Shown one piece after another: positions 1 to 57,616 of a stretch of 57,616 nucleotides of DNA. The notes under the pieces are model-generated. The model did no database searches. It saw only the letters and a program-made list of their open reading frames with translations, and had not been told where the DNA came from. A program made the translations under genes and the position numbers. Positions within the stretch are counted from its first letter, which is position 1. The number at the start of each line of letters is the position of its first letter. The stretch spans positions 1 to 57,616 of the IMG/VR virus record IMGVR_UViG_3300027801_000025; one strand, written 5' to 3'. This DNA comes from a virus.

Positions 1-78
1 GACTAGTTTATATATTTTGTGTAGTACTTGTGGAGTTATTTTATTTATTAACTCGTTTATTTCTTTTTTATTTGACAT
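1..78 (-). CDS. tiny hypothetical protein, partial (runs off the window)
   Basis: An open frame starts at an ATG read from 78 and stays open for 26 codons to the edge of the window (begins MSNKKEINELINKITPQV). Its start lies inside the end of the preceding tiny gene, an 11-base overlap, and is preceded by AATAATAACT-type sequence as in the other genes of this array. The visible part is charged and helical-looking. No family is recognised. It is the last visible member of the leftward series of tiny genes and would continue beyond the window. Confidence 0.55.
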   Translation of the reverse strand, partial: MSNKKEINELINKITPQVLHKIYKLV

Positions 79-214
79 GGTTAGTTATTATAGTTATTAT
101 TTTATCGTGAGTGTCAGATAGTTCTTGTTCACTCATGTTACTTGTATCGTAATCTTGACACAGATCGTTATACATTCTGTCTCTTAATATTTGAGTTTTC
201 ATTTTTAAGTTCAT
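68..214 (-). CDS. tiny hypothetical protein, 48 aa
   Basis: ATG at 214 opens 48 codons (begins MNLKMKTQILRDRMYND). The protein is acidic in the middle (SEQELSDTHD) and looks wholly helical. Its start follows the stop of the upstream gene by one base (TAA-t-ATG) and its end overlaps the next start, so it fits a translationally coupled series. Codon content resembles that of the neighbours. I do not recognise a family; short phage early proteins of this sort often modify host enzymes, but nothing in the sequence shows that here. Confidence 0.6.
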   Translation of the reverse strand: MNLKMKTQILRDRMYNDLCQDYDTSNMSEQELSDTHDKIITIITNHVK

Positions 215-215
215 A

Positions 216-350
216 TTATAGTTTTGATATTATTTCTTCATGTAGTATATCTTGAATGAATTCATTATACTTGTCTCGACATATATCGTTAGAATATGGA
301 AACTCATATTTTAATTGATTGATTATAGTTTTATACATAGTTTTATACAT
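216..350 (-). CDS. tiny hypothetical protein, 44 aa
   Basis: ATG at 350 opens 44 codons. The start sits directly after an AAATAATAATAACT leader. The N-terminus contains a perfect four-residue duplication (MYKT MYKT), so translation could also begin at the second Met. The remainder mixes aromatic and acidic residues (EFPYSNDICRDKYNEF). It is the first gene after the 43-bp element at 555-597, separated from it by about 200 bases without any ATG. No family recognised. Confidence 0.6.
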   Translation of the reverse strand: MYKTMYKTIINQLKYEFPYSNDICRDKYNEFIQDILHEEIISKL

Positions 351-554
351 AGTTATTATTATTTAGTTAGTTATTTTATAGATTATATTATTAAAGTTTA
401 ATAGTTTAATTATTTTATTAGTTTGGTATTGAGATAGAATAATTATTTTATTATTTAAAGATTTAATATTATAATGGTTATTAGTTAGAATATTAATAGT
501 TTTTTTGATTTGGAATTTGTTTGTAGTTAGTTTAATAATATATAGTTTTTATTG
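351..554 (-). other. ATG-free AT-rich leader
   Basis: This stretch lies between the 43-bp element and the first start codon downstream of it. On the minus strand it holds no ATG at all and is almost pure A/T, with repeated TAATTATTAAAC- and TAACTAACTAA-like words. I see no convincing hairpin by eye. It would be a roughly 200-base 5' untranslated leader if the element is a promoter. It could instead simply be a spacer. Confidence 0.4.
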
Positions 555-597
555 GTTACAGTTATATTATCCAACTACTATCGTATTTAGTATGTAA
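555..597 (-). promoter_or_regulatory. 43-bp element, copy 1 (putative early promoter/operator)
   Basis: This stretch matches 1693-1735 without gaps at 36 of 43 positions. The shared core, in minus-strand orientation, includes ACGATA and TGGATAATATA, and the outer end reads TTACATAC. GATAAT resembles a -10 hexamer. It lies immediately after the stop of one tiny gene and ahead of a block of others. Neither copy fits the Bacteroidetes TTG/TAnnTTTG promoter consensus. A binding site or a phage-specific promoter are both possible. Confidence 0.5.
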
Positions 598-711
598 TTA
601 AACATAACCACCTAACAATTCAAGTAATGTCTCAAGTGTAATTTCACCTGATTTATACATAATTATAAAATCTTGATTATCCGTATATTCCGAAACTTGT
701 TGGTGTACCAT
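598..711 (-). CDS. tiny hypothetical protein, 37 aa
   Basis: ATG at 711 opens 37 codons (begins MVHQQVSEYTDNQDF, ends LETLLELLGGYV). The first 35 bases overlap the 3' end of the upstream membrane-protein gene in another frame. The amino-acid pattern (YKSGEITLETLLELL) is amphipathic and coherent, unlike random AT-rich translation. Its stop abuts copy 1 of the 43-bp element, so it is the last gene of the first block. No family recognised. Confidence 0.55.
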   Translation of the reverse strand: MVHQQVSEYTDNQDFIIMYKSGEITLETLLELLGGYV

Positions 712-826
712 TTTGTATCATATTTATTATTAGAGAAATAGAACCAAAGATTACTAATCCTACATTAGTATATACCCACACTCCTATTACTATATTCATT
801 ATTTTATTGTGATGAAACTTTCTCAT
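677..826 (-). CDS. tiny single-pass membrane protein, 49 aa
   Basis: ATG at 826 opens 49 codons, directly after a TAAATAATAATAAT leader. A basic N-terminus (MRKFHHNK) is followed by one hydrophobic segment at about residues 11-35 (IVIGVWVYTNVGLVIFGSIS), then a short polar tail. By the positive-inside rule the N-terminus would be cytoplasmic. The 3' end overlaps the start of the next gene. Function unknown; small early phage membrane proteins include exclusion and lysis-timing factors, but no family match is seen. Confidence 0.6.
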   Translation of the reverse strand: MRKFHHNKIMNIVIGVWVYTNVGLVIFGSISLIINMIQNGTPTSFGIYG

Positions 827-853
827 ATTATTATTATTTAGTTTATTAGTTTA

Positions 854-1012
854 TTAGTTTAGATTTTCCATAAAGTTTTCGTGTAGACTTTGAAGATATA
901 CTTTATCATTTACTTCTTCTTCATTTAATTCATGAAGTGATAAGAATTTATTCCATTTTTCATAATTCACAAAACATTCTTTGATTAATTCTTTCATATT
1001 AGTTATATTCAT
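854..1012 (-). CDS. tiny acidic hypothetical protein, 52 aa
   Basis: ATG at 1012 opens 52 codons (begins MNITNMKELIKECFVNYEKW). The start overlaps the end of the preceding gene by 14 bases. The protein is strongly helical in appearance and acidic, with a run LNEEEVNDKV. The second Met at residue 6 is an alternative start. About 27 AT-rich bases separate its stop from the next gene. No family recognised. Confidence 0.6.
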   Translation of the reverse strand: MNITNMKELIKECFVNYEKWNKFLSLHELNEEEVNDKVYLQSLHENFMENLN

Positions 1013-1118
1013 TATAGATTGATAGAACTTGTGATTGTTCTTGTTTAGTTAAGTTAAAGACATTCTTGTCTGGAAATAATCTCTTTGAGATCATTATCAA
1101 TTGAGTTTGATTGTACAT
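999..1118 (-). CDS. tiny hypothetical protein, 39 aa
   Basis: ATG at 1118 opens 39 codons (begins MYNQTQLIMISKRLFPDK). A leader AATCAATAATACT precedes the start. The C-terminal half (NLTKQEQSQVLSIYNEY) resembles a single amphipathic helix. Its end overlaps the next start. Function unknown. Confidence 0.55.
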   Translation of the reverse strand: MYNQTQLIMISKRLFPDKNVFNLTKQEQSQVLSIYNEYN

Positions 1119-1122
1119 AGTA

Positions 1123-1257
1123 TTATTGATTAGTTGATTTATAAAATTCTATTCTATCTAAGACATCTTGTCTAGTTAGTTTATCTTCCATTTGAAGATT
1201 TATGTAAGAAGTCATATCGATTTCTTTACCGTTATTACATTTTAAAGTGTATATCAT
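1123..1257 (-). CDS. tiny hypothetical protein, 44 aa
   Basis: ATG at 1257 opens 44 codons, after a TAATAATAATAAT leader and overlapping the stop of the upstream gene by ATGA. The sequence (MIYTLKCNNGKEIDMTSY, then DKLTRQDVLDRIEFYK) suggests a short beta hairpin followed by a helix. No family recognised. Confidence 0.6.
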   Translation of the reverse strand: MIYTLKCNNGKEIDMTSYINLQMEDKLTRQDVLDRIEFYKSTNQ

Positions 1258-1382
1258 ATTATTATTATTAAAGTTATTATTAGTTGTAGTGTGAGAATCG
1301 AACTCACATAAACCATTACTACATAGATCTCACCAGTTTGTGTACTATTCTGGTTCGGTGAGTCACCATTACTTGTTAACAT
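1254..1382 (-). CDS. tiny membrane protein, 42 aa, hydrophobic C-terminus
   Basis: ATG at 1382 opens 42 codons. A polar N-terminus (MLTSNGDSPNQNSTQTGE) is followed by a hydrophobic C-terminal segment from about residue 20 to the end (IYVVMVYVSSILTLQLIITL, then a run of Ile), so it looks like a tail-anchored membrane protein. The poly-Ile end is encoded by the AAT-repeat leader of the next gene, so one stretch serves both as coding sequence and as leader. The stop overlaps the next start (ATGA). A T-arm-like motif inside this gene is discussed among the rejected items. Confidence 0.45.
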   Translation of the reverse strand: MLTSNGDSPNQNSTQTGEIYVVMVYVSSILTLQLIITLIIII

Positions 1383-1427
1383 TTTTATACTTATAGAGAC
1401 AAGTGGAACATAAAGTTGATTGATAGT

Positions 1428-1658
1428 TTACTGTACTTCGACTATCTCTCTTACGATTACTGGAACACTAGTTGAAGAAGTGTAAGATTTGTACTTAAGA
1501 AAACAGTTCATGTTACTTAGTTTATCTTTCATTACTTCATATACTTTATCATGATTGTAAGTGACTGACTTACCTGATTTGAAGTTTACTGTAATGTTTT
1601 GGTTCTTACCGATTAGTGATTGTCTGATGACGAATCTTTTTGAAATTAAATTACTCAT
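1428..1658 (-). CDS. small basic hypothetical protein, 76 aa
   Basis: ATG at 1658 opens 76 codons (begins MSNLISKRFVIRQSLIGKNQ). It is the longest and first gene of the leftward array, directly behind copy 2 of the 43-bp element and an (AAT)n leader. The protein is basic, with several alternating beta-like stretches (ITVNFKSGKSVTYN, SVPVIVREIVEV) and a central helix (KVYEVMKDKLSNM). It could be a small nucleic-acid-binding or host-takeover protein, but no family is recognised. Confidence 0.65.
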   Translation of the reverse strand: MSNLISKRFVIRQSLIGKNQNITVNFKSGKSVTYNHDKVYEVMKDKLSNMNCFLKYKSYTSSTSVPVIVREIVEVQ

Positions 1659-1692
1659 AGTTATTATTATTTATTATTATTATTATTTATTT

Positions 1693-1735
1693 GTTACATA
1701 TATATTATCCATTTAGTATCGTATTACGTATGTAA
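1693..1735 (-). promoter_or_regulatory. 43-bp element, copy 2 (putative early promoter/operator)
   Basis: Partner of the element at 555-597 (36 of 43 identical, no gaps). In this copy the ends form an inverted repeat: TTACATA at 1694-1700 and TATGTAA at 1729-1735, as in a binding site for a dimeric protein. Reading leftward, the GATAAT core lies about 40 bases ahead of the ATG at 1658, a suitable distance for a promoter with a short leader. Confidence 0.55.
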
Positions 1736-1764
1736 AAGTATATGAATTGTTTAGTGAATGAATA

Positions 1765-1850
1765 TGTCATGATGTCATACTACTCTATGTCATGTTGTCA
1801 TACTTCATTATTATATTGTCATGTGTCAGTGTGTCATGTCAATGTGTCAT
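1765..1850. repeat. TGTCA iteron-like cluster
   Basis: Nine copies of TGTCA occur in 86 bases, seven of them followed by T (TGTCAT begins at 1765, 1773, 1788, 1796, 1817, 1832 and 1845; TGTCA also at 1824 and 1837). All are on the same strand. Further copies of TGTCA and its complement flank the putative rightward promoter near 2052 and 2092. The cluster sits in the non-coding divide between leftward and rightward genes, where an origin or a regulator-binding region is often found. Confidence 0.5.
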
Positions 1851-1913
1851 ACATATGTGAGTGAATATGTGAATCATTTATACAAAGTGAATACGAGTGA
1901 GCAAGTTAGTCAT

Positions 1914-2030
1914 CGCATGGTAGATCGAGGTCGAGGGCCTGGACGGGGGAAAACAGGTGGGGCCCGGTAAATTAAAACGCGTTTCGTAATCGGCTGAAAA
2001 CCAGGGAGATAGGGGGTAGCGCTATGGCTC
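1914..2030. other. G-rich non-coding island
   Basis: This patch differs sharply in composition from the AT-rich sequence around it. It carries G-runs on the plus strand at about 1934, 1945, 1959, 2004 and 2013 (up to five Gs), plus GGGCCC at 1960-1965 and AGCGCT at 2018-2023. I find no open frame of sensible composition in it. Candidates are a packaging or cohesive-end site, a replication origin, or a structured RNA. The rest of 1736-2120 shows only the TGTCA cluster and a promoter-like stretch. Confidence 0.4.
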
Positions 2031-2050
2031 TAAATTTGTTACAATTTTTT

Positions 2051-2080
2051 TTGTGACACTAGCCCTTAATAGTATATAAG
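2051..2080 (+). promoter_or_regulatory. possible rightward promoter
   Basis: TTGTGA at 2051-2056 and TATAAG at 2075-2080 are separated by 18 bases, a sigma70-like arrangement about 55 bases before the first plus-strand start. The -35-like box is part of TGTGACA, which forms an inverted repeat with TGTCACA near 2092, so a repressor or activator could bind across it. It does not match the Bacteroidetes consensus, so the call is weak. Confidence 0.3.
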
Positions 2081-2135
2081 TAACTACCTATTGTCACACT
2101 TTAAAACTTCTTAAAACTATGTGATTATAGCTACT

Positions 2136-2360
2136 ATGGGAGCAAATTCACAAGGACTATCACCTGAAGCGTTAAAAGCTAAGAGAGAAAGAGATTTAGC
2201 AATGGCCAAGACGTCAAGAAGAACAGCCATGCGCTCTGAAAACCAATCAATAGGCCAGAACAGTAAAAGAGATATACACCATCCAAACGGTGTAGCAGGA
2301 CATACCATATTTCAGTCAATATCTGAGAATAGAGACACTAGTAACGAAAGAAACGCTTAA
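2136..2360 (+). CDS. small basic hypothetical protein, 74 aa
   Basis: First gene of the rightward block. I prefer ATG at 2136 (MGANSQGLSPEALKAKRERD) over an in-frame GTG at 2121, because the sequence from MGANSQG onward has the better protein character. The product is polar and basic with a predicted helix (SPEALKAKRERDLAMAK) and no aromatic core, so it may be partly disordered, as in nucleic-acid-binding or virion-associated small proteins. No family is recognised. Confidence 0.6.
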   Translation: MGANSQGLSPEALKAKRERDLAMAKTSRRTAMRSENQSIGQNSKRDIHHPNGVAGHTIFQSISENRDTSNERNA

Positions 2361-2404
2361 TACAGCGTACCCGGCAATATTGCCACAACCTAAATACCTT
2401 AATA

Positions 2405-2698
2405 ATGACGTATTTTTATTACAAGACTAACACGTGGAATAGTCAACCACAAGTAACCGAAGACCAAATAGAACTTTGGAAACACCTCGCAGCCAAAAAG
2501 AACTGGAGGATTGTACAACTACCAAATGGTTATTACCAGACGGAACATTTAGACATGCAGAAAGAAGATGTATGGTTAGATGTAACCAGACGAGAAACCC
2601 TAGAGTCTGCAGAAGCAGCTATTGATGGAAGCATTGATCATTATGCTAAAAAGATAGAATTCTTAAAAGGACCTAAAGTAGTAAAGACATTTAAATAA
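2405..2698 (+). CDS. hypothetical protein, 97 aa
   Basis: ATG at 2405 gives a 97-residue soluble protein (begins MTYFYYKTNTWNSQPQ). It combines an N-terminal aromatic stretch, a helix around EDQIELWKHLAAKKNWRI, and an acidic second half with ESAEAAIDGSIDHYAKKIEF. It sits between the first small gene and groEL, and a TAATCTAATCTAATTTA leader separates it from groEL. I do not recognise the family. Confidence 0.65.
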   Translation: MTYFYYKTNTWNSQPQVTEDQIELWKHLAAKKNWRIVQLPNGYYQTEHLDMQKEDVWLDVTRRETLESAEAAIDGSIDHYAKKIEFLKGPKVVKTFK

Positions 2699-2724
2699 TA
2701 ACTAATTTAATCTAATCTAATTTA

Positions 2725-4290
2725 ATGGAATACAATAACCCTAGCGAGCTAGTGAAGGATTTATCCTTTGGTAGTGATGCTAAAAGTAAAATAATGGCTG
2801 GTGTTGATAAGCTGTCACAAGCAGTTAAGTCAACACTAGGAGCTTCTGGTAAATGCGTAATTTACGAGGATGCTAGAGGTAAACCGGTGATCACAAAAGA
2901 TGGTGTAACCGTTGCGGACAGCGTAGTCTTAATTGACCCGGTTGAGAATATTGGAGCCACCTTAATAAAGGAAGCTGCCAAAAACACAGTGAGAGAAGCA
3001 GGTGACGGTACTACTACAGCTACCGTCCTTGCTCAATCACTTTTAATAGAAGCATCGAAAGCTGAGGAATCAGTGAGAGACATCAAATTAGGCATCTCTT
3101 CGTACGCTAAAAAGATTAACAAGTATTTAGATGATATTGCTATAGAAGTTGAAGGAGACATGTTAGATAACGTAGCTTCAATATCATGTAACAACGATAA
3201 AGATTTAGGCACACTAATTTCTAGCGCTTATACTAAAGTGGGGAAATCAGGTGTGGTATTGATGGAAGAGTCTGAGACTGAACAAACGTACGTTGAAATC
3301 GTAGATGGAGTACAATTGGAATCAGGGTTAAAATCGCCACACCTTATTACTGATAAAGAAAAACAAAAGTGTGAATTAGAAAAACCATTAGTTCTTATAG
3401 TGTCCTCACCGATACCAAATATAAGAAAAATACAACCTATACTAGAGTTTGTTATAAAAAACAAGAGAGCTCTACTTATAGTTGCTGATGTAGAAGCACA
3501 AGTGTCTGCTACATTACTGATGAATAAGGTAAAAGGTAATATAAAAGTAAATTACATCGATCCTCCTGGTTTTGGTCCAACAAAAGCTGATACTATAGAA
3601 GATTTAGCTTTACTAACAGGAGCTCAAGTTATAAACGAAGAGCTAGGAGATGATTTAGATCTTATACAGCCTGATGTTTTGGGTGAAGCTGCTAAAGCGG
3701 TGACTGAAGATAAGGTTACAGTACTTACTATTGAAGATATGAATGATAAAATATCAGAAAGAGTTAAGGATGTAAAGAAAAGAATCAAAGAAGAGACTAA
3801 CCAATATATAAAACGTAGACTAGAACAAAGATTAGCTATGTTAAACGGCTCTGTAGCTGTTGTTAAAGTTGGTGCTGACTCTAAGATTGAGTTAAAGGAA
3901 AAGAAAGACAGAATAGAAGACTCTATATATGCTGTTAAAGCTGCTTTAAAAGAAGGAATTGTTCCAGGTGGAGGAATTGCTTTAGTAGATGCGGCAAGAA
4001 ATGTTAAACCAAAAGGCAAAGGTGAAGAAATATTAGCAAAAGCTATACTTTCACCGTTTTACACTATACTAGATAATGGCGGTATGCAAGGTGTATCACA
4101 CGAAGACCTTGAGGATGGCATCGGAATTGACGTAACGTGTGGTTGTAAAAGAAATATGATAGAAACTGGTATAATAGATCCGGTTTTGGTTACAAAATCG
4201 GCGCTAAAGAACGCTATTTCTGTAGTTTCAACCATTATTTCAGCTGATTGTGTAATAAGTAACGTAAGAATAAGCAATGCAAGCAGTTAA
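2725..4290 (+). CDS. groEL: phage-encoded chaperonin GroEL (Hsp60)
   Basis: A 521-residue group I chaperonin subunit, the ATP-driven ring that encloses substrate proteins under a GroES lid. The equatorial nucleotide-binding signatures are intact: TLGASG near residue 38, TKDGVTVA with Asp59 (E. coli Asp52), GDGTTTATVL with Asp94 (Asp87), and RIEDS with Asp399 (Asp398), followed by GGG at 415-417. An apical-domain match is visible at KADTIEDLALLTGAQVI. It is shorter than the usual 540-550 residues and lacks the C-terminal Gly-Gly-Met tail, ending in SNASS. The last 14 bases overlap groES, so the two are coupled. It probably folds capsid or tail proteins; phage-encoded GroEL is uncommon. Confidence 0.95.
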   Translation: MEYNNPSELVKDLSFGSDAKSKIMAGVDKLSQAVKSTLGASGKCVIYEDARGKPVITKDGVTVADSVVLIDPVENIGATLIKEAAKNTVREAGDGTTTATVLAQSLLIEASKAEESVRDIKLGISSYAKKINKYLDDIAIEVEGDMLDNVASISCNNDKDLGTLISSAYTKVGKSGVVLMEESETEQTYVEIVDGVQLESGLKSPHLITDKEKQKCELEKPLVLIVSSPIPNIRKIQPILEFVIKNKRALLIVADVEAQVSATLLMNKVKGNIKVNYIDPPGFGPTKADTIEDLALLTGAQVINEELGDDLDLIQPDVLGEAAKAVTEDKVTVLTIEDMNDKISERVKDVKKRIKEETNQYIKRRLEQRLAMLNGSVAVVKVGADSKIELKEKKDRIEDSIYAVKAALKEGIVPGGGIALVDAARNVKPKGKGEEILAKAILSPFYTILDNGGMQGVSHEDLEDGIGIDVTCGCKRNMIETGIIDPVLVTKSALKNAISVVSTIISADCVISNVRISNASS

Positions 4291-4534
4291 TTACTACATA
4301 GTAGTCGAAAAGCACAAAGTAGAGCCGAAGAAAGTAGGTGGACTTTTGATAACAGATAATGTAGATGACCAAAACAGGTATATTAAGGCCAATATAGTTT
4401 CTACTGGTAATTTAGTAGAAGGTTTAAAAGAAAATGACATAGTTTTCTTTGATAGACATGCTGGTCATGGTATTCGTTGGAAAGAAAAGCTGTATCATGT
4501 GATACAAATGCAAGATGTTGTATTAGTAGAATGA
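4277..4534 (+). CDS. groES: co-chaperonin GroES (Cpn10), single barrel
   Basis: An 85-residue GroES-like protein, the lid of the GroEL chamber. The N-terminal strand (NYYIVVEKHKVEPKK) is followed by a mobile-loop equivalent, VGGLLITDN, whose hydrophobic LLI matches the Ile-Val-Leu that docks into GroEL. The barrel continues with LKENDIVFFD, matching the VGDIVIF-type strand of GroES, and ends with LYHVIQMQDVVLVE. It is about ten residues shorter than the E. coli protein, mostly around the roof region. It overlaps groEL by 14 bases and the next gene by ATGA. A dedicated GroEL partner is the natural reading. Confidence 0.88.
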   Translation: MQAVNYYIVVEKHKVEPKKVGGLLITDNVDDQNRYIKANIVSTGNLVEGLKENDIVFFDRHAGHGIRWKEKLYHVIQMQDVVLVE

Positions 4535-4971
4535 AGCTATCACCAACAGATCTAAAAAACATAAATTTATTCAAGTATTACAGGCTCGTTAGAAAATGGG
4601 CCTGTAAAACTTATAGCCTTAAAGATGCAGATTTAGAATTACTTATATATTTAGATTGCAAATCGCGATTTACACGTAATGATTTTATAGAAGGTGTGTA
4701 CACCTATTCATGGGATAAAAACCGATGGGAAAGGTTAAGAAAACAAGGTTGGATAGAAGCTTGGCGTCATAGAAATAGGACTACAATTAAATATACTATA
4801 TATAAGACTTCGTTCAAGTGCAGTCAACTGATAACTAGGATATATAGAATATTACTAGCTGAAGAAGATTTGCCTACATCTGAAAGAAGTAAGTTTTTTA
4901 AAAATAAGTCATATACTGATAAGGTTTATAATAAATCTATAGATGATATGATAAAAGATAAAGATAGATAG
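4531..4971 (+). CDS. winged-helix-like protein, 146 aa
   Basis: The frame is open upstream to 4477, but the ATG at 4531 overlaps the groES stop (ATGA) and removes a Cys-rich, out-of-character N-terminus, so I choose it. The protein is basic. Residues about 28-85 read like a MarR-type winged helix: a helix (LKDADLELLIYLDCKSRF), a second element (TRNDFIEGVY), and then a strand-loop-strand wing (GWIEAWRHRNRTTIKYTIYK). The C-terminal third is charged and helical. It may regulate the chaperonin operon or another phage promoter. The family assignment rests on pattern only. Confidence 0.6.
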   Translation: MKLSPTDLKNINLFKYYRLVRKWACKTYSLKDADLELLIYLDCKSRFTRNDFIEGVYTYSWDKNRWERLRKQGWIEAWRHRNRTTIKYTIYKTSFKCSQLITRIYRILLAEEDLPTSERSKFFKNKSYTDKVYNKSIDDMIKDKDR

Positions 4972-4973
4972 TT

Positions 4974-5156
4974 ATGAGAACAAAAGGATTAGGACCTCAA
5001 GGATTAGGTATGGCAAATAACACTGATGGCTGTGGTTGCATGGAAAATTGCAGCTGTGGATCACCAAATAAAATTATTGGTGTTGTAGCTCCAATTATAG
5101 CTAAAGCAGTTGCTAGCAAAGTAGCTGGTAAGGCTGTAGATAAAGCAATGGGTTAA
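4974..5156 (+). CDS. small Cys/Gly-rich protein, 60 aa
   Basis: Two bases after the previous stop, ATG at 4974 opens 60 codons. Four Cys residues are clustered (CGCMENCSC) next to Gly-rich sequence, followed by a hydrophobic helix (IIGVVAPIIAKAVASKVAG). The Cys cluster could bind a metal, and the helix could insert in a membrane or virion. Its stop overlaps the next start (TAATG). No family recognised. Confidence 0.6.
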   Translation: MRTKGLGPQGLGMANNTDGCGCMENCSCGSPNKIIGVVAPIIAKAVASKVAGKAVDKAMG

Positions 5157-5527
5157 TGGGATTTAAACTACCTAAGAATAAAAGCGTGCTATTTGGTATA
5201 GATGAAGAAATGTCTACACATAGTAGACCCGTTATATATAAAGAATTAGAAGGTGGTATAAAAGCCGAAGCTAATAGAGATGGTACTATATTTTTAGATC
5301 CATCTGTTCCTGATGAAAAGAAAGAAGAAATTATAGCGCACGAAGACGAGCATTTATTCCAAATGGGATCAGGAAGACTAGGTTATAATAAAAACGAAGT
5401 AACTTGGAAACCAACAACAAGATCTCATATGCAAACATTTAGTAGAGAAACTATGTCAGAAGGCCTAGAATCTCTTGCTTGGGAAAAAGAAGCATATGAC
5501 ATTAGTAATAAAATAAAAAACACATGA
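5156..5527 (+). CDS. mini zinc metallopeptidase-like protein, 123 aa
   Basis: The sequence shows a zinc-binding HExxH motif, AHEDEHLFQM, at residues 61-70 (His62, Glu63, His66). Preceding strands (GGIKAEANRDGTIFLDPSV) match the usual beta sheet ahead of such a helix. A downstream helix, ESLAWEKEAYD, at about 105-115 could supply a Glu third ligand, which would make it a gluzincin-type minimal peptidase. It is very short for a free peptidase. Position among small virion-type genes suggests processing of a structural protein. Start and stop overlap both neighbours (TAATG and ATGA). Confidence 0.65.
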   Translation: MGFKLPKNKSVLFGIDEEMSTHSRPVIYKELEGGIKAEANRDGTIFLDPSVPDEKKEEIIAHEDEHLFQMGSGRLGYNKNEVTWKPTTRSHMQTFSRETMSEGLESLAWEKEAYDISNKIKNT

Positions 5528-5838
5528 GTAGAGTAAAATCAATAATCGAAAAACAAAGAGCTTCTAATAGTGGAGCACCTTTTAAGTACTACGTAGACGA
5601 GAGAGCTGGTGATACATCTCAAATGATGTCACAAGGAATTGAAGGAGCTGTAGCTGACGGAATACAAGCAGCTGAAGATCAAGGAGTAGCTAAAGGACCC
5701 GCTGATAAAAAGTGTCCACCAGGATACACTAAAGATCCAGTAAGTAAAATTTGTAAAAAATCTTCAGATACTGATCCAACAACTAGTAATGATTTAAGTA
5801 TTAACGAAGAAGATCTTTCGGGTAACGAAGAAGAATAA
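5524..5838 (+). CDS. acidic hypothetical protein with APFK motif, 104 aa
   Basis: Starts at an ATGA overlap. After a short basic helix it contains SGAPFKYY, one of several (A/S/T)PFK motifs in adjacent proteins. The middle holds CPPGYTKDPVSKIC, two Cys that could form a disulfide or bind metal. The C-terminus is very acidic (NEEDLSGNEEE). It looks largely disordered, like a minor virion or assembly protein. Function unknown. Confidence 0.6.
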   Translation: MSRVKSIIEKQRASNSGAPFKYYVDERAGDTSQMMSQGIEGAVADGIQAAEDQGVAKGPADKKCPPGYTKDPVSKICKKSSDTDPTTSNDLSINEEDLSGNEEE

Positions 5839-5853
5839 AAAATATAAAAAATT

Positions 5854-6918
5854 ATGAGAACACCGTTTAAATTAAGAAGCGCATCGCCATTCAAAGCAGA
5901 CGACAACACTGAAAGAATGGTCCACAGCGAAGGTGGTAAAAACCTTCTAAAAGATGTAAACGTTAAGAAAGGTAAAAAATCTATCTACACTTACAAGAAA
6001 ATGCATGCAGACTTACTTGCAAAAGGTATGTCCCAAGGAGATGCTAATAAAGAAGTACAAAAAGCTAGAGGGTTTAACCAAGAAGAGTATGGAACTCAAA
6101 ATCCTACTAAAGAAGGTAAGACTGAGAACTATAAAGAAGAAAAAGGCTCTATGACAATGAATGACGTTGCTTCTCCTGGAACAGAAGCTACAGAAGGTCA
6201 AGATGGAGCTATGATGGATTCTTTTAGCCCGTCAGAAACTAGATCGCTTATAAGAGAGCGTAAGATCAACAAGAACAGAAAAGATAAATACGAGAACAAG
6301 AATAGAAGACAAACTGGTAGATATGATAAAGCTTTAGAGAAAAGTGGTTTATCAAAAGAAGAGTTTGATCTTACTAAGAAAGGTAAAAGAATGAGCATGA
6401 GAACAGCTCAGTCTCAAGAGAACATTGATGACTACACAACTGGTTATAAAAGATCTCAAATGGCTAATCAGCAAGGTGTTAATCATAGGGACGGAACTCA
6501 AGTTCAAAACGATCCAGATAATGTAGGTCTTCAAAAAAGAACTGCATCTACAGAAGCAACACCAGGAAGTGCTACAACTGAAGCTACTGCTGCTGATCTT
6601 GAAAACCTTCAAAACACTGCTAATATTGACTTAGGTCAAGATACTAGCGATTCAAGTTATACTGAAAGTTTATCAGGTGGCAGTAATAAGCCAATTGGAG
6701 GTGCTGGACCTGCTGATAATGGACCTGCTGAAACTACAGAGACTACGGTTACTGGTAATAGTGGTTTGTTAGACACAGCTAAAAAACTAGGACAAAGAAT
6801 ATATGATGCCGATGGAGATGGTGATACTATATTTAATGATTCAAACAAAGATGGTAATATGCTATCTAGATTTATGGCTAAAATTAATCCAGATTCAGAC
6901 AAAAAAAAACTGAAGTAG
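5854..6918 (+). CDS. low-complexity virion-type protein, 354 aa (possible -1 frameshift product)
   Basis: Starts MRTPFKLRSASPFKADD, with two PFK motifs in the first 14 residues. A Lys/Glu-rich helical region (about 40-190) is followed by Thr/Ala/Glu-rich linker sequence and a C-terminal DADGDGDTIFNDSNKDG that resembles a calcium-binding DxDxDG loop. The frame ends just after a run of nine A at 6901-6909. A -1 shift in that run joins it to the next open frame (giving DKKKTEVDPKAEAM...), which itself ends with TPFK. So the two frames may encode one 460-residue protein, or an indel may have broken one gene. Role unknown, probably a virion component. Confidence 0.6.
   Translation: MRTPFKLRSASPFKADDNTERMVHSEGGKNLLKDVNVKKGKKSIYTYKKMHADLLAKGMSQGDANKEVQKARGFNQEEYGTQNPTKEGKTENYKEEKGSMTMNDVASPGTEATEGQDGAMMDSFSPSETRSLIRERKINKNRKDKYENKNRRQTGRYDKALEKSGLSKEEFDLTKKGKRMSMRTAQSQENIDDYTTGYKRSQMANQQGVNHRDGTQVQNDPDNVGLQKRTASTEATPGSATTEATAADLENLQNTANIDLGQDTSDSSYTESLSGGSNKPIGGAGPADNGPAETTETTVTGNSGLLDTAKKLGQRIYDADGDGDTIFNDSNKDGNMLSRFMAKINPDSDKKKLK
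6901..6909 (+). promoter_or_regulatory. A9 slippery run, possible -1 frameshift site
   Basis: Nine consecutive A follow GAC. The upstream frame reads AAA AAA AAA CTG AAG TAG and stops at 6918. Slipping back by one base reads ACT GAA GTA GAT and continues into the frame that ends at 7226. Homopolymer slippage at A-runs is an established way of making two products. A sequencing indel would give the same picture. Confidence 0.45.
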
Positions 6919-6935
6919 ATCCTAAAGCTGAAGCG

Positions 6936-7226
6936 ATGAAGCAAAGGCTAACAGACTTAGGTATGGATCCGAACTTGAAGGTTTCTGGTTCTACACTTGA
7001 CGAAAACCATGCTTGGATAAAAGACCTCCCAAATTACAAAGATAATAACCGGAAAGGTGCACACGTGTTTTCTGGTTTGGAAGCTTTAACAGACAAGGGG
7101 ATTGATTGGTTAATGGACAATGTATCACTTGGAGATGGTAAAGGAGCTAGAACACCTGGCTTATATAAATCAAAAGAAACTAGACAAAAAAGCGCTACTC
7201 CCTTTAAACTAAATAGAAATAAATAA
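6936..7226 (+). CDS. 96-aa frame, probable continuation of the preceding protein
   Basis: Open frame from ATG 6936, but the same frame is already open from the A9 run at 6901, with no leader-like sequence ahead of the ATG (unlike neighbours). The protein (MKQRLTDLGMDPNLKVSG to the end) contains a predicted helical part and the motif SATPFKLNRNK at its C-terminus, mirroring the N-terminus of the upstream protein. I favour one gene joined by a -1 shift over an independent gene. Function unknown. Confidence 0.5.
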   Translation: MKQRLTDLGMDPNLKVSGSTLDENHAWIKDLPNYKDNNRKGAHVFSGLEALTDKGIDWLMDNVSLGDGKGARTPGLYKSKETRQKSATPFKLNRNK

Positions 7227-7250
7227 ATAAAACAATACAAATACAAAATC

Positions 7251-8171
7251 ATGGCATATTCAAAAAGACCTAATGGAAATTTATTCCACAACATTAAAGG
7301 CTCACAGTCGAGTCAAGCCCCAACACAACCTGGAATAGGTGGTATGGGAGAAGTAGAATCACCAGCTAAAAACATCTTGCTAAAACTTGCTCAAAAAGGA
7401 GTTACAAGACTACTACAAAAAGGTGGTAACAAAGTTAAGTTTCTTCCTAAACCAAAAGTACCAGTAGCAAACCCTGGAATTACAGGTGGAGCAAAGACTA
7501 GTTTTGGATCAAAAGTTGGAAACTTTGTTAAAGAATCAATAAAATACACTATTGGTGGTGGTGTTGCAAATTTGTTATTAGGATCAAGTGATGATAGTGG
7601 TGCAGCTGCAACTACAACTAGTGGTGGTGGTGGAGACAAGAAGAAGCCAGGTAGTTATGTTAAACCAGGTGGTAAAGCAACTGGTAATATGAAAGACTAT
7701 GCTTTAAACAGTCAAGGTAGACGTGATGAGTATACAGCTAGAGGTTGGAAACAAGATGATACTACTAGTGTTAAAGGTGGTAACAAACCTGTTTCTGAAA
7801 TAAAACCTAGTTCTGTCGTTGAATCAAATGTAACTCCTGATGCTGAACCATTAACAGTAACACCACCTGCATCTACTACTAAGCCAACTGCTGTTCAAAC
7901 TCAAAAGGCTCAGAACACTATGGATAGAAAAAATAGATCTATAGATAAAAAGCAAGGTAAAATTGATGATGCTAACGCTCTTGGTAATACTAAGAAAGCT
8001 ACTAGAAAACAAAGAAGCTTAGATAATAAAAAAGCTAGACTTGCTGATAAAAATAAGTTAGATCAAAAGTACATGTCTGATTTATCTGGTGCTGAAAAAC
8101 CAAAAGACGAAAGTCCTGTACCTTATACATCAAGAATTCAAGCTTCTGCACAATACAATAAGCATAAGTAA
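7251..8171 (+). CDS. low-complexity, basic virion-type protein, 306 aa
   Basis: Starts MAYSKRPNGNLFHN after an ACAATACAAATACAAAATC leader. An N-terminal helical part (ILLKLAQKGVTRLLQKGG), a Gly-rich hydrophobic patch around residues 95-115 (IKYTIGGGVANLLLGSS), a Gly/Thr-rich linker and a Lys-rich C-terminus (DRKNRSIDKKQGK, KKATRKQRS) follow in order. Its composition suggests an extended internal virion or DNA-associated protein. Its stop overlaps the holin-like gene by one base (TAATG). No family recognised. Confidence 0.65.
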   Translation: MAYSKRPNGNLFHNIKGSQSSQAPTQPGIGGMGEVESPAKNILLKLAQKGVTRLLQKGGNKVKFLPKPKVPVANPGITGGAKTSFGSKVGNFVKESIKYTIGGGVANLLLGSSDDSGAAATTTSGGGGDKKKPGSYVKPGGKATGNMKDYALNSQGRRDEYTARGWKQDDTTSVKGGNKPVSEIKPSSVVESNVTPDAEPLTVTPPASTTKPTAVQTQKAQNTMDRKNRSIDKKQGKIDDANALGNTKKATRKQRSLDNKKARLADKNKLDQKYMSDLSGAEKPKDESPVPYTSRIQASAQYNKHK

Positions 8172-8620
8172 TGTCAAAGAAAAAGTTTTCAGAAACTAAA
8201 GTTGGTAAATTTCTATCAAAAGCCGCGCCTGGTATACTAGGTATGGCTGGAGATGTTTTACCAGACGCTGGAGTATTTGGTTTAATTAAAAACTTAATAC
8301 AAAAAGACCCTGCACTTCCACCTGAAGACAAAGAGAAAGCTCTAAAACTATTAGAGCAAGATATGGTAGAAATGCAAGAAATATCAAAACGTTGGTCGAG
8401 CGATATGAAAAGCGATTCTTGGCTCAGTAAAAATACGCGCCCCATGACGCTAATATTTTTAACTGCTTCATTGGTTGTTATTATGTTGCTCGACAGCTTT
8501 GAGATACCTTTTGCTGTAGATGCAGGATGGGTTGATTTATTAAAGTCTTTACTTATTACAGTATATGTGGCTTATTTTGGTTCACGTGGTGTAGAGAAGT
8601 TTAAGAAAATATCTAAATAA
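8171..8620 (+). CDS. holin-like membrane protein (3TM / gene-transfer-release type)
   Basis: 149 residues. An amphipathic N-terminus (LSKAAPGILGMAGDVLPD) leads to a charged helix (about 55-80) and then to hydrophobic segments at about 92-110 (MTLIFLTASLVVIMLL) and 123-141 (LLKSLLITVYVAYFGS), closed by the motif GSRGVEKF. The pattern SWLSKNTRPMT followed by membrane segments and GSRG-EK matches the Holin_3TMs family, which makes pores that let endolysin reach the wall. It lies far from the endolysin at 52107, so a role in virion assembly or DNA entry cannot be excluded. Confidence 0.7.
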   Translation: MSKKKFSETKVGKFLSKAAPGILGMAGDVLPDAGVFGLIKNLIQKDPALPPEDKEKALKLLEQDMVEMQEISKRWSSDMKSDSWLSKNTRPMTLIFLTASLVVIMLLDSFEIPFAVDAGWVDLLKSLLITVYVAYFGSRGVEKFKKISK

Positions 8621-8621
8621 A

Positions 8622-9329
8622 ATGAGTAGAATTAGTGAATACAGTTTAGACACCAAGCTAGAATCAAGTGATAAGTTATTAGGCTCTAACGCTGATGGTT
8701 CTACTAAAAACTTTAAGGTAGACGATTTATCTATTTTTCTTTCTGAAACAAATACATCAGGAACTAGTAGTAGTTTTACTTTTAGGTATCAACAAAACAA
8801 CCTAGGTAATGGTGATATGAAATTTACTTTATCTAGTGGTAGCACTTTAGCTAACGTTACTAGTTTGAAAGTTAATAAATTTAACTACGATAATTATGAC
8901 AATGCCATAAATAATGCTTTAACCTTATTAGCTAGTAAAAATATAGTTGTTTACGAAATAAACAATAGAAATAATTTTGGTGTTTATAAGGTTGAAACCT
9001 TAAATGTAGATAGTGTAGACTCAAATTTCTACAATATAACTTTAACATTTAAAACCTCTAATGGTTCTATTGTTAATGACAAAATATATGGTATAGATAT
9101 ATTCCCTGAAAGTGGTGATATAACATTTGCTCACCATCAAAACAACGCAAGCACTTCATGGGTGATAAACCATAACCTAGGTAAATTCCCTAGTGTTAGT
9201 ATAAAATTTTCAAGTTCTGATAATGTCTATACTAATGTTGGTGCGTTTGCTGGAATTGTATATACTAACGAAAATAACTTAACAATAAACTTAGCAGCTG
9301 CTGAAAGTGGCTATGCATACTTAAACTAA
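8622..9329 (+). CDS. tail fibre protein, 235 aa
   Basis: Starts MSRISEYSLDTKLESSDKLL, a type of N-terminus shared by many marine phage fibre proteins. The C-terminal region has WVINHNLGKFPSVSIKF and ends with NLTINLAAAESGYAYLN, the characteristic close of a fibre head domain (HNLGK-P-V, then GYAYLN). Beta-rich throughout, without Cys. It opens the host-recognition cassette. Which fibre it belongs to cannot be told. Confidence 0.7.
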   Translation: MSRISEYSLDTKLESSDKLLGSNADGSTKNFKVDDLSIFLSETNTSGTSSSFTFRYQQNNLGNGDMKFTLSSGSTLANVTSLKVNKFNYDNYDNAINNALTLLASKNIVVYEINNRNNFGVYKVETLNVDSVDSNFYNITLTFKTSNGSIVNDKIYGIDIFPESGDITFAHHQNNASTSWVINHNLGKFPSVSIKFSSSDNVYTNVGAFAGIVYTNENNLTINLAAAESGYAYLN

Positions 9330-9335
9330 AAAACA

Positions 9336-10748
9336 ATGGCAATACCTATTTTAAATCACTTAGACTTACGAAGTGTATCAGAGTTGCAAAACGCAATACT
9401 CCACAAAACAACAACAGCTTCTGCTTCTGACGTAGAAGGTAAAATAATATATGATACTGGAACAGATTCAGCTAAAGTATACAACGGATCCGCTTGGGTT
9501 GATCTAGGTGGTGATATATCTAGGGTCAACATTACAGCTGGAAACGGTTTAACTGGTACTGTAGATACAACACTTGGAGAACACACGCAAACGCTAACAG
9601 TTGTTGGTGGTGATGGTATTACGGCTAATGCAGATGAAATTGAAGTAACTGTTGATGGTTCAACAATCGAACTAAGTGCTACAACTGGTGCTGGTGCTGT
9701 TAGAATAAAAGATAACGGTGTTACGTTAGCTAAGTTAGCACATCAAACAAATAACACTGTTTTCAAAGTAAGCGCATCTGGTGTACCTGTTGCTGGAACA
9801 ATAGATACAGCTAACATTACAGCTGACGCGGTAACTGGAGCTAAAATTGCTGATAACGCTGTTGATAGTGAACATGTTGCTGCTGATAGTCTTGATACGG
9901 AACATTACGCTGCTGGTTCAGTAGATAACGATGCTCTAAAAGCTGATGCAGTTGATGGGGCTAAGATTGCTGATAATGCTATTGATTCAGAACATTATAC
10001 TGACGGAAGTATAGATAGAGTTCATTTAGCTGCTGATATAGTAGACGGAAATAAAATAGCAGATGATTCTATTAACTCCGAGCACATTGTAGATGGATCT
10101 GTAGATAACGTTCATTTAGCAAACGATGGTATCACAATTGGTTCAACTGACACTTCTCTAGGTGGTACAATAACCGCTATTGTTGGATTAACTGATTTAG
10201 ATTTAACAGCGGGTAATAAAACAATATTCGATACTGTTGGTGCTAACACTCTTACAATGGGTGCTTCTGGAACTACAATTACTATTCCAGGTAACTTAAT
10301 AGTAACAGGTACACAAACAATATCCAACGAAACAGTAAAAGTTGTTTCAGACAATACCTTACAATTTGAAGGTGCTGCTGGTACAGATGCGGCTCATGAA
10401 TTAGATTTAACAACAGCTGTATTATCTGCTGATAGAACTATAACTTTACCAGATAACTCAGGTATTATAGCTTTAACAACTGATATAACAGCTAGACAAT
10501 TTTCAACATTAATAGGTAATGCGTCAGCTGCAACAATAAACATATTAAACTCAGGAGCTTCTGCTCCACACAAAAACCATGGATTAGGTGCAAACAGCAC
10601 TCAGTTTATGGTTCAATTAGTTGAAGTAGATACTGGAGCAACAGTTATGGCTGATGTAGTAAGAGGAGCTAGTGGAGCTATAGCAATAACATTTGCTACT
10701 GCACCAGCTGCTAATAAAATGAGAGTTCTTATCAACAAGATAGGATAA
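9336..10748 (+). CDS. repeat-containing tail fibre protein, 470 aa
   Basis: Residues about 160-265 consist of a degenerate repeat of the form D-A-V-D/T-G-A-K-I-A-D-N-A-I-D-S-E-H (for example VDGAKIADNAIDSEH), at least four copies, typical of trimeric beta-helical fibre shafts. The N-terminal part (SELQNAILHKTTTASA, KVYNGSAWVDLGG) is an attachment-type domain found in marine phage fibres. The C-terminus (HKNHGLGANSTQFMVQLVEV) is a small beta-sandwich knob. It acts outside the virion, probably in receptor contact. Confidence 0.75.
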   Translation: MAIPILNHLDLRSVSELQNAILHKTTTASASDVEGKIIYDTGTDSAKVYNGSAWVDLGGDISRVNITAGNGLTGTVDTTLGEHTQTLTVVGGDGITANADEIEVTVDGSTIELSATTGAGAVRIKDNGVTLAKLAHQTNNTVFKVSASGVPVAGTIDTANITADAVTGAKIADNAVDSEHVAADSLDTEHYAAGSVDNDALKADAVDGAKIADNAIDSEHYTDGSIDRVHLAADIVDGNKIADDSINSEHIVDGSVDNVHLANDGITIGSTDTSLGGTITAIVGLTDLDLTAGNKTIFDTVGANTLTMGASGTTITIPGNLIVTGTQTISNETVKVVSDNTLQFEGAAGTDAAHELDLTTAVLSADRTITLPDNSGIIALTTDITARQFSTLIGNASAATINILNSGASAPHKNHGLGANSTQFMVQLVEVDTGATVMADVVRGASGAIAITFATAPAANKMRVLINKIG

Positions 10749-10768
10749 TAATAAAATAAAATCTTAAC

Positions 10769-13700
10769 ATGGCTCAAAAGTTTTTAAATGGAATTGATAT
10801 TTCAGGAAATATTGTTGTCGACAGTAATAGTGCTGTTGGTGCCACTGTCTTAGACATCCAAGGAACTCAAGGCCAACTCTTCTCAATCACAAACTCCCTT
10901 TCCGGAGATTTATTCTCAGTTTCAGACATTTCTGGTATACCTATACTTAACGTTAATTCTAGCGGTTTAGTTACTATAGACGGCACTCTAGCGGTTGATG
11001 GTAAATTAGGCGTAGGTTTAACACCTACAACTGTAAATCTAGAAGTTAAATCAATACAAGACTCAAGCTTTGATGAAGGAATTGGTATTGTAAGAAGTAA
11101 TACATCACAAACTGGTTATATTAACATGGTAGGTGGTGCAATGAATATAAATGCTCCAAATGCAGTACCTATAAAGTTTAGAGATGGTGGAAACACGAAT
11201 TTAACAATTGGTGGAGACGGCAATGCGACTTTTGCAGGTGAGCTAGAGGCTACTAGCCTAGACATAAACGGCAGTGCTGATATATCTGGAAACCTAACAG
11301 GAGTTGATACTTTAACGGCATCAAATTTTGTTGGCGCTGGTAGTTATCATGAGTTTGGTAACGGTACTGGTAGTGTAAGTAATGATGGTTCTTGGCATGC
11401 TAGAGTAAATATTGCAGGAACACAACACGCAAGATTAGATGTAAAAGATTTAAGTGATGGTATTATTACTTCAATGTTTGCTCACACTGGTCATGGAGCT
11501 GGTAAAGTTGGTACTTATTCTAACCACCCACTTCACTTAATGATTAATGGTACTAGTAAAGCCACTTTAGATAGTAGTTCTAATTTTGCTGTTACAGGTG
11601 AAATTGAAGGAGGTAGCTTAGATATAAATGGTAACGCTGATATATCGGGAACCATAACAACTGCAACTTGGGGTGGCGGTATAATCCCTGAAGCTAAGCT
11701 TCAAAACCAAAGTGGCACAAATACAGGTGATCAAAATTTAAGTACTTATCTAAAAGGAAGCAATAGCAGTGGTACTTACGAAGGAACTGTTACTGACTGG
11801 AATAGTCCAACTGTAACTGGATTTTATTCCGCCTCCAACGCTTCTAATAGATGGGGTGGGCAGTCAAATTGGTCCTCTATAATGCACGTTAAGTTGTATG
11901 ATGACAACAACAACTATGCATCACAAATAGGTTTCAATACCTATGACTCTGGCCTACACACAAGAACTAATAATGGCGGAACTTGGACTGGTTGGGCTGA
12001 AATATACACGTCAGATACTTTTACAAATAACTCTGGAAACTGGAATACGGCTTACGGTTGGGGAGATCATGAACTATCCGCACAAGACAAGACGGATATA
12101 GGTAACCTGTCAGGCACAAACACCGGTGACCAAACATTAGCTTCACTAGGAGCCCAAGCTTCTGGAAATTATATAACTGGAACAGGAAGTTTGTCAGCAC
12201 AAGATCTTACCGATATAGGTAATCTATCAGGAACAAATACAGGTGATCAAACCCTACCTACCACACTACCAGCCACAACTTCTGATACGCTTGATTTTTT
12301 TCAGGACAGCTCAGGAGTGTCCTTACATCAATTCAACAACAGCTTAGATGATGTTGGTGGTAATTACGCTGCAACTTCTACTGGAGCATCCTATGGAACA
12401 GGATTAGACACTAGGTTTGGAAGTCACGGTATAAACACTCAGGGTGATGGTGTGTATGTTGACATCGCAGGGTTACCTACAATACAGGCTGTAAGTCTTT
12501 GGTACAAGGCTATAGGAAACGACAATGGGTATATTGTTGATTTTAGGCATGACACCCCTGGTAATAGTAGGTCGTATCTTTATACGCTTGCGGGTAGTGA
12601 CCAGTATATCAACATGGGTAATGACACAACAACCACCAACCAAACAGGAGATATTTGGATTAACGGTGTTGCATTCACCTCAGGGCAATACAACTTCACG
12701 TCCGGCAATTGGTATCATATAGTAATAACTACAGATGCTGTTAGTACAAAACAAAACTGGAATCAAGGTATTCGTATCGGTAATAGGTCTGATGGAACAA
12801 GTAACGGTAATGCCGGTTATTTTGACCAAGTAAGAACTTTTAATAGACGTTTAACATCTTCGGATGTTGCATTATTATATGCGGAAGTAGAAACAGGTGC
12901 TACTGCTGACCAAACGGCAGGAGAGATATTATCATTAATTAAAACTGTTGATGGAGCAAGTTCCGGATTAGACGCAGATTTATTAGATGGTAATGAAGCT
13001 TCTGCATTTGCTCTTTCTTCAATAGTAAATCAAACAGACTTTGTATCAGCAGCAAATGGTGGTACTTTTAGCGGTAATATAGATCTTAATGCTTCTTTCA
13101 AGTGGGCTAAAAATCAAAGTAATTCATATACTTATTCAGCAGCAGATTCTACTGGAATGTATATTGAAAGATTTAGCACAGCAGGTGCGGGTAGTCAGTT
13201 GGCTGACATGAGGTTTCAAGCAAGAGATAATAACACAGGTACTTATAATTCTATAAGTATAAAAGGTTCTGATAATACTGTTGTTATTACATCACCAAAC
13301 ACTATAATATCGGGTAACCTAACTGTAGGTGGAACGCGAACTATATTAAACACGGCAACTGTTGAAGTAGAGGATAATATACTACAACTTAATACAACAC
13401 AAGCTTCACCAGACACAGCAACAGCTGCTACGTCTGGTATATCTATTTATAGAGGTGATGGTGTTACACAGGCTAGTCTGATATTTGACGATGCTGACGA
13501 TACATGGGATTTAACAAATAATTTATTAGTTGCAGGTAACTTACAATCCTCTGGAGACTTTACCTCTGTAGGGTATGTACAAGCCACTAGTTTTCTTTAC
13601 CTAAGAAATAACATGCGATTGTTAAATAAAGCTGCTAATGGTTGGTTATCGTTTGCTATTAGAAACACAACGGCTTCAGAAGCGGTATATGATCTAGCAA

Positions 13701-16240
13701 ACATAGGAACATTAACAGCCGCTGGAGAAATTGAAGGTGGTAGTCTAGATATAAACGGTAATGCTGATATTTCAGGTAACCTGAGCGGGGTCGATACATA
13801 CACGGGTCAGAATATTGCTCTAACCATAGGAGCATCAGGTTCAGGACGTAGAGATCCTTTCACTGCTCTACACGCTTCTAATAACACTATCACTATAAGT
13901 CAATTTGGTCAAAGTCATGCGGCTTCACCAGCAGCCAACCAAATAGGTGTTTCAAACGCGGAGCAACATCTTCATTTAATTACAGACAGTCAAGCCAACA
14001 TGCAGGCTGGAACTTCTACGAAAGGTATATTTTTAAGAAGTGGAGGTGATGTTGGAATTGGAATAAAATCTCCGAGTGCTAAACTTGACGTTGCAGGTGA
14101 AGTCCAAGCTACTTCACTAGACATAAACGGCGATGCCGATATATCAGGTACATTAACAGTCGGAACTATAAGCGCAACAAACTATGGTTTAGCTTCTGCT
14201 GATATACCAAACAACGCCGCTAATACAACTGGCGACGCTGGTTCTGTTGACGGTAGGCATTATCAAGATCACTATGGGGTAGGTTATAAGTATGATATAT
14301 CTGTTGGAGGTGACGCTGACACTTATTACCCAGTAACCATAGATGGTGTGTGGGCTTATGCTTCTACAGTTTCAATACATAGAGGCTACAGTGAAACAGC
14401 ACCTTCTACTTGGAATACTTCAACACATAAAGGTGGTTTAACGTTTCAATACCAAATAATAGGAGCTAATGGCTGGGGTGGTTATCCATTAAGCATTAAA
14501 GTCCTTCAAGCAGCTGAAGTGTACTCACAAATACTAGGTGGTTTAGCTTTTACAGCACACGGAATGAAACACGTTGTTTGGTTAAGAGGTGGAACTGCCA
14601 CATATCACGTTTACTCTCACTCTGCTTTATCCATAGAAGTTAACGATTCTACATCTGCCTCAAATTACGTAGCTAGCTCATCACCAAACGCTTGGTATAC
14701 TTATGACAACTCTAATAACGCCTATGACACAACAGTAGCTCAAAGAACTTCTACACAAGTTATAGCAGCTTACGAATCTGAGATATTCAATTACATGGAC
14801 GTTAGTTACGGAAGTGCTAAAACAAATGAAATACTAGGAGGTGGTTCTGCTTCGAAGACTTTTTGGAATAGTGGCAATGATGGCGCTGCCTCAGGCTTAG
14901 ATGCAGATTTATTAGATGCCCAGCAAGGGTCGCATTATCTAGCAAGAGCAAATCACACTGGAACACAGTTGTATGCCACTATATCTAATCCACCCACAAT
15001 ACCATCAGGTAACGCAATTATAGATTGGACGGCGTCGGGGGCTGGAACAATACACACTGATAACTATATTGAAAATGTCGTACAGACAACGGTATCTGGT
15101 TCTTCTGGTTCTACAACAGGTAACGCAGCCACAGTAACAACTAATGCTAATTTAACTGGTCACGTTACATCTGTAGGGAATGCAGCTTCATTAGGTTCTT
15201 TTACAGTAGCTCAATTAAGCACAGCACTTTCAGACGCTACTATATCTGGCAATAACACTGGTGATCAAGATTTAAGTACTTATGGGCTAAAAACCTTCGA
15301 TTCTACAGCTGATTTAACTAGCCCATCCGCTAGTACGGGAACATGGACAAACGCTACAGCAACAGATTGGGGAAAACCTAAAATAGGTACTTCGTTAGCG
15401 AGATATAATGACGGTACAGGTACTTTGTCATTTGCTGTTCCGACAGGCATGAAAACAGCATATATCTCTCAACTTACGTGGAGTTCAGGTGGTTATATGG
15501 ACGTGTATGGTGTACAAGCGGATGGGGACGAGGTTTTTCTTAGAAGAGTAAATACTAAGCAAACAGTAGAAAACGATAATGAGGGTGATCCAAACCTCCA
15601 TGATGGTACTGCAATTTCATTCGCAGGTCACATAGGTGACTTTCCAACTATATTGTTACATAACAAAGTAGGTAGATTGCACTTAACAGGTTTAGGTTTT
15701 AGCAAAAGCGAATTAGCCGCCTCTGATGGAACTGGTATTGTTAATTATAGTCAACTAACCGGGACTGTTCCAACTTGGAATCAAAATACAACAGGTTCTT
15801 CTGGTTCTACAACAGGTAACGCAGCCACAGCCACAAATGTTGCTTACACAGGTTTGACTGGAACGGTTCCAACTTGGAACCAAAATACAACTGGTAGTGC
15901 AGGCTCTGTTGCTTGGGGTAATATAACAAGTAGACCTTATATAGAAACCAATGCTACAACATCAGCAACAGCTACTACAGCAATAGCTAGTGTAGCTCAT
16001 GCTACTTACACAGCTGCTTTCTTTGATTTTGTTATTAAAAATGGAACTAATGTTAGAGCAGGTACAGTATATGCTTGCCACGACGGAACAAACGTAGAAT
16101 TTACAGAAACGTCAACAGTAGACTTAGGTGACACATCAGATGTTACGCTAAACGTAGTAATATCAACAAGCTATCTGCAGTTACAAGCAACAACAACATC
16201 CAGCACTTGGACAATTAAATCTTTAATAAGAGCAATATAA
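10769..16240 (+). CDS. giant tail fibre/adhesin with LamG-like insert, 1823 aa
   Basis: The N-terminal 70 residues carry a module LDIQGTQGQLFS...GDLFSVSDISG that recurs in the S74-type protein at 20087. The shaft repeats LDING-ADISG modules near residues 164, 286, 993 and 1115, and NLSGTNTGDQTL modules. At about 515-715 there is a LamG/concanavalin-like domain (LHQFNNSLDDVGGNY, AVSLWYKAIG, FDQVRTFNRRLTSSD). The C-terminus repeats GTVPTWNQNTTGS and closes with a small beta domain ending in SLIRAI. Such modules are usual in marine phage fibres. It is probably the main receptor-binding fibre. Confidence 0.8.
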   Translation: MAQKFLNGIDISGNIVVDSNSAVGATVLDIQGTQGQLFSITNSLSGDLFSVSDISGIPILNVNSSGLVTIDGTLAVDGKLGVGLTPTTVNLEVKSIQDSSFDEGIGIVRSNTSQTGYINMVGGAMNINAPNAVPIKFRDGGNTNLTIGGDGNATFAGELEATSLDINGSADISGNLTGVDTLTASNFVGAGSYHEFGNGTGSVSNDGSWHARVNIAGTQHARLDVKDLSDGIITSMFAHTGHGAGKVGTYSNHPLHLMINGTSKATLDSSSNFAVTGEIEGGSLDINGNADISGTITTATWGGGIIPEAKLQNQSGTNTGDQNLSTYLKGSNSSGTYEGTVTDWNSPTVTGFYSASNASNRWGGQSNWSSIMHVKLYDDNNNYASQIGFNTYDSGLHTRTNNGGTWTGWAEIYTSDTFTNNSGNWNTAYGWGDHELSAQDKTDIGNLSGTNTGDQTLASLGAQASGNYITGTGSLSAQDLTDIGNLSGTNTGDQTLPTTLPATTSDTLDFFQDSSGVSLHQFNNSLDDVGGNYAATSTGASYGTGLDTRFGSHGINTQGDGVYVDIAGLPTIQAVSLWYKAIGNDNGYIVDFRHDTPGNSRSYLYTLAGSDQYINMGNDTTTTNQTGDIWINGVAFTSGQYNFTSGNWYHIVITTDAVSTKQNWNQGIRIGNRSDGTSNGNAGYFDQVRTFNRRLTSSDVALLYAEVETGATADQTAGEILSLIKTVDGASSGLDADLLDGNEASAFALSSIVNQTDFVSAANGGTFSGNIDLNASFKWAKNQSNSYTYSAADSTGMYIERFSTAGAGSQLADMRFQARDNNTGTYNSISIKGSDNTVVITSPNTIISGNLTVGGTRTILNTATVEVEDNILQLNTTQASPDTATAATSGISIYRGDGVTQASLIFDDADDTWDLTNNLLVAGNLQSSGDFTSVGYVQATSFLYLRNNMRLLNKAANGWLSFAIRNTTASEAVYDLANIGTLTAAGEIEGGSLDINGNADISGNLSGVDTYTGQNIALTIGASGSGRRDPFTALHASNNTITISQFGQSHAASPAANQIGVSNAEQHLHLITDSQANMQAGTSTKGIFLRSGGDVGIGIKSPSAKLDVAGEVQATSLDINGDADISGTLTVGTISATNYGLASADIPNNAANTTGDAGSVDGRHYQDHYGVGYKYDISVGGDADTYYPVTIDGVWAYASTVSIHRGYSETAPSTWNTSTHKGGLTFQYQIIGANGWGGYPLSIKVLQAAEVYSQILGGLAFTAHGMKHVVWLRGGTATYHVYSHSALSIEVNDSTSASNYVASSSPNAWYTYDNSNNAYDTTVAQRTSTQVIAAYESEIFNYMDVSYGSAKTNEILGGGSASKTFWNSGNDGAASGLDADLLDAQQGSHYLARANHTGTQLYATISNPPTIPSGNAIIDWTASGAGTIHTDNYIENVVQTTVSGSSGSTTGNAATVTTNANLTGHVTSVGNAASLGSFTVAQLSTALSDATISGNNTGDQDLSTYGLKTFDSTADLTSPSASTGTWTNATATDWGKPKIGTSLARYNDGTGTLSFAVPTGMKTAYISQLTWSSGGYMDVYGVQADGDEVFLRRVNTKQTVENDNEGDPNLHDGTAISFAGHIGDFPTILLHNKVGRLHLTGLGFSKSELAASDGTGIVNYSQLTGTVPTWNQNTTGSSGSTTGNAATATNVAYTGLTGTVPTWNQNTTGSAGSVAWGNITSRPYIETNATTSATATTAIASVAHATYTAAFFDFVIKNGTNVRAGTVYACHDGTNVEFTETSTVDLGDTSDVTLNVVISTSYLQLQATTTSSTWTIKSLIRAI

Positions 16241-17472
16241 TGGGAATATATAGAGGACCTGGAGTAATAAATGATGGATTAGTGTTCGGTTATGATACCG
16301 GATATGGTATTGCTGATAATACCACCGCAACTAGATTTTACCCAGGAGAACAAACTGTTAATTATACCACCGACACACCCTCACAAGGCGGATGGACAGG
16401 TTCGTATAGCGTTATTGATTCTTCATTAAAAACATTTAGATTAAATGTAAGTAACTTTTCTGCTAATCCAGGAGCTGGTTGGAGGTCGTTTACTTGGGAT
16501 TTACGTGCGTACACGGGCCAATCTGTTACTATATCAGCTACAGTAGAAGTGCCCAGCGCAAGCCCAGGAACGTTCGCTTGGGTGATGATGGGGCAGGGAA
16601 ACACACATACAAATAGCAGTGGTGCTGGTGGGTATATGGGTTATTCGGCTGCTAGTGAGAGAGTATATAAATCTACTACAACTAAAGAACGTATTACTTG
16701 GAGCGGGACATTGGGGAACTCAGGCACAGCCAGCCAACCTTCAGGGCATGTTGGATTCACAGTGTGGTATAACAATGGGGTTCCTGGCACTAACTCTTAC
16801 GTAGAAGTTTCGGATGTACAAATAGAATTAAAGTCTCATGAAACTCCTTTTATCAACGGCACTAGGTCCTCCACGGCTTCGTTAATAGATTTAAAAAGAA
16901 CAGCTAGCATAGACGTGTCTAATGTGTCATTTGATTCAACAGGGCAACCTACGTTTGATGGTACTGATGATTACATAACAATGGCAAATAACCCTCAAGT
17001 TGGAGATCCACAAGCGAGTTGGGAGTTTGTTGTAAAGTTTGATATTACTCACAACGATGATACTGGTGAGTATAGACAACTGTATATACAAGAAAATTCT
17101 ATATGGATCGCTCAATATTATGATAAAATAGGTATTGATATTAGAAAAGATAATAATGCTTGGTTTGATAGTAATGGTGGCGTTGTCACGGGTTCACAAA
17201 CAGCAGTTGTTGACGCTAACATTTGGTACCATGTAGTGTTTACGTTTAATAACGGTGTAATAAAAGGATATTTAAATAACGTGCTTCAATTTACAACAAC
17301 CGTGTCTGGAATGACTGGTATTATAAATGGACAAACCCCAAGAAGAATAGGTCGTAGAACTAATCAACCTTTAGATGGTAGCATGCCTGTGGTTAGGCTT
17401 TACGATACAGATCTAACAGCAATACAAGTAGCGCAAAATTACAACGCATATAAAAACAGATTTAATATATAA
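16240..17472 (+). CDS. LamG-domain adhesin, paralogue A, 410 aa
   Basis: Overlaps the previous stop by one base (TAATG). Starts MGIYRGPGVINDGLVFGYDTGY and ends NYNAYKNRFNI, nearly the same ends as the protein at 18503. Residues about 80-200 form a carbohydrate-binding-like beta-sandwich (WTGSYSVIDSS, ISATVEVPSA). From about 225 a LamG-type domain follows (IDVSNVSFDSTGQPTFDGTD, WEFVVKFD, IWYHVVFTFNNG, IGRRTNQPLDG). These folds bind sugars, so a role in cell-surface recognition is likely. Confidence 0.7.
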   Translation: MGIYRGPGVINDGLVFGYDTGYGIADNTTATRFYPGEQTVNYTTDTPSQGGWTGSYSVIDSSLKTFRLNVSNFSANPGAGWRSFTWDLRAYTGQSVTISATVEVPSASPGTFAWVMMGQGNTHTNSSGAGGYMGYSAASERVYKSTTTKERITWSGTLGNSGTASQPSGHVGFTVWYNNGVPGTNSYVEVSDVQIELKSHETPFINGTRSSTASLIDLKRTASIDVSNVSFDSTGQPTFDGTDDYITMANNPQVGDPQASWEFVVKFDITHNDDTGEYRQLYIQENSIWIAQYYDKIGIDIRKDNNAWFDSNGGVVTGSQTAVVDANIWYHVVFTFNNGVIKGYLNNVLQFTTTVSGMTGIINGQTPRRIGRRTNQPLDGSMPVVRLYDTDLTAIQVAQNYNAYKNRFNI

Positions 17473-17476
17473 AATT

Positions 17477-17809
17477 ATGGCATTCAAAAACAGAAGATGG
17501 TTGGTAATACCAACAAGCATTATAGATGATATCGATTTCAATCAGGTTCACGAACCTAATGCAGAGTCGTTAAGAAAATCTATAGACGAGTCTAAAACCT
17601 TCATTAAGTATGAGGTTAATGTGGTTGAAGAAACACACACAGAAACTTTTCAAGATATAGAAACAGGTGAGAATATTACTACCACGGTAGAGGCTGGAAC
17701 TTACGGCAGACCTTCTATTTACGGTGAAGCATATACGGAATATAATCATGCTGATATTTTAGCTTTGCTAGCAACATCGGAGTGGAGTTCAACAGAAACG
17801 CCAGAATAA
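17477..17809 (+). CDS. hypothetical protein in adhesin cassette, 110 aa
   Basis: Starts MAFKNRRWLVIPTSIIDDID. It is acidic, with alternating beta-like stretches (KYEVNVVEETHTETF, ENITTTVEAGTYG) and a final ATSEWSSTETPE. It sits between two LamG-type genes with four bases on one side and one on the other, so it is probably part of the same fibre assembly. Small proteins of this look are often found beside marine phage fibres. No family recognised. Confidence 0.6.
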   Translation: MAFKNRRWLVIPTSIIDDIDFNQVHEPNAESLRKSIDESKTFIKYEVNVVEETHTETFQDIETGENITTTVEAGTYGRPSIYGEAYTEYNHADILALLATSEWSSTETPE

Positions 17810-17810
17810 C

Positions 17811-18503
17811 ATGGCAACGTCAATAGGCCCAGAAATAGTTACAGACGGATTAGTGTTGCATTTAGATGCGGCTAATGGAAGTAGCTATTCCGGAACAGGG
17901 ACCACGTGGAGCGACCTAAGCGGTAACGGAAACGCTGCTATGGTAAGCTCACCGGTCTTTAATTCTGCAACGCCATCAAATTTTACATTTGACGCAACCG
18001 ATGAGTATTTCTCGTTATCAAGTAATAGTGAAATGTCGATGACCGGGGATGTTACTTTAATATCGTGGTTTAAACAATCCACTACTGGCTGGGCACACCA
18101 AACAACCCTATGCACTGCGGTAAACTACAGGGCGGGACTAAAACTAATGTCCCATTACCACGGGCCAGTTTCAGCATGGTTGGCTAATAGTGACGGTACA
18201 GATTCTTATGTACTTAGCTCAGGACTGAATGTGGAAGGGGATAACACGTGGCACCAAGCGGTTACTACAAGAAACTCAACAACTGGACTTTTAACTATTT
18301 ACGTGGACGGAGTGTTAAAAAACAGTGTTACATCCTACACTGGAACAACCTACTTAGCAGGTGTCGCTGCTGTAGGAGTGGACTACCACTCTTCTGGATA
18401 TTACTATTATGGTAATATAGCGATGTGCACGGCGTATAATAGAGTATTAACAGCTATAGAAATAGCACAGAACTATAGCACATTTAAATCTAGATTTATA
18501 TAA
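17811..18503 (+). CDS. LamG-domain adhesin, paralogue B, 230 aa
   Basis: A single LamG/concanavalin-like domain. The N-terminus MATSIGPEIVTDGLVLHLDAANG leads to TTWSDLSGNGN and the strands VTLISWFKQSTTG, GDNTWHQAVTTRNS, LTIYVDGVL, AVGVDYHSSGYYYYGNIA. The end (IAQNYSTFKSRFI) matches the NYNAYKNRF ends of the two larger paralogues. The GLVLHLDAAN start is well known in phage LamG structural proteins. Its stop overlaps the next start (TAATG). Confidence 0.75.
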   Translation: MATSIGPEIVTDGLVLHLDAANGSSYSGTGTTWSDLSGNGNAAMVSSPVFNSATPSNFTFDATDEYFSLSSNSEMSMTGDVTLISWFKQSTTGWAHQTTLCTAVNYRAGLKLMSHYHGPVSAWLANSDGTDSYVLSSGLNVEGDNTWHQAVTTRNSTTGLLTIYVDGVLKNSVTSYTGTTYLAGVAAVGVDYHSSGYYYYGNIAMCTAYNRVLTAIEIAQNYSTFKSRFI

Positions 18504-20062
18504 TGTATACAGGGCCAAAATTAACAAATAAAGATTTAGTGTTTGGATATGACACAGGGTATGGGGTGGCTGATAATGGCACTGCTACTAGATCTTATGC
18601 TGGTGAACCAACAACAAACCTTCTACCAAGCCCAGCGCTGAACGGTAGGTTTGCGGTCGGTAATGGCTGGCAGACTTATAACACAAATCAATACAACGGT
18701 AACAATGATTTCTCTATAGGTGTTGTGGGAAGTGTAACTAACAATATAGTTACATTATCAAGCGTTGGCACGACTATTAGAAGTTTTGATGTTTTAAACC
18801 CAGCTACAACTGGGGGTGGCGTAACTGCAGGTACTAATTATGTTATTAAAAAAATAAGTTCAACCACATTTTCGTTACATGCTTATAATAGTTCTCAAGA
18901 TGGTTCTCAAGGATACACAAACTCATCCACTGGGTTTTTTAAAGTACATGATGCTTATGCCAACGACACTAGGGTAAGTATTACCGCATCTTCTTTCCCC
19001 ACAATGTGGCACGGATCTCCTCACTTACCTAATTCTGGTTTGATAAAAGAAATAGTACCTAATGGGGGAAAAGTAGAAGGCACAAACTCAATGAGGTTTC
19101 ATATTTATAGAGGAGATGGGGTTGCAGACGGTATGGCTTATGGTGTTTATACACCAGTGACGGCTGGTAATATTATAACCGTGTCCTATTGGGTGAGACC
19201 AGTTGGAACACCTGGGTATGGAAAATACCTTGGATATTCAACATATTTTGGCGCTGGTAATTCAGCACCAGGTTTTGGCACAAATCTCAATAGTGATGGG
19301 GAATGGCAATTAATAACCCATACTTGGACAGCGTCTACAACGGTTAATTTCTATTCATATTTTTGGCCCGGAGGATCTACAGGCAAATATGCAATTGATG
19401 TTGCTGATATGCAGGTAGAAGTCAACAACGGTCACGCTACTCCTTTTACTTTATCAACTAGATCTGATACGCAGAGTTTAATAGACTTGGTAAAAACTAC
19501 TGATATAGACGTATCTAACGTATCTTTTGATTCGACTGGTCAGCCTGAGTTTGACGGTACGGATGATAAGGGTGTTATAACAAACTTTCCCCATATATGG
19601 AACAGTTCTTTAAGTGTGGAATCAGTTGTTAGCTGGGATGATGATACTAGATCTGTTATTCTTGGTAACTACGACCAAGGATCTGGTGGCCATGATATTA
19701 ATTTTGAAAAACTAACCTCAGGTACTCTTCGTTTTTATTGGGATAGGGGATCAAGAGATGTAACAACAACAGGTAATCCAGTAGTAACAACAGCTGGTGC
19801 ATATCATCACGTTGTCTTTATCAGGGATGTGAGCACTAATAATTTTAGGTTTTACGTAGACGGTGAGCTTGTTACAACTGTAGCAAATGCAGGGTCAAAT
19901 ATTCCCACCACCGGTTCGACTTTTAGGTTTGGGGCAGATACTAGAAACGGTAGCACAGTGCACAATGGATCAATACCAGTAATAAAAGCCTATAGTAGGG
20001 TTTTAACAGCAGCGGAGATAACAAGCAATTACAACGCGTACAAAAATAGATTTAATATATAA
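18503..20062 (+). CDS. LamG-domain adhesin, paralogue C, 519 aa
   Basis: Close relative of the protein at 16240: shared N-terminus (LVFGYDTGYG-ADN-TATR), shared core (IDVSNVSFDSTGQP-FDGTDD) and the same C-terminus NYNAYKNRFNI. It differs by an extra beta-rich domain at about 30-150 (GRFAVGNGWQTY, VITTLSS-like strands) and a divergent ligand-facing part of the LamG domain (SVESVVSWDDDTRSVI, FRFYVDGELVTTV). Likely a second surface-binding specificity created by duplication. Confidence 0.7.
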   Translation: MYTGPKLTNKDLVFGYDTGYGVADNGTATRSYAGEPTTNLLPSPALNGRFAVGNGWQTYNTNQYNGNNDFSIGVVGSVTNNIVTLSSVGTTIRSFDVLNPATTGGGVTAGTNYVIKKISSTTFSLHAYNSSQDGSQGYTNSSTGFFKVHDAYANDTRVSITASSFPTMWHGSPHLPNSGLIKEIVPNGGKVEGTNSMRFHIYRGDGVADGMAYGVYTPVTAGNIITVSYWVRPVGTPGYGKYLGYSTYFGAGNSAPGFGTNLNSDGEWQLITHTWTASTTVNFYSYFWPGGSTGKYAIDVADMQVEVNNGHATPFTLSTRSDTQSLIDLVKTTDIDVSNVSFDSTGQPEFDGTDDKGVITNFPHIWNSSLSVESVVSWDDDTRSVILGNYDQGSGGHDINFEKLTSGTLRFYWDRGSRDVTTTGNPVVTTAGAYHHVVFIRDVSTNNFRFYVDGELVTTVANAGSNIPTTGSTFRFGADTRNGSTVHNGSIPVIKAYSRVLTAAEITSNYNAYKNRFNI

Positions 20063-20086
20063 CCTGGAAAATGAAAGGTAACAATT

Positions 20087-20569
20087 ATGGCAAACGAATT
20101 TAAAGTAAAAAAAGGCCTCATAGTAGATGGCACAAACACAGTCCTTGATATTCAAGGTACGCAAGGGCAATTGTTTTCAGTAACAGACAGCTTAACTGGT
20201 GATCTGTTTTCAGTATCAGATATATCAGGTGTTCCAATATTAAATGTAAACTCTAGTGGAGCAGTAGACGTAGATGGAACATTTACAGCAACTGGAGATG
20301 TTGTAGCTTATTCAGACGAAAGATTAAAAACAAACATAGAAACTTTAGATGGCTCTAAGGTTTATGATATGAGAGGCGTTAGCTTTACTAAGGATAACAA
20401 AAAAAGTAGTGGTGTTATAGCTCAAGAGCTAGAAAAAATAGCACCTGAGTTAGTAAATAACGATAGTCAATTCAAGGCTGTGGCATACGGTAATATAACT
20501 GGTTATTTAATAGAAGCTATAAAAGAATTAAAATCAGAAATAGAACAACTTAAAAAACAAATAAAATAA
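20087..20569 (+). CDS. stand-alone S74-type intramolecular chaperone with fibre adaptor, 160 aa
   Basis: Residues 1-60 repeat the N-terminal module of the 1823-aa fibre (LDIQGTQGQLFS, GDLFSVSDISG, PILNVNSSG). From residue 76 the sequence is a peptidase S74 chaperone: SDERLKTNIETL with Ser76 and Lys81 as the expected self-cleavage dyad, then VYDMRGVSFTKD and SSGVIAQELEKIAPELV, and a C-terminal coiled coil (IKELKSEIEQLKKQIK). Such domains trimerise and fold fibres, then cut themselves off. Here it is nearly free of fibre, so it may act in trans, or it may be a reduced fibre. Confidence 0.85.
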   Translation: MANEFKVKKGLIVDGTNTVLDIQGTQGQLFSVTDSLTGDLFSVSDISGVPILNVNSSGAVDVDGTFTATGDVVAYSDERLKTNIETLDGSKVYDMRGVSFTKDNKKSSGVIAQELEKIAPELVNNDSQFKAVAYGNITGYLIEAIKELKSEIEQLKKQIK

Positions 20570-20883
20570 TGGCAATTACTTATACTACAAACATAAAGCA
20601 CTTAAGAGGTGCTCCTAATTTAGATGATTTAGAAAAAGTTATAACAGCGGTTGAGTTTGAGATAATTGGAGTTGACGGCGAACATACACATAATGCCCTT
20701 GGTGATCTATCTCTTACATTAGATAAAGATAACTTTACTGATTTTAAAGATATAACAGAGGCTAATGTTAAAGCTTGGGTCGAAGCTAGTGGTGTGTATA
20801 GCAACTTATGTAGTGCTTTAGAAGATTTTATTGGTGAAATGAAAGTACCTACTAATGTAGGTATGGAAAAACCTTGGGCTTAA
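20569..20883 (+). CDS. small fibre-associated protein, 104 aa
   Basis: Starts MAITYTTNIKHLRGAPNLDD at a TAATG overlap. The pattern (beta strands, then FTDFKDITEANVKAWVEAS and a C-terminal helix) resembles small proteins next to tail-fibre genes in many cyanophages and other marine phages, whose function is unknown. It probably serves fibre assembly or attachment. Two Cys are present but not paired in a known motif except the single SNLCSAL. Confidence 0.6.
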   Translation: MAITYTTNIKHLRGAPNLDDLEKVITAVEFEIIGVDGEHTHNALGDLSLTLDKDNFTDFKDITEANVKAWVEASGVYSNLCSALEDFIGEMKVPTNVGMEKPWA

Positions 20884-22635
20884 ATGGCAGTTCCAGCAAG
20901 TGGAAGCATAAGTTTAGGGGGTTTAGCTTTCGAGAAGTTAGAAGACGAGTATAATGATGGGTTACCAAGCGCTATAGATACATCTTATGGCCCATTTAGT
21001 TTAAAAGATATAACCATAGGTGGAAATTCTTCTGGTGTTGGTGGTGAAACATATGATTCTACAAATGGTTTTAGCCCATATAAGCCAGACAACGTTGTTA
21101 GTTATGGTATGTCTGAATTTTACAGTTATGATCATGATCACGCTGGGCCTGGTTGCAACTTAACCTACCACTTAGGTGGTCAAGGAACGTTTAGTTATCC
21201 TGTAAATCTAGGCAGTTCAACCGGTACTGTAACTATAGAATATCAATCCTATAGTGTGCCAGATAAGTTTGTTTTTGTTTGGAATGGAAACACATACACA
21301 AGTGGTTCTGGAAATGGTACAGGAGCAGGATATGTAGGAAGTAATAGTTATTTATCTCAATTACAAGCAACAGAGGGTAACTCAAGTGCAACAATAACGC
21401 AAGTAACAGGTAGTTACGGTAGTTTGGCACACAACGCTCAAAGCGGTGGTAGAGGTACTATAACATTTAATAAAAACACTTCGTCAAATATCGGCACAAT
21501 GTCTGTTACAGCGCCTATATCTGGCACTGGCTGGTGGTTTTCAGTTAGCTGCCCAGGCCAAACAATAATAGGTGGCGGTGGAAGTGGTGTAGCTCCTAGT
21601 ATAACAGCTGTAACTTCAAATGTAGCTGTGCATCAGGTCACGATGGAAGGCAATGTGACAAATAAAGGTTTTGCTTCTAACCTCACTACAGCGGGAACGG
21701 TGTCAGCTAAAGGTTTTGCTTGGATGCAAGGCGTTACAGCTACTTCAGATTTTTTTATAGGTGACAGCGGGGTACAAGATGTTCCTGAAGATGACAGCAC
21801 TATAAATGCAACTGGTACGTTTAATGAAACTATTGCTGGATTAGCAGCGACAAACGGAACGGTAACAACAACTGATGCTTCTAGTATAACAGAAACTAGT
21901 TTTGTTGGTGGTTTAGCAAAAACATCAATGGGAACTAGACCTAATTCATTCAGAGCTTATGCAACAAATGCCGCTGGTACTACATACAGTTCAATAGTAA
22001 ATGTAAATAACACAGGATCTAGTGATCAGTCAGGTATAGTATATTGCAACCAAAGTTATAGTTCTACTCCATCAGTAAATAACAACTCAGGTTCTATAGC
22101 CGCAAGCACAGGTAATCAATGGAATCAATTACAAGGTTCTTCGCAGCAAACTGGAACTGTTTCATCTACAATAAACGAAAGTCAAGTGTCTTTAATCGCT
22201 AGTAACACTTATAGATATAGAGCCGTAATGAGACAAGGTTCTACTTTACAATACGGTGTTGTTAAAGGTTTCACCGTAGCAGCATCATACTCATTTACAT
22301 CAACCGTAACAGTTGGATCTGATCAATATTACACAACCTTAGCGTATGGTTTCGCTGATTTAAATTGGCCAGATATGGGTAGTATCAGTAATAGCAGTTT
22401 TAACTCTAGTACTTTACTGGGTGTATATTGGCAAAATAATGCCTCAGGAACTGATTATGTATATCTTGTATTTATGGGGTCTAAGCCTAGCTTTACAGAG
22501 TTAATAATAGGATCAACAAACCTAGGCGCATCAAGTAGTTGGAGTTCTCAAAGCACTACAATGTGGAGAAAAGCACAATCATCCAACCCTTTTGCCGGAA
22601 CTGGAGGGACAACAACAGTACAAGCTAACTACTAA
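20884..22635 (+). CDS. tail fibre/structural protein, 583 aa
   Basis: Starts directly at the preceding stop: MAVPASGSISLGGLAFEKLEDE. The opening VPASG-ISLGGLA and the following YGPFSLKDIT are a common attachment module of marine phage structural proteins. The rest is Ser/Gly/Thr-rich beta sequence with fibronectin-like stretches (SITAVTSNVAVHQVTMEGNV, FRAYATNAAGTTYSSIVNV, YRYRAVMRQGSTLQYGVV). The C-terminal knob has SDQYYTTLAYGFADLNWP. It closes the fibre cassette. Confidence 0.7.
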   Translation: MAVPASGSISLGGLAFEKLEDEYNDGLPSAIDTSYGPFSLKDITIGGNSSGVGGETYDSTNGFSPYKPDNVVSYGMSEFYSYDHDHAGPGCNLTYHLGGQGTFSYPVNLGSSTGTVTIEYQSYSVPDKFVFVWNGNTYTSGSGNGTGAGYVGSNSYLSQLQATEGNSSATITQVTGSYGSLAHNAQSGGRGTITFNKNTSSNIGTMSVTAPISGTGWWFSVSCPGQTIIGGGGSGVAPSITAVTSNVAVHQVTMEGNVTNKGFASNLTTAGTVSAKGFAWMQGVTATSDFFIGDSGVQDVPEDDSTINATGTFNETIAGLAATNGTVTTTDASSITETSFVGGLAKTSMGTRPNSFRAYATNAAGTTYSSIVNVNNTGSSDQSGIVYCNQSYSSTPSVNNNSGSIAASTGNQWNQLQGSSQQTGTVSSTINESQVSLIASNTYRYRAVMRQGSTLQYGVVKGFTVAASYSFTSTVTVGSDQYYTTLAYGFADLNWPDMGSISNSSFNSSTLLGVYWQNNASGTDYVYLVFMGSKPSFTELIIGSTNLGASSSWSSQSTTMWRKAQSSNPFAGTGGTTTVQANY

Positions 22636-22737
22636 TAGTGATACTTACACTTAAAAACTGTGAAAATAGAGTAATAATATAAACATAGAATAACGATTTA
22701 AAAAAATAAACAATTAACAATTAAATTAAATTAAATT

Positions 22738-23016
22738 ATGGCAGAGAAAACAATTGATTTAACTCCAAAGGTGGAGCAAATCACAGAGGACCAATTAAAA
22801 AACCTCCAAAATCTAATAAACGAGATTAACAAGATCCAATTATCTATAGGTCAACTTGAGGTTCAAAAAGCAAAACTACTAGGTGGTGTAAATCAACTAG
22901 AAGGTAAGCTAAAAGAAATGCAAGACGAGCTAGAAAAAGAGTACGGTAAAGTTACTGTTAATATTCAAGATGGATCTATCAAGCCTATAGAAGATGAAGC
23001 TGATAAGAAAAATTAG
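22738..23016 (+). CDS. small coiled-coil protein, 92 aa
   Basis: Preceded by a striking AATTAAATTAAATTAAATT leader. Residues about 17-70 form a heptad-rich coiled coil (LKNLQNLINEINKIQLSIGQ, LEGKLKEMQDELEKEY), and the C-terminus is acidic. It opens the head-gene operon, where a small assembly or scaffold-like protein is plausible. Its last 23 bases overlap the next gene. No family recognised. Confidence 0.65.
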   Translation: MAEKTIDLTPKVEQITEDQLKNLQNLINEINKIQLSIGQLEVQKAKLLGGVNQLEGKLKEMQDELEKEYGKVTVNIQDGSIKPIEDEADKKN

Positions 23017-23212
23017 TATTGGTAAAGATTATAAAAATGAAGCTATGCATTATGCCGTGGGCCAAGAGGTCTACGGCGGGCATACCATTTGTCATATAAC
23101 AGAGGAGGATAAAAAGTTTAGTATATTTATCAAAAAAAATAATGATGTACTACCTTGGAAAGACTTTAATAAAAATATGGCGGTTGCTATTGAGTATAAT
23201 CTAGAATACTAA
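22994..23212 (+). CDS. small hypothetical protein, 72 aa
   Basis: ATG at 22994 lies inside the previous gene (23-base overlap). The protein (MKLIRKISIGKDYKNEAMHY, then YAVGQEVYGGHTICHITEED) alternates short beta stretches and looks like a small beta-barrel. Its stop is followed immediately by the next ATG. The tight packing supports it being real. Function unknown. Confidence 0.6.
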   Translation: MKLIRKISIGKDYKNEAMHYAVGQEVYGGHTICHITEEDKKFSIFIKKNNDVLPWKDFNKNMAVAIEYNLEY

Positions 23213-23797
23213 ATGAGAAGCGTTTTCAACTATGTAGTTGAGCCTGTTGGTTCAAGGTACAATAATACAAAAAAGATAGACGGAAACGATCTGATATTAA
23301 ATACTCAGATTTTTACTCATCAAAGTGTTAATAGGTTAGCTGTTGTTAAACATGTACCTATCATCGGTAATCATAAAATACAAGTAGGTGATCACGTTAT
23401 AGTACACCACAACGTGTTTAGAAGGTTTCACGATATAAAAGGAAGAGAAAAAAACAGTAAAAGCTATATAGATGAAGATAACTACCTATGTGGTATTGAT
23501 CAAGTCTATGCTTACAAAAAAACAAAATGGATGCCTACTGAAGGATATGCTTTTGTAAAACCAATTCAATCTAATTATATATTTAGTACTAGCAAGGAAC
23601 AACCATTAAAAGGTATTTTGAAAATAGTTCAAGATAATCCACACTTAAAAGAAGGAGACTTAGTTGGCTTCACACCAAATAGTGAATATGAGTTTGTTAT
23701 TGATGGAGAAAGACTTTATAGAGTTAGATCAAAAAACTTAACAATAAAGTATGAACATCAAGGAAACGAAATTGAGTATAATCCAAGCTGGGCATAA
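23213..23797 (+). CDS. probable double-barrel GroES-like co-chaperonin, 194 aa
   Basis: Two successive halves resemble Cpn10. Half 1 (about 1-105): a first strand FNYVVEPVG, a loop with DLILNTQ where GroES has its GGIVLTG mobile loop, then KIQVGDHVIVHHNVF and NYLCGIDQVYAYK. Half 2 (about 108-183): EGYAFVKPI, a shortened loop, GILKIVQDNPHLKEGDLVGF and LYRVRSKNLTIKYE. Both fit the pattern LKENDIVFF and LYHVIQMQDVVLVE of the phage groES at 4277. The layout is like chloroplast Cpn20. It is encoded just ahead of the terminase and head genes. The call is from pattern, not from a search. Confidence 0.6.
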   Translation: MRSVFNYVVEPVGSRYNNTKKIDGNDLILNTQIFTHQSVNRLAVVKHVPIIGNHKIQVGDHVIVHHNVFRRFHDIKGREKNSKSYIDEDNYLCGIDQVYAYKKTKWMPTEGYAFVKPIQSNYIFSTSKEQPLKGILKIVQDNPHLKEGDLVGFTPNSEYEFVIDGERLYRVRSKNLTIKYEHQGNEIEYNPSWA

Positions 23798-24026
23798 AGC
23801 AGTTGAAGAATTAATTAAAGTTGCTAAAGAAGCTATCGTTGATTCAGGAGATGATATAACGGCAGATAGATTAAAAAATGCTGCTGCTACAAAAAAGTTA
23901 GCTATCTTCGATGCTTTTGAAATACTTGCTAGGATACAAGAAGAAGAAGATATGATTAATAATAAACCTAAAGAACAAGTTGCTGAAACTTCTTTTGGTG
24001 GTTTTGCAGAAAGAAGATCTAAGTAA
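23751..24026 (+). CDS. probable terminase small subunit, 91 aa
   Basis: A short, wholly helical, charged protein (MNIKETKLSIIQAGHKAVEE, then ADRLKNAAATKKLAIFDAFEILARIQEE) directly before the large terminase gene, overlapping it by TAATG. The size and place match small DNA-recognition subunits of packaging motors, which are weakly conserved. Its start lies 47 bases inside the previous gene. The role is inferred from position. Confidence 0.55.
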   Translation: MNIKETKLSIIQAGHKAVEELIKVAKEAIVDSGDDITADRLKNAAATKKLAIFDAFEILARIQEEEDMINNKPKEQVAETSFGGFAERRSK

Positions 24027-26242
24027 TGTATAATCAAAGTTTATTTAAGGTTGTAGAACCTATAAAAATAAATACCATAAAAAGACTTAACAAGTCTAAA
24101 AAATGGGAATACGGTTATAACAAAGAACATGATATAGTTGTTATAAGTAAGACTGGTCAGATTGGCGAGATATATGATATACAAAACTTTAAAGTAGCTT
24201 TACCAAAAGCTGTTAATGTTACTAAGTTTGAGAATGATAAATGGGAGGTGGCAGAATACCCTAAAGAGTTAAAAAGAATAAAAACTATATTTGACTGGAA
24301 AAATTATCCTGATGATTTTAAAGGTAAGTATATAGATTACATAGAAGATGAGTTTCAAAAAAGAGAGGAAGGTTTTTGGTATTACAACAAAGGCGTTCAA
24401 ACTTATATTACTGGCTCTCATTATATGTACCTGCAGTGGTCCAAAATTGATGTTGGTAAACCAGATTTTAGAGAAGCAAACAGATTATTCTATATATTTT
24501 GGGAAGCTTGTAAAGCAGATAAAAGATCATACGGAATGTGCTACCTTAAGAACAGGCGTTCAGGTTTCTCATTTATGTCATCAGCAGTATGTGTTGATAT
24601 GGCAACCATCTCTTCAGATTCTAGATTCGGTATTTTATCTAAATCAGGACCAGATGCTAAAAAGATGTTTACTGATAAAGTTGTACCAATATCCGTTAAC
24701 TACCCGTTCTTTTTTAAACCAATACAAGACGGTATGGACCGTCCAAAAACAGAACTTGCATATAGAGTACCCGCTAGTAAACTTACTAGAAGAAGTATTG
24801 TTAAAGCAAGTGATACCACCGGGGTATTAACTGGGTTAGATACAACAATAGATTGGAAAAACACAGGTGATAACAGTTACGATGGTGAAAAATTAAAACT
24901 ATTAGTCCACGATGAAAGTGGTAAATGGGAAAGGCCAAACAATATATTAAATAACTGGCGTGTAACTAAAACAACACTTAGGTTAGGTAGTAGAATAATT
25001 GGTAAATGTATAATGGGGTCAACCTCTAATGCTTTAGATAAAGGTGGAGACAATTTTAAAAGATTATATAAAGACTCAGACGTTACTAAAAGAAACAGGA
25101 ATGGACAGACTAAGTCAGGACTCTATTCTTTGTTCATTCCTATGGAGTGGAATTACGAAGGATTCATCGATTCTAATGGAGTACCTGTTTTTGACACTCC
25201 AAATGAAGAAGTGGAAGGCCCGTACGGGGAATTTATAGAAACTGGAGTAATTGATAACTGGAACAATGAAGTAGAGGGTCTTAAGAACGATCCTGATGCA
25301 CTTAATGAGTTCTATAGACAGTTTCCACGTACTGAAGAACACGCTTTCAGAGATGAGACAAAAAACAGTATATTTAATTTAGCTAAAATATACGAACAAA
25401 TAGATTTTAACGAAGAATTAAACGTTGCGAACTACGTTACTAAAGGTAATTTTCAATGGGTCAATGGTGTTAAAGATACAAAAGTTATATTTTACCCTGA
25501 CAACAACGGTAGATTTAGAGTTAGCTGGACACCACCAGCAAATTTACAAAACAACGTTATAATAAAAAATGGTGTTAAATACCCAGGTAATGAGCACATG
25601 GGTGCTTTTGGGTGTGACAGTTACGATATATCGGGTACTGTAGACGGTGAAGGATCTAAAGGTGCTTTGCACGGATTAACAAAATTTAGTATGGAAGATG
25701 CACCACCAAACCAATTCTTTTTAGAATATGTATCAAGACCAGCAACTGCAGAAATATTCTTTGAGGATATGCTAATGGCTTTAGTTTTTTATGGAATGCC
25801 AATACTTGCAGAGAACAACAAACCACGTTTACTATACTACTTAAGAAGAAGAGGTTACAGAGGTTTCAGTATGAATAGACCAGATAAAGTCTGGAACAAA
25901 CTTTCTGTAGCTGAAAAAGAAGTAGGTGGAATACCTAATTCAAGTGAGGATATAAAACAAGCTCACGCTGCTGCTATTGAAATGTACATACAAGATCACG
26001 TAGGTAAAAAACAAGATGGTAGTTATGGTAGAATAAATTTTAATAGAACGCTAGAAGATTGGGCTAAGTTTGATATAAACAATAGAACAAAATTTGATGC
26101 GTCAATATCTTCAGGTCTAGCTATCATGGCTTGTAATAGACATCTATATAAACCAAATGCCAATATAAAGAAAGAAAAAATCAATTTAAAATTTGCTAGA
26201 TACAAGCAGTCTGGTAACAGATCAAAACTAATAGAAAATTAA
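24026..26242 (+). CDS. terL: terminase large subunit (packaging ATPase/nuclease)
   Basis: 738 residues. The ATPase part has a deviant Walker A, KNRRSGFS (Lys175 to Ser182), with the Lys placed early as in lambda gpA (KSARVGYS), and a Walker B LLVHDE with Asp296 and Glu297. The C-terminal nuclease is of RNase H type; FGCDSYD with Asp531 is the likely first metal ligand. An N-terminal extension of about 120 residues precedes the motor. It cuts concatemeric DNA and pumps it into the prohead through the portal encoded next. The size is above the usual 450-650. Confidence 0.9.
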   Translation: MYNQSLFKVVEPIKINTIKRLNKSKKWEYGYNKEHDIVVISKTGQIGEIYDIQNFKVALPKAVNVTKFENDKWEVAEYPKELKRIKTIFDWKNYPDDFKGKYIDYIEDEFQKREEGFWYYNKGVQTYITGSHYMYLQWSKIDVGKPDFREANRLFYIFWEACKADKRSYGMCYLKNRRSGFSFMSSAVCVDMATISSDSRFGILSKSGPDAKKMFTDKVVPISVNYPFFFKPIQDGMDRPKTELAYRVPASKLTRRSIVKASDTTGVLTGLDTTIDWKNTGDNSYDGEKLKLLVHDESGKWERPNNILNNWRVTKTTLRLGSRIIGKCIMGSTSNALDKGGDNFKRLYKDSDVTKRNRNGQTKSGLYSLFIPMEWNYEGFIDSNGVPVFDTPNEEVEGPYGEFIETGVIDNWNNEVEGLKNDPDALNEFYRQFPRTEEHAFRDETKNSIFNLAKIYEQIDFNEELNVANYVTKGNFQWVNGVKDTKVIFYPDNNGRFRVSWTPPANLQNNVIIKNGVKYPGNEHMGAFGCDSYDISGTVDGEGSKGALHGLTKFSMEDAPPNQFFLEYVSRPATAEIFFEDMLMALVFYGMPILAENNKPRLLYYLRRRGYRGFSMNRPDKVWNKLSVAEKEVGGIPNSSEDIKQAHAAAIEMYIQDHVGKKQDGSYGRINFNRTLEDWAKFDINNRTKFDASISSGLAIMACNRHLYKPNANIKKEKINLKFARYKQSGNRSKLIEN

Positions 26243-26243
26243 T

Positions 26244-28673
26244 ATGGCTGAGTCAGTTGTAAAAAGTTATTTTCCAAGTCAAGTCGCAAGTGACTCTGAG
26301 AAGATGGGCACCGAGTACGGGCTCAAAGTTGCTAAAGCGATAGAGAGCGAGTGGTTTAAACGCGACTCTGGTACAAATAGGTTTTACGGAAATCAAACAG
26401 AATTTCATAAATTACGTTTATACGCTCGTGGTGAGCAGTCTATACAGAAATACAAAGATGAGTTGTCCATAAATGGTGACTTGTCTTATCTTAATTTAGA
26501 CTGGAAACCAGTACCTATAATACCTAAGTTTGTGGATATAGTAGTAAATGGTATATCAGAAAGAGTATTTGATATAAAAGCTTACTCACAAGATCCTTAC
26601 GGTATAAGTAAAAGAACAGCTTACATGGAATCTTTATTAAGAGACATGGAAACTGAAGATCTTGCTGAATTTGCACAAACAGCATTTGGTGTAGATATTA
26701 GAGAGAATAAAAAAGAAGAACTACCTGATTCTGTAGAAGAGTTAGAACTACACATGCAGTTAAGTTATAAACAAGCTGTTGAGTTAGCAGAAGAGCAAGC
26801 TATAAATACTGTGTTAAACGGTAATAATTATGATTTAATAAGAAGAAGAGTTAATTATGATTTAGTAACCTTAGGTATAGGTGCATCGAAAACTACGTTC
26901 TCTAAATCAGAAGGTATTAAAATTGACTACGTAGATCCTGCTAATTTAGTTTACTCTTACACAGACTCTCCTTACTTTGAAGATGTGTACTATGTTGGTG
27001 AAGTTAAAAATGTAACTGTAAATGAGTTAAAGAAACAATTTCCTAATTTAGAAGAAAAAGATTTAATGGATATTATTGGCCAAGGTTTTCAAAACTCTGG
27101 TTTTTATAATAGAAGTTTAACAGAAGCTAATCAAGTAGATAAAAATCAAGTACAAGTTCTTTATTTTAATTATAAGACTTATGCTAATGAAGTTTATAAA
27201 GTAAAAGAAACTGCAACTGGAGCTAGTAAAATAATAGTTAAAGACGATAGTTTCAACCCATTAATGGAAATAGCCATGGAAATGAAGTATGGTAAAGTTT
27301 CTAGATCTATAGAAGTTTTATACGAAGGAGCTATTATACTAGGTACTAAAAAGCTACTTAAATGGGAGTTAGCTAAAAACATGATGAGACCTAAGAGTGA
27401 TTATACTAAAGTTAAAATGAACTATAGTATGGTTGCGCCTAGAATGTACAAAGGTAGAATAGAATCTTTAGTAAGCAGAATAACAGGCTTTGCTGATATG
27501 ATTCAACTTACACACCTTAAGCTACAACAGGTTATGTCTAGATTAGTACCAGATGGTATATATTTAGATGCTGATGGTTTAGCTGAGATAGACTTAGGTA
27601 ACGGAACTAACTATAACCCACAAGAAGCATTAAACATGTTCTTTCAAACTGGTTCGATAATTGGTAGATCAATGACTAGTGATGGAGATAATAATCCAGG
27701 TAAGGTTCCTATACAAGAAATATCTAGTGGAAGTGGTGGTCAAAAAATGCAATCACTTATAGGTACTTATAATTATTACCTACAAATGATAAGAGATGTA
27801 ACGGGTTTAAACGAAGCTACAGATGCATCTTCACCTTCTAAAGATGCTTTAGTTGGTGTTCAAAAAATAGCGGCAGCTAATTCAAACACAGCTACTAGAC
27901 ATATACTACAAAGTAGTTTGTTCTTAAGCTCTGAAGTAGCTGAATTAATAAGTTTAAGAATATCAGATGTTTTAGAATACTCTCCGACTAAAGATGCTTT
28001 TATACAAAGTATCGGTACACACAATGTAGCTACATTAGAAGAAATGAGCAATCTACATTTATATGATTTTGGTATATTTATAGAACTTGCGCCTGATGAT
28101 GAAGAAAAACAAATGCTGGAGAACAATATACAAATGGCTTTACAGCAGCAAAGTATAGATCTTGAAGATGCGATAGATCTTAGGGATATAAAAAATATCA
28201 AACTAGCTAATCAACTTCTCAAAATACGTAGAAAGAAAAAGCAAGTTAAAGATATGGAGATGCAACAGCAGAACATACAAGCACAGGCACAAGCTAATTC
28301 ACAAACGCAACAAGCAGCTGCTCAAGCAGAGGTACAAAAACAACAAGCTTTAACTAATCAAAAAATGGAGTTAATGAAAATGGAATCAGAGTTTGATTCT
28401 AAAAAACTTCAACAAGAGGCTTTACTTAAGAAAGAACTTATGAATCATGAGTTTATGATTAACCAAGAGCTTAAGAAAATGGACTTACAATCCATTGAAA
28501 CTAAAGATAAATACAAAGAAGATCGTAAAGACGATAGAACAAAAATACAAGCCTCACAACAAAGTGAGTTAATAGACCAAAGAAATAACAAAAAACCACC
28601 TAAAAACTTTGAGTCTTCAAGTAATGATATACTTGGTGGTGGATTTGGATTGAATTCATTTGATCCAAGATAA
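26244..28673 (+). CDS. portal protein, 809 aa
   Basis: It follows terL by one base. The core carries features of large podovirus-type portals: LDWKPVPIIPKFVDIVVNG near residue 90, WELAKNMMRPKSDYTKVKM, and MIQLTHLKLQQVMSRLVPDG near the stem and clip. From about residue 650 a long Gln/Lys-rich coiled coil (QAQAQANSQTQQAAAQAEVQ) forms a barrel-like or tail-facing extension. The portal is the dodecameric gate for DNA. Family assignment by position and pattern. Confidence 0.85.
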   Translation: MAESVVKSYFPSQVASDSEKMGTEYGLKVAKAIESEWFKRDSGTNRFYGNQTEFHKLRLYARGEQSIQKYKDELSINGDLSYLNLDWKPVPIIPKFVDIVVNGISERVFDIKAYSQDPYGISKRTAYMESLLRDMETEDLAEFAQTAFGVDIRENKKEELPDSVEELELHMQLSYKQAVELAEEQAINTVLNGNNYDLIRRRVNYDLVTLGIGASKTTFSKSEGIKIDYVDPANLVYSYTDSPYFEDVYYVGEVKNVTVNELKKQFPNLEEKDLMDIIGQGFQNSGFYNRSLTEANQVDKNQVQVLYFNYKTYANEVYKVKETATGASKIIVKDDSFNPLMEIAMEMKYGKVSRSIEVLYEGAIILGTKKLLKWELAKNMMRPKSDYTKVKMNYSMVAPRMYKGRIESLVSRITGFADMIQLTHLKLQQVMSRLVPDGIYLDADGLAEIDLGNGTNYNPQEALNMFFQTGSIIGRSMTSDGDNNPGKVPIQEISSGSGGQKMQSLIGTYNYYLQMIRDVTGLNEATDASSPSKDALVGVQKIAAANSNTATRHILQSSLFLSSEVAELISLRISDVLEYSPTKDAFIQSIGTHNVATLEEMSNLHLYDFGIFIELAPDDEEKQMLENNIQMALQQQSIDLEDAIDLRDIKNIKLANQLLKIRRKKKQVKDMEMQQQNIQAQAQANSQTQQAAAQAEVQKQQALTNQKMELMKMESEFDSKKLQQEALLKKELMNHEFMINQELKKMDLQSIETKDKYKEDRKDDRTKIQASQQSELIDQRNNKKPPKNFESSSNDILGGGFGLNSFDPR

Positions 28674-28698
28674 TTTTTTAATTTTATAATATTATATT

Positions 28699-29877
28699 AT
28701 GGCTGAAAATCAAGAAAATGATGTTCAAGAAGAAGTTGTAGAAGCAACTAACGTTGAACAAGACTTAGTAGATCAACAAGAAGTTGAACCTAAGGTAGAA
28801 GCAGAAGTAACTGCTCCAAAAAACGAAGTTCTAGAAGATGGTACTGTTAAGTTAGATTTGACAAGCGTAGAGGAGAAAGCTCCAACTAGCGCTACAAATG
28901 AATTTAAAACACCAGAAACTGTAGCTGAAGTACCTCAAGAACAACCGGTTGAAGAACAACCTGTATTAGAGGAAATTACTGAAGAAGAGGTTGTCGAACA
29001 AACTCAAGAACTACAGGAAGACATTGTCGATGCAATACAAGAACAGAAAGAGTCTGGTGTTGAGTTACCAGAGAATATACAAAAGGTTGTGGATTTCATC
29101 AGTGATACTGGTGGTAGTTTAGAAGACTATGTTAAGTTAAATCAAGACTACTCTAAATATGAAGACGATACTTTACTTAGAGAGTTCTACGCACAAACAA
29201 AACCTCATTTAAACAGAGATGAAATTGACTTCTTAATGGAAGATAATTTTAAATATGACGAAGAATCTGATGAGGAAAGAGATATAAAAAGAAAAAAATT
29301 AGCATTAAAGGAGCAAGTTGCAAATGCTAAAAGCCACCTAGACGGGCAAAAGTCTAAATACTATGAAGAGATCAAAGCTGGAAGCAGGCTAGCGCCTGAA
29401 CAAAAGAAAGCAATTGATTTTTTCGATCGTTATGAAAAAGAAGCAAAAGATAACGAGAAGCACCAATCTATATTCTTAAAGAAAACTGAAAATGTTTTTA
29501 CTGAAAATTTCAAAGGTTTTGATTACAAAGTAGGTGAAAAGAAATATAGATTTAATGTAAAGGATGCTGAAAAGATTAAGAACACCCAAAGCGACATCAA
29601 CAATTTCACCAAGAAGTTCTTGAATGAAAAAAACGAAATGTCAGATGCAACGGGTTATCACAAGTCTTTATTTACAGCAATGAATCCTGATCTGGTTGCT
29701 AATCACTTTTACGAACAAGGCAAAGCTGACGCTATCAAGGATAGTGTTGCAAGATCCAAAAACATTGACATGGCACCTCGTGGTACTCACGAAAAAGTTG
29801 CTAATGCTAGTGGTTTTCAAGTAAAAGCTATATCTGGAGAATCTTCTAATGACTTTAAAATAAAACTTAGAAAATAA
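28699..29877 (+). CDS. probable scaffolding protein, 392 aa
   Basis: Lies between portal and capsid, the usual place for a scaffold. The first 125 residues are very acidic and low in complexity (EVVEATNVEQDLVDQQEVEP, EEITEEEVVEQTQELQED). The rest is helical and charged (KKLALKEQVANAKSHL, DFFDRYEKEAKDNEKH), ending in a basic tail KIKLRK, as expected for the capsid-binding end. No protease motif is seen. Function inferred from position and composition. Confidence 0.75.
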   Translation: MAENQENDVQEEVVEATNVEQDLVDQQEVEPKVEAEVTAPKNEVLEDGTVKLDLTSVEEKAPTSATNEFKTPETVAEVPQEQPVEEQPVLEEITEEEVVEQTQELQEDIVDAIQEQKESGVELPENIQKVVDFISDTGGSLEDYVKLNQDYSKYEDDTLLREFYAQTKPHLNRDEIDFLMEDNFKYDEESDEERDIKRKKLALKEQVANAKSHLDGQKSKYYEEIKAGSRLAPEQKKAIDFFDRYEKEAKDNEKHQSIFLKKTENVFTENFKGFDYKVGEKKYRFNVKDAEKIKNTQSDINNFTKKFLNEKNEMSDATGYHKSLFTAMNPDLVANHFYEQGKADAIKDSVARSKNIDMAPRGTHEKVANASGFQVKAISGESSNDFKIKLRK

Positions 29878-29900
29878 TCATTTAAAAAAAATTAAAAATT

Positions 29901-31370
29901 ATGGCTTTTAATTCAACAGGTGCTGCATTAGCACACCTAACGCCAAGACCAGACAAATCTTTGTTTGCTGGCAATTACCTGTCTATCACAGGAAACGATT
30001 TCAATTTCACAAAACAATTCTTACCAGAAGTTTATGAAAAAGAAGTTGAAAGATACGGAAATAGAACTGTAGGAGGTTTCTTACGTATGGTAGGAGCAGA
30101 AATGCCTATGGCATCTGACCAAGTAGTTTGGGCAGAGCAAGGTAGAATTCACGTAGCATTTGACGATTGTTCATTAGCTGCAGGTGGTGACGCTGCTTTA
30201 AACAAAATTACATTTTCAAGTACTGCTAACGCTGCTTACATTAACATTGGAGACACTGTTGTAATAAGCAAAGGTGGTAAAACTGCTAAATGTTATGTTA
30301 CTGCTAAACCATCTACAACTACTATTACAGCTGTACCTTACAAAGCTACTGCTTTAAACGGTGCTGCTGCTGGAGCTTTCAGTAACAGTGGTGCAACAAC
30401 AGCATTAAGTTTGTTTGTATACGGTTCTGAATATGGAAAAGGATCTATAAACGTTGGTAATACTTTAAATGCTCAAAGTGAGTACTTTAATAACTCACCA
30501 ATAATTATAAGAGACAAATATTCTGTAAACGGATCTGACACTGCTCAAATTGGGTGGGTCGAAGTTACAACTGAAGTTGGAACATCTGGATACTTATGGT
30601 ACTTAAAATCTGAGCACGAAGCTAGATTAAGATTCGAAGATCAATTAGAAATGACTATGATTGAAGCTGAAAAAGCTGCACATTCATTCTCTGCTGATCC
30701 AGGAGTTGGATCTAACTCTTTCACTGTTAAAGGTACTGAAGGTATGTTTGCTGCAATCGAATCAAGAGGATTAGTTTACTCTGATGCTGATTTCGGTGGC
30801 GCAGCTGCTGATGACGGTTTAGCTGATTTTGACCTTATCTTACAAGAACTAGACAAGCAAGGTGCTATCGAAGAAAACATGATGTTCCTTAATAGAGGAG
30901 TATCTCTTGCTATCGATAACATGTTAGCTGCTCAAAATTCTTACGGAGCTGGAGGTACATCTTACGGTGTATTTGACAACTCTGAAGATATGGCGCTTAA
31001 CCTAGGATTCTCAGGATTTAGAAGAGGTTCTTACGATTTTTACAAGACTGATTGGAAATACCTTAACGACTCTACAACTAGAGGTTTAGTTAAAGATATT
31101 GAAGGAGTTATTGTTCCTGCTGGAACTTCAACTGTTTACGATCAACAACTTGGTAAAAACATTGCAAGACCATTCTTACACATTAGATACAGAGCTTCTG
31201 AAGCTGATGATAGAAGAATGAAATCTTGGATTACTGGTTCAGTTGGTGGAAACTTTACTTCTGATGAAGACGCGATGAACGTTCATTTCTTATCTGAGAG
31301 ATGTTTATGTGTTCAAGGAGCAAACAACTTTGTTCTACTTAAGTCTGCTGATGGTGTAATTGGTGACTAA
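29901..31370 (+). CDS. major capsid protein, 489 aa
   Basis: Follows the scaffold with a TTAAAAATT leader and is followed by a terminator, as expected of the most highly expressed gene. It has an N-terminal arm (LTPRPDKSLFAGNYLSITGN), a helix-rich region (FLPEVYEKEVERYGNRTVGG), an inserted Ala/Thr-rich beta domain (about 85-180) and a long core (HEARLRFEDQLEMTMIEAEK, RASEADDRRMKSWITG). An HK97-type fold is likely. Codon choice looks more uniform (frequent GCT, GGT, AAC) than in neighbours, which fits strong expression. Confidence 0.85.
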   Translation: MAFNSTGAALAHLTPRPDKSLFAGNYLSITGNDFNFTKQFLPEVYEKEVERYGNRTVGGFLRMVGAEMPMASDQVVWAEQGRIHVAFDDCSLAAGGDAALNKITFSSTANAAYINIGDTVVISKGGKTAKCYVTAKPSTTTITAVPYKATALNGAAAGAFSNSGATTALSLFVYGSEYGKGSINVGNTLNAQSEYFNNSPIIIRDKYSVNGSDTAQIGWVEVTTEVGTSGYLWYLKSEHEARLRFEDQLEMTMIEAEKAAHSFSADPGVGSNSFTVKGTEGMFAAIESRGLVYSDADFGGAAADDGLADFDLILQELDKQGAIEENMMFLNRGVSLAIDNMLAAQNSYGAGGTSYGVFDNSEDMALNLGFSGFRRGSYDFYKTDWKYLNDSTTRGLVKDIEGVIVPAGTSTVYDQQLGKNIARPFLHIRYRASEADDRRMKSWITGSVGGNFTSDEDAMNVHFLSERCLCVQGANNFVLLKSADGVIGD

Positions 31371-31394
31371 TTACTATTAACCTAATGTAATTTT

Positions 31395-31427
31395 TACCCT
31401 CGTTGTATAGACGGGGGTAATTATTAC
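31395..31427 (+). terminator. terminator after the capsid gene
   Basis: TACCCTCGT at 31395-31403 pairs with ACGGGGGTA at 31411-31419 (one G-T wobble) around a 7-base loop, followed by ATTATTACTTTT. It lies 24 bases after the capsid stop, ahead of the next gene, and so may limit expression of downstream genes relative to capsid. Confidence 0.7.
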
Positions 31428-31449
31428 TTTTATTAAATTATATTATATT

Positions 31450-32217
31450 ATGAAAACAAAAAATGAAGTATCCAAGGCACAGTCTTGGGAAGTTAAAGAT
31501 AGGATATATCACTTAATGGGTGATGGAAATCCTTTATTGTATGTTATACCTAGTAGACATACACGTAGAAAACCTTTGTTATATTTTGACGAAGCAACTG
31601 GAGTGCAAGAAGAAATAAAGTACGCTACAAACCAAACCTCACCATTAGTTGCTGGGCAAAAGGGAGAAGCTACATTAGGCCACATTGCATTTAGAAATGG
31701 AACAATAGTAGTTCCTAAAAGAAAACAAAATCTACAAAAATTATTAAGCCTATACCACCCTCTAAAAAATATCATATACAAAGAGCATGATGAAGTAAAA
31801 AATGCTAGTATAGATTTAGAATATATGGAAGCAGAAGTTGATGCTTTAGTTGCCGCGAAGCAAATAGAGATTGATTTAGCGGAAGCTATATTAAGAGTTG
31901 AAGTAGGTAGTGCAGTAAGTAAGATGTCATCTAAAGAAGTTAGAAGAGATGTTATGCTTATGGCACGTCAAAACCCATATTTATTCTTAGAGCTTTTAGC
32001 TGATGACTCTGTACCACTAAGAGACTTAGGTGTTAAAGCGGTAGAAGCAAGTATAATTTCATTATCTCCTGACAACAGAGTATTTAGCTGGGCGAGTAAC
32101 GGTAGAAAGCTATTCTCAGTACCTTTTGAAGAACATCCTTATTCAGCTTTAGCCTCTTGGTTTAAAACTGATGAAGGTATGGAAGTTTTGATAACAATAC
32201 AAAAGAAACTTAAATAG
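31450..32217 (+). CDS. head-associated hypothetical protein, 255 aa
   Basis: Preceded by a TTAAATTATATTATATT leader and isolated by terminators on both sides. The protein has an N-terminal beta-like part (VKDRIYHLMGDGNPLLYVIP, HTRRKPLLYFDEATG) and a helical C-terminal half (ALVAAKQIEIDLAEAILRVE, KEVRRDVMLMARQNPYLFL). It could be a head decoration, neck or morphogenesis protein. Placement between capsid and neck genes suggests a virion or assembly role; no family is recognised. Confidence 0.65.
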   Translation: MKTKNEVSKAQSWEVKDRIYHLMGDGNPLLYVIPSRHTRRKPLLYFDEATGVQEEIKYATNQTSPLVAGQKGEATLGHIAFRNGTIVVPKRKQNLQKLLSLYHPLKNIIYKEHDEVKNASIDLEYMEAEVDALVAAKQIEIDLAEAILRVEVGSAVSKMSSKEVRRDVMLMARQNPYLFLELLADDSVPLRDLGVKAVEASIISLSPDNRVFSWASNGRKLFSVPFEEHPYSALASWFKTDEGMEVLITIQKKLK

Positions 32218-32231
32218 TACCCATTGTAGTG

Positions 32232-32256
32232 AAGCCACTGTAATGGTGGCTTTATT
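32232..32256 (+). terminator. terminator after the 255-aa gene
   Basis: AAGCCAC at 32232-32238 pairs perfectly with GTGGCTT at 32246-32252 around a 7-base loop, followed by TATTAT. It lies 14 bases after the stop at 32217 and before a new AT-rich leader at 32256-32273. Confidence 0.65.
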
Positions 32257-32273
32257 ATAAAAAACAAATAAAC

Positions 32274-33008
32274 ATGGCAGTAAGTATAGACACAGTATAT
32301 CAAAGAGTTTTAGCTATAGCTAATAAAGAACAAAGAGGTTATGTAACACCTCAAGAGTTTAATATATTAGCCAACCAAGCTCAGATGAGTATATTTGAAC
32401 AATATTTTTATGACCTGAGTCAGTTCGAAGAGGTGATGCAGAGAAAAAATGATACTACTTATGCTGATATGCTAGATATTATAAATGAAAAGATAGATAT
32501 ATTTGAAAAATATAGACAGACAGTAACAGTGTCTGGATCTGGAGTAGGCATACTACCAGACCATTACAGAATGGGTGAATTATATACAAACAAATGTGGT
32601 TATGATGCTGAAATTGAAAAGATAAATCAGAATAACATACATCATATATTAAACTCACCATTAACTAATCCGACAGAAACTTATCCAGTTTATGTTAGAA
32701 ATTCAGGTTCTACAGAATCACATAGACATAATAGAATACAGATATACCCAATCACAATAACAAGTGGTGACAACGTAGTTTGTAACTACATAGCAAAACC
32801 AGCTACAGTTTCTTGGGGTTATACTATTGTTAATGAAAAAGCTTTATACAATAGTGGATCAACAATTAATTTTGAGCTACACCCTGCTGAAGAAAAAAAC
32901 CTGGTGATTAAGATACTAGAATTATCTGGTATAATACTTAAAGATCCAAACTTATATCAAACAGCTGCTACAGAAGAGTCTCAACAGATAACACAAGAAA
33001 AACAATAA
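32274..33008 (+). CDS. neck/head-tail connector-like protein, 244 aa
   Basis: The N-terminal half is helical (IDTVYQRVLAIANKEQRGY, TPQEFNILANQAQMSIFEQY), a pattern seen in structural proteins after the capsid in Bacteroidetes phages. A beta-rich region follows (YPVYVRNSGSTESHRHNRIQ, IQIYPITITSGDNVVCNYIA), then a C-terminal helix with ELHPAEEKNLVIKILELSGI, which resembles adaptor proteins that dock on the portal. It probably forms a ring under the portal. Inferred from pattern and place. Confidence 0.65.
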   Translation: MAVSIDTVYQRVLAIANKEQRGYVTPQEFNILANQAQMSIFEQYFYDLSQFEEVMQRKNDTTYADMLDIINEKIDIFEKYRQTVTVSGSGVGILPDHYRMGELYTNKCGYDAEIEKINQNNIHHILNSPLTNPTETYPVYVRNSGSTESHRHNRIQIYPITITSGDNVVCNYIAKPATVSWGYTIVNEKALYNSGSTINFELHPAEEKNLVIKILELSGIILKDPNLYQTAATEESQQITQEKQ

Positions 33009-33011
33009 TAG

Positions 33012-33911
33012 ATGGCATTACTAACAGGAACAAATTCGACTTATTACCAAGGTGCTGATGGTACTTTTAATAACGGTGATGAGAATTATGGTAACTACCA
33101 GTTTATAACTTTAAAAGATATTGTAGGAAACTTCTTGATTAGTTATGTTGGAGAAGGTAAAATAATACCTAGAGTAAGAAGACAAGATGTTTTGTTTCAT
33201 GCTCAAAGAGCAATACAAGAATTAAGTTATGATACTTTTAAATCAACTAAATCACAAGAGGTTGAAGTTCACCCATCTCTTACTTTGCCTTTGCCTCATG
33301 ATTACGTTAACTATGTTAAAGTAACACACAAAGATGATGCAGGTTTAGAGCATGTTATATATCCTGCTAGAAAAACAAGTAATCCAACAGCTTTACTACA
33401 AGATGGAACTTTTGCTTACACTTATGATAGTGATGGAAAATTACAAACAGCAAGTGACTCAGATACTTGGGCGTCATTCAGTAGCAACTCTACGTCAACG
33501 TCTCAAAACTCTGATCAAAACCTATACGAGTATCATACTGATACAGGTAAAAGATTTGGTTTAAACCCTGAAAATGCTCAATCAAATGGAGTATTTTTTA
33601 TAGATGAAGTTAAGGGTAGAATACATTTTAGCTCTGATCTTTGTAATAAGACTATAACATTAAAATACATTAGTGATAGTCTAGGATTAGATGGAGAAAG
33701 AATAGTTCATAAGTTTGCTGAAGAGGCAATGTACAAATGGATAGCTCACGCTATACTATCTACTAGAGAAAACATACAAGAATATATAGTACAGAGATTT
33801 AAAAAAGAAAGATTCGCTGCAGTTAGACAAGCTAAATTAAGATTATCAAATATAAAGATAGAAGAACTTACTCAAGTTATGAGAGGTAAATCTAAACAAA
33901 TAAAACACTAA
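33012..33911 (+). CDS. neck/tail structural protein, 299 aa
   Basis: Begins three bases after the previous stop. A central helix (VRRQDVLFHAQRAIQELSYD) and LTLPLPHDYVNYVKVTHKDD are typical of tail-tube or ring proteins of short-tailed phages of this kind. A variable insert (about 135-200) is followed by ITLKYISDSLGLDGERIVHKFAEEAMYKWIAHAIL. The C-terminal helices resemble the preceding protein's. Probably a second connector or tail tube component. Confidence 0.65.
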   Translation: MALLTGTNSTYYQGADGTFNNGDENYGNYQFITLKDIVGNFLISYVGEGKIIPRVRRQDVLFHAQRAIQELSYDTFKSTKSQEVEVHPSLTLPLPHDYVNYVKVTHKDDAGLEHVIYPARKTSNPTALLQDGTFAYTYDSDGKLQTASDSDTWASFSSNSTSTSQNSDQNLYEYHTDTGKRFGLNPENAQSNGVFFIDEVKGRIHFSSDLCNKTITLKYISDSLGLDGERIVHKFAEEAMYKWIAHAILSTRENIQEYIVQRFKKERFAAVRQAKLRLSNIKIEELTQVMRGKSKQIKH

Positions 33912-33914
33912 AGC

Positions 33915-36900
33915 ATGCCAGAAATAAAACGAGATTTTCGTGCGGGTCGAATGAACAAAGACCTAGACGAAAGGTTAGTTCCTAGTGGTGAATATAGAGA
34001 CGCTTTAAATATACAAGTAGCTAGTTCAGAAGGAGATGACGTTGGATCTATTCAAAATGTTCTTGGAAACAAATTAGCTTACCCGTCTCTTATAAATATA
34101 GCTGGAGGTAAATGTATAGGGTCATGTAGAGACTCTGCTAACGATAAGATATATTGGTTTATAGCTGGTACATCTGTTGACGTAATAGCAGAATATGATC
34201 AATACACAAAAACAGTATCACCAGTATTAGTAGATACTAGCAACGTTTTAGATTTAAACGCAAGCAACTTAATAACAGGTGTCAATATAATTGAAGGCTT
34301 GTTATTCTTCACAGACAACAGATCTGAACCTAAGACTGTTGATATAAAAAAATTTAAAGCTGGGTCTTCAAACTACACTACACACACTTTATTAACAACA
34401 GCACACTCAACAGCAACTTATAACTTTACATTAGATGATGTAACTGTTATAAAGAAATCACCAATCGAGGCGCCAACGATAGCTATGTCAGCATCCGTTA
34501 GAGGCGGTATAGTCGAGAGTGTATGTATAGCAAAAAGTTTTGTTGATGGTAGCGGAGATGCTTTAGCACCAGGAGCTCATCCTGATTCTAATAGTAACTT
34601 TACTTTTCAACACAACATGAACTTGTTAGTGGGTGATAGATTAAAGTTTACAATACTAGATGAAACCGAAGACGATGAAGTTATAGCTACGGTTATAGAT
34701 ATACTTTCTTTTTCGCCAAATAGCTTTAAGTTAAACTTAGATTCTGTATCTGATGGTATAGTTACTGGTACTCAAGACTGGAGAGTTATATTAATGGAAG
34801 ACAAATCCTTGTTTGAGTTTAAGTTTCCTAGATTTGCGTATAGATACAAGTACGATGATGGTCAATATTCTGCTATTGGTCCGTTTAGTCAAGTGGCTTT
34901 TTTGCCAGATGAGTTTGATTATAATCCTAAAAAAGGTTTTAATAAAGGTATGGTTAATACTTTAAAAAAGTTAACCGTATCTAATTTTATAACTAGTTAC
35001 ATACCTAAAGATGTAGTTGAGCTTGATGTATTATACAAGGAAGACGGTAGTACTAATATATACACGGTAAAAAGTTTAAAAGGTAAACCAGAGAATCAAG
35101 ACGAAGAGTGGACTAACAACTCTATGTTAATAGAGTCTGAAATAATATACAAAATACTACCATCTAATCAACTACTTAGACCTTGGGATAACGTTCCTAA
35201 AAAAGCTAAAGCTCAAGAGTTTACAGCTAATAGATTGCTTTATGGTAATTATACACAGCAATATGACATTAAAGATGTAAATAACGCAGAGATAACTCCA
35301 AAGTTTAGTGTGTCAATAATACAGTCAAGTGATTCTACTTATGGTGTTAGAACTCCAGGTAAGTCTATAAAATCTATGAGAACATACCAATTAGGTGTTG
35401 TTTATAGAGACGAATTTGGTAGAGAAACACCTGTGTTAACTGATACCACTGGTTCAATACAGCTACCTAAGTCGCAGGCTGTTAATTGGAATGTTCTACA
35501 AGTAAAACTTCTTAGTAACCCTCCGTCTTGGGCAACACATTATAAATACTTTTTAAAAGAAACATCTGCTGAGTACTACAATTTAGCTATGGATAGACAC
35601 TATCCAGCTGAAGATGGTAATGTTTGGTTAGCTTTTCCGTCCGCAGAAAGGAATAAAGTTACAGACGAAACTTTCTTGATACTTAAAAAGAGACACGACA
35701 GCGATGCTTTTGTGGAAGATGAAGCTAGATATAAAATAATAGCAATAGAGAACGATGCACCTGATTTCTTAACAATATCAAAAGTGTCTAAAGGTATAGC
35801 TACAGCAGATACTAATGGTAATTTATTTATAGATGGTGGTTACCCAGAGAAAGGTACTGCACAAATAAGAATACCTAGAAGCTTATGGAAACCTCATTTT
35901 GGTGGGACAACAGGTAGTAGTGATGACGTAGACTTATCAACAGCATCGATACATACTTTATCAGATTTAATGGTTAGAGTAAAAAAAGGTAACAACGTTA
36001 CTAAGTATTATGATATAGCTAATATAATATATGAGCCAACCTCAACAGGTTTAGAATTTGTTAATACAACTACAGATTGCCCAGATAATAAATACTGGCA
36101 AATCAATATAGAAAAAACATTTGACGAGTCAGATGTTAATTGGCTAGGAACTGTTGGAGATGGTAACACAATACAAAGCGTTTCAATGACTGTTGAAATT
36201 GCTCAGAAAGTAAGAAAACTAAAACCAGAATTTCAAGGTAGATTTTTTGCTAAAATATACAGAGACTCTTCATTAGAACAAAACATACTACAGTTTAATA
36301 ACATTGATGAAATGAAGGTAGTTGCTCAGAATAACTTCTGGCAAGTTGGTAATGATGCTGGTACATCTTTAGGTTACAACACTGGTGGTGGTCAAAATCA
36401 AAGGTATAACTATTGGAGAAACAAAGATAAAGGAACTGGAACAGATCACACAGCTAACTGGTTTATACCTAGGTTTAAGAAATTTAATTGGTGGAAAGAT
36501 CTAGGTGGAGAAGGAGATGTTCAAGTTAATAGAGGCTTAGGAGAAGTGTCTGACTCAGTTGTAGTTAATACTCAAGCTTACGGAATAAGACAAGGTGAAG
36601 ATGTTGTTGAAATAGCGTTTCATAATTTTGGTAAGAAAGGTAAAAACACTTCCAACGGGCAAGATGATGTTGTTTGGGGTGAGTGGATTAAATTTGGCAA
36701 CACGGTTGCTGGTGAACATAAGGATTTTGTTAACGCACTACAAACAATAGGTAACTATATTAAGTTTTCAGGTGATCCTGACGAAACCGCTTATGAAATA
36801 AAAGGATATAGAAGAGGTGGTGCTGTCATGTATAAAGGTAGAAAAAGTGGTGGTGGTGGAAGAACTGGTACGTTTGCATCTTCAAGAGTTGTGATATTTA

Positions 36901-38327
36901 CATTAAAACTAGATAAACCAGTACAATGGGCTCCAGAAGATAACGTGTTAAATATAATAAATGGTTACCATTATAACACTCCAATACAAATAGGTACAAC
37001 ATATGTTGATGAAGATGATTTAGATGGGTTTACAACAGATAACCCAGGTATATGGGAGACAGAGCCTAAAGAAGTTGCTGAGCTAGACATATATTACGAA
37101 GCTAGTAACGCTTACGCTATAAGTACACATGGCAATGATCAGGCTTTAGATTATCACAATTGTTTTTCATTTGCTAATGGTGTTGAATCTAACAGAATAA
37201 GAGATGATTTTAATGCTAAAACTATAAACAAAGGTGTTAAAGCAAGTAGCACTGTAGCTGAGCAGTATAACGAAGAGGTTAAAACTAACGGTTTAATATT
37301 CTCTGGAATATTTAACTCTACAGCCAGTGTGAATAGATTGAATCAATTTATAATGGCCGAAGCTATAACTAAAGATCTTAACCCAGAATACGGTAGTATT
37401 CAAAAACTAAACACTAGAGATACTGATGTTACTGTATTTTGTGAAGATAAAGTTCTTAGAGTTTTAACAAATAAAGATGCTTTATTTAACGCTGATGGTA
37501 ATGCTAACATAACAGCTAATAAAAGTGTGTTAGGTCAATCTATGCCTTACGTTGGAGACTTTGGAATTAGCTTAAACCCTGAGAGCTTTGCTAAGTACGG
37601 TTTTAGAAGTTACTTCACCGATAGAGCAAGAGGAACTGTTTTAAGGTTGTCTAGAGATGGTTTAGAACCTTTATCACCTAAAGGTATGGCTGATTACTTT
37701 ACTGACAAGTTAGCTGTGACTCAAATAGCTGTTGGTTCGTATGATGACAAGAAAGGATCTTACAACATATCTTTACAAAGTAATACAGTAAGAGGCGCCG
37801 ATGAAACAGCTACGTTTAAAGAGAACGTAGGTGGTTGGCCAAGTAGAAAGTCTTTTATACCTGAAAGCGGTATATCACTAAACAACATGTACTACACGTT
37901 TAAAGGTGGTGAAATGTACTCTCATGATAACGAGACTAGAAATAACTTTTATGGTGTTCAATATAATTCTAGTTTAAAATTAATATTCAATGATAATCCT
38001 GACGTTGTTAAAAGCTTTTTAACTCTTAACTACGAAGGTACCCAACCATATTGGAAAGCTGATTTAAATGACGGAGAATATTATAACAACGCCACTAAGT
38101 ATGGTTGGTGGAATACAGCTGTTGAAACGGATCTACAATCAGGTAAAGCAAATGAGTTCAAAGGCAAAGAAGGTAAGTGGTTTAACTACATACACGGTAC
38201 AGCTACAACGTTAAGTAATATTGATACTGAAGAATTTTCAGTACAAGGTATTGGTAGTTTAGCTAGCATATCAGGTGATGTTGCTCCAGCTAATGTAACT
38301 ATAACGGTAAAAGAAAACAACGACTAA
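33915..38327 (+). CDS. large tail stabilisation-like protein, 1470 aa
   Basis: The N-terminus (KRDFRAGRMNKDLDERLVP, GEYRDALNIQVASSEGDDVG) is the well-conserved beginning of a large tail protein found in many marine and crAss-like short-tailed phages, often annotated as stabilisation protein. Propeller-like repeats follow (DKIYWFIAGTS, GLLFFTDNRSEPKTVDIKKF). Further on are beta-domain stretches and MYYTFKGGEMYSHDNETRNN near the C-terminus. It probably builds the tail tube or nozzle. No enzymatic motif is apparent. Confidence 0.75.
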   Translation: MPEIKRDFRAGRMNKDLDERLVPSGEYRDALNIQVASSEGDDVGSIQNVLGNKLAYPSLINIAGGKCIGSCRDSANDKIYWFIAGTSVDVIAEYDQYTKTVSPVLVDTSNVLDLNASNLITGVNIIEGLLFFTDNRSEPKTVDIKKFKAGSSNYTTHTLLTTAHSTATYNFTLDDVTVIKKSPIEAPTIAMSASVRGGIVESVCIAKSFVDGSGDALAPGAHPDSNSNFTFQHNMNLLVGDRLKFTILDETEDDEVIATVIDILSFSPNSFKLNLDSVSDGIVTGTQDWRVILMEDKSLFEFKFPRFAYRYKYDDGQYSAIGPFSQVAFLPDEFDYNPKKGFNKGMVNTLKKLTVSNFITSYIPKDVVELDVLYKEDGSTNIYTVKSLKGKPENQDEEWTNNSMLIESEIIYKILPSNQLLRPWDNVPKKAKAQEFTANRLLYGNYTQQYDIKDVNNAEITPKFSVSIIQSSDSTYGVRTPGKSIKSMRTYQLGVVYRDEFGRETPVLTDTTGSIQLPKSQAVNWNVLQVKLLSNPPSWATHYKYFLKETSAEYYNLAMDRHYPAEDGNVWLAFPSAERNKVTDETFLILKKRHDSDAFVEDEARYKIIAIENDAPDFLTISKVSKGIATADTNGNLFIDGGYPEKGTAQIRIPRSLWKPHFGGTTGSSDDVDLSTASIHTLSDLMVRVKKGNNVTKYYDIANIIYEPTSTGLEFVNTTTDCPDNKYWQINIEKTFDESDVNWLGTVGDGNTIQSVSMTVEIAQKVRKLKPEFQGRFFAKIYRDSSLEQNILQFNNIDEMKVVAQNNFWQVGNDAGTSLGYNTGGGQNQRYNYWRNKDKGTGTDHTANWFIPRFKKFNWWKDLGGEGDVQVNRGLGEVSDSVVVNTQAYGIRQGEDVVEIAFHNFGKKGKNTSNGQDDVVWGEWIKFGNTVAGEHKDFVNALQTIGNYIKFSGDPDETAYEIKGYRRGGAVMYKGRKSGGGGRTGTFASSRVVIFTLKLDKPVQWAPEDNVLNIINGYHYNTPIQIGTTYVDEDDLDGFTTDNPGIWETEPKEVAELDIYYEASNAYAISTHGNDQALDYHNCFSFANGVESNRIRDDFNAKTINKGVKASSTVAEQYNEEVKTNGLIFSGIFNSTASVNRLNQFIMAEAITKDLNPEYGSIQKLNTRDTDVTVFCEDKVLRVLTNKDALFNADGNANITANKSVLGQSMPYVGDFGISLNPESFAKYGFRSYFTDRARGTVLRLSRDGLEPLSPKGMADYFTDKLAVTQIAVGSYDDKKGSYNISLQSNTVRGADETATFKENVGGWPSRKSFIPESGISLNNMYYTFKGGEMYSHDNETRNNFYGVQYNSSLKLIFNDNPDVVKSFLTLNYEGTQPYWKADLNDGEYYNNATKYGWWNTAVETDLQSGKANEFKGKEGKWFNYIHGTATTLSNIDTEEFSVQGIGSLASISGDVAPANVTITVKENND

Positions 38328-38328
38328 T

Positions 38329-40128
38329 ATGGCACTAACTAATTGTATTATAAATTCACAAACAACAGACACGCCAGGTGGGCAGGCTATAGGTTCGTTA
38401 GCTAATGTAATATTAAGAATAAAGCCAAATCACGGTTATGTTTTACAGGCTTTAGATTTCTCTAACAACACTGGTTCTATTACTGGTGTTACTAGTATAG
38501 CGTTATCTAACTCTGGAACAGCTTATGCTGATGACAACGAGGTTTTGGTTACTGTAGATTTAGATAATACATTTTCACCTAGTGCTGATGTAGATATAAC
38601 TATAGATATAGATGGAGCAGCTATATTAAAAAAGCTTGTTCCGCAAACAATAAATGGTACATATGATACGGTTGCCACTAACGCAACGCCAGCTAGTCAA
38701 ACAGCTGTTCAGTACAGTGTGTTTGGAACACCAGGTAGTATAGTTAGTTTGTTTAGTAAAACTTTCACAGCTTCGTCTGGTAAGTTTTTTGAAACACCTC
38801 CTTCTTATGTTATCTCTACTGGATTACAAGATACATATACTATCACTGTGACAGATACATATACTAGTGATATTTATTTAACCGCTAGAGCATTCACTGT
38901 TAAAGGCAAGATACCTAGTCAAACTATTAATGGTGACAATATTGACTTCACAGCCAACGCTGGTGGCACTATAGCAGCTGTATCAACGGGTAAGATAACA
39001 GCGTTTAGATTAAATACCAGTACTATGACTCATGATAGAGGTAGTAGAAAACTAGCAATATACGGTGATGTTGGTGCTCAATTTACAATAAGCATGACTA
39101 ATGAAGATAGTTTAGCTTACAACTTTACTAATAGTAACTTTGTTAGTGGAGCTACGTTTACAGGTACTATACCTTCTGTTGGTTCGATTTTGTTTGATAT
39201 AAATATACCCGCTGTAACTGACGATGATTTATATAGCTTTATATTAAGCACCGCAACTCTTAGTGGATCTCAACTAGCAGCTAACATAGATTCCAACGGA
39301 GATCAAGTTGCTAACTTTTCTATATCACAAATAGGTGATGTAACATACACTGTAACAACAGATGCGTCTACAGATTCTAGGACATACACAAGTAACCCGT
39401 CAGCAGTACATATTGGCCAACCATTTGTGGAGTATGATTTTGTAAAAACCGTAACATCTGTTTTAACTTTAACCGACAACGTAGACATAGTTTTAACTAG
39501 ACTACCATTACCTGAGGATTTTATAGCTTTAAACACTAACTCTGCCTCTGGAACTGATTCTTCTATAGACATAACAAGTGTAACTGCAAACCCAGCTACG
39601 TTAGGAGCTTCTGGAAACCAAAGTATAGCTTTTACTATTGTGTCTACAGTAGACTTTTTTGGGTCAACAGCATCTTCACATACTTTAGATTTAGGTAATT
39701 TTATGACAGCGGAAGGCACGAGTGGAGCTTCTGGATTTAGATTATACACACCTACTACATCTGGTGTTTCTGGTCTTATATTAGGGCCAGCTAGAGCTGA
39801 TTATAACATCTCTGGTGGTATGTCAGCTATTGGAGCTAAAAGCGTTCCATATGGAGCTCCAAATGGACAAAACTTAACTAATGGAACTGGAATACTATAT
39901 GGTAACTTCTACGGTAATAGCTTACAGCAAATAACGCTAACGATAAGCGCAACTGCTAATTCTGCGTTTGATCAAACAACTAATTTAACAATAGCTAAAA
40001 GCACTTTGGTTGGTCAAGCGCCATCACAAGACTTGCATTACACTTGGACTGCTCAAACCGATGAGATAATAGACGCTAGCTCTGATATGACATTCAATAT
40101 AGCTGTCTCTTTAACTAACTCCCCATAA
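38329..40128 (+). CDS. beta-rich tail protein, 599 aa
   Basis: Starts one base after the stop of the stabilisation-like gene. Ser/Thr/Asn-rich beta-strand sequence with repeated TQTINGTYDTV-, SQTINGDNIDF- and PSQDLHYTWTA-like modules suggests Ig-like domains in a row. No Cys pairs and no catalytic motif are visible. Probably an appendage of the tail or a spike. Its codon use resembles the fibre genes. No family recognised. Confidence 0.6.
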   Translation: MALTNCIINSQTTDTPGGQAIGSLANVILRIKPNHGYVLQALDFSNNTGSITGVTSIALSNSGTAYADDNEVLVTVDLDNTFSPSADVDITIDIDGAAILKKLVPQTINGTYDTVATNATPASQTAVQYSVFGTPGSIVSLFSKTFTASSGKFFETPPSYVISTGLQDTYTITVTDTYTSDIYLTARAFTVKGKIPSQTINGDNIDFTANAGGTIAAVSTGKITAFRLNTSTMTHDRGSRKLAIYGDVGAQFTISMTNEDSLAYNFTNSNFVSGATFTGTIPSVGSILFDINIPAVTDDDLYSFILSTATLSGSQLAANIDSNGDQVANFSISQIGDVTYTVTTDASTDSRTYTSNPSAVHIGQPFVEYDFVKTVTSVLTLTDNVDIVLTRLPLPEDFIALNTNSASGTDSSIDITSVTANPATLGASGNQSIAFTIVSTVDFFGSTASSHTLDLGNFMTAEGTSGASGFRLYTPTTSGVSGLILGPARADYNISGGMSAIGAKSVPYGAPNGQNLTNGTGILYGNFYGNSLQQITLTISATANSAFDQTTNLTIAKSTLVGQAPSQDLHYTWTAQTDEIIDASSDMTFNIAVSLTNSP

Positions 40129-40138
40129 ATAAAACAGT

Positions 40139-40483
40139 ATGGCCAACATAACATTAACATTTACATACGCAGTACAAGACTCGGTACAGATAGGTGATAC
40201 AGCTTATTTTGCATCTACTTCTACGGTTGGTGGTTTTAATACTGCTGGAACTATAAAAGAGATAGGGGCTATAACTGCTGTCACTGAATTTAGTATATCT
40301 TGTGATATAGCTGCTTTTGCGCCCAGGCCACAAGCTACTGATTTCATATTGTTTAGCAAGGATAACCAAGCTAACATGGCTAGTATAGCGGGTTACTATG
40401 CTGAAATAGATTTACAAAACAATAGCACAACAGCTGCTGAAATATTTCACGTTAGCTCCGAAGTAGTTGAAAGTAGTAGATAA
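40139..40483 (+). CDS. small beta-rich structural protein, 114 aa
   Basis: Starts MANITLTFTYAVQDSVQIGD. A compact beta-barrel-like pattern (DTAYFASTSTVGGFN, EIGAITAVTEFSISCDIA, DFILFSKDNQ) and an end reading YYAEIDLQNNSTTAAEIFHV, which resembles small virion-decorating proteins. It lies between the tail protein and the internal virion proteins. Function inferred from place. Confidence 0.6.
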   Translation: MANITLTFTYAVQDSVQIGDTAYFASTSTVGGFNTAGTIKEIGAITAVTEFSISCDIAAFAPRPQATDFILFSKDNQANMASIAGYYAEIDLQNNSTTAAEIFHVSSEVVESSR

Positions 40484-40517
40484 CGTGTAATTATATAACT
40501 ATAAAAATTTAACAAAG

Positions 40518-41198
40518 ATGATAATAGAATTATTTGAAACAATAACATTAGTAGAACCTAGTATGGATTACGGTATAGCTCCTTTAGCTTTAGCCGCTGG
40601 TTTAAAAATAGGATCTAAAATAGCTGGTGGAATAATTGGAAGTGGTGCTAGAAAAAGAGAAATGAGAGAGGCAAAAGCTGGTTATGATAAACAACTATCC
40701 GCTTTAGAGAGTCAGGATATATCCAACCCATATGCTAACGAACAGAATGTCTATGAAGACCTAACTGTTAACACGCAGGAAGCTGATATGCTAGCTGGGC
40801 AACAACAACAAGCTTTAGGTAACACTATGCAAAACCTTCAAGGTGCGGCTGGTGGATCTGGTATAGCTGCGCTAGCTCAGTCAATGGCTAATCAACAATC
40901 ACAAAACTTACAACAAGCAACGGTTAGTATAGGTCAACAAGAATCTGCTAATCAATTAACTACAATGCAAGAGCAAGGTGCTATGAACAGCAGACAGGTT
41001 GAAGGAGAAATGTATACTAGAAGAGCTCAAGCAGCTAGAACCAGTGGTATGTTAAGTAGGGCTGGTCAAAGATACGAAGGTGCTATTAAAGAAAAACAAA
41101 GAGCTACAGGTCAATTGATGGGTGGCATTGGTGAAGCAGTCGGACTTGGCTCTACGTACTTACCAGGTGGAGTAAACCATAGAGATGAACAAGATTGA
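40518..41198 (+). CDS. internal virion protein-like, 226 aa
   Basis: Residues 15-60 hold an Ala/Gly-rich hydrophobic helix (IAPLALAAGLKIGSKIAGGI) followed by a long Gln/Ala-rich helical region (MLAGQQQQALGNTMQNLQ, QQSQNLQQATVSIGQQESAN). This matches the look of T7 gp14-type ejection proteins, which form a pore in the outer membrane at DNA entry. Met16 (40563) is an alternative start; I keep 40518 because an AT-rich leader precedes it. Ends in NHRDEQD, like a motif in the protein at 5854 (GVNHRDGTQ). Confidence 0.65.
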   Translation: MIIELFETITLVEPSMDYGIAPLALAAGLKIGSKIAGGIIGSGARKREMREAKAGYDKQLSALESQDISNPYANEQNVYEDLTVNTQEADMLAGQQQQALGNTMQNLQGAAGGSGIAALAQSMANQQSQNLQQATVSIGQQESANQLTTMQEQGAMNSRQVEGEMYTRRAQAARTSGMLSRAGQRYEGAIKEKQRATGQLMGGIGEAVGLGSTYLPGGVNHRDEQD

Positions 41199-41214
41199 TA
41201 ATTAAATTAAAGAA

Positions 41215-42393
41215 ATGGCATTAGAGACAAAACAATACTTACAAGATTTAGCAGGTCCACAAAACCCAAACGTAGCACCACCTAGCGAAACAAACCCTAA
41301 CATTGCAGCTAGAGAAAAAGCTATAAAGCAAGCTAACAACGATAGGGTGAATGCTTATTTAGATAAGTTGCCAGATGGTGTTGAGCTAGCTAAAATACCA
41401 CCTAAGTATAAAGCAGACGTACAAAATTGGGCATTTAGTAAGAAATCAGAAATAGCTAAATTAAAGCTCGGAATAAAAAACTCTGAAGCAGGTAGTCCTC
41501 AAAATATGCAACTTAGGCAAGAGGTACAAAAACATGAAGCAGCTTTTGAAAACTTAAACAATCAACTTACTAATTACCATGGTTATAAGGACGAGTATTT
41601 AAAAACTACATATGAAGGTAATCTTAGTGACGCTAATAATCCTGATAAAGTAAATGTGCTTAGTGGTGTTTATACTGATCAAATGGGTATGATAATAAGT
41701 GACAGTGGTGATTTAATGTTTGAAAATGATGGTGGAGCGATAAAATTCAACGATCTACCTGATTACACTGTTAAAGATAACGCAGCCGCGGGTGAAGTGT
41801 TAAACATGAACGAACAAGCTTTTAAATCAAAAGCACCATTATCTAAAGGTCAAGAGCAGATATACAGATTAAAACTAAATAAGATGATGAACAACAGGGA
41901 TACTGTTAAATCTTTAGCTATGGACGACTTCATAATGGAAGGTGGTTTAGGCTTAGATAGAAACCTTATTTTTGATGACTCTAGATCAGAAGAGCTTAGA
42001 GAGACGGTAGTTAACAGTTATCTAGACATGTTTAAAAACACCGCGTTAGATTCTTATAACACTAATCAAAGTAAAGGAGCTTTCAAAGGTGGCACAGCGT
42101 CTTCAAGAAAATATAGCGCTAGGTTAGATAACATCAATACTGGTTGGGAAGCTTTAGGTCAAGGAGATCCATCGGTTTTAAACAGAACGCTTAGTGGTAA
42201 TGACGAGTTAGTACCATTAGAAGAAGAAGAAGGATTATATACTTATTATAACGGAAGTAAACAAACAGTTATAGATCCAAACGATCCAAACGATATACAA
42301 TTTATACTATCAGGTCAAAACATACCAGATGATATGTGGCCTAAAACAAACAAACCAACTTATAATGAGCTAATAGATAAATACAAAGAATAA
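41215..42393 (+). CDS. internal virion protein-like, 392 aa
   Basis: Starts MALETKQYLQDLAGPQNPN after a TTAAATTAAAGAA leader. Pro/Asn-rich N-terminus, then helical and charged (AKIPPKYKADVQNWAFSKKS, MQLRQEVQKHEAAFENLNNQ), ending in acidic sequence. It lies between the gp14-like protein and the giant protein, the place of a second ejection protein in T7-like phages (gp15). No enzymatic motif. Its stop is followed directly by the next ATG. Confidence 0.6.
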   Translation: MALETKQYLQDLAGPQNPNVAPPSETNPNIAAREKAIKQANNDRVNAYLDKLPDGVELAKIPPKYKADVQNWAFSKKSEIAKLKLGIKNSEAGSPQNMQLRQEVQKHEAAFENLNNQLTNYHGYKDEYLKTTYEGNLSDANNPDKVNVLSGVYTDQMGMIISDSGDLMFENDGGAIKFNDLPDYTVKDNAAAGEVLNMNEQAFKSKAPLSKGQEQIYRLKLNKMMNNRDTVKSLAMDDFIMEGGLGLDRNLIFDDSRSEELRETVVNSYLDMFKNTALDSYNTNQSKGAFKGGTASSRKYSARLDNINTGWEALGQGDPSVLNRTLSGNDELVPLEEEEGLYTYYNGSKQTVIDPNDPNDIQFILSGQNIPDDMWPKTNKPTYNELIDKYKE

Positions 42394-45300
42394 ATGAACG
42401 AACTAGAAAAAATCGTACAGCGCATGATCGAGGCTGGTGAGCCTGAAGAGAATATAGCAACTGTTATACAATCTTACAACTCGCCGGGAAAGACATCGGA
42501 TCCTGTACAAGTGGAGTCAAACACGGGATCAGAAGATACGGACTCCAATTCGGTAAATACTTTGTCGGAATCACAAGAGGAGAATAACGATTTTGAAGAT
42601 TTTCTTGGACAAGATTACGTAGATGCTAAAAACAAAGAGGCTAAAGGTAAAGGAGACATGGGTTTTCTTTATGGAGCTATTGACTGGGTATCTGATATAG
42701 GTAGATCAGGAAGCGCTGGTTGGGATTTGGGTGGAACACTAGATTCTTCGTTAAACCTACATAACAAAGGTATGTCTGGAATGAGTGAATCTGAAAAGGA
42801 AGAGCTAGTTAAAGACATGAATACATCTTTGAATATAGGTAGAACAGATGAGATGAAAGCTTTTGACGATGCATATGCTAAAAATGTAGAAAAACACGGT
42901 GGTATTAAAGCTTTTTTCATGGGTTGGTCAGAAAACAAAACCGTGATGACTCAGTACTCTATGCAATCTATGGCTATGATGGCCGCTTCTCTAGGGAACG
43001 GTGAATCAATAAAAACTGCCTTAAAAGGAGGTGCAGCTGGTTTTGGAGTTGGATTTGCAGCAAGTAAGTATGGTAAAATGATTCCTGGTAGAGTTGGAAA
43101 AGCTTTAAGCACTATAACAGCTTTACAAGGAGCTGGTGGTGGACTTATGGGTGGTATATCAAAAACTTTAGAAAAAGGTTTTACTACTATGGATCTTTTA
43201 AATGAAAAAGGAGCTGAAGTGTATGGTGATAAATGGACTTCAAGCTCAAGTGAAGGTAAATTATCAATGCTTGAAGAAATGACCTCTAACAAAGATCTTT
43301 ATGATGATATAAAAAGTAAAGCTGTAGCTAGAGGTAATACAATTGGTTTTGTAGACGCTGTAACAGGTATGGTTACGTTAGGAGTTGGTACAAGTATAGG
43401 TAGAGGAGCAGCTAAAAGCTCTTTATCAAGAGGTACAAAGTTACTACAAGCTGGTGGTATGGCTGCTACTGAAACAGCTGGTGGAATAGTTAGTGAAATA
43501 GGTGGTCAAATTGCTGCTGGACAAGATATAGATCCAAAAGAATATTTGTTAGAAGGTGTTGCTGATAAAACATTTACATTAGCTTCAACTGTTAAAAGAG
43601 GAATAAGAAACAATCCTAAGTATAAAATTAACGGTGAAGAGATGAATGGCAAAAGGTTTCAAGAGACCGTAATGTCTTTAGATGATGAAGCTTTTGTTGG
43701 TGGTGATTTTTCAGTAGAAAATAGCCCTGTTATGAATCAAATAATTCAAAACAGACAACAAGACATTAACATAGATATGGATATAAACAGCCAAGTTAAT
43801 GACGTGGCTGATAGAGCTAAAATAATAAAACTTGAAAGAGAAGTTAATTCACTATCTGGTAAGTCAACAGTTTCTTCTAAAAACAAAGCTTCTAGTTTAA
43901 AACAACAAATAAAAGAAATTGAGTTAAAATACGAAAACAATCAAGACGTAGCTACTCAAGATCAAAGAAAGCAAGCTATAGCTCAAGCAAGATCTAATAA
44001 GTTTGACAATGCTTACAATAAAAACTATAAAGCTGTAGAGTCTTTTGCAAAAAAGAAAGGTTTAAATGTTTTAGATTTTGAAAACGAAAATGACTATTTC
44101 AATGCTATTGCAAAAAACCAAGGTATAAGCTTCGAGCAAGCTAAAAAAGCTTCAAAATTATCTGACGGGGCTTTTGTTGGAAAAGGTGAAATATTTATAA
44201 ACAAAACTAGAGCAAGAGAGGTTGGAGCGGTAACAGTAGCTCAGCATGAAGTATTACACCCTATACTTAACTCTTTAATAGGTGGTATAGGTAGTCAAGG
44301 TAAAATAGTAAATGAGTTTAAAAAACAACTAAACTCTAAGCAAAGAAAAATAATAGAAAAAGCTCTAGGTGATCAACCAAGCGACACTGAATATTTAAAT
44401 GTTTTTACTGATAATTTTGATGCTGTAATGGCAGAGCAAAATATAACACAAAAAATTAGTGACTTTTTTAAAGATCAGTTCGTTAAGCTAGGCTTTGAAA
44501 ACATTAATTTTGAAACAGGTGACGGTATATATAACTTTCTTAAAGAATACAATACAAGTATTAAAAAAGGTAAGTTAAGTGAAAGAGCTGAAAAAGCTGT
44601 TGATAAAGCTGAAAGTAAAGCTAAAACAAAGATTAGCGATGTAGATGTTGCTGATAAAGTACAGTACTCACAAACGTCAGCTGAAGCTCAGAAGGTTAAC
44701 GACATATATGAAAACACACCTAATAAAACAGAAGCTGGTTTTGAAATAGCTATGTTATATAGAGGTATGGCTGAAAGTGTATTTAAGTCATTAAGAGACG
44801 GGAGTGGTTATGTTCAGGATCAAGTAGATGTTATCAATGATAACAAAGACGATATGATACCTATGATGCTTTACGATAAAATACCTAGTCAAGCTTCAGA
44901 TTCTAAAGCTAGAAATGTTTTAGGTTTAGTTCAAGATTTTGAAAAGGAAAAGCAGAAATACGGTAACGTTGCTGCGTATATAAATACATTCTTTAAAAAT
45001 AGATCAAAAGAAGTTTTTAAATACTTTGTGCCAGATGCAGTACTAGAAGGTTTAAATAAAGAAGATGGTACTTTAAAGACAGCTGTTAAGAAAAAGAAAA
45101 ACACTGTAGCTAAAGAAGAAACAGGTCCTGTTGCTAGAAAAGCTACTAGCTTTGATAAACTAAAGGATGGAAATAATAAAGATTTTTACAGTGAAACAAT
45201 TAAAAGAGATGTCATAAAAGATGTTGGTATGATACTGATTAGAAACATTGGTAGAAAGAAAATTAGCACTGATAATATAATAGAAAACATAGAGGAAAAC

Positions 45301-48300
45301 GTTGACAAGCATATATCTAGAACTATCAAAGATCAGATGGGTGATATAAGCAATAAAAAAGGTCAACTAGAAGTTAGCTCTAAATATAAAGAATTTATAA
45401 ATGATAGCTACCAAGTGGCTATTAAGTCTTTTCCTTTGAGTTCTATAAAGAAATCATACGGTAAGCTATTTAAGCTTGAGAAGCTAAGTAGAGAGAAAAC
45501 AGCAGTAGGTAAGGGTGTTTTTAAAATGACAGCACCTACAAGAGCTGAGTGGGGTGCGCATCACACTATAGGTCGTTATACAACGCTTAAAGCTAGACAG
45601 TTAGTTTTAGCTAAAGAAATGGCTGCTGATTTTAATAAAACAGAAGTTAGTAAATTATTAACAGACGGGAAATTTATTGAAAAGCTACTTGAGGTTGCTG
45701 ATCTTAGTAATGTTGAGTTACCCGCTATAGTTTTAGATCAAACTATTAAAGATATAAACGTAGGGTTAGATAGAAAGATAGATGAAAGTAGAAGTTTTGA
45801 CACCACTATTCAGTTCAGTCAAACAATGTACGACTCTAAACAAAGCGAAGCTGTTATAAAAGCTTTAAAAACTCCATACGCTAAACATGTATATAGAACT
45901 AACTACATAGAAAGAACCAACGAAAGATGGTTAGTAAAAGCTATATCTCAAGTGCTAAAAGCTTCTGATATAAAAGATGCTAGAAAAATAGCTGAAGAAT
46001 TAGGAAAACCTTGGATGGCGAAAAACACTGTAGCTAAAGAAAAACAAAAAGGTCTAGATTTTGCTATAGATAATTTACATACAAAAATAACTGGAGGTGA
46101 GGTAACTGTAAGAGCTTTAAACGCTAAGCACGGTATTAAAAGTATAGTAGATTTAAATAGTTTAGATGGTGTTAATAGTGCTAGAAAAGCCATAAATTAT
46201 ATATCTAAAAAATTAACCAAAAGTGAGTTTATAAGAGGTATATATCAGGGTGTTACAAATCCAGCTAGAGTAGCAGGTTTTGAAGTTAATGATAATGTTG
46301 GATTAGAAATTAAAAAATCTGAGGCAACAGCTATACCAGAGTTTAAAAGCAATGGTAAAAGAAATAAAGCGTATTACTCGGCATTTAAAAACACTAAAGA
46401 TATAAATAAAAACGTAAATATAGAATCTACGAAAGACAGCTTTAGAGACGGTAATATAACTAAAAAGGATTGGTATTATGGAAATCCATTCAACAAACTT
46501 GATGATAACGGTAAAAAAGCTTTTGTAAAAAAATTATATGATAGCAGTTTAGAAGATAGACGTATATTGTTAAAGCTTGCAGATGTGTTAAGAAAAGGTA
46601 TTGTAGATGGTGATTTAACATACCAACAAGTGCAGTGGGTTTTAGTAACTCAATTTGGTAACATGGTTGGTGTTGGTAAAGCAGCGGCTGGTCCTAAGTT
46701 TTTAATGTTAGATAAGAATGATAATGTATTAACATTTAAAAATTTTTCAGATAAGAAAAAAGATCCAGGTGTACTAGAGCACATGATACCAGCTGATTAC
46801 ATAAAAGGATTAGTTTATGATTATGTTATAACGGGTAATAAAGAAACTTTAGTTGCAGAATTAGAAAATTATGCTACGTTGGTTTTACCAGATGTGATTG
46901 ATAAAAAACTTAGAGAAGATGGTACTCAATCAGCTATGGGTATAGATCACAAAGTAGGATCTAAACCTACTGATAACAGATATTCAGGTACAGGATTAAG
47001 GTTATATGACGTTTCTACAGGTAAGATTATAGACACGGGATTACAATACTCTAAAACAGAATACAATAAATCGGCTAACATAATAAAAGCTGAAAATATA
47101 GTTAATGGTCCACCAAAAGGTATAAGTGTATTTGACTTTGATGACACACTTGCTCAAACTAATAGTAAGATATTAGTGACAATGCTTGGTGGTAAGAAAA
47201 TTAAGATAGATGCTACTGAGTTTGCGCTACAGTCTGCTGATTTAGAAGCTGCTGGTGCAAAGTTTGACTTTAGCGAATTTAATAAAGTTATTGAGGGTAA
47301 GAAAGGTCCTTTGGCTGATCTTGCATTAAAAAGACAAGGTAAGTTCGGAAGCAAAGATATATTTGTATTAACCGCTAGGCCACAACAAGCTGCGTATGCT
47401 ATACATGCATTTTTAAAAGGTATTGGTTTAGATATACCTATAGATAATATCACAGGCTTAGAAGATGGCAAAGCACAAGCTAAAGCTGATTGGATAGCGG
47501 AAAAAGCTGCTGATGGTTATAACGATTTCTACTTTGCAGATGATGCTTATAAAAACGTCAAAGCTGTACAAGATACATTAAACCATTTAAATTTAAATCC
47601 AAACGTAGAACTAGCTAAGATTCAATTTAGTAAAAGTAATTCAGATATATTTAATGATATACTAGAAGGAACTAAAGGTGTTAAGTCAGAAAAAAGATTT
47701 AATCCTGCAGCGGCTAAAGCTAAAGGTGCTACTAGAAAAAACAGTTGGTTTATACCACCTGGTGCAGAGGATTTTCAAGGCTTGATATATCAATTTTTAA
47801 CTAAAGGTAAAAGAGGAGAGTTACAAAAGAAGTTTTTTGAATTAAGATTGTTTAAACCTTTCGCTAAAGCTAACGCAGCTATGAATAGAGCTAAGCAAGC
47901 TTACGTTGACGGTTTTAAAGCTATAAATAAAAGATACCCTGGAGTAAATGAAAAGCTAAATCAAAAGCTTAGTAAAGGTGAATACTTTATGCAAGATGCT
48001 GTTAGAGTTTATATATGGAACAAAACAGGTCAAGTAGTTCCTGGTATGGATCAAAATGAAGTTCAATCTTTAGTTAACTTTGTTGAAAAGTACTCAGACA
48101 TAACGGCTTACGCTAATGACATAATCAATATGTCTAGAGATACAAACTACATAAAACCTAGTGAACATTGGTTAGATGGTAGCGTTGCTAGTGATATACA
48201 AGATCTAACGTCTAAAGAAAACAGAAAGAAGTTTCTTGGTGAATGGATAAAGAATAAGAATGAGATATTCTCTAAAGAAAATCTAAATAAAATAGAGGCT

Positions 48301-49680
48301 ATATATGGTGAAGACTATAGATCTGCTCTTGAAGATATTCTATGGAGAATGGAAAATGGAACAAATAGATCAATTGGCACCAACAAATTAGTTAATAACT
48401 TCATGAATTGGGTGAATAACTCTGTAGGAGCTATTATGTTTTTCAACATGAGATCCGCTGTTCTTCAGACCATATCTATGGTTAACTTTATAAACTGGTC
48501 AGACAACAACCCTGTTAAAGCAGCAGGCGCATTAGCTAACTTTGATCAATACATAGAGGATTTTAGCACTATATTTAATTCAGACATGTTAAAACAGAGA
48601 AGATCTGGATTACAAACAGATGTTAGTCACGCTGAATTAGCTAAATCAATAAGAGGTAGAGGTAATACACCAAGTGCTTTATTGAAAGAGTTATTAAGAT
48701 TAGGTTTCACACCAACGCAAATGGCAGATAGTTTTGCTATTGCTTCAGGTGGTGCTACTTTTTATAGAAACAGAATTAAAACATACGTTGGACAAGGTTT
48801 AACAAAACAACAAGCTGAAGCACAAGCTTTTGAAGATTTTGCTGAAATATCAGAACAATCACAGCAATCATCTAGACCAGATTTAATATCACAACAACAA
48901 GCTGGTCCATTAGGTAGATTGATATTAGCTTTCCAGAATACACCGATGCAGTATACTAGATTAATTAAAAAATCTATACTAGACCTATACAACGGTAGAG
49001 GAGATGCTAAGACACACATATCAAAAATAGCTTACTATGGTCTTGTACAAAATTTAGTTTTTACAGCTTTACAAAACGCTATATTTGCATTAGCATTTGA
49101 AGATGATGAAGAGGACAATAAAATACTAGATGCTAAAGGAGCTAGAATGGCTAACAGTATGGTTGATACTATACTTAGAGGTACCGGTGTTTATGGTGCT
49201 GCTGTATCTACTATAAAAAATGTATTGCTTAAATTCAAACAACAAGAAGATAAAGGTTGGAACGCGGATCATACTTATACAGTTATTGAGTTTGCTAATC
49301 TCTCTCCTCCGATAGGAAGTAAAGCTAGAAAGTTGTACTCAGGTATACAAACCTGGAAATTTAATAAAGAAGCTATTGCTGATTACGGACCAGGTATAGG
49401 TAATCCTATATATCAAGCCTTTGGTAATGTTGTAGCTGCAGGAACAAATATTCCGCTAGATAGATTGTTTAATAAGATCAATAACCTTAAAGCAACTCTA
49501 AATAGTCAAAATCAAGCATGGCAGAGATTTGCTAACTTCTTAGGTTGGAACACTTGGGATGTAGGATCTGTTGCTAACCCTAAGTTAGAGAAATTAAAAA
49601 ACAAGAAACGTAAGAAAAAAAGATCTTCAAGTAAAACTAAAGATGCTTACGAAGCTTACAAAAAACGTAAAAAAAATTAA
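42394..49680 (+). CDS. giant polyvalent internal virion protein with metallopeptidase and HAD motifs, 2428 aa
   Basis: In order: an N-terminal helix (IVQRMIEAGEPEENIATVIQ); Gly/Ala-rich hydrophobic stretches at about 190-270 and 305-375, suited to membrane insertion; a zinc peptidase motif HEVLH (His618, Glu619, His622); a HAD phosphatase with DFDDT (Asp1581, Asp1583, Thr1585), LTARP (1659-1663) and FADD (1714-1717); helical C-terminal regions, and a Lys/Arg-rich tail. A motif (I/V/L)Q(Y/F)S(Q/K)(T/S) recurs at 756, 1139, 1550 and 1743. Its place is that of T7 gp16-type ejection proteins, so it probably enters the host with the DNA. Exact enzymatic roles are unproven. Confidence 0.75.
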   Translation: MNELEKIVQRMIEAGEPEENIATVIQSYNSPGKTSDPVQVESNTGSEDTDSNSVNTLSESQEENNDFEDFLGQDYVDAKNKEAKGKGDMGFLYGAIDWVSDIGRSGSAGWDLGGTLDSSLNLHNKGMSGMSESEKEELVKDMNTSLNIGRTDEMKAFDDAYAKNVEKHGGIKAFFMGWSENKTVMTQYSMQSMAMMAASLGNGESIKTALKGGAAGFGVGFAASKYGKMIPGRVGKALSTITALQGAGGGLMGGISKTLEKGFTTMDLLNEKGAEVYGDKWTSSSSEGKLSMLEEMTSNKDLYDDIKSKAVARGNTIGFVDAVTGMVTLGVGTSIGRGAAKSSLSRGTKLLQAGGMAATETAGGIVSEIGGQIAAGQDIDPKEYLLEGVADKTFTLASTVKRGIRNNPKYKINGEEMNGKRFQETVMSLDDEAFVGGDFSVENSPVMNQIIQNRQQDINIDMDINSQVNDVADRAKIIKLEREVNSLSGKSTVSSKNKASSLKQQIKEIELKYENNQDVATQDQRKQAIAQARSNKFDNAYNKNYKAVESFAKKKGLNVLDFENENDYFNAIAKNQGISFEQAKKASKLSDGAFVGKGEIFINKTRAREVGAVTVAQHEVLHPILNSLIGGIGSQGKIVNEFKKQLNSKQRKIIEKALGDQPSDTEYLNVFTDNFDAVMAEQNITQKISDFFKDQFVKLGFENINFETGDGIYNFLKEYNTSIKKGKLSERAEKAVDKAESKAKTKISDVDVADKVQYSQTSAEAQKVNDIYENTPNKTEAGFEIAMLYRGMAESVFKSLRDGSGYVQDQVDVINDNKDDMIPMMLYDKIPSQASDSKARNVLGLVQDFEKEKQKYGNVAAYINTFFKNRSKEVFKYFVPDAVLEGLNKEDGTLKTAVKKKKNTVAKEETGPVARKATSFDKLKDGNNKDFYSETIKRDVIKDVGMILIRNIGRKKISTDNIIENIEENVDKHISRTIKDQMGDISNKKGQLEVSSKYKEFINDSYQVAIKSFPLSSIKKSYGKLFKLEKLSREKTAVGKGVFKMTAPTRAEWGAHHTIGRYTTLKARQLVLAKEMAADFNKTEVSKLLTDGKFIEKLLEVADLSNVELPAIVLDQTIKDINVGLDRKIDESRSFDTTIQFSQTMYDSKQSEAVIKALKTPYAKHVYRTNYIERTNERWLVKAISQVLKASDIKDARKIAEELGKPWMAKNTVAKEKQKGLDFAIDNLHTKITGGEVTVRALNAKHGIKSIVDLNSLDGVNSARKAINYISKKLTKSEFIRGIYQGVTNPARVAGFEVNDNVGLEIKKSEATAIPEFKSNGKRNKAYYSAFKNTKDINKNVNIESTKDSFRDGNITKKDWYYGNPFNKLDDNGKKAFVKKLYDSSLEDRRILLKLADVLRKGIVDGDLTYQQVQWVLVTQFGNMVGVGKAAAGPKFLMLDKNDNVLTFKNFSDKKKDPGVLEHMIPADYIKGLVYDYVITGNKETLVAELENYATLVLPDVIDKKLREDGTQSAMGIDHKVGSKPTDNRYSGTGLRLYDVSTGKIIDTGLQYSKTEYNKSANIIKAENIVNGPPKGISVFDFDDTLAQTNSKILVTMLGGKKIKIDATEFALQSADLEAAGAKFDFSEFNKVIEGKKGPLADLALKRQGKFGSKDIFVLTARPQQAAYAIHAFLKGIGLDIPIDNITGLEDGKAQAKADWIAEKAADGYNDFYFADDAYKNVKAVQDTLNHLNLNPNVELAKIQFSKSNSDIFNDILEGTKGVKSEKRFNPAAAKAKGATRKNSWFIPPGAEDFQGLIYQFLTKGKRGELQKKFFELRLFKPFAKANAAMNRAKQAYVDGFKAINKRYPGVNEKLNQKLSKGEYFMQDAVRVYIWNKTGQVVPGMDQNEVQSLVNFVEKYSDITAYANDIINMSRDTNYIKPSEHWLDGSVASDIQDLTSKENRKKFLGEWIKNKNEIFSKENLNKIEAIYGEDYRSALEDILWRMENGTNRSIGTNKLVNNFMNWVNNSVGAIMFFNMRSAVLQTISMVNFINWSDNNPVKAAGALANFDQYIEDFSTIFNSDMLKQRRSGLQTDVSHAELAKSIRGRGNTPSALLKELLRLGFTPTQMADSFAIASGGATFYRNRIKTYVGQGLTKQQAEAQAFEDFAEISEQSQQSSRPDLISQQQAGPLGRLILAFQNTPMQYTRLIKKSILDLYNGRGDAKTHISKIAYYGLVQNLVFTALQNAIFALAFEDDEEDNKILDAKGARMANSMVDTILRGTGVYGAAVSTIKNVLLKFKQQEDKGWNADHTYTVIEFANLSPPIGSKARKLYSGIQTWKFNKEAIADYGPGIGNPIYQAFGNVVAAGTNIPLDRLFNKINNLKATLNSQNQAWQRFANFLGWNTWDVGSVANPKLEKLKNKKRKKKRSSSKTKDAYEAYKKRKKN

Positions 49681-49681
49681 T

Positions 49682-50887
49682 ATGAAAAAACTACTATTTG
49701 TCTTGATGCTTTTAATAAGCACAAACTCTAATGCTCAGTTCTTTGAAAACCTATATAAAGATTTTCTAAAATACAGTACCATATATGGTGCTGGTGATAT
49801 TAGTAATTCTATTGAGGCAAAAGAAAATGTATACTTTGTAAGAACTGGAGAAAGTGGAAGTTTATATGACATACCTATAGTAGTAGATGATACTCCTGAT
49901 TATCCATTTGATTATAGATACGGGTTTGGTATTAGAAAACTAGCTAGGTTTGATTACGAAAGAAAACCTAAAAACTTTTATGATGGTACAGAGAATCAAT
50001 TAGCTTTCTCAGCACCAACATCTGCTTTTAAAGGTTTAGAATATCAATTTCATTATGAGAAAGAACGTTGGAGAGGCGATATGTTTAAAAATCATAGATT
50101 TTTTGTTAAGCATACTGGTATATACCATATAGTTAAAGTAGAGAGTAGAGAGGTTGGTAAAATAAACTTAGATTATCAATCGGCAGAGGTTAGAGCTAGA
50201 TTACCTATTGGTAAAAACTTTAGCATATCAGCTGGTGCAATATATAGAACACACGACAGACCATATGGATATAATCCAATAGAGATATGGTTAAATGAAA
50301 CAGAAATATATGTAAATCCAACAACGTTAGAAGAGTTTGAATACCCTAAAAACGCTTGGTATACATTAGGATATGAGTATGGTTATTCTGATCACTTCAC
50401 AACATACACGGATGCTACGACGGGAGAAGAAGTATCTGATTGGATATGGAAAGATGAAAACGGAGAAATAGTAGCTCACACTGATCTTGAGTTTAGAGAG
50501 GAAGTATTTACTGAGCTAATGAATAGATATAATCAAGAAAGATGGAATGGTTTAGAATCATTCGCGGAAATTGCGCCTATCGTCGGTTTTGATTATTATT
50601 ACTATAAAAATGATTTTTGGTTGCATGCTTATGGAAACTACATATTACCATATCACAAGTACATAAAAGGTGATAAAGATATTTCTTACTTAAATAGAAA
50701 TAACTGGGGTAAAGGTGGTTTAACAAGAAATGCTGAACCAGAGCAGTGGGAGGATTACTCAGCTGGTATAAATCTAGGTTGGAAAATAAATAAAAGACTA
50801 GGTGTATTCATCGAAGGAGAATACAGTAAAATGTGGGCTAGTGAATTATACAACACGTCAATAGGATTAAACTACACTTTAAAATAA
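49682..50887 (+). CDS. exported outer-membrane beta-barrel-like protein, 401 aa
   Basis: The frame is open upstream, but ATG at 49682 gives a clean signal peptide (MKKLLFVLMLLISTNSNA|Q), so it is chosen. The mature part shows alternating aromatic strands typical of outer-membrane barrels (KGLEYQFHYEKERW, FSISAGAIYRTHDR, WYTLGYEYGYSDHF, FWLHAYGNYILP) and ends with GLNYTLK, close to the C-terminal barrel signal. It would be made in the infected cell and inserted in the outer membrane. It might block superinfection or change transport. No specific family is recognised. Confidence 0.65.
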   Translation: MKKLLFVLMLLISTNSNAQFFENLYKDFLKYSTIYGAGDISNSIEAKENVYFVRTGESGSLYDIPIVVDDTPDYPFDYRYGFGIRKLARFDYERKPKNFYDGTENQLAFSAPTSAFKGLEYQFHYEKERWRGDMFKNHRFFVKHTGIYHIVKVESREVGKINLDYQSAEVRARLPIGKNFSISAGAIYRTHDRPYGYNPIEIWLNETEIYVNPTTLEEFEYPKNAWYTLGYEYGYSDHFTTYTDATTGEEVSDWIWKDENGEIVAHTDLEFREEVFTELMNRYNQERWNGLESFAEIAPIVGFDYYYYKNDFWLHAYGNYILPYHKYIKGDKDISYLNRNNWGKGGLTRNAEPEQWEDYSAGINLGWKINKRLGVFIEGEYSKMWASELYNTSIGLNYTLK

Positions 50888-50893
50888 AAAACA

Positions 50894-51178
50894 ATGGCGC
50901 AAGAAATTGGAGAACAAACTAAGGTAACACTTGACTTAAAAACACTAGGTATTATCATTGGAGGGGTTGTATCATTATCAAGTATGTATTTTATTTTACA
51001 ATCTGATATAGCATTGGCTATGGAACTTCCTAAGCCTTCTATAGAGAGAATAGAATATGATCTTAAAGATGAGCTCATTCGACAAACAATAATGGACACT
51101 CAAGAAGACGTAGACGATATACTGGATGCGCTGGAGAAGCTAGACGAAAGACTATACGAAATCTCTAAAAACAGGTAA
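50894..51178 (+). CDS. small membrane protein with cytoplasmic coiled coil, 94 aa
   Basis: One membrane segment at about 18-36 (LGIIIGGVVSLSSMYFILQ), then PKPSIERIEYDLKDELIRQT and a charged coiled coil (EDVDDILDALEKLDERLYEI). Its position before lysis-type genes would suit a holin or an inner-membrane spanin part. Membrane plus coiled coil fits an i-spanin, but the expected periplasmic topology cannot be confirmed. No family recognised. Confidence 0.6.
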   Translation: MAQEIGEQTKVTLDLKTLGIIIGGVVSLSSMYFILQSDIALAMELPKPSIERIEYDLKDELIRQTIMDTQEDVDDILDALEKLDERLYEISKNR

Positions 51179-51180
51179 CT

Positions 51181-51585
51181 ATGAAACTAATCAAATTTAT
51201 TTTAATATTTTTAAGTTTAAGCGTTTATGCACAGTCTGATGTTCCTGGTGTAAATTGGATTGATGACGCTAGTTTTGATGAAGCTATAAAAGGAAATGCT
51301 TTTGAAGAAAAAGATATTGTTGTTGTAGAATTTTGGGCTGAGTTCAATAAAGAAAACTGCTTTGCAGAGTGGGCTGATTTAGACGTGCCTTATTATAGGG
51401 TGGATATAGCTAAAGCTCCATTAGCAAAAAAGAAATATAGAGTTAGAATGGCTCCAACAATAATAATATTTAAGGAGGGTTTGAAAGAAGTAGTATTCAA
51501 AGCAAGTTTAGACTTGTTACTACCTACTGATCTAGCTGAAATAAAAGAAGCTATAGAAGAGGTTAAGAAAGCTGCCGCGTTTTGA
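51181..51585 (+). CDS. exported thioredoxin-fold protein lacking CxxC, 134 aa
   Basis: Signal peptide MKLIKFILIFLSLSVYA|Q, so it acts in the periplasm or at the outer membrane. The mature part follows the thioredoxin plan: VVVEFWAEF (strand and Trp), then NKENCFAEW where WCGPC would be, with only one Cys (Cys60), a strand YYRVDIA and a cis-Pro loop RMAPTIIIF. Without a CxxC it cannot be a normal disulfide reductase; it may bind a partner protein or act by the single Cys. The start follows the previous stop by two bases. Confidence 0.7.
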   Translation: MKLIKFILIFLSLSVYAQSDVPGVNWIDDASFDEAIKGNAFEEKDIVVVEFWAEFNKENCFAEWADLDVPYYRVDIAKAPLAKKKYRVRMAPTIIIFKEGLKEVVFKASLDLLLPTDLAEIKEAIEEVKKAAAF

Positions 51586-51893
51586 TGAGGCTTATAATAT
51601 TCATGCTAATGTCTAATGTGTGTTTTTCTCAAATAGCACATGACAAAAAACAGCATTATGCAGCTGGGGTATTAACAAGTAGTGTTACTTACGCTTATGT
51701 TTATACTAAAACAAATAACAAAAAGAAAGCAGCTATATACAGTATAGCTTCAGCTGTGGTAATTGGTACTTTAAAAGAAGTTTCTGATTCAAGACAACCT
51801 AACAACAGGTTTGATCCTAACGATCTGTTGGCAACCACGCTAGGTGGTATATCTGTTGGGGTAACTATTCAATTATTTAATAAAAAAAAATGA
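51585..51893 (+). CDS. exported small protein, YfiM/DUF2279-like, 102 aa
   Basis: ATG at 51585 overlaps the previous stop (TGATG); an in-frame TTG at 51582 is the only earlier start. The N-terminus (MRLIIFMLMSNVCFS|Q) looks like a signal peptide. The motif HDKKQHYAAGVL, then GTLKEVSDSRQPNNRFDPNDLLATTLGG, resembles the DK-H...KE-D...D--DLxAN-xG pattern of YfiM-type envelope proteins. These are small membrane or lipoprotein-like proteins of unclear role, often beside phage lysis genes. Confidence 0.65.
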   Translation: MRLIIFMLMSNVCFSQIAHDKKQHYAAGVLTSSVTYAYVYTKTNNKKKAAIYSIASAVVIGTLKEVSDSRQPNNRFDPNDLLATTLGGISVGVTIQLFNKKK

Positions 51894-52117
51894 AAAAACT
51901 ATTGAAAAAATTTTGGGACTGGGTTTTTAGTCAAACTACTATTGATGAAAAAGTAGTAGCTGCAGCTAAAGAAGTAAAACGTAGAGCTGACTTAGTTAAC
52001 CAAGAGGTTAAAGATGTTAAGAAAGCTATTAAAGAAGTAGGTAAACAAATTGGTGACGTAGCTGATGCTGCTGAAGGTAAGCCAAGAAAAGGTAGAAAAA
52101 AGAAAAGTGTTAAGTAA
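51890..52117 (+). CDS. small amphipathic coiled-coil protein, 75 aa
   Basis: Starts at an ATGA overlap. N-terminus MKKLLKKFWDWVFSQ is a short amphipathic, membrane-seeking helix, followed by a charged coiled coil (VVAAAKEVKRRADLVNQEV) and a very basic end (GKPRKGRKKKSVK). It could be part of the lysis machinery or bind nucleic acid. The 3' end contains the start of the endolysin gene. Confidence 0.6.
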   Translation: MKKLLKKFWDWVFSQTTIDEKVVAAAKEVKRRADLVNQEVKDVKKAIKEVGKQIGDVADAAEGKPRKGRKKKSVK

Positions 52118-52568
52118 ACATATAAGTTACAAGGAAGGCGTGTATAGCATAACAGCGAAACGACTTGGCCTTAAAAATGACCCTACAGAGGAGCATTTAA
52201 TAAATATGATAGAACTAGCAGAAAAAGTGTTTGAACCTCTTAGGAAGCACGTAGGTGGTCCTGTGAAGATCAATTCCTTTTATCGTGGACCAGAATTGAA
52301 TAAAGCTATTGGTGGAAGTTCTAGTTCTCAACACTGTGACGGTATGGCTATGGATATAGACGATAAGTATGGTCACATGTCAAATGCTAATATGTATAAA
52401 TACATAAAAGAAAACCTAGACTTTGATCAAATGATATGGGAGTTTGGTGACGATGATAACCCTGATTGGGTTCATGTAAGTTATGTAGATGAAGAATCTA
52501 ATAGAAATAGATGTTTAAAAGCTTATAGAACACCAGGTTCTAGAGGCACAAAATATATGGTAATATGA
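52107..52568 (+). CDS. endolysin, peptidase M15 family (D-Ala-D-Ala-type), 153 aa
   Basis: I choose the GTG at 52107 because the protein then begins MLSKHISYKEG, the usual start of this phage family; an ATG at 52065 would overlap the previous gene by 53 bases. The zinc site of M15 peptidases is complete: SSQHCDGMAMDID gives His76 and Asp83, and DWVHVSY gives His123. The enzyme cuts peptide stems of peptidoglycan at the end of infection. No signal peptide, so it needs a holin for export. Confidence 0.88.
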   Translation: MLSKHISYKEGVYSITAKRLGLKNDPTEEHLINMIELAEKVFEPLRKHVGGPVKINSFYRGPELNKAIGGSSSSQHCDGMAMDIDDKYGHMSNANMYKYIKENLDFDQMIWEFGDDDNPDWVHVSYVDEESNRNRCLKAYRTPGSRGTKYMVI

Positions 52569-52620
52569 GTAAATGTTAAATAATATTAGATATAAGTAAT
52601 TATATTATAAACAAGACAAT

Positions 52621-53007
52621 ATGAAAAAATCAATTTTAATTTTATTATTAGCAACCGTGTTTAGTTGCGGAGTTCAAAATCAACAACCTAAGATATTAAT
52701 AACACATGTATTAGCTGTAACCGAACATGGAGATACATTGAGGTTACCTATAAGTGCTATAAAACCTAATGTTTATAATATTATAAACTACAGTAATGGT
52801 TACAATAGGTATCCTTACTATAACAGTTACAATAACTATAATAATTTTCCAAGGTATAAGCCTAGCGGAAATGTTTATGTTAAACCTAGCAACAATGCAG
52901 ACAACAATACCCCTGCAACAACACCCGCGATCAAGCCTAGAGTTACTCCACCAAACCCAGTATCACCAAGCGGTAATGCTGCTATAAATAAAAGAGGGGG
53001 AAATTAA
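52621..53007 (+). CDS. Pro/Asn/Tyr-rich lipoprotein, candidate outer spanin, 128 aa
   Basis: Lipoprotein signal MKKSILILLLATVFS|C with a lipobox and Cys16. The mature part is rich in Asn, Tyr and Pro (NRYPYYNSYNNYNN, RVTPPNPVSPSGNA). Proline-rich outer-membrane lipoproteins at the end of a lysis cassette are typical of o-spanins, which help disrupt the outer membrane. It is longer than most. The stop codon lies in the loop of the terminator. Confidence 0.6.
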   Translation: MKKSILILLLATVFSCGVQNQQPKILITHVLAVTEHGDTLRLPISAIKPNVYNIINYSNGYNRYPYYNSYNNYNNFPRYKPSGNVYVKPSNNADNNTPATTPAIKPRVTPPNPVSPSGNAAINKRGGN

Positions 53008-53018
53008 TCCCCCTTTTT
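52990..53018. terminator. bidirectional terminator between convergent operons
   Basis: A 12-bp stem, AAAAGAGGGGGA against TCCCCCTTTTTT (one G-T wobble), surrounds a 5-base loop and ends in T-runs on both strands. It contains the stop codon at 53005-53007 of the plus-strand lipoprotein gene and lies four bases from the end of nrdA on the minus strand, so it can stop transcription from both sides. Confidence 0.8.
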
Positions 53019-53021
53019 TTA

Positions 53022-54740
53022 TTATCCGTCACAAGCTAAACAATCTTCATTCATAGCTTGACTAGCAATGTCTCCACGTAATACAGACTCAGTACGAGTA
53101 TAGTATAAAGTTTTAACACCCTTTTTCCAAGCTTCAAAATGAACTTTGTTTATCCATTTAGGTGTAGCTACACTAGGAAAAGCTAAATTCAAACTAACCG
53201 ATTGATCTACATATTGCTGTCTCAATCCAGCCTGATTAACTAATTCTAGTTGATTAATCTCCTTAAAAGTTTTAAATACCTCCTTTGCGGTGACGCCGTG
53301 CGCCATAACAATATCATCAAGCTCAGCAATATCTTGTATGCTACCACCGTCAGCAAGGATCTTGTTCCATGTCTCTTCATTGTTTATTTTCAGTTTCTTT
53401 AACAACTTAACTAAAGTAGGGTTTTTTCTTATGAAAGTGCCTTTAGCAGTTTGCTCCGTGAACACGTTAGCAGCCCAAGGTTCTATCCCCGGCGAAACAT
53501 TCCCACTAAGCTTACTGTTAGAAACAGTGGGAGCCACAGCGCGTAGATGAGTATTACGCATACCAGTTCCAGAACACCATAAAGGTTCTCCGTAAGTTTC
53601 AGCCAATGCCATTGAAGCTCTTTCACTTTCAATTTTGATCTGACTAAATATTTTCCTAGTCTCAAACTGAGCAAGTAAACCTTCGAAGCTGATCCCTTTC
53701 TCTTGTAGGTACGTATGCCAGCCCAATACTCCAAGGCCAAGCGCTCTGCCTTTGGTAGCTGAACGGATTGCATTTTCAAATCCTCGTAAACCTTTAGCTC
53801 TTTGTATAAACTCCTCCATGACTCCATCGAGAAACCATATACTATCGTAAATAAGGTTTGTACCTTTCCATTCTTCATACTTTGCTAAATTTAATGATGA
53901 CAAGCAACATACAAAACTGTGATTTTCATCAGTATGTAGTGTTATCTCAGAACATATGTTTGTCATGTGAACTTTGAGACCGTTATCTTTATATGCTGTT
54001 GGGTTATTTTTGTTTGTATTGCCCTTAAATAAAATATAAGGTTCTCCAGTTGCTTTACGCTTTTGAAGTAACTTACTCCATCTCTTTCTAGCATCTTTAT
54101 CTCCTCCTTCAACCCTTCGCATAAACTTGTCGCCGACCACAGCACACTGGTGTAGGTTGAGGGATTGACGATTAACGTCTCCTTTAGGTTCTCTAATTTC
54201 GAGCCAATCTTCAAAATCGGCATGTTCAATATTGATGTTAACTGAAGCAGCTCCTCGTCTGACAGATCCTTGATTAGTTGCGAGTATTGTTGAATCGTAT
54301 ATTTTACAAAAAGGCACAACGCCGTCACTTGTTCCATTACCTGTTATATTAGCGCCAGCGGGTCTGATTTGATTAATACCGATACCAACTCCACCGCCGT
54401 GCTTAGCGAGTAGCATCATCTCTAGATTTTTTTGGCCTATGTCTTGTATGCTATCAGCCACGTCGATACCAAAACAGCTAATAGGTAGACCACGATCAGT
54501 ACCGGTATTACTAAGTACCGGACTAGCCAAGCATAACCATCCGTTCCAAATATACTCGAAGAAAGTTTCTGCCATTTCTGGTTTATATAATCTACGAGCA
54601 ACCGTCTTTGCAACTCTTTGATAAGCTTCCTTTGGTGTTTCTCCGTGATATAAATACCCTCCAGAGATCGTTTTTTTGTATACTTCGGTGTCTCCCCACT
54701 TTGGGTAGTCTTCACCTTTTTTCCATTCATTGTTCCACAT
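53022..54740 (-). CDS. nrdA: ribonucleotide reductase class I large subunit
   Basis: 572 residues, the catalytic subunit making dNDPs. Conserved sites: ISCFG with Cys89 (E. coli Cys225), NICSEI with radical Cys263 and Glu265 (Cys439, Glu441), VCCLSSLNL with Cys278 (Cys462), LYYTRT with the Tyr pair, and a C-terminal CLAC (Cys567, Cys570) for re-reduction. The N-terminal ATP-cone regulatory domain is absent, as in other phage forms, so dATP inhibition should be lost. ATG at 54740 overlaps the stop of the gene before it (TAATG), in an operon with nrdB. Confidence 0.95.
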   Translation of the reverse strand: MWNNEWKKGEDYPKWGDTEVYKKTISGGYLYHGETPKEAYQRVAKTVARRLYKPEMAETFFEYIWNGWLCLASPVLSNTGTDRGLPISCFGIDVADSIQDIGQKNLEMMLLAKHGGGVGIGINQIRPAGANITGNGTSDGVVPFCKIYDSTILATNQGSVRRGAASVNINIEHADFEDWLEIREPKGDVNRQSLNLHQCAVVGDKFMRRVEGGDKDARKRWSKLLQKRKATGEPYILFKGNTNKNNPTAYKDNGLKVHMTNICSEITLHTDENHSFVCCLSSLNLAKYEEWKGTNLIYDSIWFLDGVMEEFIQRAKGLRGFENAIRSATKGRALGLGVLGWHTYLQEKGISFEGLLAQFETRKIFSQIKIESERASMALAETYGEPLWCSGTGMRNTHLRAVAPTVSNSKLSGNVSPGIEPWAANVFTEQTAKGTFIRKNPTLVKLLKKLKINNEETWNKILADGGSIQDIAELDDIVMAHGVTAKEVFKTFKEINQLELVNQAGLRQQYVDQSVSLNLAFPSVATPKWINKVHFEAWKKGVKTLYYTRTESVLRGDIASQAMNEDCLACDG

Positions 54741-55003
54741 TATTTTATAAAATGAGTTAACCAGGCTATAAGCCCATTAATATTTAACGCAACAAGGTTC
54801 CATTGTTTTCTTGAAGACGTTTGCATAATAACACATAAAAAACCTACTATAAATAATCTAGGTTCTAGTGTCCATTGTCCTGCTATCAGAAAACCCGCAC
54901 CCATATAACCTATACGGGATGCGAACTTTTGATATGACGTTAGTTTGTTAGTATATCTTAAAAACTTTAATAATCTATACTTCCAACGTCTTTTTCTATT
55001 CAT
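54740..55003 (-). CDS. small membrane protein between nrdB and nrdA, 87 aa
   Basis: I choose ATG at 55003, which overlaps the nrdB stop (TAATG); a GTA-linked ATG at 55009 would add two residues. A basic N-terminus (MNRKRRWKYRLLKFLRY) is followed by hydrophobic segments at about 31-47 (GYMGAGFLIAGQWTL), 49-63 (RLFIVGFLCVIM) and 71-86 (LVALNINGLIAWL). It would be a two- or three-pass membrane protein. Its coupling on both sides to nrd genes is odd; the function is unknown. Confidence 0.65.
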   Translation of the reverse strand: MNRKRRWKYRLLKFLRYTNKLTSYQKFASRIGYMGAGFLIAGQWTLEPRLFIVGFLCVIMQTSSRKQWNLVALNINGLIAWLTHFIK

Positions 55004-55971
55004 TACCATATGTCTTCGAAGTCTTCTCCTTCGTTAGCTTTCGAGTAATCCGTTGGCCTAATACTGAAAAAATCAGTATGAGTGACGCCCCCGGTAAGAT
55101 GGTAAAACCAATCAAGGCTAGCTGCTGCTTTAGAGTCATATGCAAAATACGACCCCAAGTCAACATAACCGAGTTCCACAAGTTTTTCATTTGTTCTTTT
55201 TCTAATAAATTGTTTTAAATCATTTGCTTTAATACCTTCAATGTCACCCATTTCAAACATTTTGTCAATATAGTTTTCTTCTAGCTTAACCATAGTGACT
55301 GCTGCTTCAGTTGTGTCTTTACGACAGGCTTCTAATAAAGTACTATCTTCTTGGCACATCTGTCTAAACAACTGACAACCCATTTTACTGTGTAAGCTTT
55401 CGTCTCTTACAGACCATTTCATTTGCTGTCCAATCCCTTTAAGTAGGTTGCGTAGCTGAAAGCTATAAAGTACAGCAAAGGCACTATAAAGGCTAACGCC
55501 TTCAGCAAAAGCGGAGAAAATTGCCAAGGAAGTTCCAATGCCAACATGGCTAGTGCCACTGTAAGCAACCAGATTATCAAAACGATCGGCTGTCGCAGGT
55601 TCGTGTAAAAACGCTTCATAGTCTTCTAGTTTTAGTGATTCATTTAAGTAGCTGTAAGCTACAGCATGTACAGTTTCTTGAGAACCGAACATCATTGCCA
55701 TTTGTTGTATTTCGTGTTTAGGAAACCAACCAACAACTTTTTGTGTCCAGTAATCTGATACAGCACATTCAGTTTGTGCAAAGCCTAATAGTATATTACC
55801 TACTAAGTTTTTTTCTTCATCTGTTAATTTTTCATTCCAATCTTTAATATCACTTTGCATTGAGATTTCAGTATGTAACCAAAATGCTTGTGCTTGTTTT
55901 AACCAACCCTCAGTGTAATACTCAGGGTATTCAAACGGTTTGTACGCTATGCGCTCGTCAAACAAACCCAT
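55003..55971 (-). CDS. nrdB: ribonucleotide reductase class I small subunit
   Basis: 322 residues, the radical-generating partner of NrdA. Metal ligands by alignment with E. coli R2: Glu68 (Asp84), Glu99 and His102 in QETVHAVAY, Glu157 in FAEGVSLY, Glu191 and His194 in RDESLH. Tyr106 occupies the place of the radical Tyr122. The C-terminus (ANEGEDFEDIW) is the acidic tail that docks into the large subunit. Start overlaps the stop of the gene before it (TAATG). Shorter than cellular R2, like other phage forms. Confidence 0.95.
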   Translation of the reverse strand: MGLFDERIAYKPFEYPEYYTEGWLKQAQAFWLHTEISMQSDIKDWNEKLTDEEKNLVGNILLGFAQTECAVSDYWTQKVVGWFPKHEIQQMAMMFGSQETVHAVAYSYLNESLKLEDYEAFLHEPATADRFDNLVAYSGTSHVGIGTSLAIFSAFAEGVSLYSAFAVLYSFQLRNLLKGIGQQMKWSVRDESLHSKMGCQLFRQMCQEDSTLLEACRKDTTEAAVTMVKLEENYIDKMFEMGDIEGIKANDLKQFIRKRTNEKLVELGYVDLGSYFAYDSKAAASLDWFYHLTGGVTHTDFFSIRPTDYSKANEGEDFEDIW

Positions 55972-56117
55972 TACTGCTTGAATATTTCTAGTGCAACATC
56001 TATAAAAGGTATGTATAGCACATGAGTGGTTTGTGTTTCTTCTTCGTAAGACCTACACCCTAGTAGTATACCAGGGTAGAAGCCTAATGACAGGCTCCAA
56101 TTCTTTTTTTCTTTCAT
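55971..56117 (-). CDS. tiny hypothetical protein, 48 aa
   Basis: ATG at 56117 gives MKEKKNWSLSLGFYPGILLG, then CRSYEEETQTTHVLYIPFID and a last VALEIFKQ. Its start overlaps the stop of the gene before it (ATGA) and its stop overlaps the nrdB start (TAATG). The NWSLSLGFYPGILLG...HVLYIPF pattern is, to my knowledge, a conserved short phage protein near nrd or replication genes, function unknown. It looks like a small beta-sheet protein. Confidence 0.75.
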   Translation of the reverse strand: MKEKKNWSLSLGFYPGILLGCRSYEEETQTTHVLYIPFIDVALEIFKQ

Positions 56118-56275
56118 ATATTGTAATCTTTACATTGTTTTAATAAGTCTTTATATCTAATTACTCCGAACTGCTCCCATCTCCATTTGATCCACGTGTT
56201 TAATTTCCGTTCGCCGTACTTTTGCCTGGATATTCTTTTTCCTTCTCCAGGATTAATCTTACTGTCTCGTCGCAT
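56114..56275 (-). CDS. small basic protein overlapping the nuclease gene, 53 aa
   Basis: ATG at 56275 opens 53 codons (MRRDSKINPGEGKRISRQKY, then GERKLNTWIKWRWEQFGVIR and a C-terminus reading YKDLLKQCKDYNI). The first 76 bases lie inside the 3' end of the nuclease gene in another frame. The stop overlaps the next start (ATGA). The Trp-rich, coherent sequence and the fit to the coupled operon make it convincing. It is basic and might bind nucleic acid. Family not recognised. Confidence 0.7.
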   Translation of the reverse strand: MRRDSKINPGEGKRISRQKYGERKLNTWIKWRWEQFGVIRYKDLLKQCKDYNI

Positions 56276-56682
56276 TCTTTATGATTTTGAGGTTTATATA
56301 ATGTAAGTGGTCCTAATCTTCTTTCGGTTATAAGCTTTTTGAAAAGCTTCCACCTAAGTGGAAACGATTCATTAGCTCTACCTTTAGTTTCAATTATAAA
56401 ACCCTTACCCACGAAGTCTGGCGTATATTTAATGTTTAGTATTTTCTTACTACCTCTGTTTTTGTATTCCCCTTTACCATTACCACATCTTTCGTATGAT
56501 TGGAACGGAAAATCAAAAGCTTCAGATAGCTCAAACGTTTGGCCTTCATACAAAGATGTTATCTTTGCTTTACGTAAGGCCATATACATATATCGCTCTA
56601 GCCCAGAAGCAAAGTTGATACCATCATATGTTATCTTCTTTGATTGTACTGGGCCTTTTTTTCGTTTATAAAGCTTCTTCAT
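56200..56682 (-). CDS. PD-(D/E)XK nuclease, DUF1064-like, 160 aa
   Basis: A small nuclease: KKITYDGINFASGLERYMY with Glu in the first helix, and YTPDFVGKGFIIETKGR with the Asp, Glu and Lys of the PD-(D/E)XK core (DF...IIETKG). These match DUF1064 phage nucleases, related in fold to Holliday-junction and very-short-patch enzymes. It may cut branched or host DNA. A 17-base overlap joins it to the gene before it, and its 3' end also encodes the start of the next gene. Confidence 0.82.
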   Translation of the reverse strand: MKKLYKRKKGPVQSKKITYDGINFASGLERYMYMALRKAKITSLYEGQTFELSEAFDFPFQSYERCGNGKGEYKNRGSKKILNIKYTPDFVGKGFIIETKGRANESFPLRWKLFKKLITERRLGPLTLYKPQNHKECDETVRLILEKEKEYPGKSTANGN

Positions 56683-56950
56683 CGACGTCTATATTAGTTA
56701 CATCTGCGGTAAACCTTTTATAAGCAACCTCTTCAATCTCCTCTTGCAAACAGTGTCTAGCTGATTCAAGGTATAATATTGCATCCATTAATTCCTCTTG
56801 TACATCAACAATAAATCTACCTAGATCTTTCTTCTGACCTTCAATCTCTTGCATCATTGTAGCTCCATATTTCTTTTGACCTATTAAGCTACGTTCGTCC
56901 ATCTTCCTTAGTACGTTCTGTACTATCTTATCTTGTGTTTTAATCTGCAT
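56666..56950 (-). CDS. MazG-like nucleotide hydrolase fragment-sized protein, 94 aa
   Basis: Helical protein with QKKYGATMMQEIEGQKKDLGRF and DVQEELMDAILYLESARHCL. The EEL-DAI-YL helix is the pattern of all-alpha NTP pyrophosphohydrolases (MazG/DUF-type), which bind magnesium by Glu and Asp. It lies next to a clear MazG gene. It could be an active nucleotide hydrolase or a relic. It starts 11 bases inside the MazG gene. Confidence 0.65.
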   Translation of the reverse strand: MQIKTQDKIVQNVLRKMDERSLIGQKKYGATMMQEIEGQKKDLGRFIVDVQEELMDAILYLESARHCLQEEIEEVAYKRFTADVTNIDVDEEAL

Positions 56951-57616
56951 CTTTCACGAATGTTCCGTTAATCATTTTACCAGTTCTCTTGTTAATTACA
57001 TCATAAGCTGACTCAATACATTGTTCAATCTTTATGTCTTCAAACTTAGCTATGCTTGTTAATACTACTATCATATCGCCAATAGCATCTTGTATTTCAG
57101 GCTTATCATTGTTTATTAAAGCCTGAGCAAGCTCACCAGCTTCTTCCATAAGTTTTAAATACTGTGTTTTTGCGTCTCCATGAGCATAAATACCTTTAGT
57201 AGTAGCCCATTCTCTTATTTTATCAAACATCAAGTATTTTATATGAACTTGAGGTGTGTGAACCGGGTTGTAAAAAGCCTCATAAAAAGCTTTGTTGTAT
57301 ATATAACTTCTTTCGTTGTCAAACATAGAAGTTTTAACATTTGCCATTATCCAAGGTATGTTATCTTTCGTTATTTCAAATGTGCCATACTCTGTATGTT
57401 GCCATTTTAAACCAATGTTATCCTGTAACCGTCCTTTTAATTTATTGACGGGCATGGGGAATGTTGAGGTCTGTTCTGTTACGTTTATCTTCATTTTATT
57501 AAATAGGTTTTTATATAATTTTAAATCCTTCTTATAGCCATAAGACGTTTGAAGTTCTATTTCACGGTCTGATATATAATCTATATCGTCTGACTGTTCA
57601 AGAACCTCATACTCTC
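56940..57616 (-). CDS. MazG-type nucleotide pyrophosphohydrolase, partial
   Basis: The C-terminal domain has KLMEEAGELAQALINN and EIQDAIGDMIVVLTSIA, the EExxE...ExxD magnesium site of MazG, which hydrolyses NTPs or (p)ppGpp-like nucleotides. An N-terminal region of about 90 residues (QHTEYGTFEITKDNIPWIMA) is not recognised. Met at 57494 could be the start (184 aa), but the frame stays open to the window edge for 40 more coherent codons (EYEVLEQSDDIDYISDREIE), so I give it as partial. It belongs to the nucleotide operon with nrdA and nrdB. Confidence 0.75.
   Translation of the reverse strand, partial: EYEVLEQSDDIDYISDREIELQTSYGYKKDLKLYKNLFNKMKINVTEQTSTFPMPVNKLKGRLQDNIGLKWQHTEYGTFEITKDNIPWIMANVKTSMFDNERSYIYNKAFYEAFYNPVHTPQVHIKYLMFDKIREWATTKGIYAHGDAKTQYLKLMEEAGELAQALINNDKPEIQDAIGDMIVVLTSIAKFEDIKIEQCIESAYDVINKRTGKMINGTFVKDAD

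Follow-up and report, generated by a model that had tools for sequence, protein, structure and literature searches.

The window analysed here (the whole stretch of 57,616 nucleotides, an IMG/VR virus record) is a fragment of a marine Flavobacteria phage that carries a groEL gene followed by groES (Table 1). Both open reading frames are intact, score above the Pfam cut-offs and match PHROG families, so that the initial annotation of a complete phage-encoded GroEL-GroES pair holds, including the 14-base overlap of the two genes (4277-4290, both on the + strand). The Cpn60_TCP1 domain (PF00118, E 2.7e-50) covers residues 30-513 of GroEL and positions 1-488 of the 490 in the model, and its score of 171.9 bits against a cut-off of 34.3 indicates a full-length Cpn60 domain; the match to PHROG 5725 ("chaperonin groEL") has an E-value of 2.6e-131. 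GroES has a Cpn10 domain (PF00166, E 7.9e-8, 32.7 bits against a cut-off of 21.1) with its mobile loop, which reads KKVGGLLITD, i.e., the GGLLI motif pointed out before is retained. It also matches the PHROG "co-chaperonin GroES" (E 6e-11), and the profile of its family matches solved Cpn10 structures with E-values from 1e-12 to 1e-13.

The genes bordering this pair are conserved too. The block groEL-groES-dn146 was retained in 80/80 relatives (a GroEL-centred set), and the association of groEL with groES is therefore not due to chance. The small ORF up97 is found 5' of groEL in 77 of these relatives, and in two of the three exceptions the sequence 5' of groEL is just a few hundred bases long; a Pfam search with up97 gave zero matches. 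On the other side, the true start of dn146 lies at 4531, in an ATGA overlap of 4 nt with groES. The conservation of dn146 beside groES (47-92%) exceeds that of GroES, and the best Foldseek matches of its model all belong to the MarR family (top E 2.8e-3, prob 1.0). Relatives of dn146 adjoin groES on the opposite strand in MW202828 and in the elemo phages, and are near groES in Panino. This predicted winged-helix protein may regulate the chaperonin module.

Table 1. Features of the window, with the evidence for each assignment.
Feature	Position	Strand	Evidence or remark
up97, small conserved ORF directly 5' of groEL	2405..2698	+	present in 138 loci
groEL, group I chaperonin subunit, 521 aa, 55.9 kDa, without GGM tail	2725..4290	+	Pfam PF00118, PHROG 5725
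groES, co-chaperonin, 85 aa, mobile loop GGLLIT, roof hairpin shortened	4277..4534	+	Pfam PF00166
dn146, predicted winged-helix (MarR-like) protein, 146 aa	4531..4971	+	AF2 pLDDT 85.6
cpn194, predicted tandem Cpn10 (Cpn20-like) co-chaperonin, 194 aa, 22.6 kDa	23213..23797	+	PHROG 13932, AF2, Foldseek, hhalign
Terminase large subunit (TerL)	24026..26242	+	PHROG 6681, E 3.5e-165; lineage marker
Candidate major capsid protein, 489 aa, 52.6 kDa	29901..31370	+	PHROG 13704 (virion structural), E 1.2e-97
One ORF of 2428 aa, late module	42394-49680	+	
Ribonucleotide reductase large and small subunits, Holliday junction resolvase-like and MazG-like genes	53022-57494	-	

The terminase of the window matched 87 phage records; apart from one environmental record, all were from Flavobacteriia phages. 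MW202828 came closest (63-65% identity), followed by Elemovirus (44%) and by phi38:1 and Pachyviridae (both ca. 37%). The host is probably a relative of the Flavobacteriia. A weak Pfam Crass_capsid match of the candidate capsid protein (E 0.0014) would fit with a crAss-like group. In two relatives the large terminase was divided between two neighbouring ORFs (L071, G014:C1:37226-39366; L129, G019:C1:16605-18747) with different break points; these are either true split genes or assembly frameshifts.

The pair is real, but its rarity had been overstated in the initial annotation, since pairs are known in many phages. By tblastn we found 272 phage records with a relative of GroEL; groEL and groES are both present in Elemovirus, MW202828, phi38:1 and immuto. 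The paper on phage EL had already stated that some phages possess both. Likewise, Nishimura 2017 describes GroEL from the phi38:1-containing group 2 (36 environmental genomes) and relates these proteins to Cellulophaga phage homologs (PMC5332604). The GroEL-GroES operon in such phages is thus already known; what is added here is the test for an old lineage, the pattern of changed residues and a double-domain lid.

The initial annotation had proposed a phylogeny against host Bacteroidetes GroEL as the way to tell capture from an old phage lineage, and the tree obtained (64 rows, LG+C20+F+G4, the window family accounting for 18 rows) indicates the latter. The window GroEL family formed a single clade (support 100/100) with a long stem, outside the sampled cellular GroELs. 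A further branch (100/99) separated this family plus the GroELs of MW202828, elemo, phi38:1 and Panino from cells and other phages; the tree contains four very long branches and the deep joins among phage GroELs are unsure. Captures can be detected by this method, as the GroELs of phages DAC16 and Va1 nested among bacteria belonging to the groups of their hosts. These two phages also speak for considering the window genes as a copy of the host GroEL-GroES, an auxiliary gene pair taken from the Flavobacteria host and working as it does there, and the same fold, the same ATP site and the two-gene operon would all be expected from such a copy. We regard this origin as highly improbable. The closest bacterial GroELs among the matches listed (84,980 GTDB genomes) had 37-42% identity and were spread over many phyla, and constraining the family to group with Flavobacteriales GroELs was rejected (AU test, p 2.8e-56). 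The phage order is groEL-groES, whereas the aligned cellular loci have GroES 5' of GroEL, and the loss of the C-terminal tail, of a ring contact and of apical residues (see below) is clade-wide. Near identity to a host GroEL with disrupted motifs, which had been named as the sign of contamination or of a decaying copy, was not seen: the best match among those listed was ~42%. A decaying gene was likewise discarded, with ORFs intact and motifs invariant across the family. In one relative (record L317, G031:C1:57234-58772) the GroEL match holds one in-frame TGA.

The marine Flavobacteriaceae phages of the phi38:1-like and crAss-like types have groEL and groES as in the window, but the identity of the window GroEL to those of Elemovirus, MW202828 and phi38:1 is only 36-39%. 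In the case of MW202828 it is 37%, although the terminases are 63-65% identical. A swap of GroEL between lineages was considered for this mismatch and rejected, because the long relatives also have lower identities to the window in GroEL than in TerL; a faster divergence of GroEL accounts for the mismatch without any swap. This is the opposite of what would be expected for a chaperonin.

To describe what has changed, we compared 167 GroELs of the window family (mutually non-independent) with 77 cellular ones. Residue numbers are those of the E. coli GroEL and GroES sequences, verified at known positions, and the conservation counts are independent of the numbering. The nucleotide-binding Asp59, Asp94 and Asp399 singled out in the initial annotation align with E. 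coli D52, D87 and D398, and they are invariant (167/167), as are the equivalents of T30, T89-91, S151, G414 and D495. The residues for nucleotide binding and hydrolysis of a group I chaperonin are hence all present, and the hinge residues G192 and G410 are kept too. The apical face is different. Y199, a tyrosine in 77/77 cellular GroELs, is L or I in 162/167 of the family; Y203 (76/77 cellular) is H in 137/167; and L234 (72/77 cellular) is Q in 166/167, while the equivalent of L237 is kept in 166/167 and the position of F204 is occupied by F, L or W. Since conserved apical residues (Y199, Y203 and L234) have changed, binding of an ordinary GroES and of ordinary substrates is not assured. Elsewhere, G375 (77/77 cellular) is mostly replaced by S, K or Q, and the pair D83-K327 (D-K in 73/77 cellular) appears with swapped charges (K/R-D/E) in 123/167, a reversal that suggests a maintained interaction.

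The second region affected is the contact between rings. The segment N457-Y476, which carries the right-hand inter-ring contacts, has 14-16 residues in 160/167 of the family against 20-21 in 75/77 cellular GroELs, the residues aligned with the ring-ring contacts E461, S463 and V464 are missing in 163/167, and the position of A109 is gapped in 114/167. These losses could be expected from a single-ring chaperonin that prevents aggregation, with GroES and cpn194 in secondary roles; known examples from phages, the chaperonins of OBP and AR9, consist of one ring and work without a co-chaperonin. We find this alternative quite unlikely: a groES with a conserved mobile loop is kept beside groEL in the relatives, EL-type chaperonins have diverged much further from GroEL (an identity of 22-25% is quoted for EL), and residues missing from an alignment do not establish the number of rings.

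As had been noticed, the window GroEL lacks the C-terminal GGM tail, which was found in 0/167 of the family against 72/77 cellular GroELs. Its absence says little on the window phage in particular because it is clade-wide and extends to other crAss-like phage GroELs. The specialisation for a phage substrate that the initial annotation derived from it is plausible, but the tail is poor support, and a better one comes from the altered apical residues, the shortened ring-ring contact and a GroES without roof. The roof segment has 10 residues in 173/179 phage GroES, compared with mostly 14-19 in cellular ones, and the window GroES is without the typical bacterial roof hairpin. This hairpin is not obligatory, as gp31 is without one. 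Taken together, the altered features of GroEL and GroES support a changed fit between ring, lid and client.

The operon account, right about the pair, was incomplete, as a second gene of the GroES family had been overlooked. This gene, cpn194, is located ~19 kb from groEL-groES, upstream of the terminase large subunit gene, and matches PHROG 13932 ("co-chaperonin GroES") with an E-value of 4.6e-17. Its AF2 model (50 sequences, pLDDT 83.5) had as top PDB matches in Foldseek the chloroplast Cpn20/Cpn23 chains 7ekq_R and 7ekq_Q (E 4.6e-5 and 1.2e-3, respectively), aligned end-to-end; the alignment with Cpn20 had 206 columns and a TM of 0.55. Single Cpn10s and gp31 ranked after them. An independent BFVD model of the phi18:3 homologue aligned end-to-end as well (TM 0.7), and the tandem fold is predicted there too. 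When cpn194 was split at residue 106, hhalign matched the C-half to cellular GroES (P 3.6e-9) and, more weakly, the N-half to phage GroES (P 1.9e-6), with column-shuffle controls at P 0.03 or worse. The two halves did not match each other in hhalign, the whole profile compared with phage GroES was not significant, Pfam gave no Cpn10 match for the window-type family, and sequence searches of the PDB with cpn194 found nothing. The homologues in Pachyviridae do exceed the Pfam cut-off. A chance PHROG match was dismissed on the half-by-half hhalign, the AF2 fold and these Pachyviridae members. From the predicted fold and the matches of the halves, cpn194 is predicted to be two fused GroES (Cpn10) domains in a single chain. 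Domain 1 has an LIL-type tripeptide (residues 27-29) placed like IVL in GroES and hydrophobic in 50/50 sequences; the tripeptide was also looked for in the loop of domain 2 and was absent, so that a GroEL-binding loop was found in one of the two domains. A literature search, with subscription journals mostly outside it, found nothing linking phages with tandem GroES.

Homologues of cpn194 are located just 5' of the terminase in MW202828 (annotated as hypothetical), elemo ("chaperonin cpn10"), phi38:1 and Pachyviridae ("co-chaperonin GroES"). GroEL, cpn194 and TerL were found together in 31/31 long records of the clade (50-71 kb), which were selected by the presence of GroEL or cpn194. The linkage of cpn194 with a phage GroEL is not strict. 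Four Pachyviridae genomes (phi18:3, phi19:3, phi46:3 and phi13:2) have a cpn194 homologue of ~200 aa and a small Cpn10 (85 aa), and GroEL is absent from the four, i.e., records NC_021794, NC_021789, KC821622 and KC821633 (L326-L329) contain two GroES-family genes and zero GroEL. Therefore, cpn194 is not tied to the phage GroEL, and it might have a different role or work with the GroEL of the host. The double-domain protein is probably older than the phage GroEL, or independent of it, and the host GroEL may have been its first partner. Gundelvirus had neither Cpn60 nor Cpn10 matches.

This distribution, together with the location in the virion module just 5' of the terminase in the window, MW202828, elemo, phi38:1 and Pachyviridae, would also be expected if cpn194 re-used the GroES fold for virion assembly or in association with the terminase, or if it capped a different ring, e.g., ClpP; it is from a chloroplast ClpP complex carrying Cpn11/20/23 that the closest solved structures are taken. 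We consider such a role unlikely, given that the GroEL-binding tripeptide of domain 1 is always hydrophobic. A weak hint that cpn194 is absent from the virion is that the neighbouring virion genes of phi18:3 were annotated from MS/MS and the cpn194 homologue by similarity only.

Our preferred explanation, which we hold to be probable, is that of an old phage-owned group I chaperonin with two lids that folds virion proteins; the genes, their conservation and the clade are observed, and from them we infer the function. The GroEL subunits would assemble into an ATP-binding and ATP-hydrolysing ring, and GroES, judging from the residues retained, would cap it through the GGLLI loop. cpn194, encoded in the virion gene module, would probably be an alternative or mixed lid. 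The clients are most likely large virion proteins, e.g., the 53-kDa capsid protein. The absence of a GroES roof, as in gp31, and the alterations of the apical face point to mutual adaptation of ring and lid, and to their adaptation to phage clients, rather than to a host copy. A more specific version, in which a GroEL whose ring-ring interface is reduced carries a seven-domain hetero-oligomeric lid (e.g., one GroES and three cpn194), as an independent viral parallel to the chloroplast Cpn60/Cpn10/Cpn20, is in our opinion speculative and rather improbable, and has a precedent in the plastid mixed rings of Cpn10/Cpn20 with seven domains.

Phage GroEL-GroES pairs are known; differences between the ring of a phage and that of its host have been described mainly from a few jumbo phages. 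The clade described here retains the ATP engine, while the face that binds the lid, the contact between rings and the roof of the lid are altered and a double-domain lid is present in addition. Cellulophaga phi38:1 and phi18:3 as well as the elemo phages, all distant relatives, are culturable, so a mixed or alternative viral lid and its clients can be tested now. The GroEL of phi38:1 has been detected by MS in infected cells and in free-virion samples.

To our knowledge, double-domain lids are otherwise known only from plastids. Chloroplast Cpn20 and cpn194 both have two GroES-like domains head to tail. The likeness is one of fold only, sequences giving no evidence of common descent, and a chloroplast origin is not claimed; cpn194, unlike Cpn20, has the binding tripeptide in domain 1 only and is encoded in phages beside the terminase. 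With EL gp146, OBP gp246 and AR9 gp228 the window GroEL shares being a phage-encoded GroEL-type ATPase, but those are co-chaperonin-free and far more divergent, while the window encodes groES next door. In the phi38:1-containing group, the accessible part of Nishimura 2017 mentions GroEL and neither a double-domain lid nor changed ring or apical residues (PMC5332604). Finally, T4 gp31 is a phage lid without the roof loops of GroES (PMC6318259), a loss generally believed to aid in serving the ~56-kDa capsid protein gp23, and in this it resembles the window GroES. The latter is, unlike gp31, shorter and not longer than GroES, and while T4 relies on the GroEL of its host, the window phage encodes its own ring as well.
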